The notes beneath the pieces were generated by a model. That model worked only from the letters and a program-made list of their open reading frames with translations, was not told the origin of the DNA and did no database searches. A program made the translations under genes and the position numbers. Source: Cladocopium goreaui (Eukaryota; Sar; Dinophyceae; Suessiales; Symbiodiniaceae). From it: a stretch of DNA of 64,000 bases. Where the stretch lies: the NCBI GenBank assembly GCA_947184155.2, contig CAMXCT020006334.1, forward strand, positions 465,580 to 529,579, given 5' to 3'. Numbering within the stretch: position 1 is the first letter of the stretch; every line of letters begins with the position of its first letter. This document shows positions 1-64,000 of this stretch, piece after piece.

Positions 1-1270
1 GGATGAGGATCCTCAGAAAATTCTGAGGATGAGGGTCCTCAGAAAATTCTGAGGATGACGATCCTCAGAAATTCTGAGGATTCTCTTGATTTTTTTGACA
101 ATCACCAGAAAATTTGGTTAATGACAATTCCAATAATTATTGGATATCCGGTGTTCGTCAGCACGACGATCCTTGCAAAAAAGTTTCTCCAAGAGCAAAG
201 TCAAGCACGAAGCACGGCCCTATTGTGTACACAGACAACACGCAGTGTTTTACTTGTTTTGTTGTTTTTCTCTGACCATCAAAGCTATATTTATTTTAAA
301 ATAGACCAAAACATGATGATAATCATCAAATGTATTTGATATTCAATCACCAGATATATCCAGAGATTGTCAGAGTGATGAACCTTGGCAAATCTGATTC
401 TCAAAGGAAAAACAAACACAAAGCATGCCGTTATTTTGTATACATACAGCACGCGCTGTTTTACTTGTTGTGTATGCCTCTTTTTCCGTGCTCAAAATTT
501 CCTGATGCATGTCGCGAAAATGATATCCTGATAAACTCCTCATGATATCCTTCAAACGTTCTGATGATCATCTGTAAATTCTGATATTCTCGGAAATGGT
601 TCATGATATCCTCAGATAAATCTGATGACCCTCAGAAATTTCTGAATGTATCCCCCAGAGGTTCTGCTTATATCCTAGAATCCTAGAACATCCTAGATGC
701 TTTATGATGATACCGTCAGAGAATTATTTCTCAGAAAATTCTGATCCTCAGAGATTGTTTTATCCTGCGGAAACTGTGATGGTATCCGCAAAAACGAAAT
801 TTCCATCATTTTCCAAAAGTGACATCCTCCAAAATGCCCCATTTTATCCTTTGAACATGCTGCCATGTTGTTCATTTTCCTTTAAACAGTTTTGTATAGT
901 TTTTTCATGTACATCCAAAAAAATATTGGAAACTGTCTTGATGTACGTCCAGGATATTCTGACTGCCACAAGAACTTTCTCTTGATATATGTGGATATCC
1001 TGAGAAAATTCGGATGATATCCTCACACAATCCGATGGTATTTTTCCTCAAACCCAGTACATCACATGGTTGATTGGTATAGCTGGCAGAAATCCGCCAA
1101 AATCTTACTCTTACTTCACACTGAAAAGGGAAATTAAGGTCCCTGCCACCCAAAATACATTAAACACGCATATTACACAAAAAATGGACCTCGCAACATG
1201 TACTATGTTTTTTTTCGATGGTTCCCTGCATTCATGGTAAATGTTGGTAAATGTGTTTTCCTGACATAAG
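1..1270. repeat. Degenerate palindromic CCTCAGAAATTCTGAGG repeats
   Basis: The first 90 bases hold three tandem units of about 29 bases built on a palindrome (CCTCAG-AAA-TTCTGAGG) with GGATGA between them. Decayed relatives (gatatcctcagataaatctg and similar) recur at low density to about 1,040. The short ORFs here are open by chance and show no codon bias or homology I recognise. I see no gene in this stretch. Confidence 0.55.
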
Positions 1271-1271
1271 T

Positions 1272-1381
1272 GGTTAGATTCCCCAATATGCGTTCATGGC
1301 GCACGATTTTTTTTTTGATACACCTTAAACGCATATTGACCCCCCCGCTAACAGAATTGGACCATAAACGCATATTGGGCA
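1272..1381. mobile_element. Short inverted-repeat element (CCCAATATGCGTT ends)
   Basis: The outer ends CCCAATATGCGTT and AACGCATATTGGG are reverse complements about 110 bases apart, with a second internal AAACGCATATTGACC. It has the size and structure of a MITE or introner-like element. No coding capacity. Only one copy was seen in the window. Confidence 0.4.
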
Positions 1382-1539
1382 AATAAACAGGACTTCACGA
1401 AATTTACTACATCCGGGTATTCATTGGATGGTTAACTCCCCATTTCGAATGGTAAATCCCCATGATATTCCCGTGATATCATCGCTTCTGCTAGTTATAG
1501 TTCAATCCAGCATGTTTGATGACACCAGAGGCTATTTCC

Positions 1540-1894
1540 ATTCTTAATCACCATCATTACCATGATCATGATCATGATCATGATCATCATCATCATCAGC
1601 ATCATGCCATTTATTCACCACTAATAATAATCATCATCACCACCATTATCATGCCATTTATGCATCATCATCATCATCATCAGCATCATCGCCATCATCA
1701 TCATCATCACCATCATCATCATCATCCCATTTATACATCATCATCATCATCACCATCACCATCAACATCAGCATCATCATCATCATCATCATTCTTATCA
1801 TCATCACCATCATCAGAATGCCATTTATACATCATCATCATCATCACCGCCATCATCATCATCATCACCATCATCATCATCATCCCATTTATAC

Positions 1895-1926
<32 letters not shown>

Positions 1927-2570
1927 AATCATCATCATCATCAACATCATCATCATCACCATCATCAGAATGTCATTTTTACATCATCATCATCATTACC
2001 ATCATCATCACCATCATCATCATCACCATCATCATCATCATGATCATCATCATCATCATCATCATCCCATTTTTAAATCATCATTCATCATCATCCCATT
2101 TATACATCATCATCATCATCACCATCATCATCATCACCATCATAATCATCATCATCATCATCATCCCATTTATGCATCATCATCATCATCACCATCATCA
2201 TCATCATCCCATTTATACATCATCATCATCACCATCATCATCATCATCCCATTTATACATCATTATCACCATCATCATCATCATCATCCCATTTATACAT
2301 CACCATCACCATCATCACCATCATCAATATCATCATCCCATTTATACATCATCATCATCACCATCATCATCATCACCATCATCATCATCACCATCATCAT
2401 CGTCATCATTATCCCAATTATACATCATCATCATCACCATCATCATCATCACCATTACATTTATGCATCATCATCATCACCATCATCATCACCATCATCA
2501 TCATCATCCCATTTATACATCATCATCCCATTTATACATCATCATCATCATCACCATCATCATCATCACC

Positions 2571-2602
<32 letters not shown>

Positions 2603-4976
2603 CGTCGTCCCATTTATACATCATCATCATCATCATCATCACCGTCATCATCATCATCATCATCCCATTTATACATCATCATCATCATCATCACCACCAT
2701 CCCATTTATGCATCATCATCATCATCATCACCACCATCCCATTTATGCATCATCATCATCATCACCATACCATTTTTACACCATCATCATCATCATCACC
2801 AAACCATTTATACACCATCAGCATCATCATCATCACCATCATCATCATCACCATACCATTTGTACACCATCATCATCATCACCACCATCCCATTTATGCA
2901 TCGTCATCATCATCATCATCGTCATCACCACCATCCCATTTATGCATCATCATTATCATCATGATCATCACCACCATCCCATTTATGCATCATCATCATC
3001 ACCACCATGCCAGTGATGCATCAACATCATCATCACCACCATCCCATTTATGCATCATCATCATCATCACCACCATCCCATTTATGCATCATCATCATCA
3101 CCACCATCCCATTTATGCATCATCATCATCCCCACCATCCCATTTATGCACCATCATCATCATCATCACCACCATCCCATTCATGCACCATCATCATCAT
3201 CATCGCCATACCATTTATACATCATCATCATCATCCCATTTATACATCATCATCATCATCCCATTTATACATCATCATCATCATCACCATCCCATTTATA
3301 CATCATCATCATCATCATCATCCCATTTATACATCATCATCATCATCATCACCACCACCCCATTTATGCATCATCATCATCATCACCATCCCATTTATGC
3401 ATCATCATCATCATCACCACCATCCCATTTATGCATCACCATCATCATCACCATAACATTTATACATCATCATCATCATCATCACCCATTTTATACATCA
3501 TCACCATCATCCCATTTATACATCATCATCATCCCATTTATACATCATCATCATCCCTTTTATACATCATCATCATCATCACCATTTCCTTTATGCATCA
3601 TCATCATCATCATCATCATCACCATCCCATTTATGCATCATCATCATCATCATCACCATACCATTTATACATCAACATCATCATCATCATCATCCCATTT
3701 ATACATCATCATCATCACCATCCCATTTATAGATCATCATCACCATACCATTTATACATCATCATCATCATCATCACCCCATTTATACATCATCATCATC
3801 ATCATCCCATTTATACATCATCATCATCCCAGCAATACATCATCATCATCATCATCCCATTTATACATCATCATCCCATTTATGCATCATCATCATCCCA
3901 TTTATACATCATCATCATCATCCCATTTATACATCATCATCATCATCATCCCATTTATACATCATCATCATCATCATCATCCCATTTATACATCATCATC
4001 ATCATCCCTTTTATACATCATCATCATCATCCCATTTATACATCATCATCATCCCATTTTTACATCATCATCATCCCATTTATACATCATCATCATCATC
4101 CCATTTATACATCATCATCATCCCATTTATACATCATCATCATCCCATTTATACATCATCATCATCCCATTTTTACATCATCATCATCCCATTTATACAT
4201 CATCATCATCCCATTTATACATCATCATCATCATCATCCCTTTTATGCATCATCGTCATCATCATCCCATTTATACATCATGATCATCATCCCATTTATA
4301 CATCATCATCATCCCATTTATACATCATCATCCCATTTATACATCATCATCATCCCATTTATACATCATCATCATCCCATTTATACATCATCATCATCCC
4401 ATTTATACATCATCATCATCCCATTTATACATCATCATCATCCCATTTATACATCATCATCATCCCATTGATACATCATCATCATCCCATTTATACATCA
4501 TCATCATCATCCCATTTATACAACATCACCATCCCATTTATACATCATCATCATCCCATTTATACATCATCATCATCCCATTTATACATCATCATCATCC
4601 CATTTATACATCATCATCATTCCATTTATACATCATCATCATCATCCCATTTATACATCATCATCATCATCCCATTTATACATCATCATCATCATCCCAT
4701 TTATACATCATCATCATCATCCCATTTATACATCATCATCATCATCATCCCATTTATACATCATCATCATCCCAGCAATACATCATCATCATCATCATCA
4801 TCCCATTTATACATCATCATCATCCCATTTATACATCATCATCATCCCATTTATACATCATCATCATCCCATTTATACATCATCATCATCCCTTTTATAC
4901 ATCATCATCATCCCATTTATACATCATCATCATCCCATTTATACATCATCATCATCATCATCATCATCCATTCTTA
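1540..4976. repeat. ATC-triplet satellite with higher-order unit
   Basis: This is 3.4 kb of almost pure CAT/ATC triplets. From about 2,080 rightwards it is organised as units of about 22-30 bases, consensus CCCATTTATACATC(ATC)n, with variants TATGCATC and occasional CACCATC. The units become more regular towards the right end (4,100-4,970), as expected of an expanding array. All three + frames are open for long stretches as poly-His, poly-Ser and poly-Ile; these are by-products of the triplet repeat and not genes. It lies upstream of the exon 4 fragment of RRM copy 0, so it may be inside that gene's last intron. Confidence 0.9.
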
Positions 4977-5046
4977 AGCACTACTAACCCTTTCCAATCA
5001 TGGGAAACCCTTTCCATGGCACACCACTGCTGGTCCCCGTTTCAAG

Positions 5047-5191
5047 GTCGAACTCGGAAGCCATGACCGCCTGCGCTGCCCTGAATGGTTCCCAGTTCGA
5101 GGGCGTGACGTTGGTGTGCCTGGGTGAGATGGTAACGCCATGGGAAGTGGTGGATTTCACTCGAAAAAAGGTGGGACCTGGTGGGATTTGA
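5047..5191 (+). CDS. RRM-like gene copy 0, last exon (partial, divergent C-terminus)
   Basis: After an acceptor (ttcaag|G) the frame reads SNSEAMTACAALNGSQFEGV, the helix 2 to strand 4 part of the RRM-like domain of copies A-D. After VTL, where the others have a short tail (HCDMWSRKT or QVEMWGRKA), this copy continues VCLGEMVTPWEVV to a stop at 5,191. The divergent tail could be a frameshifted end, a readthrough into an intron starting at the gt after TTG (5,121-5,123), or real divergence. Exons 1-3 are not visible upstream within the window, where the satellite takes up the space. Treat as a partial gene or pseudogene. Confidence 0.6.
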
Positions 5192-6783
5192 ATGGAGAAA
5201 TCATGGACTTGTTCTGGTGAAAAGATGGGTTTAACATGTTTTAATGGTGTTAAATGGGATGTGAATGGAGAAATCGTGGGTCAAACTTGGTTAGGTACGA
5301 ACTAGTACTGTAATCTTAGGTTCAAAATGGTAAAACGTACTAACCAGCTAAAACTAAGATTTTTTGGCAGGTACCCAAGATCCACCATGGGAATTGGTAG
5401 ATGGATTTCACTCATTAAAGAATAGTGAACGTTAAATGATATGTTCATAGGGGAAATCATGGGTATACAAACTAATGACAATCACAAGATGCATGATGAA
5501 TAAACTATTTATTGGGGAATGGTCATTGATGCATTCACGGAGATTTGTGATGCATATAGCGCATTAAAACTACGATATTCATATTCATCCCTTGTAAAAC
5601 CATGGAACAGATGGATTCATTGGGATGGATGCCCTTCGCCCAATCCTTTAAGGGAAATCAAAAGGACACCATTTTTGGGGTTTCCCCGCAGAAACCAATC
5701 CAATCACAGATCTCACCTTTTTTCAGACCTTTTTTGAAATGGTGGATGTTTTAGGTATAAAAACTTGAACCGTGAGCATCCCAGGTGTGAAATGTGGGGT
5801 GCCAAGAAGACACCTCCCGCCTCCGTTTGAGTCTCGTGTGAAAAATCCGCAGTACAGGGCCCTTGGCCCTGCAAAGTCCCTTAGATTTCCTCGATGTCTT
5901 GGGCACCCAACTGAGGGAGGCAATTGGTCCCTGGCCACTGTGCTAGGGTCGCCGGAGATCGGAGAGCATTCGATCGTTCTATGAGGAAAAAAACTAGAAA
6001 GCGAAGGGCTCCAAAGTCACAAACTCCAGAAGACAGGATGAATTGTTATAGGGATGATTAGTGGATGGGAGCCCACTTTTTTGCCTCTCTGTTTCAGCAA
6101 GTATGTGTTGTTTTCATTCCTGTCGGGGGGAAGTAGGAGGAGAGGCCAAGGATGTCAGCGGGGCGTGATGCACCTACAGACAGTACTTCAATTCGTTCAG
6201 GACTAGAACAACGTTGGAGGGGTAGCTCAAACAAGTCAAATCGTTTGCCAATGTTTGCAATGTTGTTGGTTTTCTTCGCGCATGGTATCTAACCTCAGGT
6301 AATTTAACATACCTATGGGAAATAATTAACATTAATTAACCCATTCATAGCTGATTTACTCCGAAGGATGGTGATTTTCGATAGCTGTGTTAAATTACCA
6401 AAGGGTAAAATGTGCAACATGGTTGTTATTTGCAATTTTATGCATATCACAGAGTTTGGGGTTACGCACAAGAAGGTATGGACACAGGATGACACAGGAT
6501 TCCATGAAAACTGTTGGGATACTGTTGGGTTGCTTTATGTTTAAAGGAACGTACACTGCAATTTTCAGCTGCAATCCGGAGTGGGACCCGCCGAATCTGA
6601 CAGTCAGATGGTCACCGGCAGAAACGCATGCGGTTTGTGCTTAGAGATATGTGGTGGGCCAATGCCAATTGAAGCAGCCAATAGTGAACAAATATGAACC
6701 AATTATCTAAGCTGAATAGAACATGTCACGTGCCAGACATGTTACTTTTCCTCAAGTTTCAGAGCTGAATCCAATCCCCAGCC
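5192..6783. other. Non-coding spacer between RRM copies 0 and A
   Basis: I see no supported exon. A GC-richer block at 5,770-5,985 is open on both strands (about 70 codons each) but neither frame shows family features. An imperfect inverted pair (TTTAAGGGAAATC and GGGTTTCC) near 5,648-5,690 resembles decayed ends of the inverted-repeat family found at 14,090 and 34,259. Confidence 0.4.
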
Positions 6784-6876
6784 ATGGACGCGTGGTTTTG
6801 CTGCAGCGATGACAACCCTTGGGCATGGTGCGGACATCAGAGTGGCTGTGGTGTGCGCAGAATCAAGACCACTGGT
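6784..6876 (+). CDS. Possible first exon of RRM copy A
   Basis: An ATG in a good context (gccATGG) opens MDAWFCCSDDNPWAWC and continues with Trp, Cys and Gly residues in a style similar to the N-termini of the other copies (MGWGGCGKDW). It precedes the Gly/His-rich exon of copy A, which has no ATG at its own start. The frame stays open to about 6,924, and the donor is not identified; the end given is a guess at the last likely coding base before a run of gt dinucleotides. Confidence 0.3.
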
Positions 6877-7126
6877 GCCTGGGTTGCCTGGGTTTTACTG
6901 GGGAAATGTTTCACATCCAGCTAAGAAATTGCGGAAATGGATTCTAATGGTATGAAGATTCGCAATTTGTTTTTTCCCCGTGCCATGGCTCGCAAGGAAG
7001 CTGCAAGCCACGAAGCGGCAGATAATTCAGCCATCTCACAGAGGATTTGTTTTTTTTGTATCTGCTATTTTTTTTCCCTCTTCAGGTGGTCCAAGATTTA
7101 AAATCCTGGGATTTCCTTGCCTTAAG

Positions 7127-7364
7127 GTGACTACCAAAACCATGGCTATGACCAGTGGAGCCACAACCATGGCCAGAGCCACAGTCATGACCACAGCCAT
7201 GGCAGCCATGGCAGCCATGGCAGCCATGGTAGCCATGGCACGGGCCGTGTGGTGCCGCCACGGGTCGGCTTCAGCAAGGGCAGCGGAGCCGTTTCCGCGA
7301 AGGGAGCTGGGAGCGGAAAGGGCAAAGGAGCCGGTGGCAACTGGGGTGGTTGCGGTGTTCCTTG
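7127..7364 (+). CDS. Copy A exon: Gly/His-rich N-terminal region
   Basis: Follows acceptor ttaag|G. The frame reads GDYQNHGYDQWSHNHGQ, then SHGSHGSHGSHG (a GGCAGCCAT microrepeat), then VVPPR and KGKGAGGNWGGCGVPW. The VVPPR and NWGGCGV-W motifs are shared with copy B, and the second with C and D, which identifies this as the counterpart of exon 1 of the other copies. The end at CTTG|gagtga is the last base shared by all four copies. In the other two frames the His-Gly repeat gives a spurious Ala/Met-rich ORF. Confidence 0.65.
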
Positions 7365-10300
7365 GAGTGAAAATTCGGGGGGGATCTGTGGTTGAGTTGG
7401 AAGATGGGAGAATGGACTCATCTCGGAAGAGTCTTTTTGTTTGAGTTCAACATTGAAGGCCACACATTTGTTGGAGTTGTATTGATTTGTTGATCATCTT
7501 CGGAGGGGTGGGCTTTCATGCAGATATCAATCAGATATATATTATGGTGCCATTTTCATTTGAATTATACCCCCACTGATATCGATTTATCTTGATGGGT
7601 TCTCTACTACGTGTTTCATTGTTCTTTTTTGTTGATGATCCCCCCATGAAAATCCCTGAGCAAATCTATGTCAAATCGGTGCTCCGTTTTCTCAACTGCA
7701 ATATTACCCTCCATGTTTTTCCATGGGTTTTTCCCTATGTCCTGATCCCATGAAAAAAATCACCCAACAACCCAGCTCCATCCGAGGTTTTGCAGCCCAT
7801 GTTCAACGCCATGATGTCCGTCCTCGCCAAGGGCTCCGGAAAGGCCGGAGGCGGCCTGCGCAGCTTCGCGCCAGAGCTCAGGGTATGGGTGGGCGGCTTG
7901 CCGCCCAACAACGTCAGCAAGGAGCTGAACATGAAATTGAAGGAGCACAGGGGGCACATCTTGGCACATCTTGGCACATCTTGGCACATCTTGGCACATC
8001 TTGGCACATCTTGGAGTTAATGAGTTAGTTAAGTTTGGATATGTTTGGATCATTTGGATGTTTTTTTTTTGTGGCTAGATTCGTTGGCTTTTTTTTGCGT
8101 CCGATGTATCTGGAAAAGTGAGATCAGATCGGGGCCAGGCCGGGATGGTCCATGAAGTTAGAAGTTAGGATTGATGGTCCATTAATCATACATTAATATT
8201 AATGGTAATTAATTAATCATTGACCATGGTTAATATCAATTACGTTCCTTTGAGGGATGTATGAGTCATATGTTTCTGGTAAAAGATCATCCCACTAGTT
8301 CTGTTTTTCACCTGATTTCTGGTAAACCATCATGAGTTTTCTAGTGATATGTGACGGGTTGCCTGTTCCAGATGGTGATGTTCCATTATTGGATCACCAG
8401 AGGGCCTCGCTGGTGTGGTCAACACTGGGTCCAGCTTGTGCACCCGCACTGCCCATGTGTTATGGCTTGGGGGAAGGAAAAAACACTGCGTAAGGTTTTT
8501 GGGGAGGCGGTGAACCATCATGAACTCGATGTTTTTTTGCGAAGGGCGCCCAAATTTGCAATTACGAAGCGTACACCAGCAATGCCAGCAGCCCAAAGAT
8601 CAGCCAGCTGGAAGGCAGGTGGTGACCCCCCCCCCAGTTAGAAGTTAATTAGATCATGAACCCATGGTGATGTTGGGGGATGTCCTGAGGGGTCCCCTTT
8701 TTTTTGATTCATCCCCAGATGTCATCACCAGAGTTTTTGTCAAGTCTGATCATTATTCTTGCCAGTGGCAAAGCTACTGTGATAATCCATAAAGCCTAAA
8801 TTGATCTAAATAGTACTAAATAGATATCCTTTCAAACTGGTAGCTTTGTGAATATCAACCCCATGCCACAACCAACAAGTATTGTAAATGATGAGACTTA
8901 TTATACCAGATGGGCCCCCATCTATGTTTTCCAAAGGGAAATGTTTGAACCCCTACATAGCCTGCTCTTGTGCACTTTATAAACCTACATAACCATACAT
9001 AACCTACATGATACACTACTTTTACAAACATCTGGGGATGGGTCAAAATTTAAGCCCTCTGCGGTCATTGTTTTCAGTATAATTTAGTATTAACATGTAT
9101 TAACCGACCATCTGATTATTGAGGTACCCAATTTTTCCCGAGAGCGGGGCCTGCGAAGGGTTCTTCTGTAAAAAAGCAGCCTTTATACTACTCTTCACAC
9201 ATTCACATCTGCTGATCTACATCTTCAACACCTTCCCATCTTCTTATCTAGATCTTCACACCTTCACACCTGCAGATCTAGATCTTCACCCCTTCACATC
9301 TGCAGATCTAGATCTTCACACCCTCACATCTGCAGATCTAGATCTTCACACCCTCACACCTGCAGATCTAGATCTTCACACCCTCACATCTGCAGATCTA
9401 AATCTTCACACCCTCACACCTGCAGATCTAGATCTTCACACCCTCACACCTGCAGATCTAGATCTTCACACCTTCACACCTGCAGATCTAGATCTTCACA
9501 CCTTCACACCTGCATATCTAGATCTTCACACCCTCACATCTGCAGATCTAGATCTTCACACCCTCACATCTGCAGATCTAGATCTTCACACCCTCACATC
9601 TGCAGATCTAGATCTTCACACCTTCACACCTGCAGATCTAGATCTTCACACCCTCGCACCTGCAGATCTAGATCTTCACACCCTCGCACCTGCAGATCTA
9701 GATCTTCACACCTTCACATCTGCAGATCTACATCTTCACACCCTCACATCTGCAGATCTACATCTTCACACCTTCACATCTGCAGATCTCCTCTCGCTCT
9801 TCTTCTATTCTCTCTTAAGGCGGGGGCGGTGCCGCCGGAGTGCCACAAAACGCAACCCTTTCGCACGAAATGGACGTTGGACGTCCAAAACCTAGGTAAA
9901 ATTGCGATTTTGAAGCGTCCCCGGCAGCCCTTTCGCACGAAATGGACGTTGGACGTCAAAAACTGCGGAAAAATTGCGACTTTTATCCGTCGCGCGCAAC
10001 CCTTTCGCACGAAATGGACGTTGGACGTCAAAAACTGAGGAAAAATTGCGACTTTTATCCGTCGCGCGCAACCCTTTCGCACGAAATGGACGTTGGACGT
10101 CAAAAACTGAGGAAAAATTGCGACTTTGAGTTGTCAATTGCAACCCTTACACACGAAATGGACGTTGGACGTCAAAAACTGAGGAAAAATTGCGACTTTT
10201 ATCCGTCGCGCGCAACCCTTTCGCATGAAATGGACGTTGGACGTCAAAAACTGAGGAAAAAATTTGCGACTTTTATCCGTCGCGCGCAACCCTTTCGCAC

Positions 10301-12357
10301 GAAATGGACGTTGGGCGTCAAAAACTGCGGAAAAATTGCGACTTTGAGTTGTCAATTGCAACCCTTACACACGAAATGGACGTTGGACGTCATCTGCGTG
10401 TAAAAGCGTCTGTGTGTAAAAGCGTTTGTGTGTCAACGCGTCTGTGTGTAAAAGCGTTTGTGTGTGAAAGCGTGTGTGCGTGTGTAAAACGCATCTGCGT
10501 GTAAAAGCGTCTGCGTGTAGAAGCGTCTGTGTGTAAAACCGTCTGTGTCTAAAAGCTTTTGTGTGTAAAAGCGTCTGTGTGTAAAAGCGTCTGTGTGTAA
10601 AAGCGTTTGTGTGTAAAGGCTTTTGTGTGTCAAAGCGTCTGTGTGTCAAAGTGTGTTTGTGTATTTTGTGTAAAAGCACCATGTGTAAAAGCGTTTGTGT
10701 GTAAAAGCTTTTGTGTGTACTTTTACCGCACGACATGGAACTGTTAGAGATTGAGGGTGAAAATGCTTGCTAGTGTATCCGTGCTAGGACGTGCGGAGCT
10801 TGGTTCGTTTGGTGTGGTAATCTGTGTGGGAATTGATATGTTCATAGTGAGCTTCACTGTTCAGTTTGCATGTCTATGCGACAATGATGTTTGCTTGTCA
10901 AACGCAGGAGTCGTGGTCTCAGGGTTCGAAGAACACATTCTTTGCATTGAATTGTGCGAGTGTGTAGCAGGTTAGTGCATGAAGTTGTAGAAGTTACCAA
11001 GCTGTTGGGTTCGTTGTACCTTTGTGGATGTTTCCTTCGAGAACGGTGTGACGCATGTAATTTACAGCATCATGGTGTTCGACAATGATGCCCATCCCAA
11101 GTGTCAAACTCACGAATTGTGTTCTCAGTTTGGAAGTCCAGGATGATGCAAGATGAAACAAGGCATTGCGAGATGATGCAAGATGGTGTTGCCGAGCTGC
11201 TGAGTTTTTTGTTACCGAGCTTTGTTAAACTAGTTTTTTGTTGATGCGTTCAGCCTTCAGTTTGCAGGTCTCTGCGACAGTGGTTCTTTGCCATGTCAAA
11301 CTCATGAGTGGTGTTCTCAGTTTGGAAGTCAGAGAACAAATGCTTTGCAGTGCATTGTGCAACTCTGCAGCGACAAGCATAGTTTACCTCTTTACCTCTT
11401 TCCTGGGCTCAGACGTGAACGTAGAGACAAGATGCATTGTGCACAGAGTGAACATCCATATTCTTATATGTACGCTGAATGTTCGTGAAACAAGTGACGA
11501 TTGGCAAACAGGTATCTTTAACATTTCTTGCACTTCTCGAGGTTTCTGTAGGGGCTGTCTGTGAGATCTCGAGAATTGCATTGTGACAATGTCAGTTTGT
11601 GTTTACGATGCAGTGGATCTATGTGATGTAAAGCGTCTGTGTGTAAAGGTGTTTGAGTGTAAAAGCGTCTGTGTGTAAAAGTGTCTGAGTGTAAAAGCGT
11701 CTGTGTGTAAAAGCGTCTGTATGTAAAAGTGTTTGCGTGTACAAGCGTCCGTGTGTAAAAGCGTATGTGTGTAAAAGTGTTTGTGTGTAAAAGCGTCTGT
11801 GTGTAAAAGGGTCTGTGTGGAAAAGCGTCTGTGTGTAAAAGCGTCTGTGTGTAAAAGGGTCTGTGTGGAAAAGCGTCTGTGTGTAAAAGCTTCTGTGTGT
11901 AAAAGCGTTTATGTGTGAAAGCGTGTGTGCGTCTGTAAAAAAGCACCTGCATGTAAAAGCGTATGTGTGTAAAAGTGTCTGTGTATAAAAGCGTCTGTGT
12001 GTTAAAGTGTTTGCGTGTAAAAGTGTCTGTGTGGAAATGCGTCTGTGCGTGTGTGCGTGAAAAACGTCTCTGTGTGAAATCGTCTGTGTGCAAAAGTGTT
12101 TATGTGTAAAAGCTTCTGTGTGTAAAAGCGTCTCTGTATAAAAGCTTCGCGTTTCTTCGCGTTCACGGAATGATGGTGCCGAGCCTTTTTCCGCAATGTG
12201 TGTGGGAATTACCATAATAAAATGAGATAGCACATGTCATTCGCAGACTCATGGTACCGAGCCTCCTGTGCACTTTTGTTGCTCACATTACATTTCTCCA
12301 TGTTTTCTTTCTACCTCCCCCTTTCATTCTCTCTCTCTCTCTCTCTTGCTTTCTCTT

Positions 12358-12392
<35 letters not shown>

Positions 12393-14727
12393 TTATCTCC
12401 CCCCCCTCTTTCTCTCTGTGGTTGTAAGACACATGTCATCTGATGCCCTTTACGAAATATTCTCTTCTTGATCAATCTTACCTTTTTTCACGCCAAATCC
12501 TGCCATAGCTCATATAAACTTCACCAACCATTCACCGACTATTTTTTACGACTACCATACTCAGAGATGCTTGAAAAACGCGTTTTTCGCTCTCGGGCCA
12601 ACCGTCGTCTAGTTTTCACGAGTTGCTATGGTGCAGGAGCACATGTCCCTGGCCGGCGTCCCATGCCTCTTCGCAGAGATCGGCAAGAGTGGCACCGGGG
12701 GAGCAGCCTTCAAGAACCTCGGAGAAAAGCTGCGGAAGTCAGTTGGTTGAGTATAGGCATTTGATGGTATTTATAATGGCAAGATCATCCACCCTCTGGT
12801 AAATTAACATAGACCCTGGCAGATAGGGGTTGGAAGACTAGTTTCCATTAAAAATTGGCTATTTTCGGGGTCTATGTTTATTTACCAGAGGGTATAATAA
12901 TAAGAGGTATAATCATGGCAATTACCCTCCAACTACTGGGATATAACCTGTTGGTTGATGATCATGGTCATTTAATCATTAGTATTTCATAGGGCTTTTA
13001 ACAACCAAGATATGGAGATAAAGTGCAACTGATAAATGATGGTTGGTTGATGATTGAGTTTGGGATGTGATGTTTTGCAGAAAACCCATGTTTTCTGCAT
13101 GTACCAGCGCCAAGTCCCAAAGTTGGAAATTCAAATCATTAAAACAAAAAGAATCTCACCCAAAGCTCAGTTTTCTATGTCATTACCAGTTCAAGTTATT
13201 AAAACTCTATTTGGGAAACAACTGACCTATAATCCGAAAAAATGGAATGTCTTCAGAATTCCGTTGCAATATATGAGGCAAAATGTAGCGACCTCACTGA
13301 CCCACCAAGTCCCATAGATGATGATTTATACCATAGATGATGGTTAGATTATATACTTCCTGGTGATTTAACATTGCTTTGAAAATGGCAAATTAAAGAT
13401 GGTTTGCCTACGTAGTTTAAACAACTATGTTCAAAGGGTACAGAATCTGTATGGTAAACACCAATAATTCATTATAATTATATATTAATTCATAGATATT
13501 ATTATATAGTTAGAGAGAGAGAGAGAGAAGAGCATCACCCCATCCCCACAATGTTATTTTTCATATCTTTCAAGGTTGTGCATGATGGTAATTTGTCCCG
13601 CATTTTCTCGCAAAACATACGCAGGGGGATGGGAAGTATATGACCAGGAGCGCGGCCCAATGGGATTTTAGAGCTTGGTAAAGAGAGATTGGCAAATTAC
13701 GGAATTTCTGATCATGGCACTTGAAAATTTAATGCTATACGTGATTCATTAAATCTGATGTAGATTGACCTAGAATAATAGATCCCGAACATGAACAGAT
13801 CCAATACTACACCTAGTTCCTGGCGGGGTTTTCTCTACAAGAGACATGGTGGATTTAGGGCAATGTAACTACCAACTTTAAGGACAATGGGGGGAACGGA
13901 CTATTTGTTCAACTGTATTGTTTGATTCAAGGTTTTTCATATAATATGTTCCCCACCAAAGCAAACTCTATTCAGTTTCATTTGGCAATGTTTCGCTTGT
14001 GCATTTTTTCACGTGGTAAACCATGGTAAACCCACCGGAACAGACCCCAGTCCTCCCAAAACTTTATAGGAACAACCCGAACGGTGTAAATAGTCAATTG
14101 ATTGGTTTGAGGAAATTTTACAGGAAGACCCCAAATTTGATGGGAAAATCTTTGGGGTTTCCGGTTAAGATTTTCCCTTAAACCAATCCATTGACTATAG
14201 CTGGTGTTTATCTTCGTGCCACATTTTGCATGTCAAGCTGCGGAAATATCGCAACCGAACCGATGTGGACGCTTTGGACAGCTGGAAATTAAGGTGTAAA
14301 GACCATCAAATGATTTTACAAATACGTGCTTGTAAACATGGAAAATTAATGTTTCAAAATATAATTTTCATTTCGGTGGTGCAAATTATATAAGATGTAA
14401 ACACATGTAAAACATCTGGAAATTGAAACAGTTTTTGGTGGTTTCAAATATGTTTTTATGTTCAAGCCCATGAGATGGTGATCCCAGCTGACACATATTT
14501 TTCAGGGATTTTCATGGGGTTGAAACATGTTGAAACCACATACACCACCATACACCACCATACACCACCATACACCACCAACATCCATCAACCATTTTTT
14601 ACATTTTTCCAGTTCTTGCATCGCAACCAGGACCAACTCCGAAGCCCTCGTAGCTTGCAGCACCCTGAATGGTTCGCAGTTTGAGGGTGTGACGCTGCAC
14701 TGTGACATGTGGAGTCGGAAAACATGA
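7127..14727 (+). CDS. RRM-like Gly/His-rich protein, copy A (whole gene span)
   Basis: Exons: 7,127-7,364; 7,787-7,942; 12,637-12,713; 14,631-14,727, probably preceded by one near 6,784. The N-terminal part is a low-complexity Gly/His/Ser/Lys tract. The C-terminal part reads as an RRM fold: strand 1 RVWVGGLP, helix 1 VSKELNMKLKEHMSLAG, strand 2 VPCLFAEIG, strand 3 GTGGAAFKTN, helix 2 SEALVACSTLNGSQFEG, strand 4 VTLHCDMWSRK, then stop. Small Gly-rich RRM proteins bind RNA; that role is inferred from fold pattern only, and the RNP1-like segment is atypical because it lacks two of the usual aromatics. Introns 2 and 3 join in frame only as GA-AG introns. Intron 2 is 4.7 kb and full of satellite arrays. 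Confidence 0.7.
7787..7942 (+). CDS. Copy A exon 2: strand 1 and helix 1 of RRM
   Basis: This exon encodes 52 codons, starting VLQPMFNAMM, with the Gly-rich KGSGKAGGG, the strand-1 motif RVWVGGLPPNN and helix 1 SKELNMKLK. It has four codons more than C and D, in the Gly-rich stretch. The exon ends at AAG; the intron begins gagcac, and the next exon begins GAGCACATG, so the natural splice is AAG|ga...cag|GAG. Confidence 0.75.
7955..8014. repeat. 10-bp tandem repeat (CATCTTGGCA)x6
   Basis: Six perfect copies of a 10-base unit lie directly after the donor of copy A exon 2. It creates overlapping spurious ORFs on both strands. Confidence 0.9.
8015..9190. other. Intron 2 of copy A, unique part
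   Basis: This is AT-rich sequence with several poly-T runs and no supported exon. Short ORFs on both strands at 8,330-8,640 have no family features. Confidence 0.45.
9195..9792. repeat. 30-bp minisatellite with CTGCAGATCTAGAT core
   Basis: About 20 copies of a 30-base unit, roughly CTTCACACCTTCACACCTGCAGATCTAGAT, vary at only a few sites (cct/ccc, acc/atc). The unit length is a multiple of three, so a 258-codon frame (period HTFTPADLDL) stays open; it is a by-product and not a gene. It lies within intron 2 of copy A. Confidence 0.9.
9840..10395. repeat. Roughly 70-75-bp tandem repeat (CGCACGAAATGGACGTTGGACG)
   Basis: Eight units start near 9,862, 9,931, 10,005, 10,077, 10,147, 10,217, 10,291 and 10,366. 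Each has ACGAAATGGACGTTGGACGT, then CAAAAACTG(A/C)GGAAAAATTGCGACTTTTATCCGTCGCGCGCAACC. Two variant units replace the CCGTCGCGCG part with GAGTTGTCAATTG. ORFs on both strands are repeat artefacts. Confidence 0.9.
10388..10730. repeat. 16-bp minisatellite (TCTGTGTGTAAAAGCG), left array
   Basis: About 20 units of a 16-base repeat with point variants (tttgtgtgtcaacgcg and others). The same repeat forms a second array at 11,628-12,150, with about 900 bases of different sequence between. Confidence 0.9.
10740..11627. repeat. Three diverged long repeats between the two 16-bp arrays
   Basis: Three copies of a 100-150-base unit can be aligned by eye, near 10,850-10,970, 11,065-11,145 and 11,250-11,370. 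Shared landmarks are CAGTTTGCA-GTCT-TGCGACA, TGTCAAAC-CA-GA and GTTCTCAG-TT-GAAG. The units are strongly diverged. No reading frame is maintained across them, so I do not call a gene. Confidence 0.5.
11628..12150. repeat. 16-bp minisatellite (TCTGTGTGTAAAAGCG), right array
   Basis: About 32 units of the same repeat as at 10,388-10,730. Minus-strand ORFs of about 200 codons through it are repeat artefacts (HTQTLLHTDAFT period). Confidence 0.9.
12312..12418. repeat. (CT)n microsatellite
   Basis: An interrupted pyrimidine CT run of about 100 bases, inside intron 2 of copy A, 220 bases before exon 3. Confidence 0.9.
12637..12713 (+). CDS. Copy A exon 3: strands 2 and 3 of RRM
   Basis: After gtgcag|, the exon reads EHMSLAGVPCLFAEIG, then KSGTGGAAF plus two bases of the Lys codon. 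The natural junction with exon 4 is TTCAA|gaacct...accag|GACC, giving FKTNSEA. This GA donor lies 13 bases downstream of the corresponding donor in copies C and D. Confidence 0.8.
12791..12894. mobile_element. Foldback element, TIR family 1 (GACCC subtype)
   Basis: The ends TACCCTCTGGTAAATTAACATAGACCC-type and GGGTCTATGTTTATTTACCAGAGGGTA form inverted repeats over a 104-base element. A copy of the same length lies in the opposite orientation at 61,684-61,787. It is in intron 3 of copy A. The first base of the left end is mutated (C for T). Confidence 0.75.
12895..14089. other. Intron 3 of copy A, remaining sequence
   Basis: AT-rich sequence without supported exons. It holds a (GA)n run near 13,510-13,530 and a possible decayed family-1 element near 13,356-13,442 (TGGTGATTTAACATTGCTTTGAAAATGG-like). 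Confidence 0.4.
14090..14200. mobile_element. Inverted-repeat element, family 6 (ATTGGTTTGAGG ends)
   Basis: The left end ATAGTCAATTGATTGGTTTGAGG pairs with the right end CCCTTAAACCAATCCATTGACTATAG. The same terminal motif starts the GA-AG intron at 34,259. No coding capacity. Confidence 0.65.
14535..14582. repeat. 10-bp tandem repeat (CATACACCAC)
   Basis: Four to five copies of a 10-base unit just upstream of the pyrimidine tract of copy A exon 4. Confidence 0.85.
14631..14727 (+). CDS. Copy A exon 4: helix 2, strand 4 and stop
   Basis: After accag|, the exon reads TNSEALVACSTLNGSQFEG, then VTLHCDMWSRKT and TGA. Length 97 = 1 + 32 codons, which matches phase 2 of exon 3. Confidence 0.8.
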
Positions 14728-15498
14728 GAAGGGACCACTCGATGAAAGCTCCGAAAAGGAGGTGCCGGTCCTGGTCTAGTATAGGACCTTGTTGATCAGA
14801 TTCTTGTGTCACGATGTGCAACTTTTAACAACTATAATATACTGAAAATCTGCACCAGTTTCCAAACCTGTGATGACCCCAACTAGTTCATTTTTGATTT
14901 ATTGGAGCAAAACACATTCAGCACTCAGTGGCGCGTTCCATAGCGTTTCCAGCTTGCAACCTGCAAGCTTTGAGGGGTGAGTCGTGCGCCAATTCGATGC
15001 ATCGCTGGTGGTTTTCCATGGCCAGCTGGTCATTCCACAGCCTTCGGGGTGGCCACAGCAGAAGTGATGAATCTCGGACAAAAAACAATCTTTGAGTGAG
15101 ATAATATTGCCCGAAAACTGCTTGCTGGTTTCATATATTGTCATCAATAGGTTTTCCTGCCAGTCCCAGAGATCTTCTATGGAGCATTTACAGGAACTCT
15201 GGAACCCACCATATTTTCTGGTAAAGAAACATAGTATCCTTGGTTTAGATGTTTTCTTAAATCAACCCATTGAGAGTTGAAACACGTTGATTGTTTTGCG
15301 TGTGGCTCGGACATTTGCTCAAACAGGCGGCTGCAAAGCAACAGAAGTGCATGTGCATTGCATCAAACATTTTCGCCCAAACTGACTTAAAACATGACAC
15401 CATTGTGCAATTTGCATGAGCTTAAATTTGCCACATTTTCCTTGCGGTTCCCCGACTTTCTCGTTCTCTCGTGCCCGAAAAATTCGTCCTTCGCAGCC

Positions 15499-15674
15499 AT
15501 GAATCAGGGCTATGGTAGCAAGGGAGTCGTTGTGCCCCCACGCATGGGCCAAGGAAAGGGACAGGGAGCTGTTGTCGCCGCCGTTCCCACGCCAACAGCC
15601 GGAGTTCAAAGTGGAAAGGGCAAAGGAGGTGGTGGTTCCTGGGGTAGCAACTGGGGTGGCTGCGGCGTTCCTTG
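15499..15674 (+). CDS. Copy B exon 1: start and Gly/Lys-rich region
   Basis: ATG in context gcagccATGA. It encodes 58 codons plus two bases, ending GGCGTTCCTTG|gttcca. VVPPR and GSNWGGCGVPW align with copy A. The length in phase (2 bases over) is the same as in A, C and D. Confidence 0.65.
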
Positions 15675-17711
15675 GTTCCAAACGATCGCACTGACATGCA
15701 CTGACCGGTGAAAACCCCCTGTTGGGATTCGGGTTTGCTGGGGTTTTGACATTTGGGGCTTGAAGCGTTGGGCTACGGCCTCTGGCAATGCAACAGATGG
15801 AAAATCCCAGCCAGATGATCCAGAAAAGATGGAAGAATCAGTGAACTTTAAATGGCTGATATGAACCAGCTAGCCATGTTCAATTTGCTGGGTAAACCCA
15901 GCAAACCCCAAGTTTGCTAGTTAAATCGCCACTTTCCCTGAGTTGGTTTTCGCCACTACTTAAGTGGAGTTGGTTTCTCCCTGCAGGTTTGGCCATCGAA
16001 CATCATCTAACATCATCTAACATCATCCAATCTTCGATATCACCCATAAACGCTAATTAGTGATACTATAATTTTGAGTCTATCACCATTTTTCTTCCAG
16101 CCATTTCCGATCAGCAACAAAAAAGGGGGCAAACTTCCAATCCCATCCATTTCTACACCCCTTTTAACAAAGGGAGGCTTTGCTGTTTTCAGCCAGGTTT
16201 GGCAGCCCATGTTCAACGCCATGATGATGTCCATGATGGGCAAAGGCTCTGGGAAGAACGGTCTCCGTAGCTTCGCTCCAGACCTCAAGGTCTGGGTGGG
16301 AGGCATGCCGCCCAACAACGTCACTGAGTCGAACGAGCGCTGGCCGATGGTGTTTTTAGGGTGAAGTTAGATTCCCTGAAAAGATCGACAAGTAGATTAC
16401 CTATTTGAGTAGGATTCTGAAGTTTGAAGTTTCTATAAGTTTCTATTTCTTGCAGGGTTGCTATCGTGCTTTTGGAAGTTTTAGATGTTGGATTGAACGT
16501 TGGGTCACCAATGTTTTCTCGGACCTTTAGTTCTAACATCTTGGGATATCCACCAGGGAACCTTTTTTGGGCCCGGTTTTCTCTGAGGTGAGTAAGGAGA
16601 TCAACATGAAGTTGAAGGAGATCGAAGTACTGGAATGATCCATTGATCAAGCACTGTCCAAAAATACTACCCTGATTTGGCAATGGGAAATCCTTGTTTA
16701 TAGCTGGGAAATTCATGGAACTAATTCAGGGAATTGTCCATTGTTTTTCTTGGCCACCAGAAGGTAACAGCAACATCCCAGAATTGTGGTTTCCAACCCG
16801 AAATTGTGGTTCTTATTACTTCTTACTTTATTCTAGATAGGATCTTGATGGATCTTTGGTAGAAAGGTCATTTTTCGAAACCCCAAAATTCTGGATATCC
16901 CTTGGCAACCGGCAGGAGCACATGTCCTCGGCCGGCGTCAATTGCCTTTACGCAGAGGTTGGCAAAACCGGCACCGGCGGGGCAGCCTTTAAGACTTTCG
17001 GCATACTTTCGGCGTTGAGAAATGGTGGGATTTGACCATCATTTTACCATGAAAATTGGGAGAACATATATGGGATGAATTGGATTATAATCCGCTAATC
17101 AGGATGCAATGGGATCTATGAAAAGATGGGGATCTTACCTTATGGTAATGTAAGATGTATGATATATAGCTATGTAAAATAAACAAGCTAAATCTCTCTT
17201 ATATACCTTGATTGATTAAGGATCGGGGTCTTGCCCCAAAAAGCGATGTCATGTTATTACAATTTGGCACCCCGCCACTGGTCAACAGCCCCGGGGTTGA
17301 CATTTATCGCGGGTTGCATTACACCCCAATCGAAACCCTCATCCGATGAGATGTTGGATCTAGTCATGACTTGAGCTCCCTTGAAAGTGGCAATAGAGAT
17401 TTTTTTGGAGTGTATTTCAATTTCAGTAAAGTCATTTCATTTTTTTCACAAAACAATCTCATGATTCATGATGGTATAATTTGCTATAATCCACATTAAT
17501 CCACATTAATCCACTATATTTCCAAACGGATCCGGCTATGACATGAAGCCCGGCCCATCTCGTTTTCTTCCCCTCAAACGCGGTCGTAGCGTTCTTAGCG
17601 CTCAGGACCAACTCGGATGCGCAGGTCGCCTGCGCTGCGTTGAATGGGTCCCTCTTTCAGGGGATGCCGATTCAATGTGACCTATGGAGTGCCCAAGGCA
17701 AGAAGGTGTGA
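15499..17711 (+). CDS. RRM-like Gly/Lys-rich protein, copy B (whole gene span)
   Basis: Exons: 15,499-15,674; 16,197-16,319; 16,588-16,617; 16,916-16,992; 17,606-17,711. This compact copy starts MNQGYGSKGVVVPPRMGQGK, with a Gly/Lys/Val-rich N-terminus ending NWGGCGVPW, then an RRM-like domain with KVWVGGMPPNN, VSKEINMKLKE, HMSSAGVNCLYAEVG, KTGTGGAAFK, TNSDAQVACAALNGSLFQG and MPIQCDLWSAQGKKV. It is the only copy whose exon 2 is split by a further intron (16,320-16,587). Domain role as for copy A: RNA binding inferred from the fold pattern only. Confidence 0.72.
16197..16319 (+). CDS. Copy B exon 2a: strand 1 of RRM
   Basis: VWQPMFNAMMMSMMGKGSGK, then NGLRSFAPDL and KVWVGGMPPNN. It ends AACAAC|gtcact, where the other copies continue without interruption into V/T-SKE. 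Confidence 0.75.
16588..16617 (+). CDS. Copy B exon 2b: helix 1, 10 codons
   Basis: After ctctgag|, the exon reads VSKEINMKLK and ends AAG|gagatc. The 268-base intron before it has GT-AG ends and separates codons that are adjacent in A, C and D. The bases at the two ends (gtcactgag at the start; ctgag|GTGAG at the end) are similar, as if a short target had been duplicated. Confidence 0.75.
16916..16992 (+). CDS. Copy B exon 3: strands 2 and 3 of RRM
   Basis: After ggcag|, EHMSSAGVNCLYAEVG, then KTGTGGAAF plus two bases; donor TTTAA|gacttt. Same 77-base length and GA donor position as in copy A. Confidence 0.8.
17606..17711 (+). CDS. Copy B exon 4: helix 2, strand 4 and stop
   Basis: After ctcag|, TNSDAQVACAALNGSLFQG, then MPIQCDLWSAQGKKV and TGA. 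It is three codons longer than copy A at the C-terminus and more diverged than the C/D pair. Confidence 0.8.
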
Positions 17712-18250
17712 CCGGCAGACCATCCGGAACCGTGACCGGAACCGCTAAAAGAAAGCAACACGGTTTTATGAAAGCAGATCTATGAAGGCAATATGACAGG
17801 AAAGGTCCCCAAATGGGCGGCTCATGCCTCTGAGAGAAATCAGAGCAAGGTGTCAACAGACACGTGTATACCGGTGCGCTTTTTCCAATTCGAAAGCGCA
17901 TTTTGAAACAGTTTTGTATCTTATGAGGGCACACGAAATGGCACCTGTTTGCAGCGCTCTTGCGAGCTGGGCAAGCTCGAACTGCACCAATTCGATGGAT
18001 ACGCAATGGCTGGTTGGCCCTGAAAAAAGGTTGAGCGAACCTGGGGGTCGGCCTCCAAAACTACCAGAGATGTTTGACTGTTCAACTGATTGAACCACAG
18101 ATACTTTTTTTTTCTATGTTTGTCTCCCAAAAATAGGAATTGAATGGACTTGAATGGAAATTAGCTGAGCTGCCCGGCCAAGTTGGTATGGAACGTTCAG
18201 AAGATGATCTGGTATCAATTGACCGAGATGCTCTTTCTTGATTTGCTGGA
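17712..18250. other. Spacer between copies B and C
   Basis: No supported exon. Overlapping ORFs of 60-134 codons occur on both strands at 17,602-18,130, but no single frame is clearly favoured. Confidence 0.4.
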
Positions 18251-18438
18251 CTGGCTTGTCGGCTCCCAGGCACCCGCAGGAAGCCTCAGCAGTTGCGCGA
18301 AGAAGAGATGAATCACAGAAATGTCACAGAAACAAATTCAACAGATATCATTGTCACATCCAGCTCTTCTGTTTTTTCTTGTTTGGCGCTTGAGGATCTC
18401 TGAGATCCTTTGTTTTTCGGCCCATTTTTGTACCAACC
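18251..18438 (+). promoter_or_regulatory. Duplicated 5' flank of copies C and D
   Basis: This 188-base stretch before the ATG of copy C is repeated before copy D (23,512-23,699) with no gaps. Together with exon 1 the duplicated block is 466 bases and I count six mismatches. It ends ttcggcccatttttgtacc-aaccATGG. It probably contains the 5' leader and possibly the promoter or trans-splice acceptor, but no specific signal can be named. Confidence 0.5.
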
Positions 18439-18716
18439 ATGGGCTGGGGCGGCTGTGGTAAGGATTGGGGCGCCGCAGGCGGTCAGGACTGGGGCTGCGG
18501 TGGACAGGACTGGGGCGCTGGGGCAGCGGCTGGTGGCTTCGGCGCAGCCTGCGGTGGGTGTGGCAAGGGCTATGGTGGTGGCTATGGCGGTGATGGTGGC
18601 TGTGGCAAGGGCATGGGCAAGGCCATGGGTGGCATGGGAATGGGCATGGGCAAGGGCATGGGCATGGGCAAAGGAGCAGGATGCGGCAGCAACTGGGGCG
18701 GCTGTGGCGTTGCTTG
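18439..18716 (+). CDS. Copy C exon 1: Gly-rich N-terminus
   Basis: ATG in context aaccATGG. It encodes 92 codons plus two bases. Repeats of GGQDWG and GMG are low-complexity. It ends GTTGCTTG|gtaaca; reading on would meet TAA after Trp. Joining it to the GTTTGG start of exon 2 at the simple ctgag acceptor shifts the frame; using an upstream acceptor (cccccag|GGTTACC, exon from 19,141) would keep it, adding VTPNFAE. Confidence 0.68.
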
Positions 18717-20940
18717 GTAACATTGGAAGGGCCTGGGTCTCCCATTCCCATGCAAGCTGAGGGATCGATCCTGGCTGGATGGATTGCAGCCATGCATTTT
18801 TTTCTAGGACCTAGATGGCATGGATTCTACATTATGATATATATATATATATTATATATATATGATTAATTATATATATATACCATTAAAAATTTAGCAA
18901 GTTAACATGGATATGGAAAATATACCATCTATTGGGAAGCTATGGTTTTTCATGGGCTTTCTGTATTTGAATTTCATGTATGAAACAGTAATTAAGTATT
19001 AAGTTATATACACAAACCACAACTCATATATATATATAGAAAACAAGAACACCACTAAAATAGTGGTTTCTACATGACCATGCATGACCTCTCCATATCA
19101 TTTTGGCTTTGCTGTTAGTATAGTGTTTTAACACCCCCCAGGGTTACCCCGAATTTCGCTGAGGTTTGGCAGCCCATGTTCAATCCCATGATGATGATGA
19201 AGGGCTTCGGCAAGACGGGCCTGCGCAACTTCCAGAACGATCGCAAGGTCTTCGTGGGAGGCATGCCGCCAAACAACACCAGCAAAGAGATCAACATGAA
19301 ATTGAAGGAGATCCCAAAGGGGGCTGGTTGGCTAAGAGATGTTGAGAGTGATTGGTATATGTGAGATTATGTGAGTATATAAAGTGAAATTCTATGGAAT
19401 CAGGGGTTGCACCTGGTGGTGGGGGGTTGAGTTCGCACTTACCCTTTGGTTGGTTCCAAGCTGGCAAAATGGAACATACCCACTTGAAAGACATAAATTG
19501 TTTGCAAGTGATGATTTTGGTGTGATTTTCCATCTGTGATTTTTTGGGCTGACCACCACCTGGGTGATCAACGATCAACAATTGTTTTTTGGGTGAACAG
19601 ATCTTTGGGATTCTTTGCGTCTGTGTTTTCGGGCTGCTTCATGGCAGATATGCGTCAGTTTTTGAGAGCCAATAGGATTGGCATTTACTTACGTATTTAA
19701 TTACGACATCTTAAGACTATTCGGTTTGGTGGTTTCAAACATTCGCAGTGTCAGAAACACAATGGACAGGACAATTGGATTAGCGTTTCTCATGGGAGGA
19801 TTTAATGTTTCATGCTGATGACCGTGGTAGCAGTGCACCTGATTCGCCGTGGCTCAGGAGCACATGTCCACCGCAGGCGTCACATGCCTCTACGCAGAGA
19901 TTGGCAGGAGTGGCACAGGAGGACGCCCGGGCTATCCGATCTCCACGGCACTAGTCATATACCCCACCTGGTGATCTCGATCTAGTTGGTGGTTTGGAAC
20001 ATGAATTTTATGACTTTCCATATCATATATTGGGAATCTCATCATCCCAACTGACGAACTCATATTTTTCAGAGGGGTTGAAACCACCAACCAGCTATAG
20101 TCTCCTTTTGTGGTACAAAATTGAGAAAGACATGGAAGGGTATGTTCAAACAAAATACCCCATATATGATATGTGCAATTGGAGCATCCCGAAGTGGCAT
20201 CATCGAATGCAGAAATTCCATAGACAGCACTGTCTGATGTTACATGTTTTGATTGTGCTTTTCGTTCCCCCAGTTTTTCAACACTGTTCGGCCAATGGTA
20301 AGCCGGCTGGCAAAGGGCAGTTGAATTGTACCCTCTGGTTATTGAACAGTTTGCTGTACTTGTATGGTATAAATGATTTATAGATGATAAACATGATGAC
20401 TCACCTGTGAACAACGGGTGATTTTCCACATGCTATGTTAAATATACAGAGGGTAACTCAGATCTTATGCCCTTTTTTGAGGGGAATGTATTAGCCCATG
20501 TGAAGGCCCATGCCAAGATCTAAGGTGTGAACTCCCCACATTGACTTGCGTTTTGCTTTCAAGATTTGCAATGAGTTTTCGGGGTAAACCCCAATTTTGT
20601 TGGGTGAATCCATTTGCAGATCATTTTGATTTCGTCAAAGTCAAATGCTCACTTTTCTCCTTGTGAACCCATCATTTTTGGAAACTGTAATCCCATTCCA
20701 CTACTAAGGACCACGACCCAGACACCATGGTTTTCCTATATGTTTTCCCCAGCAACATTTCCACATTCTGAACCTTGAAAACACCAGACCCTCGTTGAAG
20801 AGGACGGGGGACTCCCACGGCCCGCCCCAGGAGCTGCGTACAAGTCCAACAGTGAAGCCATGACCGCCTGCGCCGCCTTGAACGGCTCCCAGTTCGAGGG
20901 CGTCACATTGCAGGTGGAGATGTGGGGACGGAAGGCATGA
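18439..20940 (+). CDS. RRM-like Gly-rich protein, copy C (whole gene span)
   Basis: Exons: 18,439-18,716; 19,164-19,307; 19,858-19,921; 20,831-20,940. The N-terminus is 92 codons of Gly with Trp, Cys, Lys and Met (MGWGGCGKDWGAAGGQDWG, later GMGMGMGKGMGMGKG), ending NWGGCGVAW. The RRM-like domain has KVFVGGMPPNN (strand 1), TSKEINMKLKEHMSTAG (helix 1), VTCLYAEIG (strand 2), SGTGGAAYKSN (strand 3), SEAMTACAALNGSQFEG (helix 2) and VTLQVEMWGRKA then stop. Exons 2-4 total 318 bases in frame when the last two introns are read as GA-AG. Exons nearly identical to copy D; introns unalignable. RNA binding is inferred from fold pattern. Confidence 0.75.
18830..18892. repeat. (AT)n microsatellite
   Basis: Interrupted TA dinucleotide run in intron 1 of copy C. 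Confidence 0.85.
19164..19307 (+). CDS. Copy C exon 2: strand 1 and helix 1 of RRM
   Basis: 48 codons: VWQPMFNPMMMMKGFGKTG, LRNFQNDRKVFVGGMPPNN, TSKEINMKLK. Donor AAG|gagatc (GA). Differs from copy D at only two positions that I see. The coding start may extend upstream to 19,141. Confidence 0.8.
19858..19921 (+). CDS. Copy C exon 3: strand 2 of RRM
   Basis: After gctcag|, EHMSTAGVTCLYAEIGRSG, then TG plus one base; donor GGAG|gacgcc (GA). 64 bases, 13 shorter than in copies A and B because the following intron sits further upstream. Confidence 0.82.
19983..20099. mobile_element. Inverted-repeat element, family 9 (GGTTGGTGGTTTCAA ends)
   Basis: The left end TAGTTGGTGGTTTGGAAC pairs with the right end GTTGAAACCACCAACCAGCTATA. 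A shorter copy is at 29,195-29,260, and a decayed one around 25,835-25,917. It lies 61 bases into intron 3 of copy C. Confidence 0.6.
20329..20454. mobile_element. Foldback element, TIR family 1
   Basis: TACCCTCTGGTTATTGAACAG to GCTATGTTAAATATACAGAGGGTA, 126 bases, decayed in the middle; inside intron 3 of copy C. Confidence 0.65.
20831..20940 (+). CDS. Copy C exon 4: strand 3, helix 2, strand 4 and stop
   Basis: After cccag|, two bases complete Gly, then AAYKSNSEAMTACAALNGSQ, FEGVTLQVEMWGRKA and TGA. 110 bases = 2 + 36 codons, matching phase 1 of exon 3. Confidence 0.82.
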
Positions 20941-22293
20941 GCGGCTTGAGCCTGGCGCCGTCACGTGGCGGAAACCCAAGATGGCAGCAACTGAAAATCC
21001 TCCACAAATGGTTAAGATAAATAGATCTAATAAATATAATAAATGGTTATTTTGTGTTATTTTAATGGGTTTTTAATGGGACATGATTCCTATTAAATGA
21101 TGATTTCTCCATTGACGTGTTTGATTACTGGAAGGTAGTGGCTGAACCAATTGGGATGCGTTGTAAGTTTCCCAGAAAGTCAGACACAGCTGGAAAATCA
21201 TTGAGCTGGAGCTGGATATGTTCCATTAGCATGTTTGATTACCAGAGGGCATATAGAAGATATCTATATGATTATATATAATCTATATGTTCTAACCTAG
21301 TCAGTTGTTTTTTTGACAGGGTATCTGAGATTGGGAAGGGATGAATTGGAGGGTTTTTGGTGATAAACCGTGATACACATGGTTTTTTGGTGGTACTGCA
21401 AACGTCCTAAGAATCATTTGAAGGTTTTTGGTGAGACAACTTGAAACCCCGGAAGGATTGCGTTGTGGGGACTGAAACTCATTAATGGAGAACATCTTGA
21501 TCTCAGGTGGAATTTATGATAGTCGAAGAGAGGTACTTAATGACCTGGCCAACATCATAGCGTGAAAATCGGAAAAATATCAGTCAACCCACCAATCTGG
21601 GGTGGCAGACATGAAGAAGTGGAACAACTGGAGACATGGCGCGTAGTCCGTGATTTGATGGGTTGTGGATGGATGAGAAACAAGTGAAACGGTGATTTCT
21701 TTTGTTCAGGTTAGGATTCAGCATGCCGTGCAGCTCAACAGCTTCTCGTGCTTTTCCAGATGATCCTCTTGATTTTTGTGTAAAACCCGGGGCCACGTTA
21801 CTCTGGTAATTCGCTGTAATCGTGGGGTGGTGGCCCCCAACTCAGGCTTCCAAGTCGATCACTATGGGATAAACCTCAAGACTCATGGCTTTGTTTGCAC
21901 CCCGCCAGCAGCTTCTGAGGTAAAAGGCTCTCATGTTGGCTGATAGCAAAAAGCCATGAGAAAAGGTGAGAGACCCAATCCAATCAATCCAGGTAACTCA
22001 GCTGCGGTTTGGGGAAGCGGGACCTGGTACACTAGAGACCTGGAATCCCAAGATGGTGTGAGCTGTTGATCATTGGAAACCTCTGGAGATCATGGGAACT
22101 CATCATTTGATTTCTGGGAAGTCGTACCATTGAGCAATTGAGGTCTCGGCATGATTGGGCCGGGAGTTTGGGTTGACCCCGAGGTGTAACCTGGCTGGTG
22201 GTTTGATATATGCCGTATTGATCCTTATTGTCATCCATCCTATTTGGTATGATACCTTTGCATCCTCATTTATTTTTCATCTTTTTCAGGTAG
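20941..22293. other. Spacer after copy C
   Basis: No supported exon. A single family-1-like right end (ATTACCAGAGGGCATA) is near 21,239. Sequence at about 21,951-22,015 (GCCATGAG...CCCAATCCAATCAATCCAGGTAACTCAGCTG) recurs at 27,510-27,570, a short dispersed repeat of unknown nature. Confidence 0.4.
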
Positions 22294-22359
22294 AGCAAGC
22301 CCACCAAGATGGCCGTTACCATCGTTGATCGACGTTTCGCAAAGCCTGATCTAGTCGTA
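22294..22359 (+). CDS. Possible exon (MAVTIVDRRFAKPD)
   Basis: After ggtag|, a frame of 22 codons reads SKPTKMAVTIVDRRFAKPDL and ends GTCGTA|gatttt, a GA donor like those of the RRM genes. The ATG at 22,309 has a good context (ccaagATGG), so it may also be a start. I do not recognise it. It could belong with the 22,567 exon. Confidence 0.35.
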
Positions 22360-22566
22360 GATTTTATTTTCAACATCCAACATTTATGGGGTGGTATGAT
22401 GATATATTATGATTGAAAGATGGGATGAGTTGATTTTCTGTCCGTACCTATATAATCTTTAATTTATGATTTTGCCCTGGCCCATTTAAATCATTAATTA
22501 TAGGTTGGTATCTACCCCCACGGCTGGTGAACCGCCGAACCGCATTTGAAATTGCCGCGCTTCGAG

Positions 22567-22732
22567 GTTCTATGAACGGAAGCACCAGCCCGGAGTGGCT
22601 GCTTCCGGCAATGCCATGACGCCTGACGCTTTGAACTCACAACGCGCAGCGCTTGTGCTGCGGTGGAAAAAAGAAGGGATGCAGCACTGGTGGCCCAAAC
22701 ACCACCGGGATGGAGATAGTATCAGCCTTTAA
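22567..22732 (+). CDS. Possible terminal exon (FYERKHQPGV...), duplicated at 28.1 kb
   Basis: After cgag|, the frame reads FYERKHQPGVAASGNAMTPD, ALNSQRAALVLRWKKEGMQH and WWPKHHRDGDSISL, then TAA. It is locally GC-rich with a protein-like composition, unlike its AT-rich surroundings. About 120 bases recur at 28,093-28,215, where small indels break this frame. I do not recognise the family. The phase does not fit simply to the exon at 22,294. Confidence 0.4.
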
Positions 22733-23511
22733 TATATCCGTTCATAATTTGTATCATTTGTGTCAACCCTGGTCCTTAGGCTAGTCAATTACAATGTGAC
22801 GGCCCGCAGTTGTGAGTTGGTTCACGGGCCCCATTAACGATGGGTATACCTTGGTATATCTACCATGGACAGTTGTAACAACAACTTAGCTAACTATGGG
22901 GCAACACACTGTAATAGTGTAGTGGTTTATTATACTGTATACCTCAAATGGAGGAATGAACATATGAATGAACTATAAAGACAAAACACATGTTTGTGTT
23001 TTGAGGAGTATCGAATGACAGGTGGCTGACCGTTTGAGAATGCTGTGATGATCACATCGCAGACATTCTGGGACAAAAAATTGGAAAATGGATGGAAATG
23101 GATTGAACTATAAGCTGCATGCCCAAACGGAAACCATAATAGAATATATTGTTGATGTTGGAGGGTATCATGAGTGCCCCAAAAGGTATAACCATGATTT
23201 GGGGGGAAACCACTTTTTTGGGAATGCCACGGTGTCACGCACTTTCAGGACGGGAACGTTCTCTGCAATTTGAATCATGAGTTCGTCCATGTCGTTCATC
23301 CAAACAGCCGCTCCGCTTTGGCAAACAAAACAAGAACTCTCGACTCTAGCAGATTTAACCTGTCAATGTAGAGTCCATTTCCCCAAATGTATTAAGCATA
23401 TTAAGCTTCCCGTATTTTTCCGAGTAAAAGTAACATGGTGTTTATGCCATGATTGAGTGCCTAAGGGCACGAGGAAAGTCAGCTATCAACACGGGATTTT
23501 TGGCTGCTTGA
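22733..23511. other. Spacer before copy D
   Basis: AT-rich sequence; short ORFs on both strands (22,930-23,273) without support. Nothing else seen. Confidence 0.4.
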
Positions 23512-23699
23512 CTGGCTTGTCGGCTCCCAGGCACCCACAGGAAGCCTCAGCAGTTGCGCGAATAAGAGATGAATCACAGAAATGTCACAGAAACAAATTC
23601 AACAGATATCATTGTCACATCCAGCTCTTCTGTTTTTTCTTGTTTGGCGCTTGAGGATCTCTGAGATCCTTTGTTTTTCGGCCCATTTTTGTACCAACC
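23512..23699 (+). promoter_or_regulatory. Duplicated 5' flank of copy D
   Basis: Gap-free counterpart of 18,251-18,438 at an offset of 5,261 bases, with two visible differences (cacccAcagg and gcgcgaaTaag). Left of 23,512 the similarity to copy C stops abruptly. Confidence 0.5.
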
Positions 23700-23977
23700 A
23701 TGGGCTGGGGCGGCTGTGGTAAGGATTGGGGCGCCGCAGGCGGTCAGGACTGGGGCTGCGGTGGACAGGACTGGGGCGCTGGGGCAGCGGCTGGTGGCTT
23801 CGGCGCAGCCTGCGGAGGGTGTGGCAAGGGCTATGGTGGTGGCTATAGCGGTGATGGTGGCTGTGGCAAGGGCATGGGAAAGGCCATGGGTGGCATGGGA
23901 ATGGGCATGGGCAAGGGCATGGGTATGGGCAAAGGAGCAGGATGCGGCAGCAACTGGGGCGGCTGTGGCGTTGCTTG
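23700..23977 (+). CDS. Copy D exon 1: Gly-rich N-terminus
   Basis: ATG in context aaccATGG; MGWGGCGKDWGAAGGQDWG to NWGGCGVAW. It ends GCTTG|gagttg, so the donor is GA where copy C has GT at the same base. The frame meets TGA three codons further on, so it must splice or end here. Confidence 0.68.
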
Positions 23978-26651
23978 GAGTTGACGATGAGTTTTGATGT
24001 CCATGGTCTAAGTCCTGAGAGAAGGAAGATATTCGCCATATTCTTCATTAAGAGTTGGCATGATAATGGCAAACTCCCTGTTTGAAAACCACCTTTATTG
24101 TTGTAAAGACTCAAGTTTCCTCACATCAACCATTTTGGGACTAGCATGAAACATCCCAAGTAGAGGTATGCCTTGTCACAAAACACAAATTCAGGATGGT
24201 TCGTTATTTTGGGTACAGCATCGGGCCCTTCCTTCAGCCAGTCCAATGAAGATCCGCCCTGAGTGAGGTTTGGCAACCCAAATTTAGATGAAAAATCATG
24301 GTATACCTTGGTTTGATTGGTTCATAGCAATTGTATGTGTGAGTTTTTCGCAACTTTTACCCCATTGGTTCACCAGAAAATTTATGAAAACCATGGGATT
24401 CAATCAGCCCTTCCAATGTTGTGACCCTTCCAATAGTAGATAGTGATAGATGGTTCATATAATAAGCCCTTCTTAGTGATTGTTGGTTGTTAAAGAAGCA
24501 TAGTAAAATGTAGGAAACCCTTCTTGTTGGCTCTTACACTTTTACCTCATTGCTTCACAACATGCAACCCAAACCTGGCTTTCCTGAGGTTTGGCAGCCC
24601 ATGTTCAATCCCATGATGATGATGAAGGGCTTCGGCAAGACGGGCCTGCGCAACTTCCAGAACGATCGCAAGGTCTTCGTCGGAGGCATGCCGCCAAACA
24701 ACACCAGCAAGGAGATCAACATGAAATTGAAGGAGATCAGGGAAGTGGTTGGGAAGCGGGTAGCCGGGTAGCCTCTGGTCAGAAATGGCTGGAAAATCCC
24801 AAATGGGCTTTCAATGGGAAAATCATCACAATTGGATTCAATTGCCATGTTTGATTATCAGATCTGGCAGCAAATGGATGTAATTTCCATAGATCTGGCA
24901 GCAAAGGACATCAAAGGACCCAGAATCTCCATGGCATTTTTCACCATGGATCATCCCAGCGGTCCCCCGGTGGCCATGGTCGATATGTCACTGGAGATGC
25001 CAACCCATTTTCACAGCACCCACCCATTTTGAAGTGCCGGCGGCTGGATGGAAACATCAAATAAACAGACGCCACAAAAATAGAGTTCCAAAAGCCGATG
25101 AATGATGAAATACCCTGCGGCAATCAAACGTGGCTAGCTGCGAACCCCCCTATATATATATATACATATATATATATATACATCTAATGGGAGGATCAGT
25201 TATAAATGAAGAACATTAATAGCCTAATAGCTACTTTGTTTTTTGGAAATCAATAGCTGACTTTTGGGTTTTGGCAAACACGTCTTGGGGGTTCAATGTT
25301 GTTGAGATGATTCATGGTACAGAGGCGCCCTCAATCCACATGTTTTTTGCACCAAACTGGGACCCCCAAAAAGCAACGGTGGTGACTTTGGAACTTCGGT
25401 GTCTGGAACTTTGAGAAAGACGATGGGGTATGAGAAAGATTTGGATACCTAAAAATGGGATGACTGGGCTCAACGATGGACATCTGACCCAGACTTAAGA
25501 GTACGCATACTACAGACTGAAAACACTAAAAACATCCCAATCTTGAGACGTTTGACCCCCGTGACACAGGAGCACATGTCCACCGCCGGCGTCACATGCC
25601 TCTACGCAGAGATTGGCAGGAGTGGCACCGGAGGACGCCCGGGCTAGAGAAATGTTGAAGCATGTGTTATGTCTGGGAGATACGAGAGATACCCTCTGGT
25701 AAACGTTTACATAACTATACATAACTATGGAAAATCACCATTTTTAATGGGTAAATCAACTATAAATCACAATTTTTCAATAGCTATGTTAAGTTACCAG
25801 AGGGTAGATTAGATAATTCTAGATTTTTTTTTGAAACCACCAGCCGGGGAAAACGGTGGGTTCATGGGATAGGCAAATCATCTCAATTGGGGTTCATTAA
25901 TTGTTGCTGGTTGGTGGTTGCAAAGATGTGTTCATCTTTACCTGGAACATGAACCTCGATTGGACATTTTAGGCACAACCCAATGGCCGTTTCAATGAAA
26001 CATAATGAAAGATGATTACAAAAACGTGAGATTGCAGGGTGCTTCATTTGCATTCATTTGCATCATATAACGCTTTATGATGTTTTATGCCCATTTTGAT
26101 TGGTCAAACCCTATCATCACCTCAATTAACAGCCTAAGAATTAGCCATTTTTAGTGGAACGTGGTCTTCCAACCCCCAACTGTACAACTCTTTGGAAGGA
26201 CTGATCAATGGATCTTCCAGCTGGTGCCTTGCGGATTCCATCCCAAAAAAACCATCGGAATTACCCAATAATTGAAAGTTCACTCCCCCCTTTTCTGCTA
26301 GACCCCATCATTTTTCCTGGTGAAATCCTAATTTCTGCCGGGTAATCCGGACATTTTCTGGAGGATAAACTCAATTCCTGTTGCTTTGAGTGATTAAACG
26401 CACATTTCCCCTGGTTAAATCATGTCAAATCAAGTGGAATTCCAATTTCTGCTGGTTCAATCAGTTTTCTGCCTGGTTAAACCATGTTAAACCTACCCTT
26501 AGGTCATACATCGCCATCCAAGGTTTCACAGCCATGGCCAGGAGCTGCCTACAAGTCCAACAGTGAAGCCATGACCGCCTGCGCCGCCTTGAACGGCTCC
26601 CAGTTCGAGGGCGTCACGTTGCAGGTGGAGATGTGGGGCCGAAAGGCATGA
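23700..26651 (+). CDS. RRM-like Gly-rich protein, copy D (whole gene span)
   Basis: Exons: 23,700-23,977; 24,589-24,732; 25,570-25,633; 26,542-26,651. Same architecture and same exon lengths (278, 144, 64, 110) as copy C. The protein differs from C in at least one visible residue (Gly to Ser in GGYSGDGG, and the strand-4 tail WGRKA is the same). All three donors are GA (gagttg, gagatc, gacgcc). The introns (611, 837 and 908 bases) share only about 6-13 bases at each end with those of copy C. Confidence 0.75.
24589..24732 (+). CDS. Copy D exon 2: strand 1 and helix 1 of RRM
   Basis: Same 48 codons as copy C exon 2. Donor AAG|gagatc. The frame is open upstream to about 24,520, so the acceptor could be earlier than ctgag|. 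An echo of the exon start (gaggtttggcaaccca) lies at 24,264-24,279. Confidence 0.8.
25570..25633 (+). CDS. Copy D exon 3: strand 2 of RRM
   Basis: After acacag|, EHMSTAGVTCLYAEIGRSG, TG plus one base; donor GGAG|gacgcc. Two mismatches to copy C (gcAggc/gcCggc and acAgga/acCgga), both silent. Confidence 0.82.
25690..25806. mobile_element. Foldback element, TIR family 1
   Basis: TACCCTCTGGTAAACGTTTAC to TAGCTATGTTAAGTTACCAGAGGGTA, 117 bases. It contains the inner palindromic parts CTATGGAAAATCACCATTTTTAATGGG and TCAATAGCTATG. Lies 56 bases into intron 3 of copy D. Confidence 0.8.
26542..26651 (+). CDS. Copy D exon 4: strand 3, helix 2, strand 4 and stop
   Basis: After gccag|, two bases complete Gly, then AAYKSNSEAMTACAALNGSQ and FEGVTLQVEMWGRKA, TGA. 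Nearly identical to copy C exon 4. The 3' flank is not similar beyond the stop. Confidence 0.82.
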
Positions 26652-27338
26652 AGCGAACGCGACGGAGGTCACTTGGTGAACTGAGCGTTGTGGCTGCTAA
26701 ACTCCTGGTTGATCATCCAAATACGTTGGGGATCATCATCCTCCATGAGCTGGGAATACCTGTGAACACTCGATTCTTCAAGTTTGGACTCAAGATGATT
26801 CAGCCAACCCGATGGTGCTCGCACCCGATAATCAGGGTCCAATAAGGGTTAATTTTGACCAACAGCCACTGATACTAATAATGGCTGGCTACATGGGGGT
26901 CCCCTATGCAAGCTCTTCATCCAAGCGGTGACCCGTTTAGTTCGATGATTTACATGTTCTCAACACGGTATGTTTTTCAGTTTTTCATTGATTTTCTATA
27001 GACAAATGTTGAAGTACTTGAGGATCTCGAGTCGAGGGTAGGTGTGAACCAGCTCAAGGAACTACTTTGAGAATCATCCAAGGAACAATAACTGGTTAGT
27101 AACATTCTGTCTGTGAAAACCCACGAAATCCTGGACAAAAAAATCACCACGGTTACTATCACCAGTTACTAAGTGGGAGGATCCTTCAAGAAGTGAATTT
27201 CGCGGTCAGCTTTTTTCACCAATCATTCCATCGGGGTGGCCCAGACCAAGCAGTTTTTTCCTCACAAGCCTCCACCATGTTCAAATGGGGTCGTCGCAAC
27301 TTGACCAGTGGAGCTACTATACATGAGATCAGTTATGG

Positions 27339-27453
27339 GGTTTGTCTGAAAATAGGGTCCTCCATGGTACTCCCAAAATTGATGGATTCCCATCACATCG
27401 CCCCTTAAAATGCCATAGATTCGCAGAGTTATAGCCTATTTTCAGACACATCC
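27339..27453. mobile_element. Inverted-repeat element, family 3 (GTCTGAAAATAG ends)
   Basis: GGTTTGTCTGAAAATAGGGTC pairs with TAGCCTATTTTCAGACACATCC. Another copy is at 39,393-39,498 and a single end at 30,111-30,139. Confidence 0.65.
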
Positions 27454-27869
27454 TGCCGGTTCTGCCTGGTTTGTTTGATGGTCATCCCTGCGAATCTTCC
27501 CAGGCACAAAGCCATGAGCAGAGTTGAGAAACCCAATCCATTCAATCCAGGTAACTCAGCTGCCGTTTCTGGAGGCTTGACCAGATCCAGGGCAAGCGAA
27601 ACCGTGGAAGGTATTGGTTAAAATAAATGAACATAATGGAACATGAAGTGTGTTATTGATGTTATTTGTTGGTGTTTTTGTTTTTTTTGCAATGGTGAAT
27701 GGGTCGTGGCCATATTGGCATGTCTTGTTGGGGATGACCCGCAATTCATCATGGGACACCGAACCTCGGACATCCTCGGACTATCATTCACCTGGCAATG
27801 GAAATTGTCCGACTGAGCAATGGTGGCGAGACACCCCTCTTGGTTGATCATGCTACCCTTTGTATATGT

Positions 27870-28062
27870 GTGTATTTATATATATATATATATATGTGTG
27901 TGTGTGCGTGTGTGTGTGTGTAACACGCATATATATATATATGTATATATTATATATAATGTATATTATATATATATACATAAGTATATTGAGTTATCGA
28001 TCCATCCATCAATCCATCCGTCCATCCATCCATCTATCCATGTATCTATCTATCTAACCCAA
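27870..28062. repeat. Simple repeats (TA)n, (GT)n, (CCAT)n
   Basis: A run of TA and GT dinucleotides, then TA again, then ATCCATCC/ATCTATCT tetranucleotides. Spurious Tyr/Ile/His ORFs come from it. Confidence 0.9.
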
Positions 28063-28092
28063 TTTTGATACGTGTCCATATATCCTTACCCC

Positions 28093-28215
28093 TGCCGCCG
28101 CATCTTGAGGTTCTATGAACGGAAGCATCAGCCCGGAGTGGCTGGTAGCCAGGCAACGCCACAACGCCTGACACTTTGAACTCACAACGCGCAGCAAGTT
28201 GCGGTTGAAAAAATG
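28093..28215 (+). pseudogene. Degraded copy of the 22.57 kb exon
   Basis: It aligns to 22,552-22,671 with landmarks GAGGTTCTATGAACGGAAGC, AGCCCGGAGTGGCTG, CGCCTGACNCTTTGAACTC and ACAACGCGCAGC. A net gain of two bases after GTGGCTG breaks the frame seen in the other copy. It is followed directly by a family-1 element at 28,234. Confidence 0.45.
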
Positions 28216-28233
28216 GAGGCAGCCTTTGGAGGA

Positions 28234-28327
28234 TACCCTCTGGTAATTTAGCATAGCTATTGAAAATGGTGATTTATAGTTGATTTGCCTATTAGAATGG
28301 GTGATTTTCTCATGGCTACCAGAGGGT
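28234..28327. mobile_element. Foldback element, TIR family 1
   Basis: TACCCTCTGGTAATTTAGCATAG to CATGGCTACCAGAGGGTA, 94 bases, right arm shortened. Confidence 0.75.
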
Positions 28328-28685
28328 ACGGCGGTGGCCAAAACGGGGGAAACACACCAAAAATCACTCAAAAAATTGGGAAAATCATGCCAAACCATCA
28401 AAGTCGGGGTATCCCATTGTCACACAAAGCCAATACTTGGATAGGAATATGTGGGGTCCTGGTTATTCTGCCAGAAGTTCTCAGATAGACCAGGTATACC
28501 AGGTGTTTCCTACTTGGATGCTGAAGTTAGGATCCAATGGGATATGGCTTGGGGCCTCAGGTTTGCCCTGTGAATAGCGCACTTATATCCCATCATAATT
28601 CCACGATTTGTCCAAACGAAGTCCCCTAAAATCCATACCCACATTTCTAAACATATATCTTGTTCATATATAAAGATGCTATAGG

Positions 28686-28790
28686 TACCCTCTGGTAAAC
28701 TAACATAACTATGGAAAATCCCCATTTTCAATGGGTAAATCCACTATAAATCACCATTTTCAATAGCTATTTTGACATAACCAGAGGGTA
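28686..28790. mobile_element. Foldback element, TIR family 1
   Basis: TACCCTCTGGTAAACTAACAT to CAATAGCTATTTTGACATAACCAGAGGGTA-type end, 105 bases. Its right end is 60 bases before the first exon assigned to the long gene. Confidence 0.8.
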
Positions 28791-28850
28791 GATTATACAC
28801 AGATGATTCGGGATCACACGGATTTATCATTTCACAATCCGATCCCCGAG

Positions 28851-28921
28851 GCTCGGAAACGCTGGGTGCCAAGTTGTCCATTGCCGAAGCAGAGACTCGG
28901 CGAGCCGCTGACCGGCGGACG
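28851..28921 (+). CDS. Long gene, exon (SETLGAKLSIAEAETRRAADRR)
   Basis: After cccgag|, 2 bases then SETLGAKLSIAEAETRRAAD, RRT; a charged helix in a GC-rich island. Donor either ACG|gattat (GA; listed) or TTG|gtaaat at 28,933; both leave phase 0. The GA choice joins to the next exon with an unbroken heptad pattern. Confidence 0.5.
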
Positions 28922-31900
28922 GATTATGTCTTGGTAAATTGAGTTAATTGAGTATAGTATAGCATATAGCATAGTCTAGTCTAGTATAGCATAGTATAGT
29001 GTGGTATATATATAATAATGATATTTTGCCAGCTGATGCATTTACCTAGACCCTCCAAATGTATCCATAAAATGTGTGCTTACCCCATGATTTTAGTACC
29101 TTTATGTCAATGTGTAAGCGGAGGGTCTAGGTATTAAACGAACCGGCTAGTTTTCGATTCAGCAGGGGTGTCAAAGATTGGCCGTGATATTTTTTGGTTG
29201 GTGGTTTCAATTTGTTGTTTCTCCTCTGCTCCATGAGAGTTGAAACCACCAACCAGCTATGAGCAACCAACGAACATGGGTATTTGACTGTTACTGTACT
29301 TGTACGATGGTTTCAAGTCATTAGTTCTTGGCAAATTTAGCGAGTCCGAAGTTTGACCAACGAGTGTGGCTACCGGATGCTCATTTGGTAATTTTCTCCA
29401 GATCCAAAAGGACAGAAGTAAGCAATGTGGTAACCCAAGAATGGGTCGGATTGAAACCCCCTTAGCAGTTTGAAATGCCTGTGGTCCTGTGGTTTGGTTC
29501 GACATTTGGCACCAGCTGCCGCAAGGACAAGTCTGCGTTGGAAAAGGACAGGCCCATGACATTGTCGCATTCGAGGGGTCGCGAGTAAGAAGCGTATAGC
29601 AACCCCATTTTGTGGAAACCTGGAAAATTTGGAGGACGCATCAACCATCATCATCCACAACTGACCACGGGAATAAATGGTTGATAGCCATTGGCTATTG
29701 GCGTGACCCAAATACCCCCTGCATCCCCTGCTCCGGGACTTGCCAACCGTACGTACTAAGAGGGACTAAGTACATCTGCGTGCTATGGTGCTGCGAAGTG
29801 TCCGAGATGCCTCATTGAGATCCAACCAAAGCCGAAGAAACATCAAATAATGAGCCATAACGAGGAACATTTAGCTGCTGAAGGCACTCCGAATAGTGGG
29901 CATGTCCGTGTGGGCCACTCCGCATCAGCTCCTTCTCAACCTCCGAGAGAGAACAGAAGAGGCGTTAGGGGAGGCAAACACAAGAGAACAGGCGAGCTCA
30001 AAAAAGGCAGTGGCAGAAGGACTTCGACGTGTTTGCCAAGCCCGACACTGCCATGTTGATCAACCGCCATGGGTGATCTTTGGATGACCTTCTAGCAGAT
30101 TACACCAGCTGGGTTTGCCTGAAAATTGTGGTATACCCCTAAAACAGCAATGTTAAATGATTTTAATGGAGCAGATTATGATAAACCATCAAATTTGAAG
30201 GCCTCTCCCCCCAAAAATCAGACAAACACATGTATGCTGTATGAATATATATGACATGAGGCATGAAAATCATTGAAAGTTCCTCAATTCACAACCGGTT
30301 TTGGAAAGAGCTCGACAATAAGATTTTGCTGCTACAACCTGCCCAGAATGGTCTTGAATGATCATGAGTGAAGGAAGAGTTTATGAGAAATAATATGAAT
30401 ATTTGTCGTACAAACACGGAGATGCAGTAAGATAAAACTGGAAAGTGTCGACACCAGCACACTCACTTTGGTACAGAGAGCTCATGTTGGGCATTCCTTT
30501 CAAGGAGCACTTTGGGGGCATTCAATATCCTTCACCATCAAAGTCTGCACTTAATTAATTACTGTACATGCTGATGGGTTTGCAACTTCAAACATCATAA
30601 CGCTACAGCTACGGAAATTCTACCAAAAGCCTACTTAAAGGTTCATCAGTCTATTTGGATGGCAGAAGCTTCAACTGATCCTTGGATGACAGTGCGGTCC
30701 ACCTTCGCAGCTTCGCACTGCAAAAAGTCCAAACTTCTCCCAAGTCCAAAAATCCAAAACAACCATCAATTTTTCCATTTTTCCATTTTTCTCCATGTCT
30801 TACATTTTTTCTCCGTCAGACCATGTCTGTTTTTTCCACTTGAAACATTCCCCCAAAAATCGTGGCAGTGGTGGAGGAGAAGGACCAGTTGGAGGCTGAG
30901 CTGGCCAAGTTGAACGCCCAAATTGCGGCGCGGCAGGTGGAAGTGGAGGCCGCCCCGAGCCGCGCCGCAAATGCAAAAAAAGGGGGGACTGGTAAAATAT
31001 GGAGAACTATGTGGGATATTAGGGTTAATAATGGGTGAATAATGGGTGAATAATCATCTAAGAGACTGTTCCATCTTTTTGTGGGCCACGATTTGATGTG
31101 TTGGCTGATCCATAGCCATTTTGTCCAATAGCCGTGGTTTGTGTATCCATTTCCAGGGATGGGTCACACTGTTTTTATGGCGTCCTTTTCACAAAGGATT
31201 TGGTCATTGGATCAGGGACTCTCCCGAAATGGGTTGAAGGAAAAACCATGAAGCACTGGATGGATTAGATCGCTAGACACATCTAGACACTTGGAGAGCT
31301 TGGAGTTGTCCTTTCTGCTTGTTGATGCATGTTAATAACCCACATCAGAGCTACCAAACGGTGAAACTCCGGGGATGAAAACAAACCATCCAGATTCTCA
31401 TCCAGCTATCCAGTCAATCATACTCAATCCAATCACTCTGAAGGGATCTATATCTACAATGAACCCATCAATATCCATTAATATCCATTAGTATCCATGA
31501 ATATCCATTAATATCCATCAATATCCATGAATATCCATGAATATCCATGAATATCCATGAATAGCCATTAATATCCATAACATTCCATGAATTCCATTAA
31601 TATCTATCTATATCCATTAATACCCATTAATATCCATTAATGTGCATTATTATCCAATACTATCCATTAATATCCATGAATAACCATTAATATCCATGAA
31701 TATCCATTAATATCCATCAATATCCACCAATATCCATTTATATCCATTGATATCCATTAATATCCATTAATATCCACCAATATCCATTAATACCCATGAA
31801 TATCCATTAATATCCATGAATATCCATGAATATCCATGAATATCCATCAATATTCATTAATACCCATTAATATCAATTAATACCTATTAATATCCATGAA

Positions 31901-34900
31901 TATCCATGAATATCCACCCATATCCATTAATATCCATGAATATCCATGAATATCCATGAATATCCATCAATATTCATTAATACCCATTAATATCAATTAA
32001 TATCTATTAATATCCATGAATATCCATGAATATCCACCCATATCCATTAATATCCATTAATATCCACCAATACCCATTAATATCCATTAATATCCACCAA
32101 TATCCATTAATATCCATGAATATCCATTAATACCCATTAATATGAATTAATATCAATTAATATCCATGAATATCCATTAATATCCACCAATATCCATTAA
32201 TATCCATTAATATCCACCAATATCCATTAATATCCATTAATATCCACCAATATCCATTAATATCCATTAATATCCACCAATATCCATTAATATCCATTAA
32301 TACCCATTAATATGAATTAATATCAATTAATATCTTTTAATATCCATGAATATCCATTAATATCCACCAATATCCATTAATATCCATTAATATCCACCAA
32401 TATCCATTAATATCCATTAATATCCACCAATATCCATTAATATCCATGAATATCCATGATATCTACCATTGATTTCCATTGATCTCGCTCCCGTTCGGAA
32501 TCCACAGAAAGCTTTCTCCGTTGAGGCCATCCAAACCCAAGCGGATGCGGCCAAAGCCTCCGGCGCGGATGCGGCGTCATGGGTGGGAAATACATGGCAT
32601 CGTTTTTTAAACCCACATAAAACTAATATAGTTTATAGACGAATATATATGTGTATATATATATATGATGTTGGCAGATTATATAATTAATCGTTTTATC
32701 CACATTACTAATTGGGGTTTCTCCCTATTATATTGTATAATTATATATATATATATATATTTATATACATGTAAATTCCACCAAGAGTTTAGCTCCAAAC
32801 TCGCACATTCCAAGGCTAAGAATGGTTCAATCCCACTCCCCATGTCCACTGGATGACGAGAAAACTTACCGGAATACCCTTTCTGTAGCCAATGCCAATG
32901 CCAATATATAACAACCACTACTAGCCAACGATAGCTGTGAAGAGCCATTTTGAGAAGCATCCAGATGCGTGCATGGTAGAGTCATTCTTGGGGGTGCATC
33001 CCACTTAGCAAGTGATTAACAAGGCAACCGGTTGACTCGATGCCCTTGTAAGGGTGACGAATTTGAAATTCCGATTTTTGAGGGTAAGAGACAAAATGCT
33101 GGGATTTGCAGGAGTCGCCAAAAAAATGTTTGCAACATGGACATTCATTTCGATTGGCAGGCGTGTGACTCAAGAGTCAAAATGTGCGTTTCGCCTCCGC
33201 AGTGACTCGATTTTGCTCTTCAAGGGTCAAAAAAAAACATCAGAAATCTATGATTTTCAATCATCCGAATCATATCAGGGCGGCATTCACTCTTCCAGTT
33301 TTTTTCGTCTTCTCGACGCTAGCGGTGCCAGAGCGCTTGTGGCAAAGCAGAAGCCACAGTCTGCAACAAGGCAGCATCTTCCGTAACGTAAAGGAAGTGC
33401 TCGTCAAGAACGTTAATACACCCCCCCCCCTGATGATCATACGACAGCATGTGCAACGTGTGCATCTTCCGTAACGTAAATGAAGTGCTCGTCAAGAACG
33501 TTAATACACCCCCGCACCCCCCACCCCCATGCACCCCACCGATGATCATACGACAGCATGTGCAATGTGTGCATCTTCCGCAACGTAAAGGAAGTGTTCG
33601 TCAAGAACGTTAATACACCCCCCCGCGCCCCCCCGCACCCACCCTGATGATCATACGACACCATGCGCAACATGTTAAAGACTAAAAAAAAACAAATCCT
33701 ATACCCCCATTTGCGCAAGCCTCATTTTTGAAATTTGCAACCCTTCCAAGGGATCGTAAATGGCACATCTCAAAATTGACAACCCTTCCAAGGGCGCCGT
33801 ATCAGTCGCATGCCATTAACAACCATGGTATATACTAGTGTTTTCTGTATATATTGAATACGGAACATCGCCAGCTATAATGTTGCTTGGCTCCCGCACA
33901 TCCATTGAGACTCCTTATCCTGTATCAGTCCATATTTATGCACACAATTAATGACCCATGAAGAACCCCACCACCATTCAAAACCAATCATGGGCATCAA
34001 TCATTAAACCATTAAAACAAACACTTTCAATAAACCTAGATGACCACTGTTAACATCTCATATATTTATATCATCTTATAAGTCCTAAGAAACTAATATA
34101 TATATATATAGAAACATATCGATTTTCCAATGTTTCCCATCAACCAGGTCGACCTTTCGAGCCAGCGCCACCAGGTGTCCTGGATCCCATGGGTTTTCAG
34201 ACCGGCGTCAAAGCTTTGGAAGCGGCGGATGTGGAGGTCGACCTGTCGGAGGGGCTCGGATTGGTTTAGGGGACAATTTTAACCGGAAAACCCACTATTT
34301 AATGGTAAAAACCCATGGGTTTCCTGTTCAAATTTTCCCTTAAACCAAAATATGGGAACTGGGGAGTGGTTGAAGGATGTTGTGATGGAATGTATAGTCA
34401 TTGTTAAGGACAATTTGTTGTGACAACTAGACTATAAATAGAGTTTTTTTTTAAAATTTATCACTTTATTGATGAGATATCACGAACTGATTTTTTTTTC
34501 ACCATTGTGGACCCAGAAACATTGAGAGAACATAGCATATTGCCACTTTTCTGGCATCTTTAAGCCAACTTTTTGGAGTTTTGCTGGGGCAACTTCGAAA
34601 TGTTGGCCCAGACACCAGGATGGAACGGCGCATGCCCAAATGAGTATGGTGTTGCCTGATAGGGAAGGTGGAACCTGGAACAAATGATTATTTGAACCGA
34701 GAAAAACGCGGGAAACATGTACATGTTTTATCTCACAATGATGTTGAGTGTTTATCCTATCCTACTTGCAGGATCATCCCATAAATTTGATCATCCACTT
34801 ACAGTAATGTGGGTAAAACAATGTCATAAACCATCCCCCAGTCATCACCATAAATAGGTGGTATAAACTCACTATTCCCAGTCATGGATGGTTTACGGCA

Positions 34901-37900
34901 TTGTTTTACCCACTTTTTGGGAGACTTCCGAAGCACCGAAAAATTGACTTACGATGACCGCTTCGTGAAGGCCCTGGGTGAGAAGTGGAAGGTGCCTGGG
35001 AATCACGGCGCGGTGAGCGAAAGGAATGACCGGGCCTAGGAATCTAAGAGTCTGCAATGGAAAAATAACATTTTTGGAAGGTTTATACCACCCATTTGGG
35101 AATGGTTTATACCACCTATTTATGGCATTTTATGGCAATATTTATGGTGATTGGTACAGGATGGAGCCCCCCAGTGATGTTTGCTGGTTTATAAACCCCA
35201 GGAATGCTATAGGCTATAGTTATATCTCCCATAAACCATATTCAAGCCACGTATATCCCAACTGAACGCTATCTTGGGGGCCCCATCCTGTAGATCATGG
35301 TACATCAGCTATGCATGGGCAATTTATTTTTGCCATGTTAATTCATGTTAAATGACCAGGGAGTACGACCAGTTACTTTGATTGCACTCTTTGGAGAGCA
35401 CATGAGAATTTGGAGCCCATTTTAAGCCATTACTTAGAAGTAAGTTTTTTTTGTTTGCGGCCCAATTGTTCAGGTTCCACATTTAAAATAGCTATTTTTT
35501 TGGGGAGATGACAGATGATATGGGGATTTTACCCGCAGAAAGCAGTACTGTATCTCATTGGTGAAGTTGATGTTGCGCGACGAATTCTCCATGGCATTTT
35601 AGATGATTTCACCAGCACAAACGATGGCGATCTTTGTTTCTCACCTTTGGTAGCTGATTCCCATTGGGCTTGCAGAGGCTTTCTGGCCCCCCGTGCTAGG
35701 TTATGTATTTGGCTTTTGCACACTAAACTTTGCAGCGCATGAGCACAGTCTAATTCCATCTAATTCCTACTTCTTTGTATAGTACCCCTGCCTCCTGTAG
35801 GAGAAGGACAGGTTCAGATCCCTGCTTGATTAGAATTCAGGATGATGAGGATGGTCTGATCAACCTCGCTCCAGCTATGGTCCAAATGCTGACCATTTTT
35901 TTCCTTAGCCATATCCGAGTCAATGGTTTATTCAGGTGGTGGGTCATGCACAGCAACGTCCAAAGAAAATTAAAACATGCATCACAATTATTCTAATAGT
36001 GATAACACCTTGTCTATCAATGTGCAAGGTAAAAGGCATATATGATCATATAGTGAATCATGTATATGTCCATAGGTATATGATGGTATATCCCGTAAAT
36101 CGGCGCCTGAAACCCACCGATTTTCCCCGCCGGAAGCTTCCAGTGTATGCCATGTTTGTTGATTAATCCCATCGCCCTAATATTACAGTAAACACCCCCT
36201 AAATGGTCCTAAAGATGTCGTAAATCCCCTACTAAAACTATGGTTTCTGGCGGGGGAAGCGATTGGTTGACTGACAGGTTTTTGTTTGGATGGGTTAAGT
36301 CCAACCCAGTTAATCTTGTAGATTCTGTCATGGATTGTTGATCCTTAGTCAAATCATCTTACCCTCTGGTAATTTAACATAGCTATTGAAAATGGTGATT
36401 TATAGTGGATTTACCCATTAAAAATCGTGATTTTCCATAGTTTTTTGTAAACGTTTACCAGGCCGAGTAGTGACCAGTGGTTACTTCTGCCGAACCAGGT
36501 GAAATCCCAGTGGAATTTCCCAGGTGAATTCATGCTTGGCTGATGATTTGTTAATCTACTTTCTCTATAAAAGTAGCTGGAATTCAATATTTCATCGAAT
36601 GCAAAAAGAAAACATGGCAACCTCTGGTATATAACTTTTATATCATGATATGCCATGGTATATCTGCCATTGGATAGCCTATATCATGGTCCTGTTATAT
36701 TGGCAATTGCTTCAAAAATATCTCAAACATCTACCATTGCCATAGCCATAGCCATTCCAAGTGTTTTATGCCAGGAACAGGGGCACAAGGCCGTGGAAGA
36801 TGCGCAGGAGCGTTTCGGCGTTCGGGGGTGTCGACTGGCATGGGTAGGGACGCTGATCCTTTAAACGTTTGCGACTTCAATGGGGATATCTACTGGCTAA
36901 CACATGTATAGTTTTGTTGGTGCAAGGTATCCGAGATTGGCAATGGTTTTGGAAAATTAAATGTTCCATACATGGTTTGGTTTGGTAAAGCTATTTGTTT
37001 TTTTGGTTGCATTTTGAAAGGGAGAATGGACTAAGCCAAGATATGTTCTTTTTGCAGCAGGCAAGCTGCAAGTCGGCCAGCTTGACCATCCATCTTTAAT
37101 TTCGTCAACATTGGTGATTGGCTAAAGTTGTTTTTTTTCGCCCATAATATCTTGAACATCTAGATTTGCTCAAGGTTACTTGTTATTTTCCCAAGAGGAA
37201 GCCCACTATGGGAATCGATTGAGGGTATATGTTTTTTGTGGGGTTCCTTAGGAGAATTGGGTGAACATACTATCTTTCTGCAACATATTATTTGTGTTGG
37301 GCGGGTGACAGCAATCATGCGCCTCTACCACCACCATTTCCACAAGTGCGGTGGAGATGCATTATTGTAGAAACCTAATAGGGCCATATAGGGCCCATGT
37401 GCCAATTAAATTCTGTGTAGTAACCCCCAAAAAGATGTCGAACAGGTTTAATTGATCACTATTTTGGTAGAATTTTACTGTGGTACGGTAATGTAACATG
37501 GTTATGGAAATGGCCCGTTTAGTTCCATGATTTTACCTATCAGAAAGGGTGATTTTCCATAGCTATGTTGAAGTACCAGACGGTAATAGATGTGTAAATA
37601 GATGAGTAAATAGCCTTATGCCGACGTATGCTCACTGGTCTCCTCCATTAAGTATAGGAGACCCCCAATGGAGCAAGAAATTTCAAACCTGGTTGAAAGA
37701 CAAAGACACCAGGATCCTTAACTATCACTATTTCAGAAAAATCAGTGGAAACCCACGTGGTAACCATTGGTGGCTTTTCTGCAATTAATCATCCAAGCAA
37801 TACAATCAACTACCAACCCTGTCAAAGGCGACCCCCCGATAATACATGGTTAGTAAGTAAGCCATTAGTAGTTGTTGGCGGTTTGGATTTACTCTCAACA

Positions 37901-40900
37901 AACTCTGATTCACCTGCAATAAACTCTCATTATCTTCATGTTCCTACTTGAATCCGGCAAAACCACCATTTCTGATGGTAAAACCACCATTTCTAATTGC
38001 AAAACCACCATTTCCGGAGCTGCTGAACTCCCCACGAAATTCCTCCACCAATGGTCCAAAGCGTTTACCTGCCCGTCTCACGCCACAGGCTCGCGCAGCC
38101 GCAGTGACACAGAAAACCACTGAGGAGACAGGGGGGCTGCAGGATCCATGAATGGGAAGTGGATTATAACTTACACACATGTATGTGTATATATATATAT
38201 ATATGGATGTGTGTGTGTATGACATGATGACTGGGTTTTACTCTCTGATTAGTGGATATGAGACCGTATGATTATATGCTGTTCTTCTTACCACCTCGCG
38301 AGCCCTGGGTCCTGCCTGATCCAGCTTTGGTGCGTGAGTGCCCTTGGGTCCAACTGTATAGTGACCATGGTTTCCCTGCAATTTTCCTTAGAATCAACCA
38401 AGGATCGAATAGAGATTTTGTTGTAGTCTAGGCGGCGGCCCTACCACATATTATTTCACTGAAATTCAACCTTGTGCCTTCAGCTAATCAGAACATCAAG
38501 TCTTGTTACTGAAATCCACATTGTTTCCGTTTATGTCCAAATATTTGGATGGTAATGATCCTGGTAATGGTTTATAAAGTTTAATACTACACAATTTCTT
38601 GGTCGCTTCCTTATCCAGATGGTCGGAAGGTCGGAACACAGACATGCATTGGTCAAATCCTGGGGTCGTTACAATGCGGAGGAGCTGGACCGTTTGTTGT
38701 CGCGCTTCATGGAGTTAGTGCAGCAAGTGCAGGATTCGGAGGCACTGATCATCACTGATCCAAAGGATCCTCGGGGAAGGTTCAGCTCAGCATGGTGAAA
38801 TGTTTTTCAGCCATGATGGGATCCGGGAAAAAAAAATGCCATCCAGATCATCCAAACATGGGAATTTCATGGAATTTCGCAAACCGGCATGGTGACCCAA
38901 AATGGTAATCAGAGACAGCTTTTGTGGAAGTTTCCCCCCAAAAAGGTGCCATTTTTGTTCGAAGGATTTTCCCATAGCCTCAATGGGACGATCGTGGCTT
39001 CACCATGAATCATGAAGCGCTTACCAACCTGGCGCCCCCAAAATAGCTATATAAGTTGGTTTATAATTATACTATAAACTATAGGGTTTATGAGGGATAT
39101 ATCATTATATATATATATATCACTATATATATATATATACAATTGGATTGGGCTAGGTTATAAATCTACTTATAACATTCTTATAACTGGGGTCTCCACT
39201 ACTGCTATGTACAAAACAGTTTCCCACCTTTTCGATTAAGACACCCCTGGCACTGGCTACGTCCCGTCGCGTAGGCGTTCCAATCAGCGTCCAGCCAGCT
39301 GCAAAGCGCCACAGAGCAGGGCATGGCTACGGCATCCTCCGCCCTAGCGCAGGTGGGGTGGGGCAGAGCGGAAGATGTGTGTTTAGCCATGTGGGTGTGT
39401 CTGAAAATAGTGTACCCCTAAACCCAATGGTTTTGCTGATTACTATCCCTATTAAATGGCTATTTGTTTGGGAATATACCCTATTTTCAGACAAACCCAT
39501 GTAGAAACCAGAAGTGGATGTTTCCTCAGCAAACATGGAGGTTGAACTCGGTTTAACCAAGCAAAATGGATGGGGAACTGCAGCAAAGATCTGGTCAAGA
39601 TTGGATGGGTAGTTTCAAACTTGTTCTGCGCGTTTCTTGTGTGATTAACAGAAGTGGATGTTTTATTTTTTTGATGTTTTTACCAGCTAAAAAATGTTGG
39701 CCGCGGGGTGCCTAATATTGGCTATGACGTTTAGCAGCAAACACTGTAGTTCATCAACAAGTATGCCGTTTTGATCACCACCAGATGCAATTTTAGCCAA
39801 CAAATTAAATCACATGATTACCATGTTTTGCCTACAACGATGGGGATTTTAACAACCAAGAAAAGGAACAACATTGGATGTTTGTTAACCAACATCCCGG
39901 GGTCAAGCTTACTTTGCCCCCTAGAACATCCTAGGCTGTGGTACATATGCCACTACTTTCCATTACCCCGAGAGAGGGAAGTACCCGCTTCCCTCACACA
40001 ACAAGCAAGAGTTTCCAGAATCCGACCATTATCACATGGGTTTCTTGTACTTTTTCTCTTCATCTCCCTCGGGAAGCTGGGAGATACAATATCTCCGCCG
40101 ATGTTTTGGTCTTTTCTGGGGCACCTTTGCCGACAGTTTCGGAGCATTCATCCAGCTAAATCGCTCACAGTCTGGTAAGGAAGTTTTGCTGTGCCATGGA
40201 GCCCGAGGGGGACTACATCCATGTTGCTACTGATCGTGATGTTTGGAAGTCTTTGTCTGAAAGTTTTTTGCAATGGCATGGGTTTACAAGGACCCACAAC
40301 AACGTAGAAATGCTTGAGCAAAACCCGTGGGACAAGCCAAAACGCCTCCTCCACATACCCGTTGCTTGGATTCACCTGGTGTTTGTTGGTATAGCGGCTG
40401 GGGTTTTCACTGCGGTATGGCTGGATACAGTTGCCGGGTTTTCAGTTTGGGCACGCAGTGAAATACTGCAGGGATATGAAGCCAACATTACAAGCGGCTT
40501 CCGACGGTTATGCTGCCATTTGAATATGCTTGGTGGGCCTTTCCTCCTGCAAATCGCTGTGCCAAATGCATAAGTGTGGCGCGCCATACAAAACCACGCA
40601 ACTTCAATACAGCAGACATTGCAACAATTCCCACCATGCATCGTGGTACCAATTGTTTCCGCTGACAGCGAGTGAGTGCCAACACCGTAGTCTCCGACAT
40701 TGTCTCACATACGTGACATAATTTTGGACACTATATAGACAACCATTAATTACTCCATATTACTCCAGCATTGTGTTTACATTTGGGTTACTCAGGTTAC
40801 CCTCTGGTAAACTAACATAATTATTGAAAATGGCCATAGAAATAGTTAGATAGCTGATTTACCCATTAAAAATTGTGATTTTCCATAGCGGCATTTTGTA

Positions 40901-43900
40901 TGTTTACCCAAGGGTAACCATGATGATCCAGGCTGCATCCGCATCAAATGATGGGCCAGAAACCACCAGAGTCAGGCCTCCTCACAAGCCAACGCGGCGC
41001 TGCAGCAGGCGCCTGCTTTACCCTCCGGTAAACTAACATATGATCATATGGAAAATGACCTGGAAAATGACCAATTGATGGATCATTTACCTATTATAGA
41101 TGGTGATGTTCCATTGCTATGTTAAATTACCAGAGTATTGTTATTACAATGGTTTCCTTAAGTATGTCCAGTTGAGTTTAGCTGCGACACGCTTTCTGTC
41201 AAAAGCAAACAATTATCTCCAAGTTACTCCATCTCACTGGCGGCAAAAAGTAAACGTGGTAAACAAATAGCCCAAAAAATCGTTTTTTTTGCCAAATACC
41301 CCATGGGTTTGCCAAATATGTGAACATGATCATCATCCTACTTAGGAGTGGGAGTTTGTTCAACAATAATTTGAGTAGAGCTTGGGATCTCTTTTTAGCT
41401 TGCGCTTGTTGAACCAGTAATTAATCAATTGTGTTATGTGCTGAAGCTCTAAAAGCGCAGTCTAACCCCAATGCTTGTTAGTTGACATCCCCATCTTCCA
41501 AGTGTTTTAGATCAAGAGTCTGCAGGCCGATTTGTGTTGGCTGATTCCCCACCAATGAAGTACCTCTATCTATTATCCCATATTTATCTATAGTTACCAT
41601 TTGCATACCTGTATGTAGACAGACATGTATTGTAGATGCATTTGTGTGTGTGTGCATGTATGCGCCTTACATTCATTTTCACATGCAGTCATTGTCATAA
41701 TTTTGTTACAAGGTCTCATCAAAATACACGTATGGTTATGGGTCAAAACCCTGGTACCCTACACCAAAGTCATAGCTGGTGAATGGATGGCGATTCCCCC
41801 ATATGGTAATTTCATAGGTTTTGACCCATAACCCATCCCCATATACTTTATAGTAGATGAGAAATTCCACCCCTGAGGTGGTTCATATCCCCATACATTC
41901 CCGGCAATTCCCATCGTTATACCTCCTTTAAATTCCCATTGAGTGGTGTTCCATATAGGACACATATTATCCCATACAAAGACGTTGTGTCCCCGCGGCC
42001 ACCGCGGCGCCGAAATCAGGGCATGACAACGGCCTCACAGGCAGCAGCACAGGTGGAAGTGACCGAGCCCATCCACGCGAGTTGATGTGCGATTTCATCA
42101 ACAATATACATGGAATGATTAATGGAATGGTTAAAATGATTATGGTTAATAGATTATGGTTAATATGTTCATCAACTTTTAATCATTATGGTGAATGGAA
42201 TGATTTATAATATGGGTGTATCGTGAATATGGGCAAAAAACAAGAACAACTGATTAATATGGATAATGGAATGATTGATATATGGGTGTATGGTGAAATT
42301 GGGCAATAAAAAAAAAACTGGAAGAAACGTGGTTAGATAATGTATGAATCGTATGTGCTTGATTGAACCAACCATCTATGGGATGTAATTAGTCAATGTT
42401 AGTGGGATAGATCCGCAAGAATGTGAAAATGTCACAATGTTGTGGGTATGGTGAACTAACCTGGCTATGGAAAGTGGTGCATTTATAGTTGATTTACCTA
42501 TTAAGATGATTCTTTTCCATAGCATTTTGTATTTTTACCAGAGGTTAATGATTTGAGATCCATGGAAGTGTCAGCCAATCTTCATCCGATGCTCTACGTG
42601 TGGCTTATGTTTGAACATTTCAAATTTGCATAGATTTAGCCTCAAACGTGGCATGATAAAGTCTTGGTAAACGTGCCATAGATGGAGCTAGAGCATATGG
42701 GTATTATAATATATATGTAAGTGTATATATATATATATATATATGCACGTGCATACATTTACACCTTCATTTTGAGAGGTATTTTGTGGATATTCATGCA
42801 AACCCCCAGTACTACCAGTTTGCCGGGCCCGCACCATGCAAGGCCAGGGATGCCATGGAACAGCGCGGCTGAGTTCGCAGTTCGTGAAGCGAAGAAATGC
42901 GGCGTGTTGCGGTGCGTTGTGCGTTGTGCGAAGAAGTGACTTGTGATGAATCTGTTTCGTTGATTGGTCATGGAGGCATGGAGGTGGTTCAAATTTATTT
43001 TCCCCAGAAATGGACATTTGGACGATGTTGTTTTAATGTTGGCACCCCGCTTTGAATATGTCTGAGCCATACTGCTATACGCATAACTGGTTTGGAATGA
43101 GCTTGACAAAGGAGGCATAGTGGATTTTCATGGGTTTATGTTGGGCAGTTCTTATGGGTTTGACATATCAGTCAACGTGATCTGCTCAACAGGCTGTGAA
43201 AATCTGTGAAAGGTTAGTCAGGACCACAGGATCTGTGTGAAACCATTGCTACGGCCTGCTTGTCACACAGTACTCAACAAATCCAAATGTATCATATGGA
43301 ACCCACATGAACCCAATGAAAGGCTAATGTGTTGCATCTTGCACAGAAGGCCATTTTCCTATCACGCTTCGTGGTCTGCCATTGGTTTCTTGGTTTCACC
43401 GAATATTGCTATGGAAAATGGTTCGTGTAGTTCCATGATTTACCTCATTGCAAATGATGATTTTCCTAGCTATGTTGCATTACCAGAGGGCAATATCCTT
43501 TGCTCCCTCATTTAAACTATGTTTGTTGCCTTGGGAACGTGGACACGGTCTTCAGTCTGACCTTCTGTCATGTAAAGTTCAGAGCTTCGTTTTTCGCGCT
43601 GTCAGTTTTCGACACGACTTCCTTCAAATGAGCGTACATTTCACCACTAACTGTGCTGCTGTTTGGTAATCACAAATGGGGAAAGAGACTATGCCACTCA
43701 TTCCATGGTCGTTTTTCCATCGGAAGGTGGTCGCTCAATACTTCTTCTTTATACTTCACATAAATGGCTTCAATTCTAGATTATAAATGTTTTAAGCTGA
43801 ACATGCACCCAAAACAGGCTGCGGGTACCTCTTACCTTCGTACACACACCAGGACATTTTGTCCGTTTGATGTGTTTGTTGTGTGATGGTCCATCCAGAT

Positions 43901-46900
43901 CATTTTGTTGTCTTAGATCCGTGCAAGTCATTGCTGCGGCACCTGTCCTTGCTTGGGGTGGGGGGGGGCAGGGCGGCACAAAAAATCACCGCAACGCAGA
44001 GTGAGGAAAGGATTGCGACATGACATGGTTATGTTTTTTTTAGTTTGTTTTAATTTAATTTTGTTTTGTTTTGTCAGTTTGTGGCAAGCAAAATGACGAT
44101 ACCAATTCTCACATGCAATGCTGGAGGTTTCAATGTGGTACTCACTCAGGGTGTATGTATGTAATGCACAACATGCACCTTGTGAACATGTAGTAAGAGG
44201 CCTTACATTGTAGGCTTTGACAGTATAGCCCATCAAATGATGGGATCACGGATTTGTACACGTGAGTAATCTTGATATCTTGAGTAAGAGGTCTAAATAG
44301 TTTCGTTGGATATTACATTGCAAACGGCGCAAATGATCTGAACACCACATATTCACATGGAAAAAAACTGCAGCCTGATATTGAGTTATTTGATCAACAG
44401 GACTTAGTGTACGGCGTGGTGTTTTATTGAATCACGACTCAGGTTGTTTACCTGTGGAACTTATGCATTGTTACTTGCGGTAGCTTTGACATATTGTGTG
44501 CGACAACTCTGACATTGCTGAACACAAATCAACTCACGTAGATATACCAGATTCAACAAGTGTCCTGAAATATGTTTTCAGACATAAACAAGAACTAGTT
44601 AGGACACTTGATGTTGAAAAATGTTGTAATTTCTCTCACACAAACATGCGTATAAATTTAAAGGTAAACTTCTGACTGCTACGCAACCATTGTGAAAGAC
44701 AAATCAAACAAACATAGTTAGAGAGCACAGTTCAACAAGTGTCTTGAAATATGGTTTTAAAAATTTTAGGAACAAAAAGTAGTTAGACACTTGTTGAAAA
44801 CAGGTCTCGATTCCTCTCACAACAGCATGCACAAAAACTCACATACTATAAAATATGTCTGTAGCTTCTGTGCAGTTTACATGTAATTTATATGCAATGA
44901 ATTATATGAAATGTTATATGTTTTCTGCAAACTACAATACCAAAGCCCAACAAAAGTGAAACCAACAGCCAAAAACCCAAAACCCAAAACCAAGTGAAAC
45001 CAAAGCCACAGGCCAACAAAAGCCAGCAAAAACCAAAAAACAAAAACCAAAAACCAAGTGAAACCAAAGCCACAAGCCAACAAAAACCAACAAAAACCAA
45101 CAAAAACCAAAAACCAATAAAAACCAAAAGCCAAAAGCCAAGAGCCAAGTGAAGCCAAAACCAAAAGCCAAAAGCCAAAAGCGAAGCTCTAAAAAACCAG
45201 CAAATAGCACGCAAATCAGAGATTTTAGCTTCAAAATGCATCAAATAGCAAGGAAAGCTGCCCCAGGCTGAAAAAACATCTTAAAAAATCCTAAAAAATA
45301 CAAAACAACACAAAAACATACAAAAACAAACTACCCTTCCGATTCAAATGAAAGGGGATGATATGGATGTGACTCAAACATTGGACCATATTAGACCCAC
45401 AAAAGGCTGCACCATACCCAGATACGCATCCCATCTCCCAAGGGACTCACTGAAGTCGACGGTGCACATGTTTTATTGAAATCAAAAATTTCGGTATCCT
45501 ACAGTTCACCAGTTCGCATAGTTGGTAATTACGGATGTAAATATTGATCTCTCCCATTCAGATAGGAACATCATGGTGTTTCACCACGTCCTCACATTTT
45601 TCATGTACCAACATCCAGCGATGCTCCCTTCTAGGTCGTTTCCATGGCAATGCCGGCCATGCCATCAGCCTACATTGGATCTACATTGGCTGGGTCTGCA
45701 GTTGTGGTTAAAAGTGCCGGGTGTGGCAAGCAAAATCGGTCGAACTTGGGGGAAATGAACTGCCGCCCCCCCAAATCTTTCAAGACAAGAGTTGCATTGG
45801 AAGGTTACCAAATGGTGAGCTACATAGTTGCCTCAAAATTGAGACAACATCAACAACACTAATTTTTTGTTTGATTGTTTTTTAGTTGTTGCATGTTATT
45901 TGCTGCTAACACACAGGCATATAGAAAGCAGTTCGGAACTGGACATATCCAACAAACATATATGTGTTTCAATCATGGTTCCGGAAATTCACAGAACCCC
46001 CCCCAACACTTCGGACACCTGTCTATATGTATGGATTCCAACAAAATCAAAAAACAAATCTGGAAAATGACTCTGTTTTGGGTACACATCTATTTCGGGT
46101 TTGGGCATTCGAACGGCACCCGCTTTTTGGCGCAATGGCAAATCTGCTGCCAATGTCTGAGGTGCGGTGAAACTGTGAAACTGGAAGTCCTGAGTGTATG
46201 ATCATCACGTCATGCCTTGGGGCCATTGATCAGAAAAAATGGGGACTGAAACTGGTATTTCTTATCAAAGATGGGGAAACTGTAATGTATGGACAATGTA
46301 TGAACATGTGGAGGTTTCCATAAATGGTGATACCCTAAATGGATGGTTTATAATAGAACATCCAATCAAAATGGATGATTTGTGATTTGGGGGTACCCCC
46401 ATTTCAGGAAACCCTCATGTATGAAGATCTTCCAAACAAATTTGGATTGTAGCAGGCCATGGTCATGTGTCGATTCAGATGTCATTCCGCCTTCCTGTTT
46501 CAAATGGTTTCTGGGGTCACATCTGAATAACAGAAGAATTGAAACGTGAACATGTTGACATGTTTAGATAGAACAGTGTTGATTTGTCTAAAAATGGGAT
46601 ATTAGCGTCCCAAATGGGTACCAAATGGGAACGGGAAAGTCGGGAAAAATGTTCGGCCGAACCGATGGATGGAATGGGGTGCCCTATTGTGATTTTCTCA
46701 CCTATTTTGTTTGTTTTTGGGACATTCCTTGCAATGGTGAACAATGGCGAGGTTCCTAGTCTTGTGGCCGAAGCCAGTTGCTTTGGCTATAGGAGTTTGG
46801 TTCTGTTTTGTGCAGTCCCAGTGCTAGCAAGATCCCATTTCATCCCATATTTTTACATCTGTTTGGTGTTGGTGAATGTTCAATATTCTAGGTTTTGATT

Positions 46901-49900
46901 GGATTCTTTGATTCTGAGCCCATGTCATCATTATTGATTTGTTTACATGGTTTAATTCCACATTACATGTCTTAAATCCACGTTTGTTCTGTTGCTTACA
47001 TAGATAATATTTCTTGGCTAGTATGGGTTCTCTTCGTTGTTCAGAACCATATGTTTTGAATTACTAGAAGTTTCAAATCCACCTTGTTGGTTCAATTCCC
47101 ATACTTGTTCCATCCCACATTTCTCGGGAAAAATGGCAATTTCTTAACCGCTGTCGATCTGTTGATCACCGATCCCAGGGGTGGAAACCACCCCGGGATT
47201 CACCGTTCATGGGAAAAATGTAGAAACATGTGGCAAATTTTACAGTTTCAAACTGGTATCTATTGTGGCTGCCCATTGTCATCCAGGAGTTGGTGAATAG
47301 ATTTAAGGTGAATCTACCCTCGCAAGTCATGAGCGATGTGTCGGAATGCGATGCTACGCGCAGGTTGAGATGTATCCACTCCTTAAGGCTCCGAATGTGG
47401 GCGAGTCCAGTCGGCCAGGGCGACATTTTCTAACTGTAGATGGCTTATGATGATTTGTCTTGAAGTCAATCAGGAAACATGTTTGAATAATGCTGCTTTG
47501 ACACCAATCCCTTCCACACATATTCTCAGATTCATCATTGCTGTGTTTGTACTATTCATGATTCCTCCAAACATATTTCTGCCATTGACACCAAAGTCAG
47601 TAGTCGTTCTTACGAGACTTACCCCACGAAGCGACTGTGTGGTCTCATAAGATTGTAAGACGATGGCAACTGGGAGATTGTTGGGGGATTATAAAAGAAT
47701 GTAAGTGTCATGTACACGTAAGTACATCATAAGATCACATAAGTAACATAACTATATACATAACATACATAGACATTATGGATGGATATATTTCCCATAC
47801 ATTTCCCATACATGTCCACATGGCAACCATTCATGGCCACCATTCATGGCCACAGTCATGGCCACCAGGTGTCACCTCCCATCCCCGTGGGACGCCTGGC
47901 CGGCCGCTTCAAGCTGCAACTCTGGCGCGCCAGCAGCGACTTTCAGTTGAAACTCCCATTGGCCTCGCAACGAGGTCCGAGTCCCGGAAACGGGGACCGG
48001 AAACCGAAACATCAACCGTCAGGATAGAAGGAAAAATTGAAGGACTACTGGAGAAAGATATAGATGAATTGATGGTGATAGGTTTTTCACAGGTCAGTTG
48101 AGAGGTGAAGTCTTGTTTGCAAACTTCTTATGAGATAAGAAAAACAAGACCAATTTGAAGGCCAGTTTGTTATTTTACCAAGCGGAGGATCGGGCTCGTT
48201 GAGGTGTTGATTGCCAGAGCCAACACAAAATCATACTTTTTACATGATATTATATCACGTCACGTTCTCATCACGCAATGTTTTTACAGAAGGGAAGTTG
48301 AACTGAGATGATCGAGATATGCAAGCCATTGTTGAGATTTGAAGATGATCAAAAGAACCATCCATAAGTCCCAAGTCAAGCCACTGGGTTTCTGCTGGCT
48401 GCTGGCCACCCTTTCTTCGCTAATGGCCGTGTCTCACCTCGGAAGATGTTGTATCACCCACAAATAGACAAGAGGAACATTTAGCAAAATTTCATTGGGT
48501 CAACCTTGGTTGGATACGAGTATATACGGAAAAATCTTTTGCTATCAAAGGCAGGTTACGGTTTTTGTTGTGTACCAGCTCAACCAGCAAAATAAAATAG
48601 TTGTTTTGATTTTTGGCAGTTATCTAAGTTATCTAAGGTTCACCATGATAATTGGATTTGTTTCTGGAATTCTGATTGGAACAGGCCGATGTTGAATCCA
48701 ACAGGCCGAAAAATCATCGTCTTTTTGTGTTGGTTCCCAGTTTGACCATCACGTGGTCCTCCAGTTTGGAATCGCTAAGTTGGTGAAGATATAACTCCCA
48801 TACGCTGACAACTGTTGGCTTTAAGGTAGTTCTATCCATCTATAGTTCATGTGCCTTACAATGCACATAACTGGGGCATCAGATTGTACTGACACCAGAG
48901 CAAGTTGGTGTAGGAGGGTTCTCGTGACCAATGTACATTGCAAGTTTAATTGGCCAACTAAAAAAACACATGGTTACATATATTTTTTTAATATGATTAC
49001 TGCATAATAATGTATCGTAGAGTACAGAATTTAATTGACCAAATTTATGTTCTATCTTTGTCATTTAATTGACCAAATTTATGGTATGTACAATATTGAC
49101 CCAATTTATGTCCATGGTAAATCCCAAATTTATGTATTAACAATATAGTTCATGGTATATTGAATATATTATAATATATTGTTCTATCTTTGGCCAATCC
49201 CAAGTCTCGATCCTCGAATCGATTCTCGCTGCCAGGGGAGGTCACGGTGGTAGGTGATGCGTGTCATTTAGGCATTCACCAAGGCGCCCGTGTTGGTGAT
49301 TTTTGCTTTGGGAATGGTTGACATGCCTATAAATCATAAATGTATGGTATGTCATGGTGATTTTGATGGTAGGGGATGTAGCATGTTGAATCATTTTGAC
49401 ATTTATGATTTGAGTTTGAGTTTTTGGTTTGTTTTTTATTGTTTTGTTTGATAAGTCTTGAGTTGATGCAACTAGTTCTGCTTTTGGCTTGATGAGTTGG
49501 ATTTGTTTGGGCCATCCGGAGCCGCAGACAACTTGAGGGATGGTCGAGACCAATTCCAACTTCCCATATCGATGGCTTTTGAATAACGATCCAAAGCAGA
49601 AAACCCTGATGTTTCACAATTGTATGGATGATGGGATGTATCATTATCGGAACCCCAACTTTTGATTTTGAATAACCATCCAAAACCATCCAGAAATCCC
49701 TGGATATATATATATATATACATATATCCTATACATATATATATACATATACAGTACTTGATTTGCATGGATTAATCAAACTATATCCAAGTTATGATAC
49801 AAAAAGTGAAAGTTGTGGGCAATTGTGCTTGAGATCCCCCTTGATTCCCGCAGACTTTCAAGATTTCCGAAGGTACCAAGCTAGTAGTATTGAGCTTTGA

Positions 49901-52900
49901 AATCCATGTGTTCCAAAACAACTCTATACAGGTTTCCATAGTCATGGGGGATCCCCAAAATGAATGATTTATAATGGAAGGACCTATTAGACATTAGAAT
50001 GGATGACAATTTACGGAGTACCCCCACTGTAGGAAACCCCATATACAAAGTGGTGACCCCCCAGTGGTTTATGTTGCCCTGTTACCCCCATTGCAGGAAC
50101 TAGTTACTATTACTATAGTTACTAGTTCGATGTATCTCCATAAACCCAACAGAATTTGCCTCGTGGTGTGACATACAGCCCATTATATGCCACTCATCTC
50201 CAATAATTGCCATTCATGTCCCATGATAATCCCATTTTTTGCTTGAATCAATTCCATTCAATTCCCATATCATTGCCACTCATATCCCATTTCATCCCAT
50301 CAAACATAATCCCATCAACAAAAGTTCCGTTGTTGAGTTTGCCAATTTGACGTTAAGTTTTTGGTGAATTTCACCAGGAGATGAAGTGTTAAGCATCAAT
50401 GATGTGGCAATACAAGTTCCTTGGCGCCAGTGGCCAACGCCCCGGGGATGGTCCAATGGGAATGAACTCGTTGTCTACAGACTTTGGCTGGGGTTTTAGG
50501 CTCCACATTGGCTGGAGATGTTCAGAAAAACATGTGGGAACTTGATCGTATATATACATATATATATATAGCAGACAGCTTGAAGTAATATACATGACTT
50601 GGTTGATATTTAACCGCATACCTGGTAGTTACGCATGGTCATCCCTAATCATTCCTCTATGCACATGGAAAATTAACGTTTTTGACTCATCGCCACTTGT
50701 TTCGAGCACACTATCATTCCGTTTGTTCCTTGATGAAATATCAATTGTTTGTCAATTCAGAAACATCATTCATCAACGTGAATTGTAAGGGCACATCAGA
50801 AGGGCGCCAGGCTAGAAATGATGCAAATTTATATATGTAGCTATCGCAAAATTTGAAATGGTTGAACTATTTATATGGTCTTTTCAGGTTGGTGAACTAT
50901 TGTAATTTACCCAGATAAACATGATAGATCTTAAATTATAACGACCTCACGTTGTGACGTCACTAGAATGATGGTGAATGCAAGGGATACCTATCCGAAA
51001 ACAGCCAAACCCTTCATCAATGAATGATTATAATTTATCCAAATAGATGTACCATGCTAGTTGACTGTATGATATTCACTACAATACAATCATAATATGT
51101 ATATATATAATATAATATAATATAATAATATATATATATACATATGATATAATATAATATAGTATAATATAATATAATATAGTATAATATAATATAATAT
51201 AGTATAATATAATAATATATATATAATTTAATTTAATATAACATAATATAGTATAATATAATATAATATAATATAATCTAAATAATATAATATAATATAA
51301 TATAATATACATAATATAATATAATATAATATAATATATATATATAATATAATATAACATAATATAATATAATATAATATAAATAATATAATATAATATA
51401 ATATAATATACACATAATATATAATATATATACATAATTATATATATATATAGACCCAGTATGACCCAGTATATCTATCCAGATGATCAATGACTGTTGG
51501 TGACGGACATTTTCATTCAGCCTCTCAGGATCTGACTCACGCTGCCGAAGTCTTAGAGCAGAGCGGGCAGGAGGCGTTTCTGGTGGGCGCATGGCATGTA
51601 AACAAACATAGCTATGGACAATGGCCCATTTATAGTGAGTTTTCCCATTAAAAATGGTGATTTTCCATAGTTATGTTAGTTTACCAGAGGGTAGGAAGAG
51701 TATGCAATTACATATCTCACAAAAAACATGTAGACATTATCAACCAACACTATGTATGTATATATTGTATATTATATATATATGTATATTATATGTTGTA
51801 TAGTGTGGTATGTATACATATGCGTTTCGCTAACGACACTTAAATATGTGGAGGGCGGGGCAGACCACCAGTTCCATCTGTAAATTCAAATGTTTAAATA
51901 ATTGGATTCCGTATGTTTAAATGGCCGGGCAGGCCAAGGAAAAAAAAAACAGTTCGTATATTTAACGCCAGTTCGTATATTAAAAAATCTGTATATTTCG
52001 ATGTACTTACCGTATATATATATATACATATTATGTCTAATTATTTGCTAATTTGAACAAAGAGACTCCGTTTTCAACATATTTGAGATGAATAAGCTAT
52101 GAACCGGTGCATGCGTCGAAATTTGCTTAATTTTGGTCTGGAAGAGGACTTCCTCTTGAAGGGGTTGGATAAGCCAATCGAGAGGTGACGAGTAATCTTG
52201 ACCCATAATTGGGAATCTCTGAGATACCTTTGGTACATACCTGAAACGAACAGAAACTAGATAGAATCCCAGGTTTTGGGGAGCTAACGTGGAACAAGTA
52301 CTGTTTGGCCTGTTGTTTTATGGAGGAAAATCATAGAAACATGCCTCAAAGACCAACTTGATTTGTTCCCATTTCACTTAAACAAGTCGTGCTACAAAAA
52401 CTCAACAAAACGATGGTTGCTTGAGAGTGATGCTGGGGATTCTTTCATTAAGGCGCCTAGAAACAAAACGGTTGGACTTCCGAATCGTCGCCAGGTGGAG
52501 ATCCACTTTTACCACAAGGTGGGAGATGCAGTGATCACTCGGTGGGGTTTTCGAAATCGCGGCTGCAACGGCCGAATCGGTTGGAATTTGTTGATATTTG
52601 TTGGGTATAAGGATGTATAAGGTATGAACTTGCCATTTGTTGGTTCAATTATGGTTCAATGCTCCTTTGTTCCCAGTTGTGACAACGAAATGATCATGTC
52701 ATAAATTATGGTGAAAAATGCCCATGTTTGTTGCTGAAACCTCTCATCATTGGTTGTAGTTTAATCTCCATGATTGTTGGAAAACCCCATGGCCGTGGGT
52801 GCAAAATCTCTAGATCAGTTGTAAACCTTGGAGGCGAGAAACCCCAAGAATTATTATATGCCCACTGGACATGGAACTAAAGAGCCCAGTTGTATATTCT

Positions 52901-55900
52901 TCCAAAATCAGTGGGAAGTTGATGATTCAACTTATTTGATTGGGACTGATGACTTTTTGCTCTAGATTCGGATTTCACTTTTCTATTTTTTTTGGGTCAC
53001 TAGATTTAGATTCAGATTGTCCTTTTCTTTCTTTTTGTGGGGGGTGCTATAAACATCACCAACCAACTGCATGGCTAGTGGAAAATCCTTTAGTTTTTTG
53101 CTATGGTAAATATCCATCACCAGCAAAAAATGATATATTTTTTTTCCGTGGACTATCAGAGATTGACCATGAGAAGGTACTTAAATATGACTGAACCTCC
53201 ATCGATACACTTCTGAATATCCTATGTTTAAAATGGTGATGAATATCCTAACAATTCTCTGACTTCACATCCCAGAAAAAATATAAAAAACAAACTCATT
53301 CATACTCATTCAAACTATTCAGACATATTTTTGAAGCTGTTGGAGAGTCAGAGTCGTCCTCAAAACATCTCCCCTTCGCAGGAATCCGAACTGTTAGAGG
53401 AGAGTCCGAGGGGTCCGCTGGGACCACGACGGGATTTTTCATGGGATAAACTGGCATGTTAGTAGGATTTTTCCATGGGAATTCAATATATTTAATATGA
53501 TTTAATGGTACTTATAGTGGGATAAGAATGGGATATAACATGGATTAAAAAAGGATTGAAGATCCATTTTTTATCAACTATCATGGGAGAATATTGGGAT
53601 TCAATGGGATATCGATATACTGTATACAGTATGGATTTTATGAGCGTCAATGGGATGTAACGGGACAATAATGGGAACCCATGTTAGGGAAACCTATCAA
53701 CCAACTAGTGTAATGAGATGAGATCGGGATATGTTTCATGGCTCAGTTTCTGTCATTGGATTCAACAGGCATGTCATCAACTATCATGGGGATCTTTCGC
53801 CCAAGGCATCGTTTTTTTCGCTTAGTCATTTCACCCTGCTCATGCAAGGTTTAACCAACTCAGCAGGGAATCGACCACCTGGCAATATTCGATGGTGGCA
53901 GTTGGAAAGTGGTAAAATGACAGTACCCTCTGGTAAACTAACAGTTTGCTATTGAAAATTGCCATAGAAATAGTGGATTTACCCATTGAAAATGGTGATT
54001 TTCCATAGTTATGTTAGTTTACCAGAGGGTAACTTCGGCCCGCAACTTGGAATCTCTTTCTTCCGGCGCAGGACGAAAATCTGACGTACGAGACGGTGTG
54101 TTGTGCTCCAGCACTTTGCACGTACCGCACGATGCCTGTGTCCCTGGGCGAAGGTTTTTATGTAGTTAACATAGCTATGGAAAATCACCATTTTTAATGG
54201 GAAAATCCACTATAAATGGCCATGTTCAATAGCTTTTTGTATGTTTACCAGAGGGTATTTGATGATATTTGGGTACAGAAACTGCTGAAGGATGCTGAAG
54301 GCTAGGGCCCAACGACTTGGCGACTTAGATAGCTTTGTTATAAGATGATGTGATCCTCTGGTAAACTAGCACTTTGCCAAGGAACAACATCATGTTTTTA
54401 TAGGCAAATCATCTACACAAGGCAATTTTCCATAGCTATGTTAGTTTTCTGTCCTTTTTAGGATCAATTTGTGTCTTGTGATGCAGCTGTGCAAGGAGAG
54501 AGGGCTAAAGGTAGCTGTTTCTTCCTCTACCATTTGGGCATTTTCGCAATAAAGTCCGAAGCAATGCAGGAAGACATGTTACAGAAGGACGAGTTCTAGC
54601 GGATCTATCTTGAACTTGGTGGAAACAACCACCGAAACGATGCGTTTGGTGGTTTTGCAGCCATGTGAAGTGAGCTGCAAACTCTGCCTTCCCATGTTGT
54701 GGTGAGGCATTGTGAAACAGCAGTCAGGTTTCTATCTTTTGTGCCAAGGTTTGTCTTTTGTGCGTTTCAGCCGTGTTTTCAACGTACTCTCATATTGGAG
54801 CAATCACAACTGAAGATGCTCCAATCCACAAAGCTTGGCATAAAGAACGTACTAGGGCCAGAATTGATATGTGGGTCTAATAAAGGGACAACATGCATTG
54901 GCCCCCTCACTTTTCTACATAGGGTCTTTGCAGTTTTTCCATGTTATTTTTCCGCCTCAAAATCCCAGAGTGACTCATGATTTTGGTAAAAGTTTGAGAG
55001 TAAACCCCAAAGATTGCCATTATGTTACTTCAATATGTTCTTAAACATGTATAAAACCAGTACATTTCACCATTACCACTATATATGTGATAGGTGTTGC
55101 CCTTTCAAAGAACCAGAACCGATGTTTTCTTCCCAAAACACACAGTAAAGCCCGAGGTGGTGCGATTTTTTCTACAACCCACCGGAGCCCAGGTGGGTTT
55201 GACAAAAAAAGGGGGAAGTGGCCGAATTACTGTGTTTTGAAGTTGATTGAATCCCCAAGATGTGCGGTTTTTCACCATGCTAAACCGTTTGTATGGAGGG
55301 AATGTGTGATTGAATACAACCAAATTCGTTGGATGTTTTGTAGGTGCTGGAGATGTGAATTGCTCTGAGAGAAGAGAATGATGTCTCGGATCTATGATCG
55401 CAACAAGCCAGGGATGACAGGGATGTTTATCATACTGATCCTGCCTTCATGGTAGACCCTTGACTTGTGTGGCTGTTGAATGCTATTGAGATCAACATTA
55501 GTATGAACATTCAAAGTTCAACTTAACATAGGAATTCATAGGAATAGTTAAGTTCAAAGATGTTCAAACCGAAGTATCTTAAGTGACTGTCCCAGAGGGT
55601 ACTTGCCGCGGTACCCCCGCGAGATATGTACCCACCAGGTGTCGTGCAGAAACTTGGCAACTTCGAGAGGTGGGGCGTTACAACAGTCTGGATGGTTTCA
55701 AGATTATATATTTTCCCAATGGCGAATCCACTCGAAAAACTCCAAATGGGGAATCGGTTCAGATTATATATTTTCTTTTGGGTGGTTCCTGGAAAGCAAA
55801 TCCAATGCTTGGGCTGTGGTTTAGCTGCTTTAAGCCCATTTTCTCAGCAGACTTTGACCATCGACTTTGGCCATCATAAAGCATCATAAATCGTCATACA

Positions 55901-58900
55901 TCGTCATACTGTGGATGGAAGAAAAATCCTGTACCACCTTGGATGGTTGAAACATGTTGAAACCCTATAGATAATGGGATAAATAATAAAACACCTATGA
56001 ACTTATGCAGGGTTTCTTCTACTCACTGTATCAAGTGTAGTGTTTGGGTGAGACTTTGGATGCGAAAATCTGGCATTTGTTTCATCTAGTTGATGTTAAG
56101 AAAACAGCAAGATGATGTTTAGCTGCGAAAACTGAAGTGTTTAAGCAAGGAACAACTGTGAATTCGGGAATTTGACCGTTAGTCAAAACGGTTTGAACAC
56201 CACAATTTTGTTTGATTCAAGCCCAATCTTTGTTAAACCGCAGCAGTTCTATGTATAGATGCGTTGAACTTTGACGTATGAAGTCGTGGTTTCTCTCCAT
56301 CAATGGGAGCTTTCCAGTTGAAGATTTTTCCAGCCAATCATGGGATTCTGCAATGTAAACATAACTTGGTAAATTCTAGGGATTATGATATGATATATCT
56401 ATAGTTTATATGATTTGATATGAATTGATATGAATTGATATTATATATATAGTTTATATGACATATCATGGGATTCTAGGGATTATGGTTGACATGAATA
56501 GATAATTGATATGAATTGATCTGAAGTTTATGGGTGTTATAAACCAACAAACATCATATGAATCAAATCCTTGGTTATATATGCCATTCTATCCCCAGTA
56601 TATCCCCGTGAATTCCCATTATTTATCAATCAACCAGCATTTATCTAATGATACATCCCCACATGTTAGTTAAAGCCCCAAAAAAATCATGTGTGGATCA
56701 ATATATCCCCAAATGATTGATGCAAAAAACAAAAACTAATCAAACCACCACTGTATGATTGTGAAAGCTACAGTGAAATTACTAAACAAAACCATGTATA
56801 TAAGTGTATATAATATATATATATATATATAATATATATATATAATATATATATAATATATATATATATATAATATATATATAATTCATGGTGAATTCAC
56901 CATTAAACTAAGGCCTTGGAGCTAATTCACCACCATTTTTCCCACTAAAACCTGATGGCAACCAGGTCTTGGCAACCTCCAAAGTCATCGAATTGCCAGG
57001 TTACCGACGTCGTACCGACTGGATGGGAATTTTCCAAAAAACTGTGCCATGTGGGATTTGTCTATTTGCCAATGTGGGATGATATTTGTATATATTTGTA
57101 GGATTCTATGCTTTCCACACTTGGTTCCTTTAATTGAACTTAAGAATTTCTGGAACATTCCCATCACTTACAAGATTCTGGATCGGTCCTGGGGGTTGTT
57201 GATCATTCTGATGTGGAGCTAAGGACTGAGATTTTGTCGAAGGGCAGCTGGGTTGAAGAATTGTTATAGCCAGTTTTTTTTTATCAACCAACCATCTCTC
57301 TATGGTTTGTGTCTATGTTTTTTTTTAATGTTGGTGATTGAATGCCTGTACACATCAGTACATAAGGGATTTGTCATACTCAATTATTATTGTGGGTGAT
57401 ACCTCCGGGTTTATTAGGGAGTGTTATAACCTACCCTCTGGTAAACTAACAGTTTGCTATTGAAAATGGCCATTGAAATAGTTGATTTACCCATTAAAAA
57501 TTGTGATTTTCCATAGTTTGTTGTAGGTTTACCAGGCCGGGTACAACATGATTTTCCATGTCAACCAATGAGTACGATGGGACGGGATTGAGCTGCTGGG
57601 ATCTACAGTAATATGTTTGTGTCGTTTTTCATATCTGAAACTCAGAAACAATCCAGTGATGTTTCATTGGATTCTATAATCTAATATAATCAATCAATCA
57701 ATAATGTCAATTGGAATATTGTTGTTTATAATACTATTGTTATCATTGGATTTTATTATGAATCCAATTTATTGTGATTCTATAATTTGATCATGTTGGA
57801 TTGATCTATGTCTATATATTACCAGACAAGAAGAAAATCCATGGCATTATGACAAACATGAGCAGCTTGCAACAAGATGCACTTGAGTTTGTGGTATATT
57901 GCCATGTCAATCAGTGACCTCAGTTTAAACATGGTCACTTCGGGCATCTTTGGAGCATACATCACCTTCTCTCACTTTGTCCTTACATGTCTTAGCATCA
58001 GTTACCCAGTCCCCAAGAGTTCCTAAACACTCTTTGGTTTATCTTTACTTTGCAACATATCACTGACTACTTCAGCAGGGGAGGTGACCAGTCACATCAC
58101 CATGGTATCAAGACCCCAAAAAATGGGGGCATCCGTGGTGGGTGCCATCACCATGGGCATGTGACATTTTGGAATTCCACTTGATCCATGGAACTATGAA
58201 ACTCTGAGAAATCGTAAGGAAATAGTAGGATTAATAGAACCTGAGGATTTAGAATTTAGGTCCTGGGTTTGCGGTTGAATATGGACCCTGAAAAGAGTTC
58301 ACTGGTTTCACAGGTTCTGCAAGTACTGTTGGTGAACTCAGCTTGGCCAGAGCAATCGCAACGCTGTCATAACAGAGGGCACCATTTGCCGTATCATCCA
58401 AGGCTTCGTGATGCGAATCTGCAAAATCATCCTTCAACCCCTGAAGGGCAAGTTGCATCTTAGAAATCATGGGGCTCAATCATCCCATTATAATTATATC
58501 CCATTATGTCCCATTATCATTACTCATTCTGACCGTTGACCATATTAGCCCCATTATTATCATTACTCACTCATTTACCATTGTTGACATTTGTTGTCAC
58601 GGAACTTGAGAGAACATGAGAGAACTATCCAAAACTATCAAGAACTATTCAAAAACTGGGCGGCTTCCAGACACGGAACTTGAGAGGCAACATGTGGCGC
58701 TTGCATTTGCAGCGGTTCTCGATGAAGTCCCGAAGTCAGAATTTTCTGGGCTGCACTGGGAAGACTTTTTTACACCTCTACAATATTTAGAAACAGGAAT
58801 ACCCTCTGGTAATTTAACATAGCTATTGAAAATGACCATTGAAATAGTGGATTTTCCCATTAAAAATGGCCAATCTTTCCATTGCAAACTGTTAGTTCAC

Positions 58901-61900
58901 CAGAGGGTAGTGGTTAAAAGATGGGTTAAAAGATGTTCCCATCAAACATGGGGATTCCTCCGGAGGAACATGGTCATATTGGTGATGTCCTGATTCTTCT
59001 AAGAGAAAGAGGGTGGAGTTGAATATCCAAGCAATGAATGAGAATTTTAGGCAGCAAACTTGAGATTTTAGGGAACAGGAATTTAGAGAAGACATCATAT
59101 GGAGGAGGCCAACAAGAAGAGCATCAACGATTTGGGGCTACAGCGACTCCCAACAAAGGAATCATGTTCATTTCGGATCTTGTCAGTGTCCATCGGATAT
59201 TCACTCGTCCAGTCTGTCCAGTTGTCCAGAGAAGCGGTTTAGATCCTGCAACTTGTCATTGCCCCTTCGGCCCCTTCTTGTTGGGTGAACATCATCATGT
59301 TCCTAAGATTATTGAGACTGTCCAAACATCATGTCTAGGTCTTGTCCCCGTTTGGGTAGACAGGGTAGTCACGAATCATTGGAGGTCAAATCTGCCATTA
59401 TGTTGGTCTTGAAAGCAACAGTCGTGTTGGTTACACCAACATTCCTTTGTGTGCTGAAACCTCATCCCGGTCTTGCTCCAACACCCATTTTTTCTCGCCC
59501 GACTTCCTACCATTTCCATAAGATCGCAGTTGGAATAAACTTACATCGTCATTCTTATGATGCGAACTGTTCAATTAGTTTTAGAAGCTGAAATGCCAAC
59601 TGTCTCTTGCTTTAAACTCCAAAATCACAGCATGTTGTTTTGAAAACAGAGTGAAGTCATTTACCTCGATTTGCTGACGAATCTGAAGACAATTTTTTGT
59701 GCTCCCAATGGGAAATCCACTAGAAAGGGCGAATCTATCAGGGCAAAAATCGTTGGGAAACTAAATTGATATATGGAACTGTATTCCCGATAAAGTTCCC
59801 TATCAGAACTTTCATGTCCCATTTGAACGTTCTAGTAGGGAATTATATTTATAGGAAAAAAGTTGAGTTCAAAGTTGAAGATATATCAAAATCAAAAAAC
59901 TTAATACATCTTTATATATATATATATATTATGTATATATATATATATCCCGCAATTCCCTAAATGTTCTTCCTTCCCTTTCAATGCGTTAAAGGCAAAG
60001 CTTCGCCTTGCCGCTGGGCCTGGTGAGCGAAAACGACGAGCCCTCGGAGATGTCGAACTTGGCCTCGGAGGCGGTTCCAGGGCTCCTGGGATGGTTATGA
60101 TTAATCTATGGTTAATAATTGTTAATAATTAATAGGTGAATAATGGTTAATAGATTAATCATAACCATCCCAGGTTAATAATCTATGGTCTATGGTTAAT
60201 AAGAATGGTTGATATACTAATAGGTGAATCATATTAACATATATGATTAGTTTATGGTTAATTATGATTAATCTATGGTGTAGTAGGTGAATAATGGTTC
60301 TTTTCAGGGTCTATGTTAATTTACCAGAGGGTAGTATATGGTTAATCTATGGTGGAATATGGTTAATCTATGGTGAATGATGATTCATGATGGTTAATGA
60401 TGGCTAATAATGGTTAATATAACAGTGGTTCTAGTGATGGTTAATCATGGTTAATAATGGTTTATAAATGATGGTTTATAATTGTTAATAATGGATGGTT
60501 AATATTTTGCTAATCTATGATATATATATATATATCGGGATATAGTTATACTATGGGAATATATAACGGCTATAGTTATATAATGATATATGTGGTGGTT
60601 TATATAATGATCCCATTTTTAATGGTTTAGACCACCCATTTATGGATATATGGTTGATATATGGATGATATTGGGATATAATATAATATAGTCATGTAAT
60701 ATATAAGTTGTATATTGGGATAATAACTATACGACCGTCATCAACCATCATTAATCATTATTAAGTATAATGTGGTTAAAAGAATAAGAAACCCCCAAGT
60801 ATAGTGATAAGAGGTTTTGACCCATACCCAAATAAAGGATTATATTGGGATATAGTAATAGTTTTACTATACTTATTTCCCAACTGCTGGGGATTTGTAT
60901 ATATAACTATAGCCAATACTTGATGGATTATACATATATGGGGAACATAGTGGCTATTGAGGCTAATGATGATATAATTATATATACATATATGGCTATA
61001 TCAATGGTGAATAGTGGTGATTATGGTGAACAACTGGTTGTTAATGACCATATATTAATATATAGATAGTCCCATCATTGAATGGGTGTGTAAAACATCC
61101 AATATATATAAGAGTCCCATTATACAGCCAATCATGGCGATCATGTGTATATGGGGAATATAGCGGCTAATTATATTTCATATATGATATGATATATATA
61201 ATTTATATAATAAAATGATATAATGTATATGTAGTGGCTAATGATATATAGCCAATGATAGCCCATTTAGGAATATGGAGCGATAGCGATTGTATATATA
61301 ATATAATATAATATAACATAATATGATATAACATAATATAACATAATATAATATAATACAATATTATACTATGTTATATTAAAATATATTATATTGGCTA
61401 TAGTTATATAATGATAAATGTAATGGCTGTTATGATTTCATCAAGCTATTGGTTATCGCATTTTTTTTGTCCAGGTAGCATGACTATTGATATCATTTAA
61501 CCAACGTTGGCTGATTATTAGCTGATGATTATATATAATACTTGATATGAGTTTTATCATTTATAGGTTTTTTGGCATTTTTTTTTATGGCTAGTTCGCT
61601 ACAAGCTGTAGTTGCTAACACTGAACTATCAAGTTGCGAAATTAGCAAGTTTATATCAGATTCCAACTGTCAAGATGATGATTTACCTTCTGGCAAATAA
61701 ACATAGACCCTGAAAATCACCAGTTTTTAATGGAAACTAGTCTTCCAACCCCTATCTGCCGGGTCTATGTTAATTTACCAGAGGGTATATGTTGGATATG
61801 TTCTTAAGTCACATGAACTCACCATCGCCACCATGGCGAAGTCACCGTGTTTTTGCCGTGTTTTTTGCCGCCAGGACGGGCTGTTGCCATCGCCCAAGAC

Positions 61901-63991
61901 GAAGGTCACGGCGCTGCAGCTCTGCGAGAGCTTCAGCTCGCTGCCCAGCGAGGCCGATGTCGAGATTTTCCATGGTTAGTTCATGGTGAATCTATGGGAT
62001 TTAATGGGATCCACCATATTTTCTATGGTTTATTATATTTAATGGGATTTAATGGACTTTAATAGGATTTTAATGATGGTTAATGATGGTTATCAATGGT
62101 TTAATGGGCTATCATTGGATTTAATGGACTTTAATGGAAAATGGCCATAGCTATTGGACTAATGGATCTTAATGGATTTTAATGGGATTTAGCCTCTGGT
62201 AAACTAAAAGTTTGCTATTGAAAATGGCCCAATCGAAATAGTGAGTTTTCCCATTGATAGCATATGTAAACGTTTACCAGAGGGTACGGGTAGTGGTTAC
62301 GGATTTAGTGATGGTTGATGGTAATTACCCTCTGGGAAACGTTTACATAACGAACTGGAAAGATCCACCATTTTATAGCTGGGTAAATCAACTATTTCTA
62401 TGGCCATTTTCAATAATGGTGATGGTTGATGGTGAATTATAGTTATTGATGCTTAATATTGGTTAATGAATGATGGTTCATGATTGCTATAGTGATGGTT
62501 GATAGATATAGCCTTTAAACAGTTCGCAATGGAGATGTCTCAACCATCGACGGATACTTAGTGATGGTGAATGATGATAAATGATCAATGGGGACTTTAC
62601 AATGGTTGATGGTTAATGATGGTGATACATGGTGAGTACATAATGGTATATGGTGATGAATGGTTAATAGTGGGGGGCTTCACAGGGGTTTAATGATGGT
62701 AAACGATGGTGATTCATGGTGGTGCTTAATGATTAATAATTGTCCTGAATGGAATTATGATTGGGAACATTTAAGTTGGGAAATAACAATTAATTAATGA
62801 TGACTTAATTCTTTAAACAGTTTATTCATTTAATAAGTCATAGTTAAGTTTAGAATTCCCATGATGGCTCCTGGAGATGTTATTAAACCATAACAATGGA
62901 GACTTCACAATGCTCAATGATTGTTAATGATGCTGATTGGATGGTCATGTGAATCTGGACCGCATCTGGAATTGTTAATACTGGTTTTCATGATGATGAT
63001 GACTGGCGTTGAAGAGTTTTTCATGTTTAATGATTGTGATAAATGGTGATTAATGGTTAGCAATGATTTTATTTATGGAACTAGCCTTTAGTATGTTTAA
63101 GGCGACTTGTTTTTAGTTTCCCAATGGACAATCCACAATTGAATCTATAGGGATTTATTTTGAGGGGGACCCTTTCAGCAAATCCAGGTTGTTTAAGTTG
63201 GTTTACATCTACGTCGTATAACTAGTTTTTTTTTTCCGGACTTTTAACTATGGTATCATGGGAATGTAACAATTGTAAGGGAAATCAATGGGAATTACTG
63301 GGGAATTGACAATCTGGACTATGATGAGATTATAAGATATCAAAAGACATTCATACCAAAGAGATAAATGGGATGTAGCTAGCAATAATTGGGAGTATAA
63401 TTGTGATATATTGTGATATATTGTTATATTGTGATTGTCTGGGAGATGAATATCAAGCTTCTATCTGGACCCAAGGCATAGACAGTTAAATGAAGAATTT
63501 GCCTCCCCGAACTTATTAACAGTTCGACCCTGCCATCAGTCATGGGTTGGGAGATTAGTTTCACACTAAAATTGACTATTTTCAGGGGTCTATGTTTATT
63601 TGGGGTAGGATAATTAATGATTGAGATGATTATTGGAATATGCTGTATTGAAATACACTATTTTGGGAGGTGTTACCCGGTCCCCAGAAGTTAATAGCCA
63701 GGGTTTACTCATCAAGGGTTGAAATTGATGGCTAAGTTGGTTTGTAACTCCACTAACTAGGGTTTATGGTACAGTAGATATAGCGAACAGGTTAATGGGG
63801 GCTTATAGACCAACTATGTTTACCGGGCACCACACTCTATGGCTTGAAATCTTTTGGTACCATGGTTTCTACATCATACAGAAGTTGATTTTGTTCATTT
63901 TTTTGGTTGGATACACAGCACCATGTATAACCCATTCAACCTGAATCTTCTAGCAGGGGATCCGCAAACCCTCAAGAAAAACATCTGCGTG
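28851..63991 (+). CDS. Long intron-rich gene for a coiled-coil Ala/Gln-rich protein (partial, provisional)
   Basis: About 20 short exons over 35 kb can be chained on the + strand; most neighbours are phase-compatible. The first part is clearly coiled coil (TLLLNLRERTEEALGEANTR, then LVEEKDQLEAELAKLNAQ). The middle has a globular-looking part (DFRSTEKLTYDDRFVKALGE) and then Ala/Gln/Ser-rich helical exons, two of them exactly 33 bases. The end has TALQLCESFSSLPSEADVEI and GDPQTLKKNICV. I do not recognise the family. Donors are a mixture of GA, GT and GC. The phases do not join at 57,016-58,643, 58,796-59,995 and 60,089-61,875, so exons are missing there, or more than one gene is present. Start and end are not in view. 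Confidence 0.45.
29043..29133. mobile_element. Inverted-repeat element, family 10 (ACCTAGACCCTCC ends)
   Basis: TACCTAGACCCTCC pairs with GGAGGGTCTAGGTA (GCGGAGGGTCTAGGTA) over 91 bases. Single copy in the window. Confidence 0.55.
29195..29260. mobile_element. Inverted-repeat element, family 9, short copy
   Basis: GGTTGGTGGTTTCAA pairs with TTGAAACCACCAACC over 66 bases. Confidence 0.6.
29929..30025 (+). CDS. Long gene, coiled-coil exon
   Basis: After catcag|, phase 0: LLLNLRERTEEALGEANTRE, QASSKKAVAEGL plus one base. Donor CTTC|gacgtg (GA). The single C plus TG of the next exon restores a Leu codon and the heptad continues as GL-LVEEKDQ. An alternative frame in the same place (QWQKDFDVFAKPDTAMLINR then HG and stop at 30,076) also looks protein-like, so the frame is not certain. 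Confidence 0.55.
30869..30966 (+). CDS. Long gene, coiled-coil exon (LVEEKDQLEAELAKL)
   Basis: After ggcag|, 2 bases then VEEKDQLEAELAKLNAQIAA, RQVEVEAAPSRA; a textbook two-stranded coiled-coil heptad. The end is uncertain: CAG|gtggaa (30,936), GCC|gcaaat (30,966) both leave phase 0. The phrase CAGGTGGAAGTG recurs at the end of the 42,020 exon. Confidence 0.6.
30987..31449. other. Intron sequence before the 31.5 kb satellite
   Basis: AT-rich, no supported exon. Contains a TCCATAGCCATTTTG run (31,109-31,123) that partly resembles the dinoflagellate spliced leader; see rejected items. Confidence 0.4.
31450..32462. repeat. 1-kb satellite of AATATCCATTA / AATATCCATGA units
   Basis: About 90 units of 10-12 bases (AATATCCATTA, AATATCCATGA, AATATCCACCA). 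Higher-order repeats are visible, for example about 31,800-31,920 against 31,920-32,040, and a 36-base trimer with CCACC from 32,165 on. Confidence 0.9.
32508..32586 (+). CDS. Long gene, exon (KAFSVEAIQTQADAAKASGA)
   Basis: After ccacag|, phase 0: KAFSVEAIQTQADAAKASGA, DAASWV plus one base. GC-rich and Ala-rich, immediately after the AT-rich satellite. Donor GG|gaaata (GA) gives the phase needed by the next exon; TGG|gtggga at 32,583 is the alternative. Confidence 0.6.
32587..34147. other. Intron with AT microsatellites and a C-tract triplicate
   Basis: No supported exon. (TA)n runs at about 32,645-32,665 and 32,742-32,765; the triplicate is listed separately. Confidence 0.4.
33373..33665. 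repeat. Three copies of an 88-110-bp unit with poly-C tract
   Basis: Units begin CATCTTCCGTAACGTAAAGG near 33,373, 33,463 and 33,572. Each has GAAGTGCTCGTCAAGAACGT, TAATACA, a C-rich tract of variable length and sequence, then TGATGATCATACGACAGCAT. The variation between units is concentrated in the C-tract. Confidence 0.85.
34148..34258 (+). CDS. Long gene, exon (RPFEPAPPGVLDPMGFQTG)
   Basis: After accag|, 2 bases then RPFEPAPPGVLDPMGFQTGV, KALEAADVEVDLSEGL plus one base. Donor CTCG|gattgg (GA) is needed to join in frame to GAC of the next exon. The intron starts exactly with a family-6 terminal repeat. Confidence 0.62.
34259..34348. mobile_element. Family-6 inverted-repeat element at a splice donor
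   Basis: GATTGGTTTAGGGGACAATTTT pairs with AAAATTTTCCCTTAAACCAA (imperfect). Same terminal motif as at 14,090-14,200. Its first base is the first base of the intron. Confidence 0.6.
34809..34913. mobile_element. Inverted-repeat element, family 8 (GTGGGTAAAACAATG ends)
   Basis: GTGGGTAAAACAATGTCATAAACCATCC pairs with GGATGGTTTACGGCATTGTTTTACCCAC, about 105 bases, with 26 of 28 terminal bases paired. It ends 10 bases before the acceptor of the next exon. Confidence 0.8.
34924..35012 (+). CDS. Long gene, exon (DFRSTEKLTYDDRFVKALGE)
   Basis: After gggag|, 2 bases then FRSTEKLTYDDRFVKALGEK, WKVPGNHGA. Charged and aromatic, so this part looks globular. Donor GCG|gtgagc is a strong GT donor. High GC at third positions. 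Confidence 0.65.
35013..36774. other. Intron of the long gene
   Basis: No well-supported exon. ORFs at 35,515-35,760 on both strands are not convincing. Holds the family-1 element at 36,360. Confidence 0.4.
36360..36465. mobile_element. Foldback element, TIR family 1
   Basis: TACCCTCTGGTAATTTAACAT to GTAAACGTTTACCAGGC; the right TIR is decayed (CCAGGCCGAGTA for CCAGAGGGTA). Confidence 0.7.
36775..36843 (+). CDS. Long gene, exon (EQGHKAVEDAQERFGVRG)
   Basis: After gccag|, phase 0: EQGHKAVEDAQERFGVRG, CRLAW. Donor TGG|gtaggg. Both ends phase 0, matching its neighbours. Confidence 0.58.
37487..37585. mobile_element. Decayed foldback element, TIR family 1
   Basis: GTGGTACGGTAATGTAACATGG to CATAGCTATGTTGAAGTACCAGACGGTA; internal landmarks GGTTATGGAAATGG and GGGTGATTTTCCATAG present. 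Confidence 0.55.
38089..38142 (+). CDS. Long gene, exon (ARAAAVTQKTTEETGGLQ)
   Basis: After cgccacag|, 18 codons in phase 0: ARAAAVTQKTTEETGGLQ. Donor CTGCAG|gatcca (GA). The open frame runs further upstream to 37,948, so the acceptor could be earlier (ccggag| at 38,020). Confidence 0.5.
38619..38732 (+). CDS. Long gene, exon (MVGRSEHRHALVKSWGRYN)
   Basis: After tccag|, phase 0: MVGRSEHRHALVKSWGRYNA, EELDRLLSRFMELVQQVQ; helical, with regularly spaced Leu. Donor GTGCAG|gattcg (GA), nearly the same string as the previous exon's donor. The frame stays open to 38,796, so a later donor is possible. Confidence 0.58.
39275..39352 (+). CDS. Long gene, Ala/Gln/Ser-rich exon
   Basis: After gcgtag|, phase 0: AFQSASSQLQSATEQ, GMATASSALAQ. 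Donor GCGCAG|gtgggg. The last 11 codons resemble the two 33-base exons at 40,976 and 42,020; a later acceptor (agcag|, 39,320) would make this a 33-base exon too. Confidence 0.52.
39353..40195. other. Intron of the long gene
   Basis: Contains the family-3 element at 39,393. ORFs at 39,771-40,178 on both strands are not supported. Confidence 0.4.
39393..39498. mobile_element. Inverted-repeat element, family 3
   Basis: GGGTGTGTCTGAAAATAGTGTACCCC pairs with ATACCCTATTTTCAGACAAACCC. It starts 40 bases after the donor of the exon at 39,275-39,352. Confidence 0.7.
40196..40573 (+). CDS. Unrecognised 125-codon ORF with a hydrophobic segment
   Basis: ATG in context tgccATGG opens MEPEGDYIHVATDRDVWKS and runs to TAA. 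Residues about 52-85 are hydrophobic (HIPVAWIHLVFVGIAAGVF, then TAVWLDTVAGF), long enough for one membrane span. It lies within what I read as an intron of the long gene. It may be a nested or separate small gene, an old gene fragment, or a chance ORF. I do not recognise it. Confidence 0.3.
   Translation: MEPEGDYIHVATDRDVWKSLSESFLQWHGFTRTHNNVEMLEQNPWDKPKRLLHIPVAWIHLVFVGIAAGVFTAVWLDTVAGFSVWARSEILQGYEANITSGFRRLCCHLNMLGGPFLLQIAVPNA
40798..40915. mobile_element. Foldback element, TIR family 1
   Basis: TACCCTCTGGTAAACTAACAT to GTATGTTTACCCAAGGGTA, 118 bases. Confidence 0.75.
40976..41008 (+). CDS. Long gene, 33-base exon (ASSQANAALQQ)
   Basis: After gagtcag|, 11 codons ASSQANAALQQ in phase 0, then CAG|gcgcct (GC donor). 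A family-1 element starts 10 bases into the following intron. Another frame (AASASNDGPETTRVRPPHK from atccag| at 40,931) is open and cannot be excluded. Confidence 0.5.
41019..41137. mobile_element. Foldback element, TIR family 1, next to a splice donor
   Basis: TACCCTCCGGTAAACTAACATATG to GCTATGTTAAATTACCAGAG; it starts 10 bases after the donor of the ASSQANAALQQ exon. Confidence 0.72.
41734..41834. mobile_element. Inverted-repeat element, family 5 (GGTTATGGGTCAAAACC ends)
   Basis: GGTTATGGGTCAAAACCC pairs with AGGTTTTGACCCATAACCC. A single end recurs at 60,811-60,829 (GAGGTTTTGACCCATACCC). Confidence 0.7.
42020..42052 (+). CDS. Long gene, 33-base exon (GMTTASQAAAQ)
   Basis: After aaatcag|, 11 codons GMTTASQAAAQ in phase 0; closest to the GMATASSALAQ end of the 39,275 exon. 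Donor CACAG|gtggaa, or the exon may run on as VEVT. Confidence 0.5.
42447..42546. mobile_element. Decayed foldback element, TIR family 1
   Basis: GGTATGGTGAACTAACCTGGC to GCATTTTGTATTTTTACCAGAGGTTA, inner landmarks CTATGGAAA and TTTTCCATAG. Confidence 0.5.
43400..43492. mobile_element. Decayed foldback element, TIR family 1
   Basis: Left TIR lost; GCTATGGAAAATGG to TAGCTATGTTGCATTACCAGAGGGCA. Confidence 0.5.
44552..44618. mobile_element. Inverted-repeat element, family 7 (TTCAACAAGTGTC ends), copy 1
   Basis: TTCAACAAGTGTCCTGAAATATG pairs with AGTTAGGACACTTGATGTTGAA over 67 bases. Confidence 0.65.
44731..44798. mobile_element. Inverted-repeat element, family 7, copy 2
   Basis: TTCAACAAGTGTCTTGAAATATG pairs with AGTTAGACACTTGTTGAA over 68 bases; 112 bases after copy 1, in the same orientation. 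Confidence 0.65.
44934..45192. repeat. Degenerate CCAAAA / AGCCAAA minisatellite
   Basis: Units such as AACCAAAAGCCAAAAGCC and AAGTGAAACCAAAGCCACA repeat irregularly. Minus-strand ORFs rich in Phe, Leu, Trp and Gly through it are artefacts. Confidence 0.85.
46312..46414. mobile_element. Inverted-repeat element, family 4 (AGGTTTCC ends), copy 1
   Basis: AGGTTTCCATAAATGGTGATACCC pairs with GGGGGTACCCCCATTTCAGGAAACCCT. Shares GGTTTATAAT/GGATGA inner parts with the copy at 49,931. Confidence 0.6.
47869..47971 (+). CDS. Long gene, exon (VSPPIPVGRLAGRFKLQLW)
   Basis: After ccaccag|, phase 0: VSPPIPVGRLAGRFKLQLWR, ASSDFQLKLPLASQ plus one base. GC-rich island in AT-rich DNA. Donor CAAC|gaggtc (GA) or CGAG|gtccga (47,974); both leave phase 1. 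Tiny candidate exons follow at 49,236-49,250 (ccag|GGGAGGTCACGGTG|gtaggt). Confidence 0.6.
49931..50039. mobile_element. Inverted-repeat element, family 4, copy 2
   Basis: GGTTTCCATAGTCATGGGGG pairs with CCCCCACTGTAGGAAACCCC over 109 bases. Confidence 0.65.
51095..51456. repeat. (TATAA)n array
   Basis: About 360 bases of 5-base TATAA units with TA dinucleotide runs and occasional TAGTA. ORFs of Tyr/Ile through it are artefacts. Confidence 0.9.
51521..51582 (+). CDS. Long gene, exon (SQDLTHAAEVLEQSGQEAF)
   Basis: After cattcag|, 2 bases then SQDLTHAAEVLEQSGQEAFL; helical. Donor CTG|gtgggc (listed) or GGGCAG|gaggcg at 51,570; both leave phase 0. A family-1 element begins about 15 bases downstream. 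Confidence 0.55.
51597..51693. mobile_element. Foldback element, TIR family 1, next to a splice donor
   Basis: Left TIR lost (GTAAACAAACATAGCTATGG), right end complete (CATAGTTATGTTAGTTTACCAGAGGGTA). Confidence 0.72.
51694..53381. other. Intron of the long gene
   Basis: No firm exon. A frame at 52,400-52,590 (RWLLESDAGDSFIKAPRNK) is protein-like and could be one. (TA)n near 51,755-51,795 and 52,013-52,030. Confidence 0.35.
53382..53432 (+). CDS. Long gene, exon (ESELLEESPRGPLGPRR)
   Basis: After ttcgcag|, 17 codons in phase 0: ESELLEESPRGPLGPRR, donor CGACGG|gatttt (GA). Confidence 0.5.
53924..54031. mobile_element. Foldback element, TIR family 1, near-complete
   Basis: TACCCTCTGGTAAACTAACAG to CATAGTTATGTTAGTTTACCAGAGGGTA, 108 bases; both TIRs intact. 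Confidence 0.85.
54160..54257. mobile_element. Foldback element, TIR family 1
   Basis: Left TIR lost; GTTAACATAGCTATGGAAAATC to GTATGTTTACCAGAGGGTA. Confidence 0.75.
54353..54449. mobile_element. Foldback element, TIR family 1, partial
   Basis: ATCCTCTGGTAAACTAGCAC to CATAGCTATGTTAGTTTTC; right TIR lost. The third copy within 530 bases. Confidence 0.65.
56808..56884. repeat. (TA)n array
   Basis: Interrupted TA dinucleotides, 77 bases. Confidence 0.9.
56966..57016 (+). CDS. Long gene, exon (VLATSKVIELPGYRRRT)
   Basis: After aaccag|, 17 codons in phase 0: VLATSKVIELPGYRRRT, donor ACC|gactgg (GA). The frame stays open to 57,079, so a later donor is possible. Confidence 0.5.
57017..58642. other. 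Intron or spacer
   Basis: One family-1 element. A minus-strand frame at 58,249-58,479 (MQLALQGLKDDFADSHHEAL) looks protein-like and may be a separate coding fragment. Otherwise AT-rich. Confidence 0.35.
57432..57543. mobile_element. Foldback element, TIR family 1
   Basis: TACCCTCTGGTAAACTAACAG to GTAGGTTTACCAGGCCGGGTA; the right TIR carries GGCC in place of GA, as at 36,465. Confidence 0.8.
58643..58796 (+). CDS. Long gene, possible exon (LERQHVALAFAAVLDEVPK)
   Basis: After atcaag|, phase 0: NYSKTGRLPDTELERQHVAL, AFAAVLDEVPKSEFSGLHWE, DFFTPLQYLET plus one base. Donor ACAG|gaatac (GA), and a family-1 element starts three bases later. A later acceptor (ttccag|, 58,671) is possible. Phase to the next listed exon does not fit. 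Confidence 0.45.
58800..58909. mobile_element. Foldback element, TIR family 1, at a splice donor
   Basis: TACCCTCTGGTAATTTAACAT to GCAAACTGTTAGTTCACCAGAGGGTA, 110 bases, both TIRs intact; it starts three bases after the exon end. Confidence 0.85.
58910..59994. other. Intron, with a possible unlisted exon
   Basis: A frame near 59,085-59,150 (MEEANKKSINDLGLQRL) may be an exon. (TA)n at 59,912-59,949 precedes the next exon. Confidence 0.35.
59995..60089 (+). CDS. Long gene, exon (QSFALPLGLVSENDEPSEM)
   Basis: After gttaaag|, one base then QSFALPLGLVSENDEPSEMS, NLASEAVPGLL plus one base. GC-rich, acidic. Donor CTGG|gatggt (GA), which is inside the left arm of a 22-base perfect inverted repeat. 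Confidence 0.58.
60088..60171. mobile_element. Short inverted-repeat element at a splice donor
   Basis: GGGATGGTTATGATTAATCT-AT and its exact reverse complement (ATAGATTAATCATAACCATCCC) enclose 40 bases of TTAATAATT-type sequence; 84 bases in all, with 22-base perfect arms. The right arm is followed by AG, so the element has GA...AG ends of its own. Confidence 0.7.
60172..61683. repeat. AT-rich intron with GGTTAATAATGG and ATATA repeats
   Basis: Irregular GGTTAAT/ATGGT repeats to about 60,510, a lone family-1 GACCC-subtype right end at 60,307-60,333, a lone family-5 end at 60,811-60,829, then TATAA-type repeats at 61,285-61,395. No exon seen. Confidence 0.6.
61684..61787. mobile_element. Foldback element, TIR family 1 (GACCC subtype), inverted
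   Basis: TACCTTCTGGCAAATAAACATAGACCC to GGGTCTATGTTAATTTACCAGAGGGTA, 104 bases. Inner sequence (GGAAACTAGTCTTCCAACCCC) is the reverse complement of that at 12,791-12,894. Confidence 0.85.
61875..61974 (+). CDS. Long gene, exon (TALQLCESFSSLPSEADVEI)
   Basis: After gccgccag|, phase 0: DGLLPSPKTKVTALQLCESF, SSLPSEADVEIFH plus one base. Strong GT donor CATG|gttagt. GC-rich. An upstream ATG in the same frame (MAKSPCFCRVFCRQ, from 61,833) would allow a start here instead of an acceptor. Confidence 0.62.
62190..62286. mobile_element. Foldback element, TIR family 1
   Basis: GCCTCTGGTAAACTAAAAG to GTAAACGTTTACCAGAGGGTA, 97 bases. Confidence 0.75.
62326..62416. mobile_element. Foldback element, TIR family 1, partial
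   Basis: TACCCTCTGGGAAACGTTTACAT to ATGGCCATTTTCAATA; right end lost. Only 39 bases after the previous copy. Confidence 0.65.
63081..63956. other. Intron before the last visible exon
   Basis: AT-rich. A lone GACCC-subtype end (CAGGGGTCTATGTTTATTTGG) at 63,582-63,602. No exon seen. Confidence 0.4.
63957..63991 (+). CDS. Long gene, last visible exon (DPQTLKKNICV)
   Basis: After ctagcag|, 2 bases complete Gly, then DPQTLKKNICV, donor GTG|gtaaat. It fits the phase of the exon at 61,875 (IFH-G-DPQTL). An earlier acceptor (acacag|, 63,919) would add MYNPFNLNLLAG in the same frame. The gene runs on past the window. Confidence 0.5.
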
Positions 63992-64000
63992 GTAAATGGA

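Follow-up and report, generated by a model that had tools for sequence, protein, structure and literature searches.

Gene conversion that is largely restricted to exons has been described between the paralogues GOT1Sd and GOT1Sr of Tigriopus californicus, where it accompanies an intron that cannot be aligned (PMC3728101). The tandem actin clusters of the dinoflagellate Amphidinium carterae conserve introns and spacers together with the coding sequence (PMC2488372), and in a third paper introners are linked to the gain of introns, and to mobile sequence within them, in dinoflagellates (PMC11453091, citing Roy et al. 2023). Exon-restricted conversion is thus already known from Tigriopus GOT1, and the pair of genes considered here would be a further case, in a dinoflagellate. 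In the titles and abstract openings of part of the literature on dinoflagellate gene conversion and introns, a survey that took in a minority of the subscription journals, the pattern was unreported for dinoflagellates. The pair makes it possible to test by counting how multicopy genes are kept alike in dinoflagellates, and it sets a DNA route apart from the reverse-transcription route often invoked for dinoflagellate genomes; if conversion is indeed confined to exons, dates of dinoflagellate duplicates that are based on transcripts would be too young.

Results

The window, that is, the whole stretch of 64,000 nucleotides of the Cladocopium goreaui genome that was analysed, occupies positions 465580–529579 of contig C5837 in an assembly of 1.17 Gb and 6202 contigs. 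It overlaps five tandem copies, in the order E-A-B-C-D, of a gene for a Gly-rich RRM-like protein. Copy E starts at about window position -9360 (its final exon was not located), copy A spans about 7126–14727 and copy B ends at 17711. In each, a Gly-rich N-terminal exon is followed by coding sequence for a putative, diverged RRM; the cluster protein matches Pfam RRM_7 with 12.2 bits, below the cut-off of 27 bits, and an SRSF1 chain with E=4.4e-6. Introns occupy sites 1 and 2 in all five copies. Site 3 lies within a codon AAG, between AA and G, in E, A and B, and only in C and D has it moved upstream, where it adjoins an RPG insertion; additional introns are found in exon 2 of B and in exon 4 of E. 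A matching cluster is present on contig C5274, with 99.46% identity across 31.6 kb from window position 12613 onward and 86–99% in non-satellite pieces upstream of it. This contig is treated here as the second haplotype, the alternative being a duplicated contig. Copies C and D are identical to their own counterparts on it over the whole of 18000–27000.

The similarity between C and D, both on the forward strand, takes the form of a 5' leader and four exons with 96–99% identity. The leader (18249–18438 in C, 23510–23699 in D) differs at 2 of 190 positions, exon 1 (18439–18708 and 23700–23969), which encodes the Gly/Met/Lys-rich region, at 4 of 270, exon 2 (19164–19307 and 24589–24732), which contains part of the RRM, at 2 of 144, exon 3 (19858–19930 and 25570–25642) at 2 of 73, and exon 4 up to the stop codon (20831–20940 and 26542–26651) at 4 of 110. 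The first-pass annotation had matched 18,251–18,716 to 23,512–23,977 without gaps and with six mismatches, and this count is exact (6 in 466). Identity begins slightly earlier, at 18249 and 23510, and the adjacent upstream base differs. At the other end, the block had been said to stop at the last base of exon 1; under a GT-AG model exon 1 ends at 18708 and 23969, and a further 9 common bases (GTTGCTTGG) lie inside intron 1. The description of exons 2–4 as equally close suits exon 2, and exons 3 and 4 are somewhat less similar. Among the 12 coding differences 11 are synonymous, so that one of 198 residues differs; each copy has kept an intact reading frame. Synonymous divergence, which had been proposed as a check, came to a dS of 0.091 overall, 0.051 for exon 1 and 0.127 for exons 2–4, with a dN of 0.002. 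A BLAST comparison of C with D (E ≤ 0.01) recovered the exons as four blocks, together with simple AT-rich repeats and a repeat internal to exon 1. Upstream of the shared leader, comparison of 14701–18260 with 20941–23520 gave nothing below E 0.25, and no match to the C/D leader was found in E, A or B. The leader was also considered as a candidate structured RNA and rejected, its folding being unremarkable (z 0.44).

The introns, which have GT, GA or GC donors and AG acceptors, present a different picture. Intron 1 (18709–19163 in C, GT-AG; 23970–24588 in D) is unrelated between the copies except for 9 bases at its start and 5 at its end, and intron 2 (19308–19857, GA-AG; 24733–25569) is unrelated apart from end runs of 6 and 3 bases; intron 3 (19931–20830, GC-AG; 25643–26541), the one whose site is common to C and D only, shares runs of 4 and 4. 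Some version of the donor run GTT(G/C)CTTG occurs in all five copies. For intron 1, for intron 2 and for 1 kb of flank on either side, the C–D score showed no clear excess over dinucleotide shuffles (5–55 of 60 reached it), in keeping with the earlier statement that the introns do not align past their ends. Intron 3 departs from this, 0 and 1 of 60 shuffles reaching the observed score. The intron 3 similarity is limited to 43 bases, 20421–20463 against 25772–25814, and overlaps the end of a MITE in D (25690–25806, no strand assigned; 117 bp with ends TACCCTCTGGTAA and TTACCAGAGGGTA) whose family has dozens of copies in the genome (40 of 2218 candidates scored); without the part that belongs to the MITE, intron 3 scores 30, short of the 99% null of 32. 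A MITE is also present in intron 1 of E, in one haplotype only. Genome searches with introns 1 and 2 of C matched, besides exon 2, only an AT-rich repeat (40 of 154 candidates scored), and those with introns 1 and 2 of D matched AT-rich repeats near 25107–25190, a fragment (24767–24870) present at six more places and a weak stretch at 24124–24212 (40 of 50 scored). Among the candidates scored in these searches, none pointed to an introner family for intron 1 or 2 of either copy.

Similarity between C and D ends at the stop codon and returns further downstream, a little beyond the 1 kb of flank compared with shuffles, in two short islands on the forward strand, at 21946–22024 and 22553–22672 in C, each common only to its counterpart in D, at 27504–27582 and 28093–28213 respectively. 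The first differs by 12 substitutions in 79 positions and the second by 11 in 116 aligned, with 6 gaps, which combined makes 23 of 195. The islands begin 1006 and 1613 bases past the stop codon in C and 853 and 1442 bases past it in D; they are collinear, with C–D offsets of 5558 and 5540 that fit the exon offsets of 5261–5712. A whole-genome search with 21900–22700 found them nowhere else except in the C5274 counterparts. Collinear islands unique to C and D point to an origin of the pair by tandem duplication of at least 4.4 kb rather than by a processed copy, and, since they lie past the stop codon, that codon is not the edge of the duplication. Their survival in a spacer otherwise lost indicates that decay has been uneven. 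Masking the islands left one further stretch with a score of 48, where shuffles reached at most 29; this may be an AT-rich match. As a decayed exon of the family, island 2 gave mixed results: the island of C against the spliced exons of D beat 200 shuffles, the same island against C's own exons was equalled by 17 of 200, and the island of D gave nothing clear. The islands may be 3'UTR exons, a decayed gene or conserved spacers.

Within the conserved parts, two ages can be recognized. Silent sites of exons 2–4 differ at 8 of 68, and the leader together with the silent sites of exon 1 at 5 of 251 (p=0.0015). The latter figure is also far below that of the downstream islands (p=4e-5), from which the silent sites of exons 2–4 are indistinguishable (p=1). 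The leader alone differs from the exon 2–4 silent sites with p=0.0005, and the silent sites of exon 1 alone do not (p=0.21). From the leader to exon 4 the leader or silent differences are 2/190, 3/60.7, 2/25.7, 2/18.3 and 4/24.3, or 1.0, 4.9, 7.8, 10.9 and 16.5% (trend p=5e-5); without the leader the trend has p=0.09, and 0.055 in a one-sided permutation. Block length follows the same gradient along the gene, and the numbers are small. A cDNA primed at the 3' end is expected to leave the lowest divergence at that end, which is opposite to the gradient seen. Six of the eight silent differences in exons 2–4 could be polarised by E, and all six fall on the C branch, where a simple clock predicts otherwise. 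No tract border was found inside any exon of C or D.

A conversion-like tract with a border of its own was found elsewhere in the cluster, between E and B. It comprises the end of intron 1 and the first 65 nucleotides of exon 2 of B (16157–16261, forward strand) and is clearest on C5274, where 42 bases of the intron 1 end can be aligned between E and B (score 68) and the next 65 bases, in the exon, match throughout. Beyond the tract 16 of 55 positions are mismatched, a breakpoint reached in 3 of 10,000 permutations. E of C5274 against the intron 1 end of B in the window scored 63, compared with at most 27 in 300 shuffles. The 12 remaining pairs of exon 2 gave breakpoint p values of 0.014–0.47, several of them breaking at column 33; on these alignments weak breakpoints are general, and E–B alone stands out. 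A spliced message was not the template of the E–B tract, since part of the tract is intron. A haplotype-specific conversion from B to E was considered and dropped, since a MITE insertion accounts for part of the difference in E and both haplotypes have the exon part.

How fast introns decay in this region was estimated from the two haplotypes, which differ by 295 substitutions and 134 short indels in 12,288 aligned columns, an indel to substitution ratio of about 0.5. Introns of 455, 550 and 900 bases were simulated at that ratio, with kb-sized insertions left out. At d 0.05–0.13 all three were recognised in 100 of 100 runs, and at d 0.3 a mean of 2.5 of the three; runs in which all three went unrecognised made up 31% at d 0.4 and 90 of 100 at d 0.5. 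According to the simulation, the introns of C and D therefore behave as if at least 0.4–0.5 substitutions per site apart, against 0.13 for the silent sites of exons 2–4 and 0.01 for the leader. Between haplotypes the leader of E differs at 3 of 191 positions, similar to the noncoding DNA there (134/7172, 1.9%), so leaders in this cluster are not evidently frozen. The region upstream of A differs at 7 of 191 and was left out as evidence, the start codon of A being uncertain. About 131 silent sites of E and A (E1, E2, E4 and A2) carry no change between haplotypes, the noncoding rate predicting some 2.5, and both coding substitutions seen in eight exon pieces of these copies alter amino acids; this would allow silent sites to be slower than introns. 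The generality of the intron comparison was gauged with one control, a related gene present as a tandem pair on contig C285; its two copies differ by 12 substitutions in 1191 positions and have an intron that can still be aligned.

Marks of retroposition were looked for at the edges of the C–D similarity, as the first-pass annotation had suggested. For the spliced leader (SL) we used the 21-nucleotide dinoflagellate core, which has 172 exact matches in the genome, the reversed control having none; together with the GT, GA and GC donors of the introns, this count marks the genome as that of a dinoflagellate. A scan of the whole window gave, among the matches listed, no SL relic at the block edges (best 15/21, at 31110), and no poly-A was seen on reading the 3' edges of C and D. 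The first AG usable as a trans-splice acceptor lies 21 bases inside the start of the C–D similarity. The attributes of a processed retrocopy, namely an SL relic, poly-A and loss of introns, were thus not found, and the introns of C and D are present.

Discussion

The explanation we favour, to which we would give about an even chance, combines an old tandem duplication, fast intron decay, purifying selection and a later conversion, at the DNA level, of at least the leader and exon 1. Tandem duplication of a unit of at least 4.4 kb with the Gly-rich RRM-like gene would have given rise to C and D. Introns and spacers would then have decayed past recognition, aided by the high frequency of indels in this genome, and the protein would have been maintained by purifying selection. 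Ectopic gene conversion over short tracts would later have carried sequence between the two genes, taking in at least the leader and exon 1; these parts, about 460 bp in all, were presumably the longest stretch still able to pair, and the heterology of the intron would have ended the tract. Exons 2–4 may reflect an earlier conversion or simply the age of the duplication; the downstream islands, being equally diverged, lower the odds for their conversion. Two observations of the kind expected under exon-restricted conversion are that exons are far closer than introns and that a significant breakpoint exists in the cluster, between E and B. Within C–D itself, the leader and exon 1 look younger than exons 2–4 and the islands, and a constrained leader would mimic this two-age result. 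What we infer is that the leader and exon 1 owe their young appearance to conversion rather than to constraint, and in which direction the conversion went.

Constraint is accordingly at the centre of the main rival, in which there was no conversion at all and C and D are old tandem duplicates whose protein, codon choice and 5' leader have been held by purifying selection as introns and spacers decayed. The very low dN, the lack of silent changes in the exons of E and A between haplotypes compared with 134/7172 in noncoding DNA, the equal divergence of exon 2–4 silent sites and downstream islands, and the coincidence of the borders of similarity with functional borders are all compatible with it, and introns 3–4 times faster than silent sites would make conversion of exons 2–4 needless. 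The same reading, however, requires intron rates at least 3–4 times those of silent sites and about 40 times that of the leader, whereas the leader of E is not slow between haplotypes (3/191), the leader of C and D has an unremarkable folding, and silent sites of the family do change (dS of 0.95 for C–E and 0.66 for D–E). We regard constraint without conversion as possible, with a substantial minority share of the probability. Conversion was the best supported of the three explanations offered by the first-pass annotation, at least for the leader and exon 1, and the part of that proposal that does not hold up is its route through cDNA. A copy of the spliced mRNA pairing with the other gene, its introns looped out, could achieve an exon-only transfer in a single event, and retroposition is described as rampant in dinoflagellates (PMC11453091). 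Nevertheless, divergence is lowest at the 5' end, the similarity begins 21 bases ahead of the first candidate trans-splice AG, edges without poly-A show no SL relic among the matches listed, all introns were kept and the E–B tract contains intron DNA, which together make this route very improbable.

The two remaining explanations from the first-pass annotation concern the origin of the introns. Re-insertion of a processed gene that regained introns at the same three sites might draw on the evident ability of the family to gain and lose introns (the extra ones in exon 2 of B and exon 4 of E, the moved intron 3 of C and D), but all five copies have introns at sites 1 and 2 and have also kept the donor run, C and D share the derived site 3, and the islands follow in the same order in both; we find it scarcely credible. 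A recent duplication with wholesale replacement of introns and spacers by mobile elements or introners is improbable. MITEs do occur in intron 3 of D and, in one haplotype, in intron 1 of E, and introners are active in dinoflagellates (PMC11453091). For introns 1 and 2, by contrast, replacement finds no support in matches that amount to an AT-rich repeat in C (40/154 candidates scored) and AT-rich repeats, the six-place fragment and a weak stretch in D (40/50). Extending conversion between C and D to dinoflagellate arrays in general is speculative and, in our estimate, rather unlikely: conversion would proceed with a 5'-to-3' polarity from near the trans-splice acceptor and be cut short by fast-decaying introns, so that transcripts stay alike as the non-coding sequence turns over.

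Compared with the systems described so far, C and D resemble most closely GOT1Sd and GOT1Sr, in which exon-limited conversion likewise stands beside an intron too divergent to align. In the Tigriopus pair it is mainly one large intron that is unalignable, and one copy is decaying in several populations; in C and D, all three introns are unrelated, bar the MITE family, both frames are intact and the host is a dinoflagellate. With the actin genes of Amphidinium carterae, the cluster shares the setting of a multicopy dinoflagellate gene with concerted evolution and odd splice borders, and differs from them in that its introns are not conserved within the cluster. Unlike introners, the introns of C and D occupy old sites, and the candidates scored for introns 1 and 2 revealed no dispersed family.

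The second contig carrying the cluster of five tandem copies (E-A-B-C-D) of the Gly-rich RRM-like gene, C5274, was treated as a second haplotype, a duplicated contig being possible. Identity to C5274 is 99.5% across window positions 12613–44234, with zero differences within 18000–27000, and mostly 86–96% upstream of 12613. C5274 lacks approximately 3.5 kb of copy A intron 2 (9137–12612), a stretch in which tandem repeats are present.

In contig C5837, which carries the window, intron 1 of copy E contains a 118-bp MITE (−6025 to −5908, negative coordinates denoting sequence upstream of the window start). Its 34-bp inverted ends are perfect and the element is absent from the C5274 haplotype: a recent intronic insertion. 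Intron 3 of the same copy holds a large minisatellite (1547–4968), with an extreme GC skew of −0.9 across 2001–4000; its versions in the two haplotypes align with only 82% identity. Elsewhere in the window, a tandem array at 31465–32480 has short steps, the offsets being multiples of ~10 bases, and a self-similarity of ~83–88%, and a repeat at 51068–51452 matches itself both in direct orientation and as a reverse complement.

Downstream of the copy C stop, one reading frame of the segment designated island 2 (22553–22672), FYERKHQPGVAASGNAMTPDALNSQ, faintly resembles exons 3–4 of the RRM-like gene; island 2 is possibly a decayed gene copy, the statistics for this resemblance being mixed. The nine-base run at the intron 1 donor (18709–18717 in copy C, 23970–23978 in copy D) is conserved in all five copies compared, with 0–1 change in each. 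This run, together with the acceptor GTTTGG, would allow an alternative in-frame splice, with VAWQP instead of VWQP as the product.
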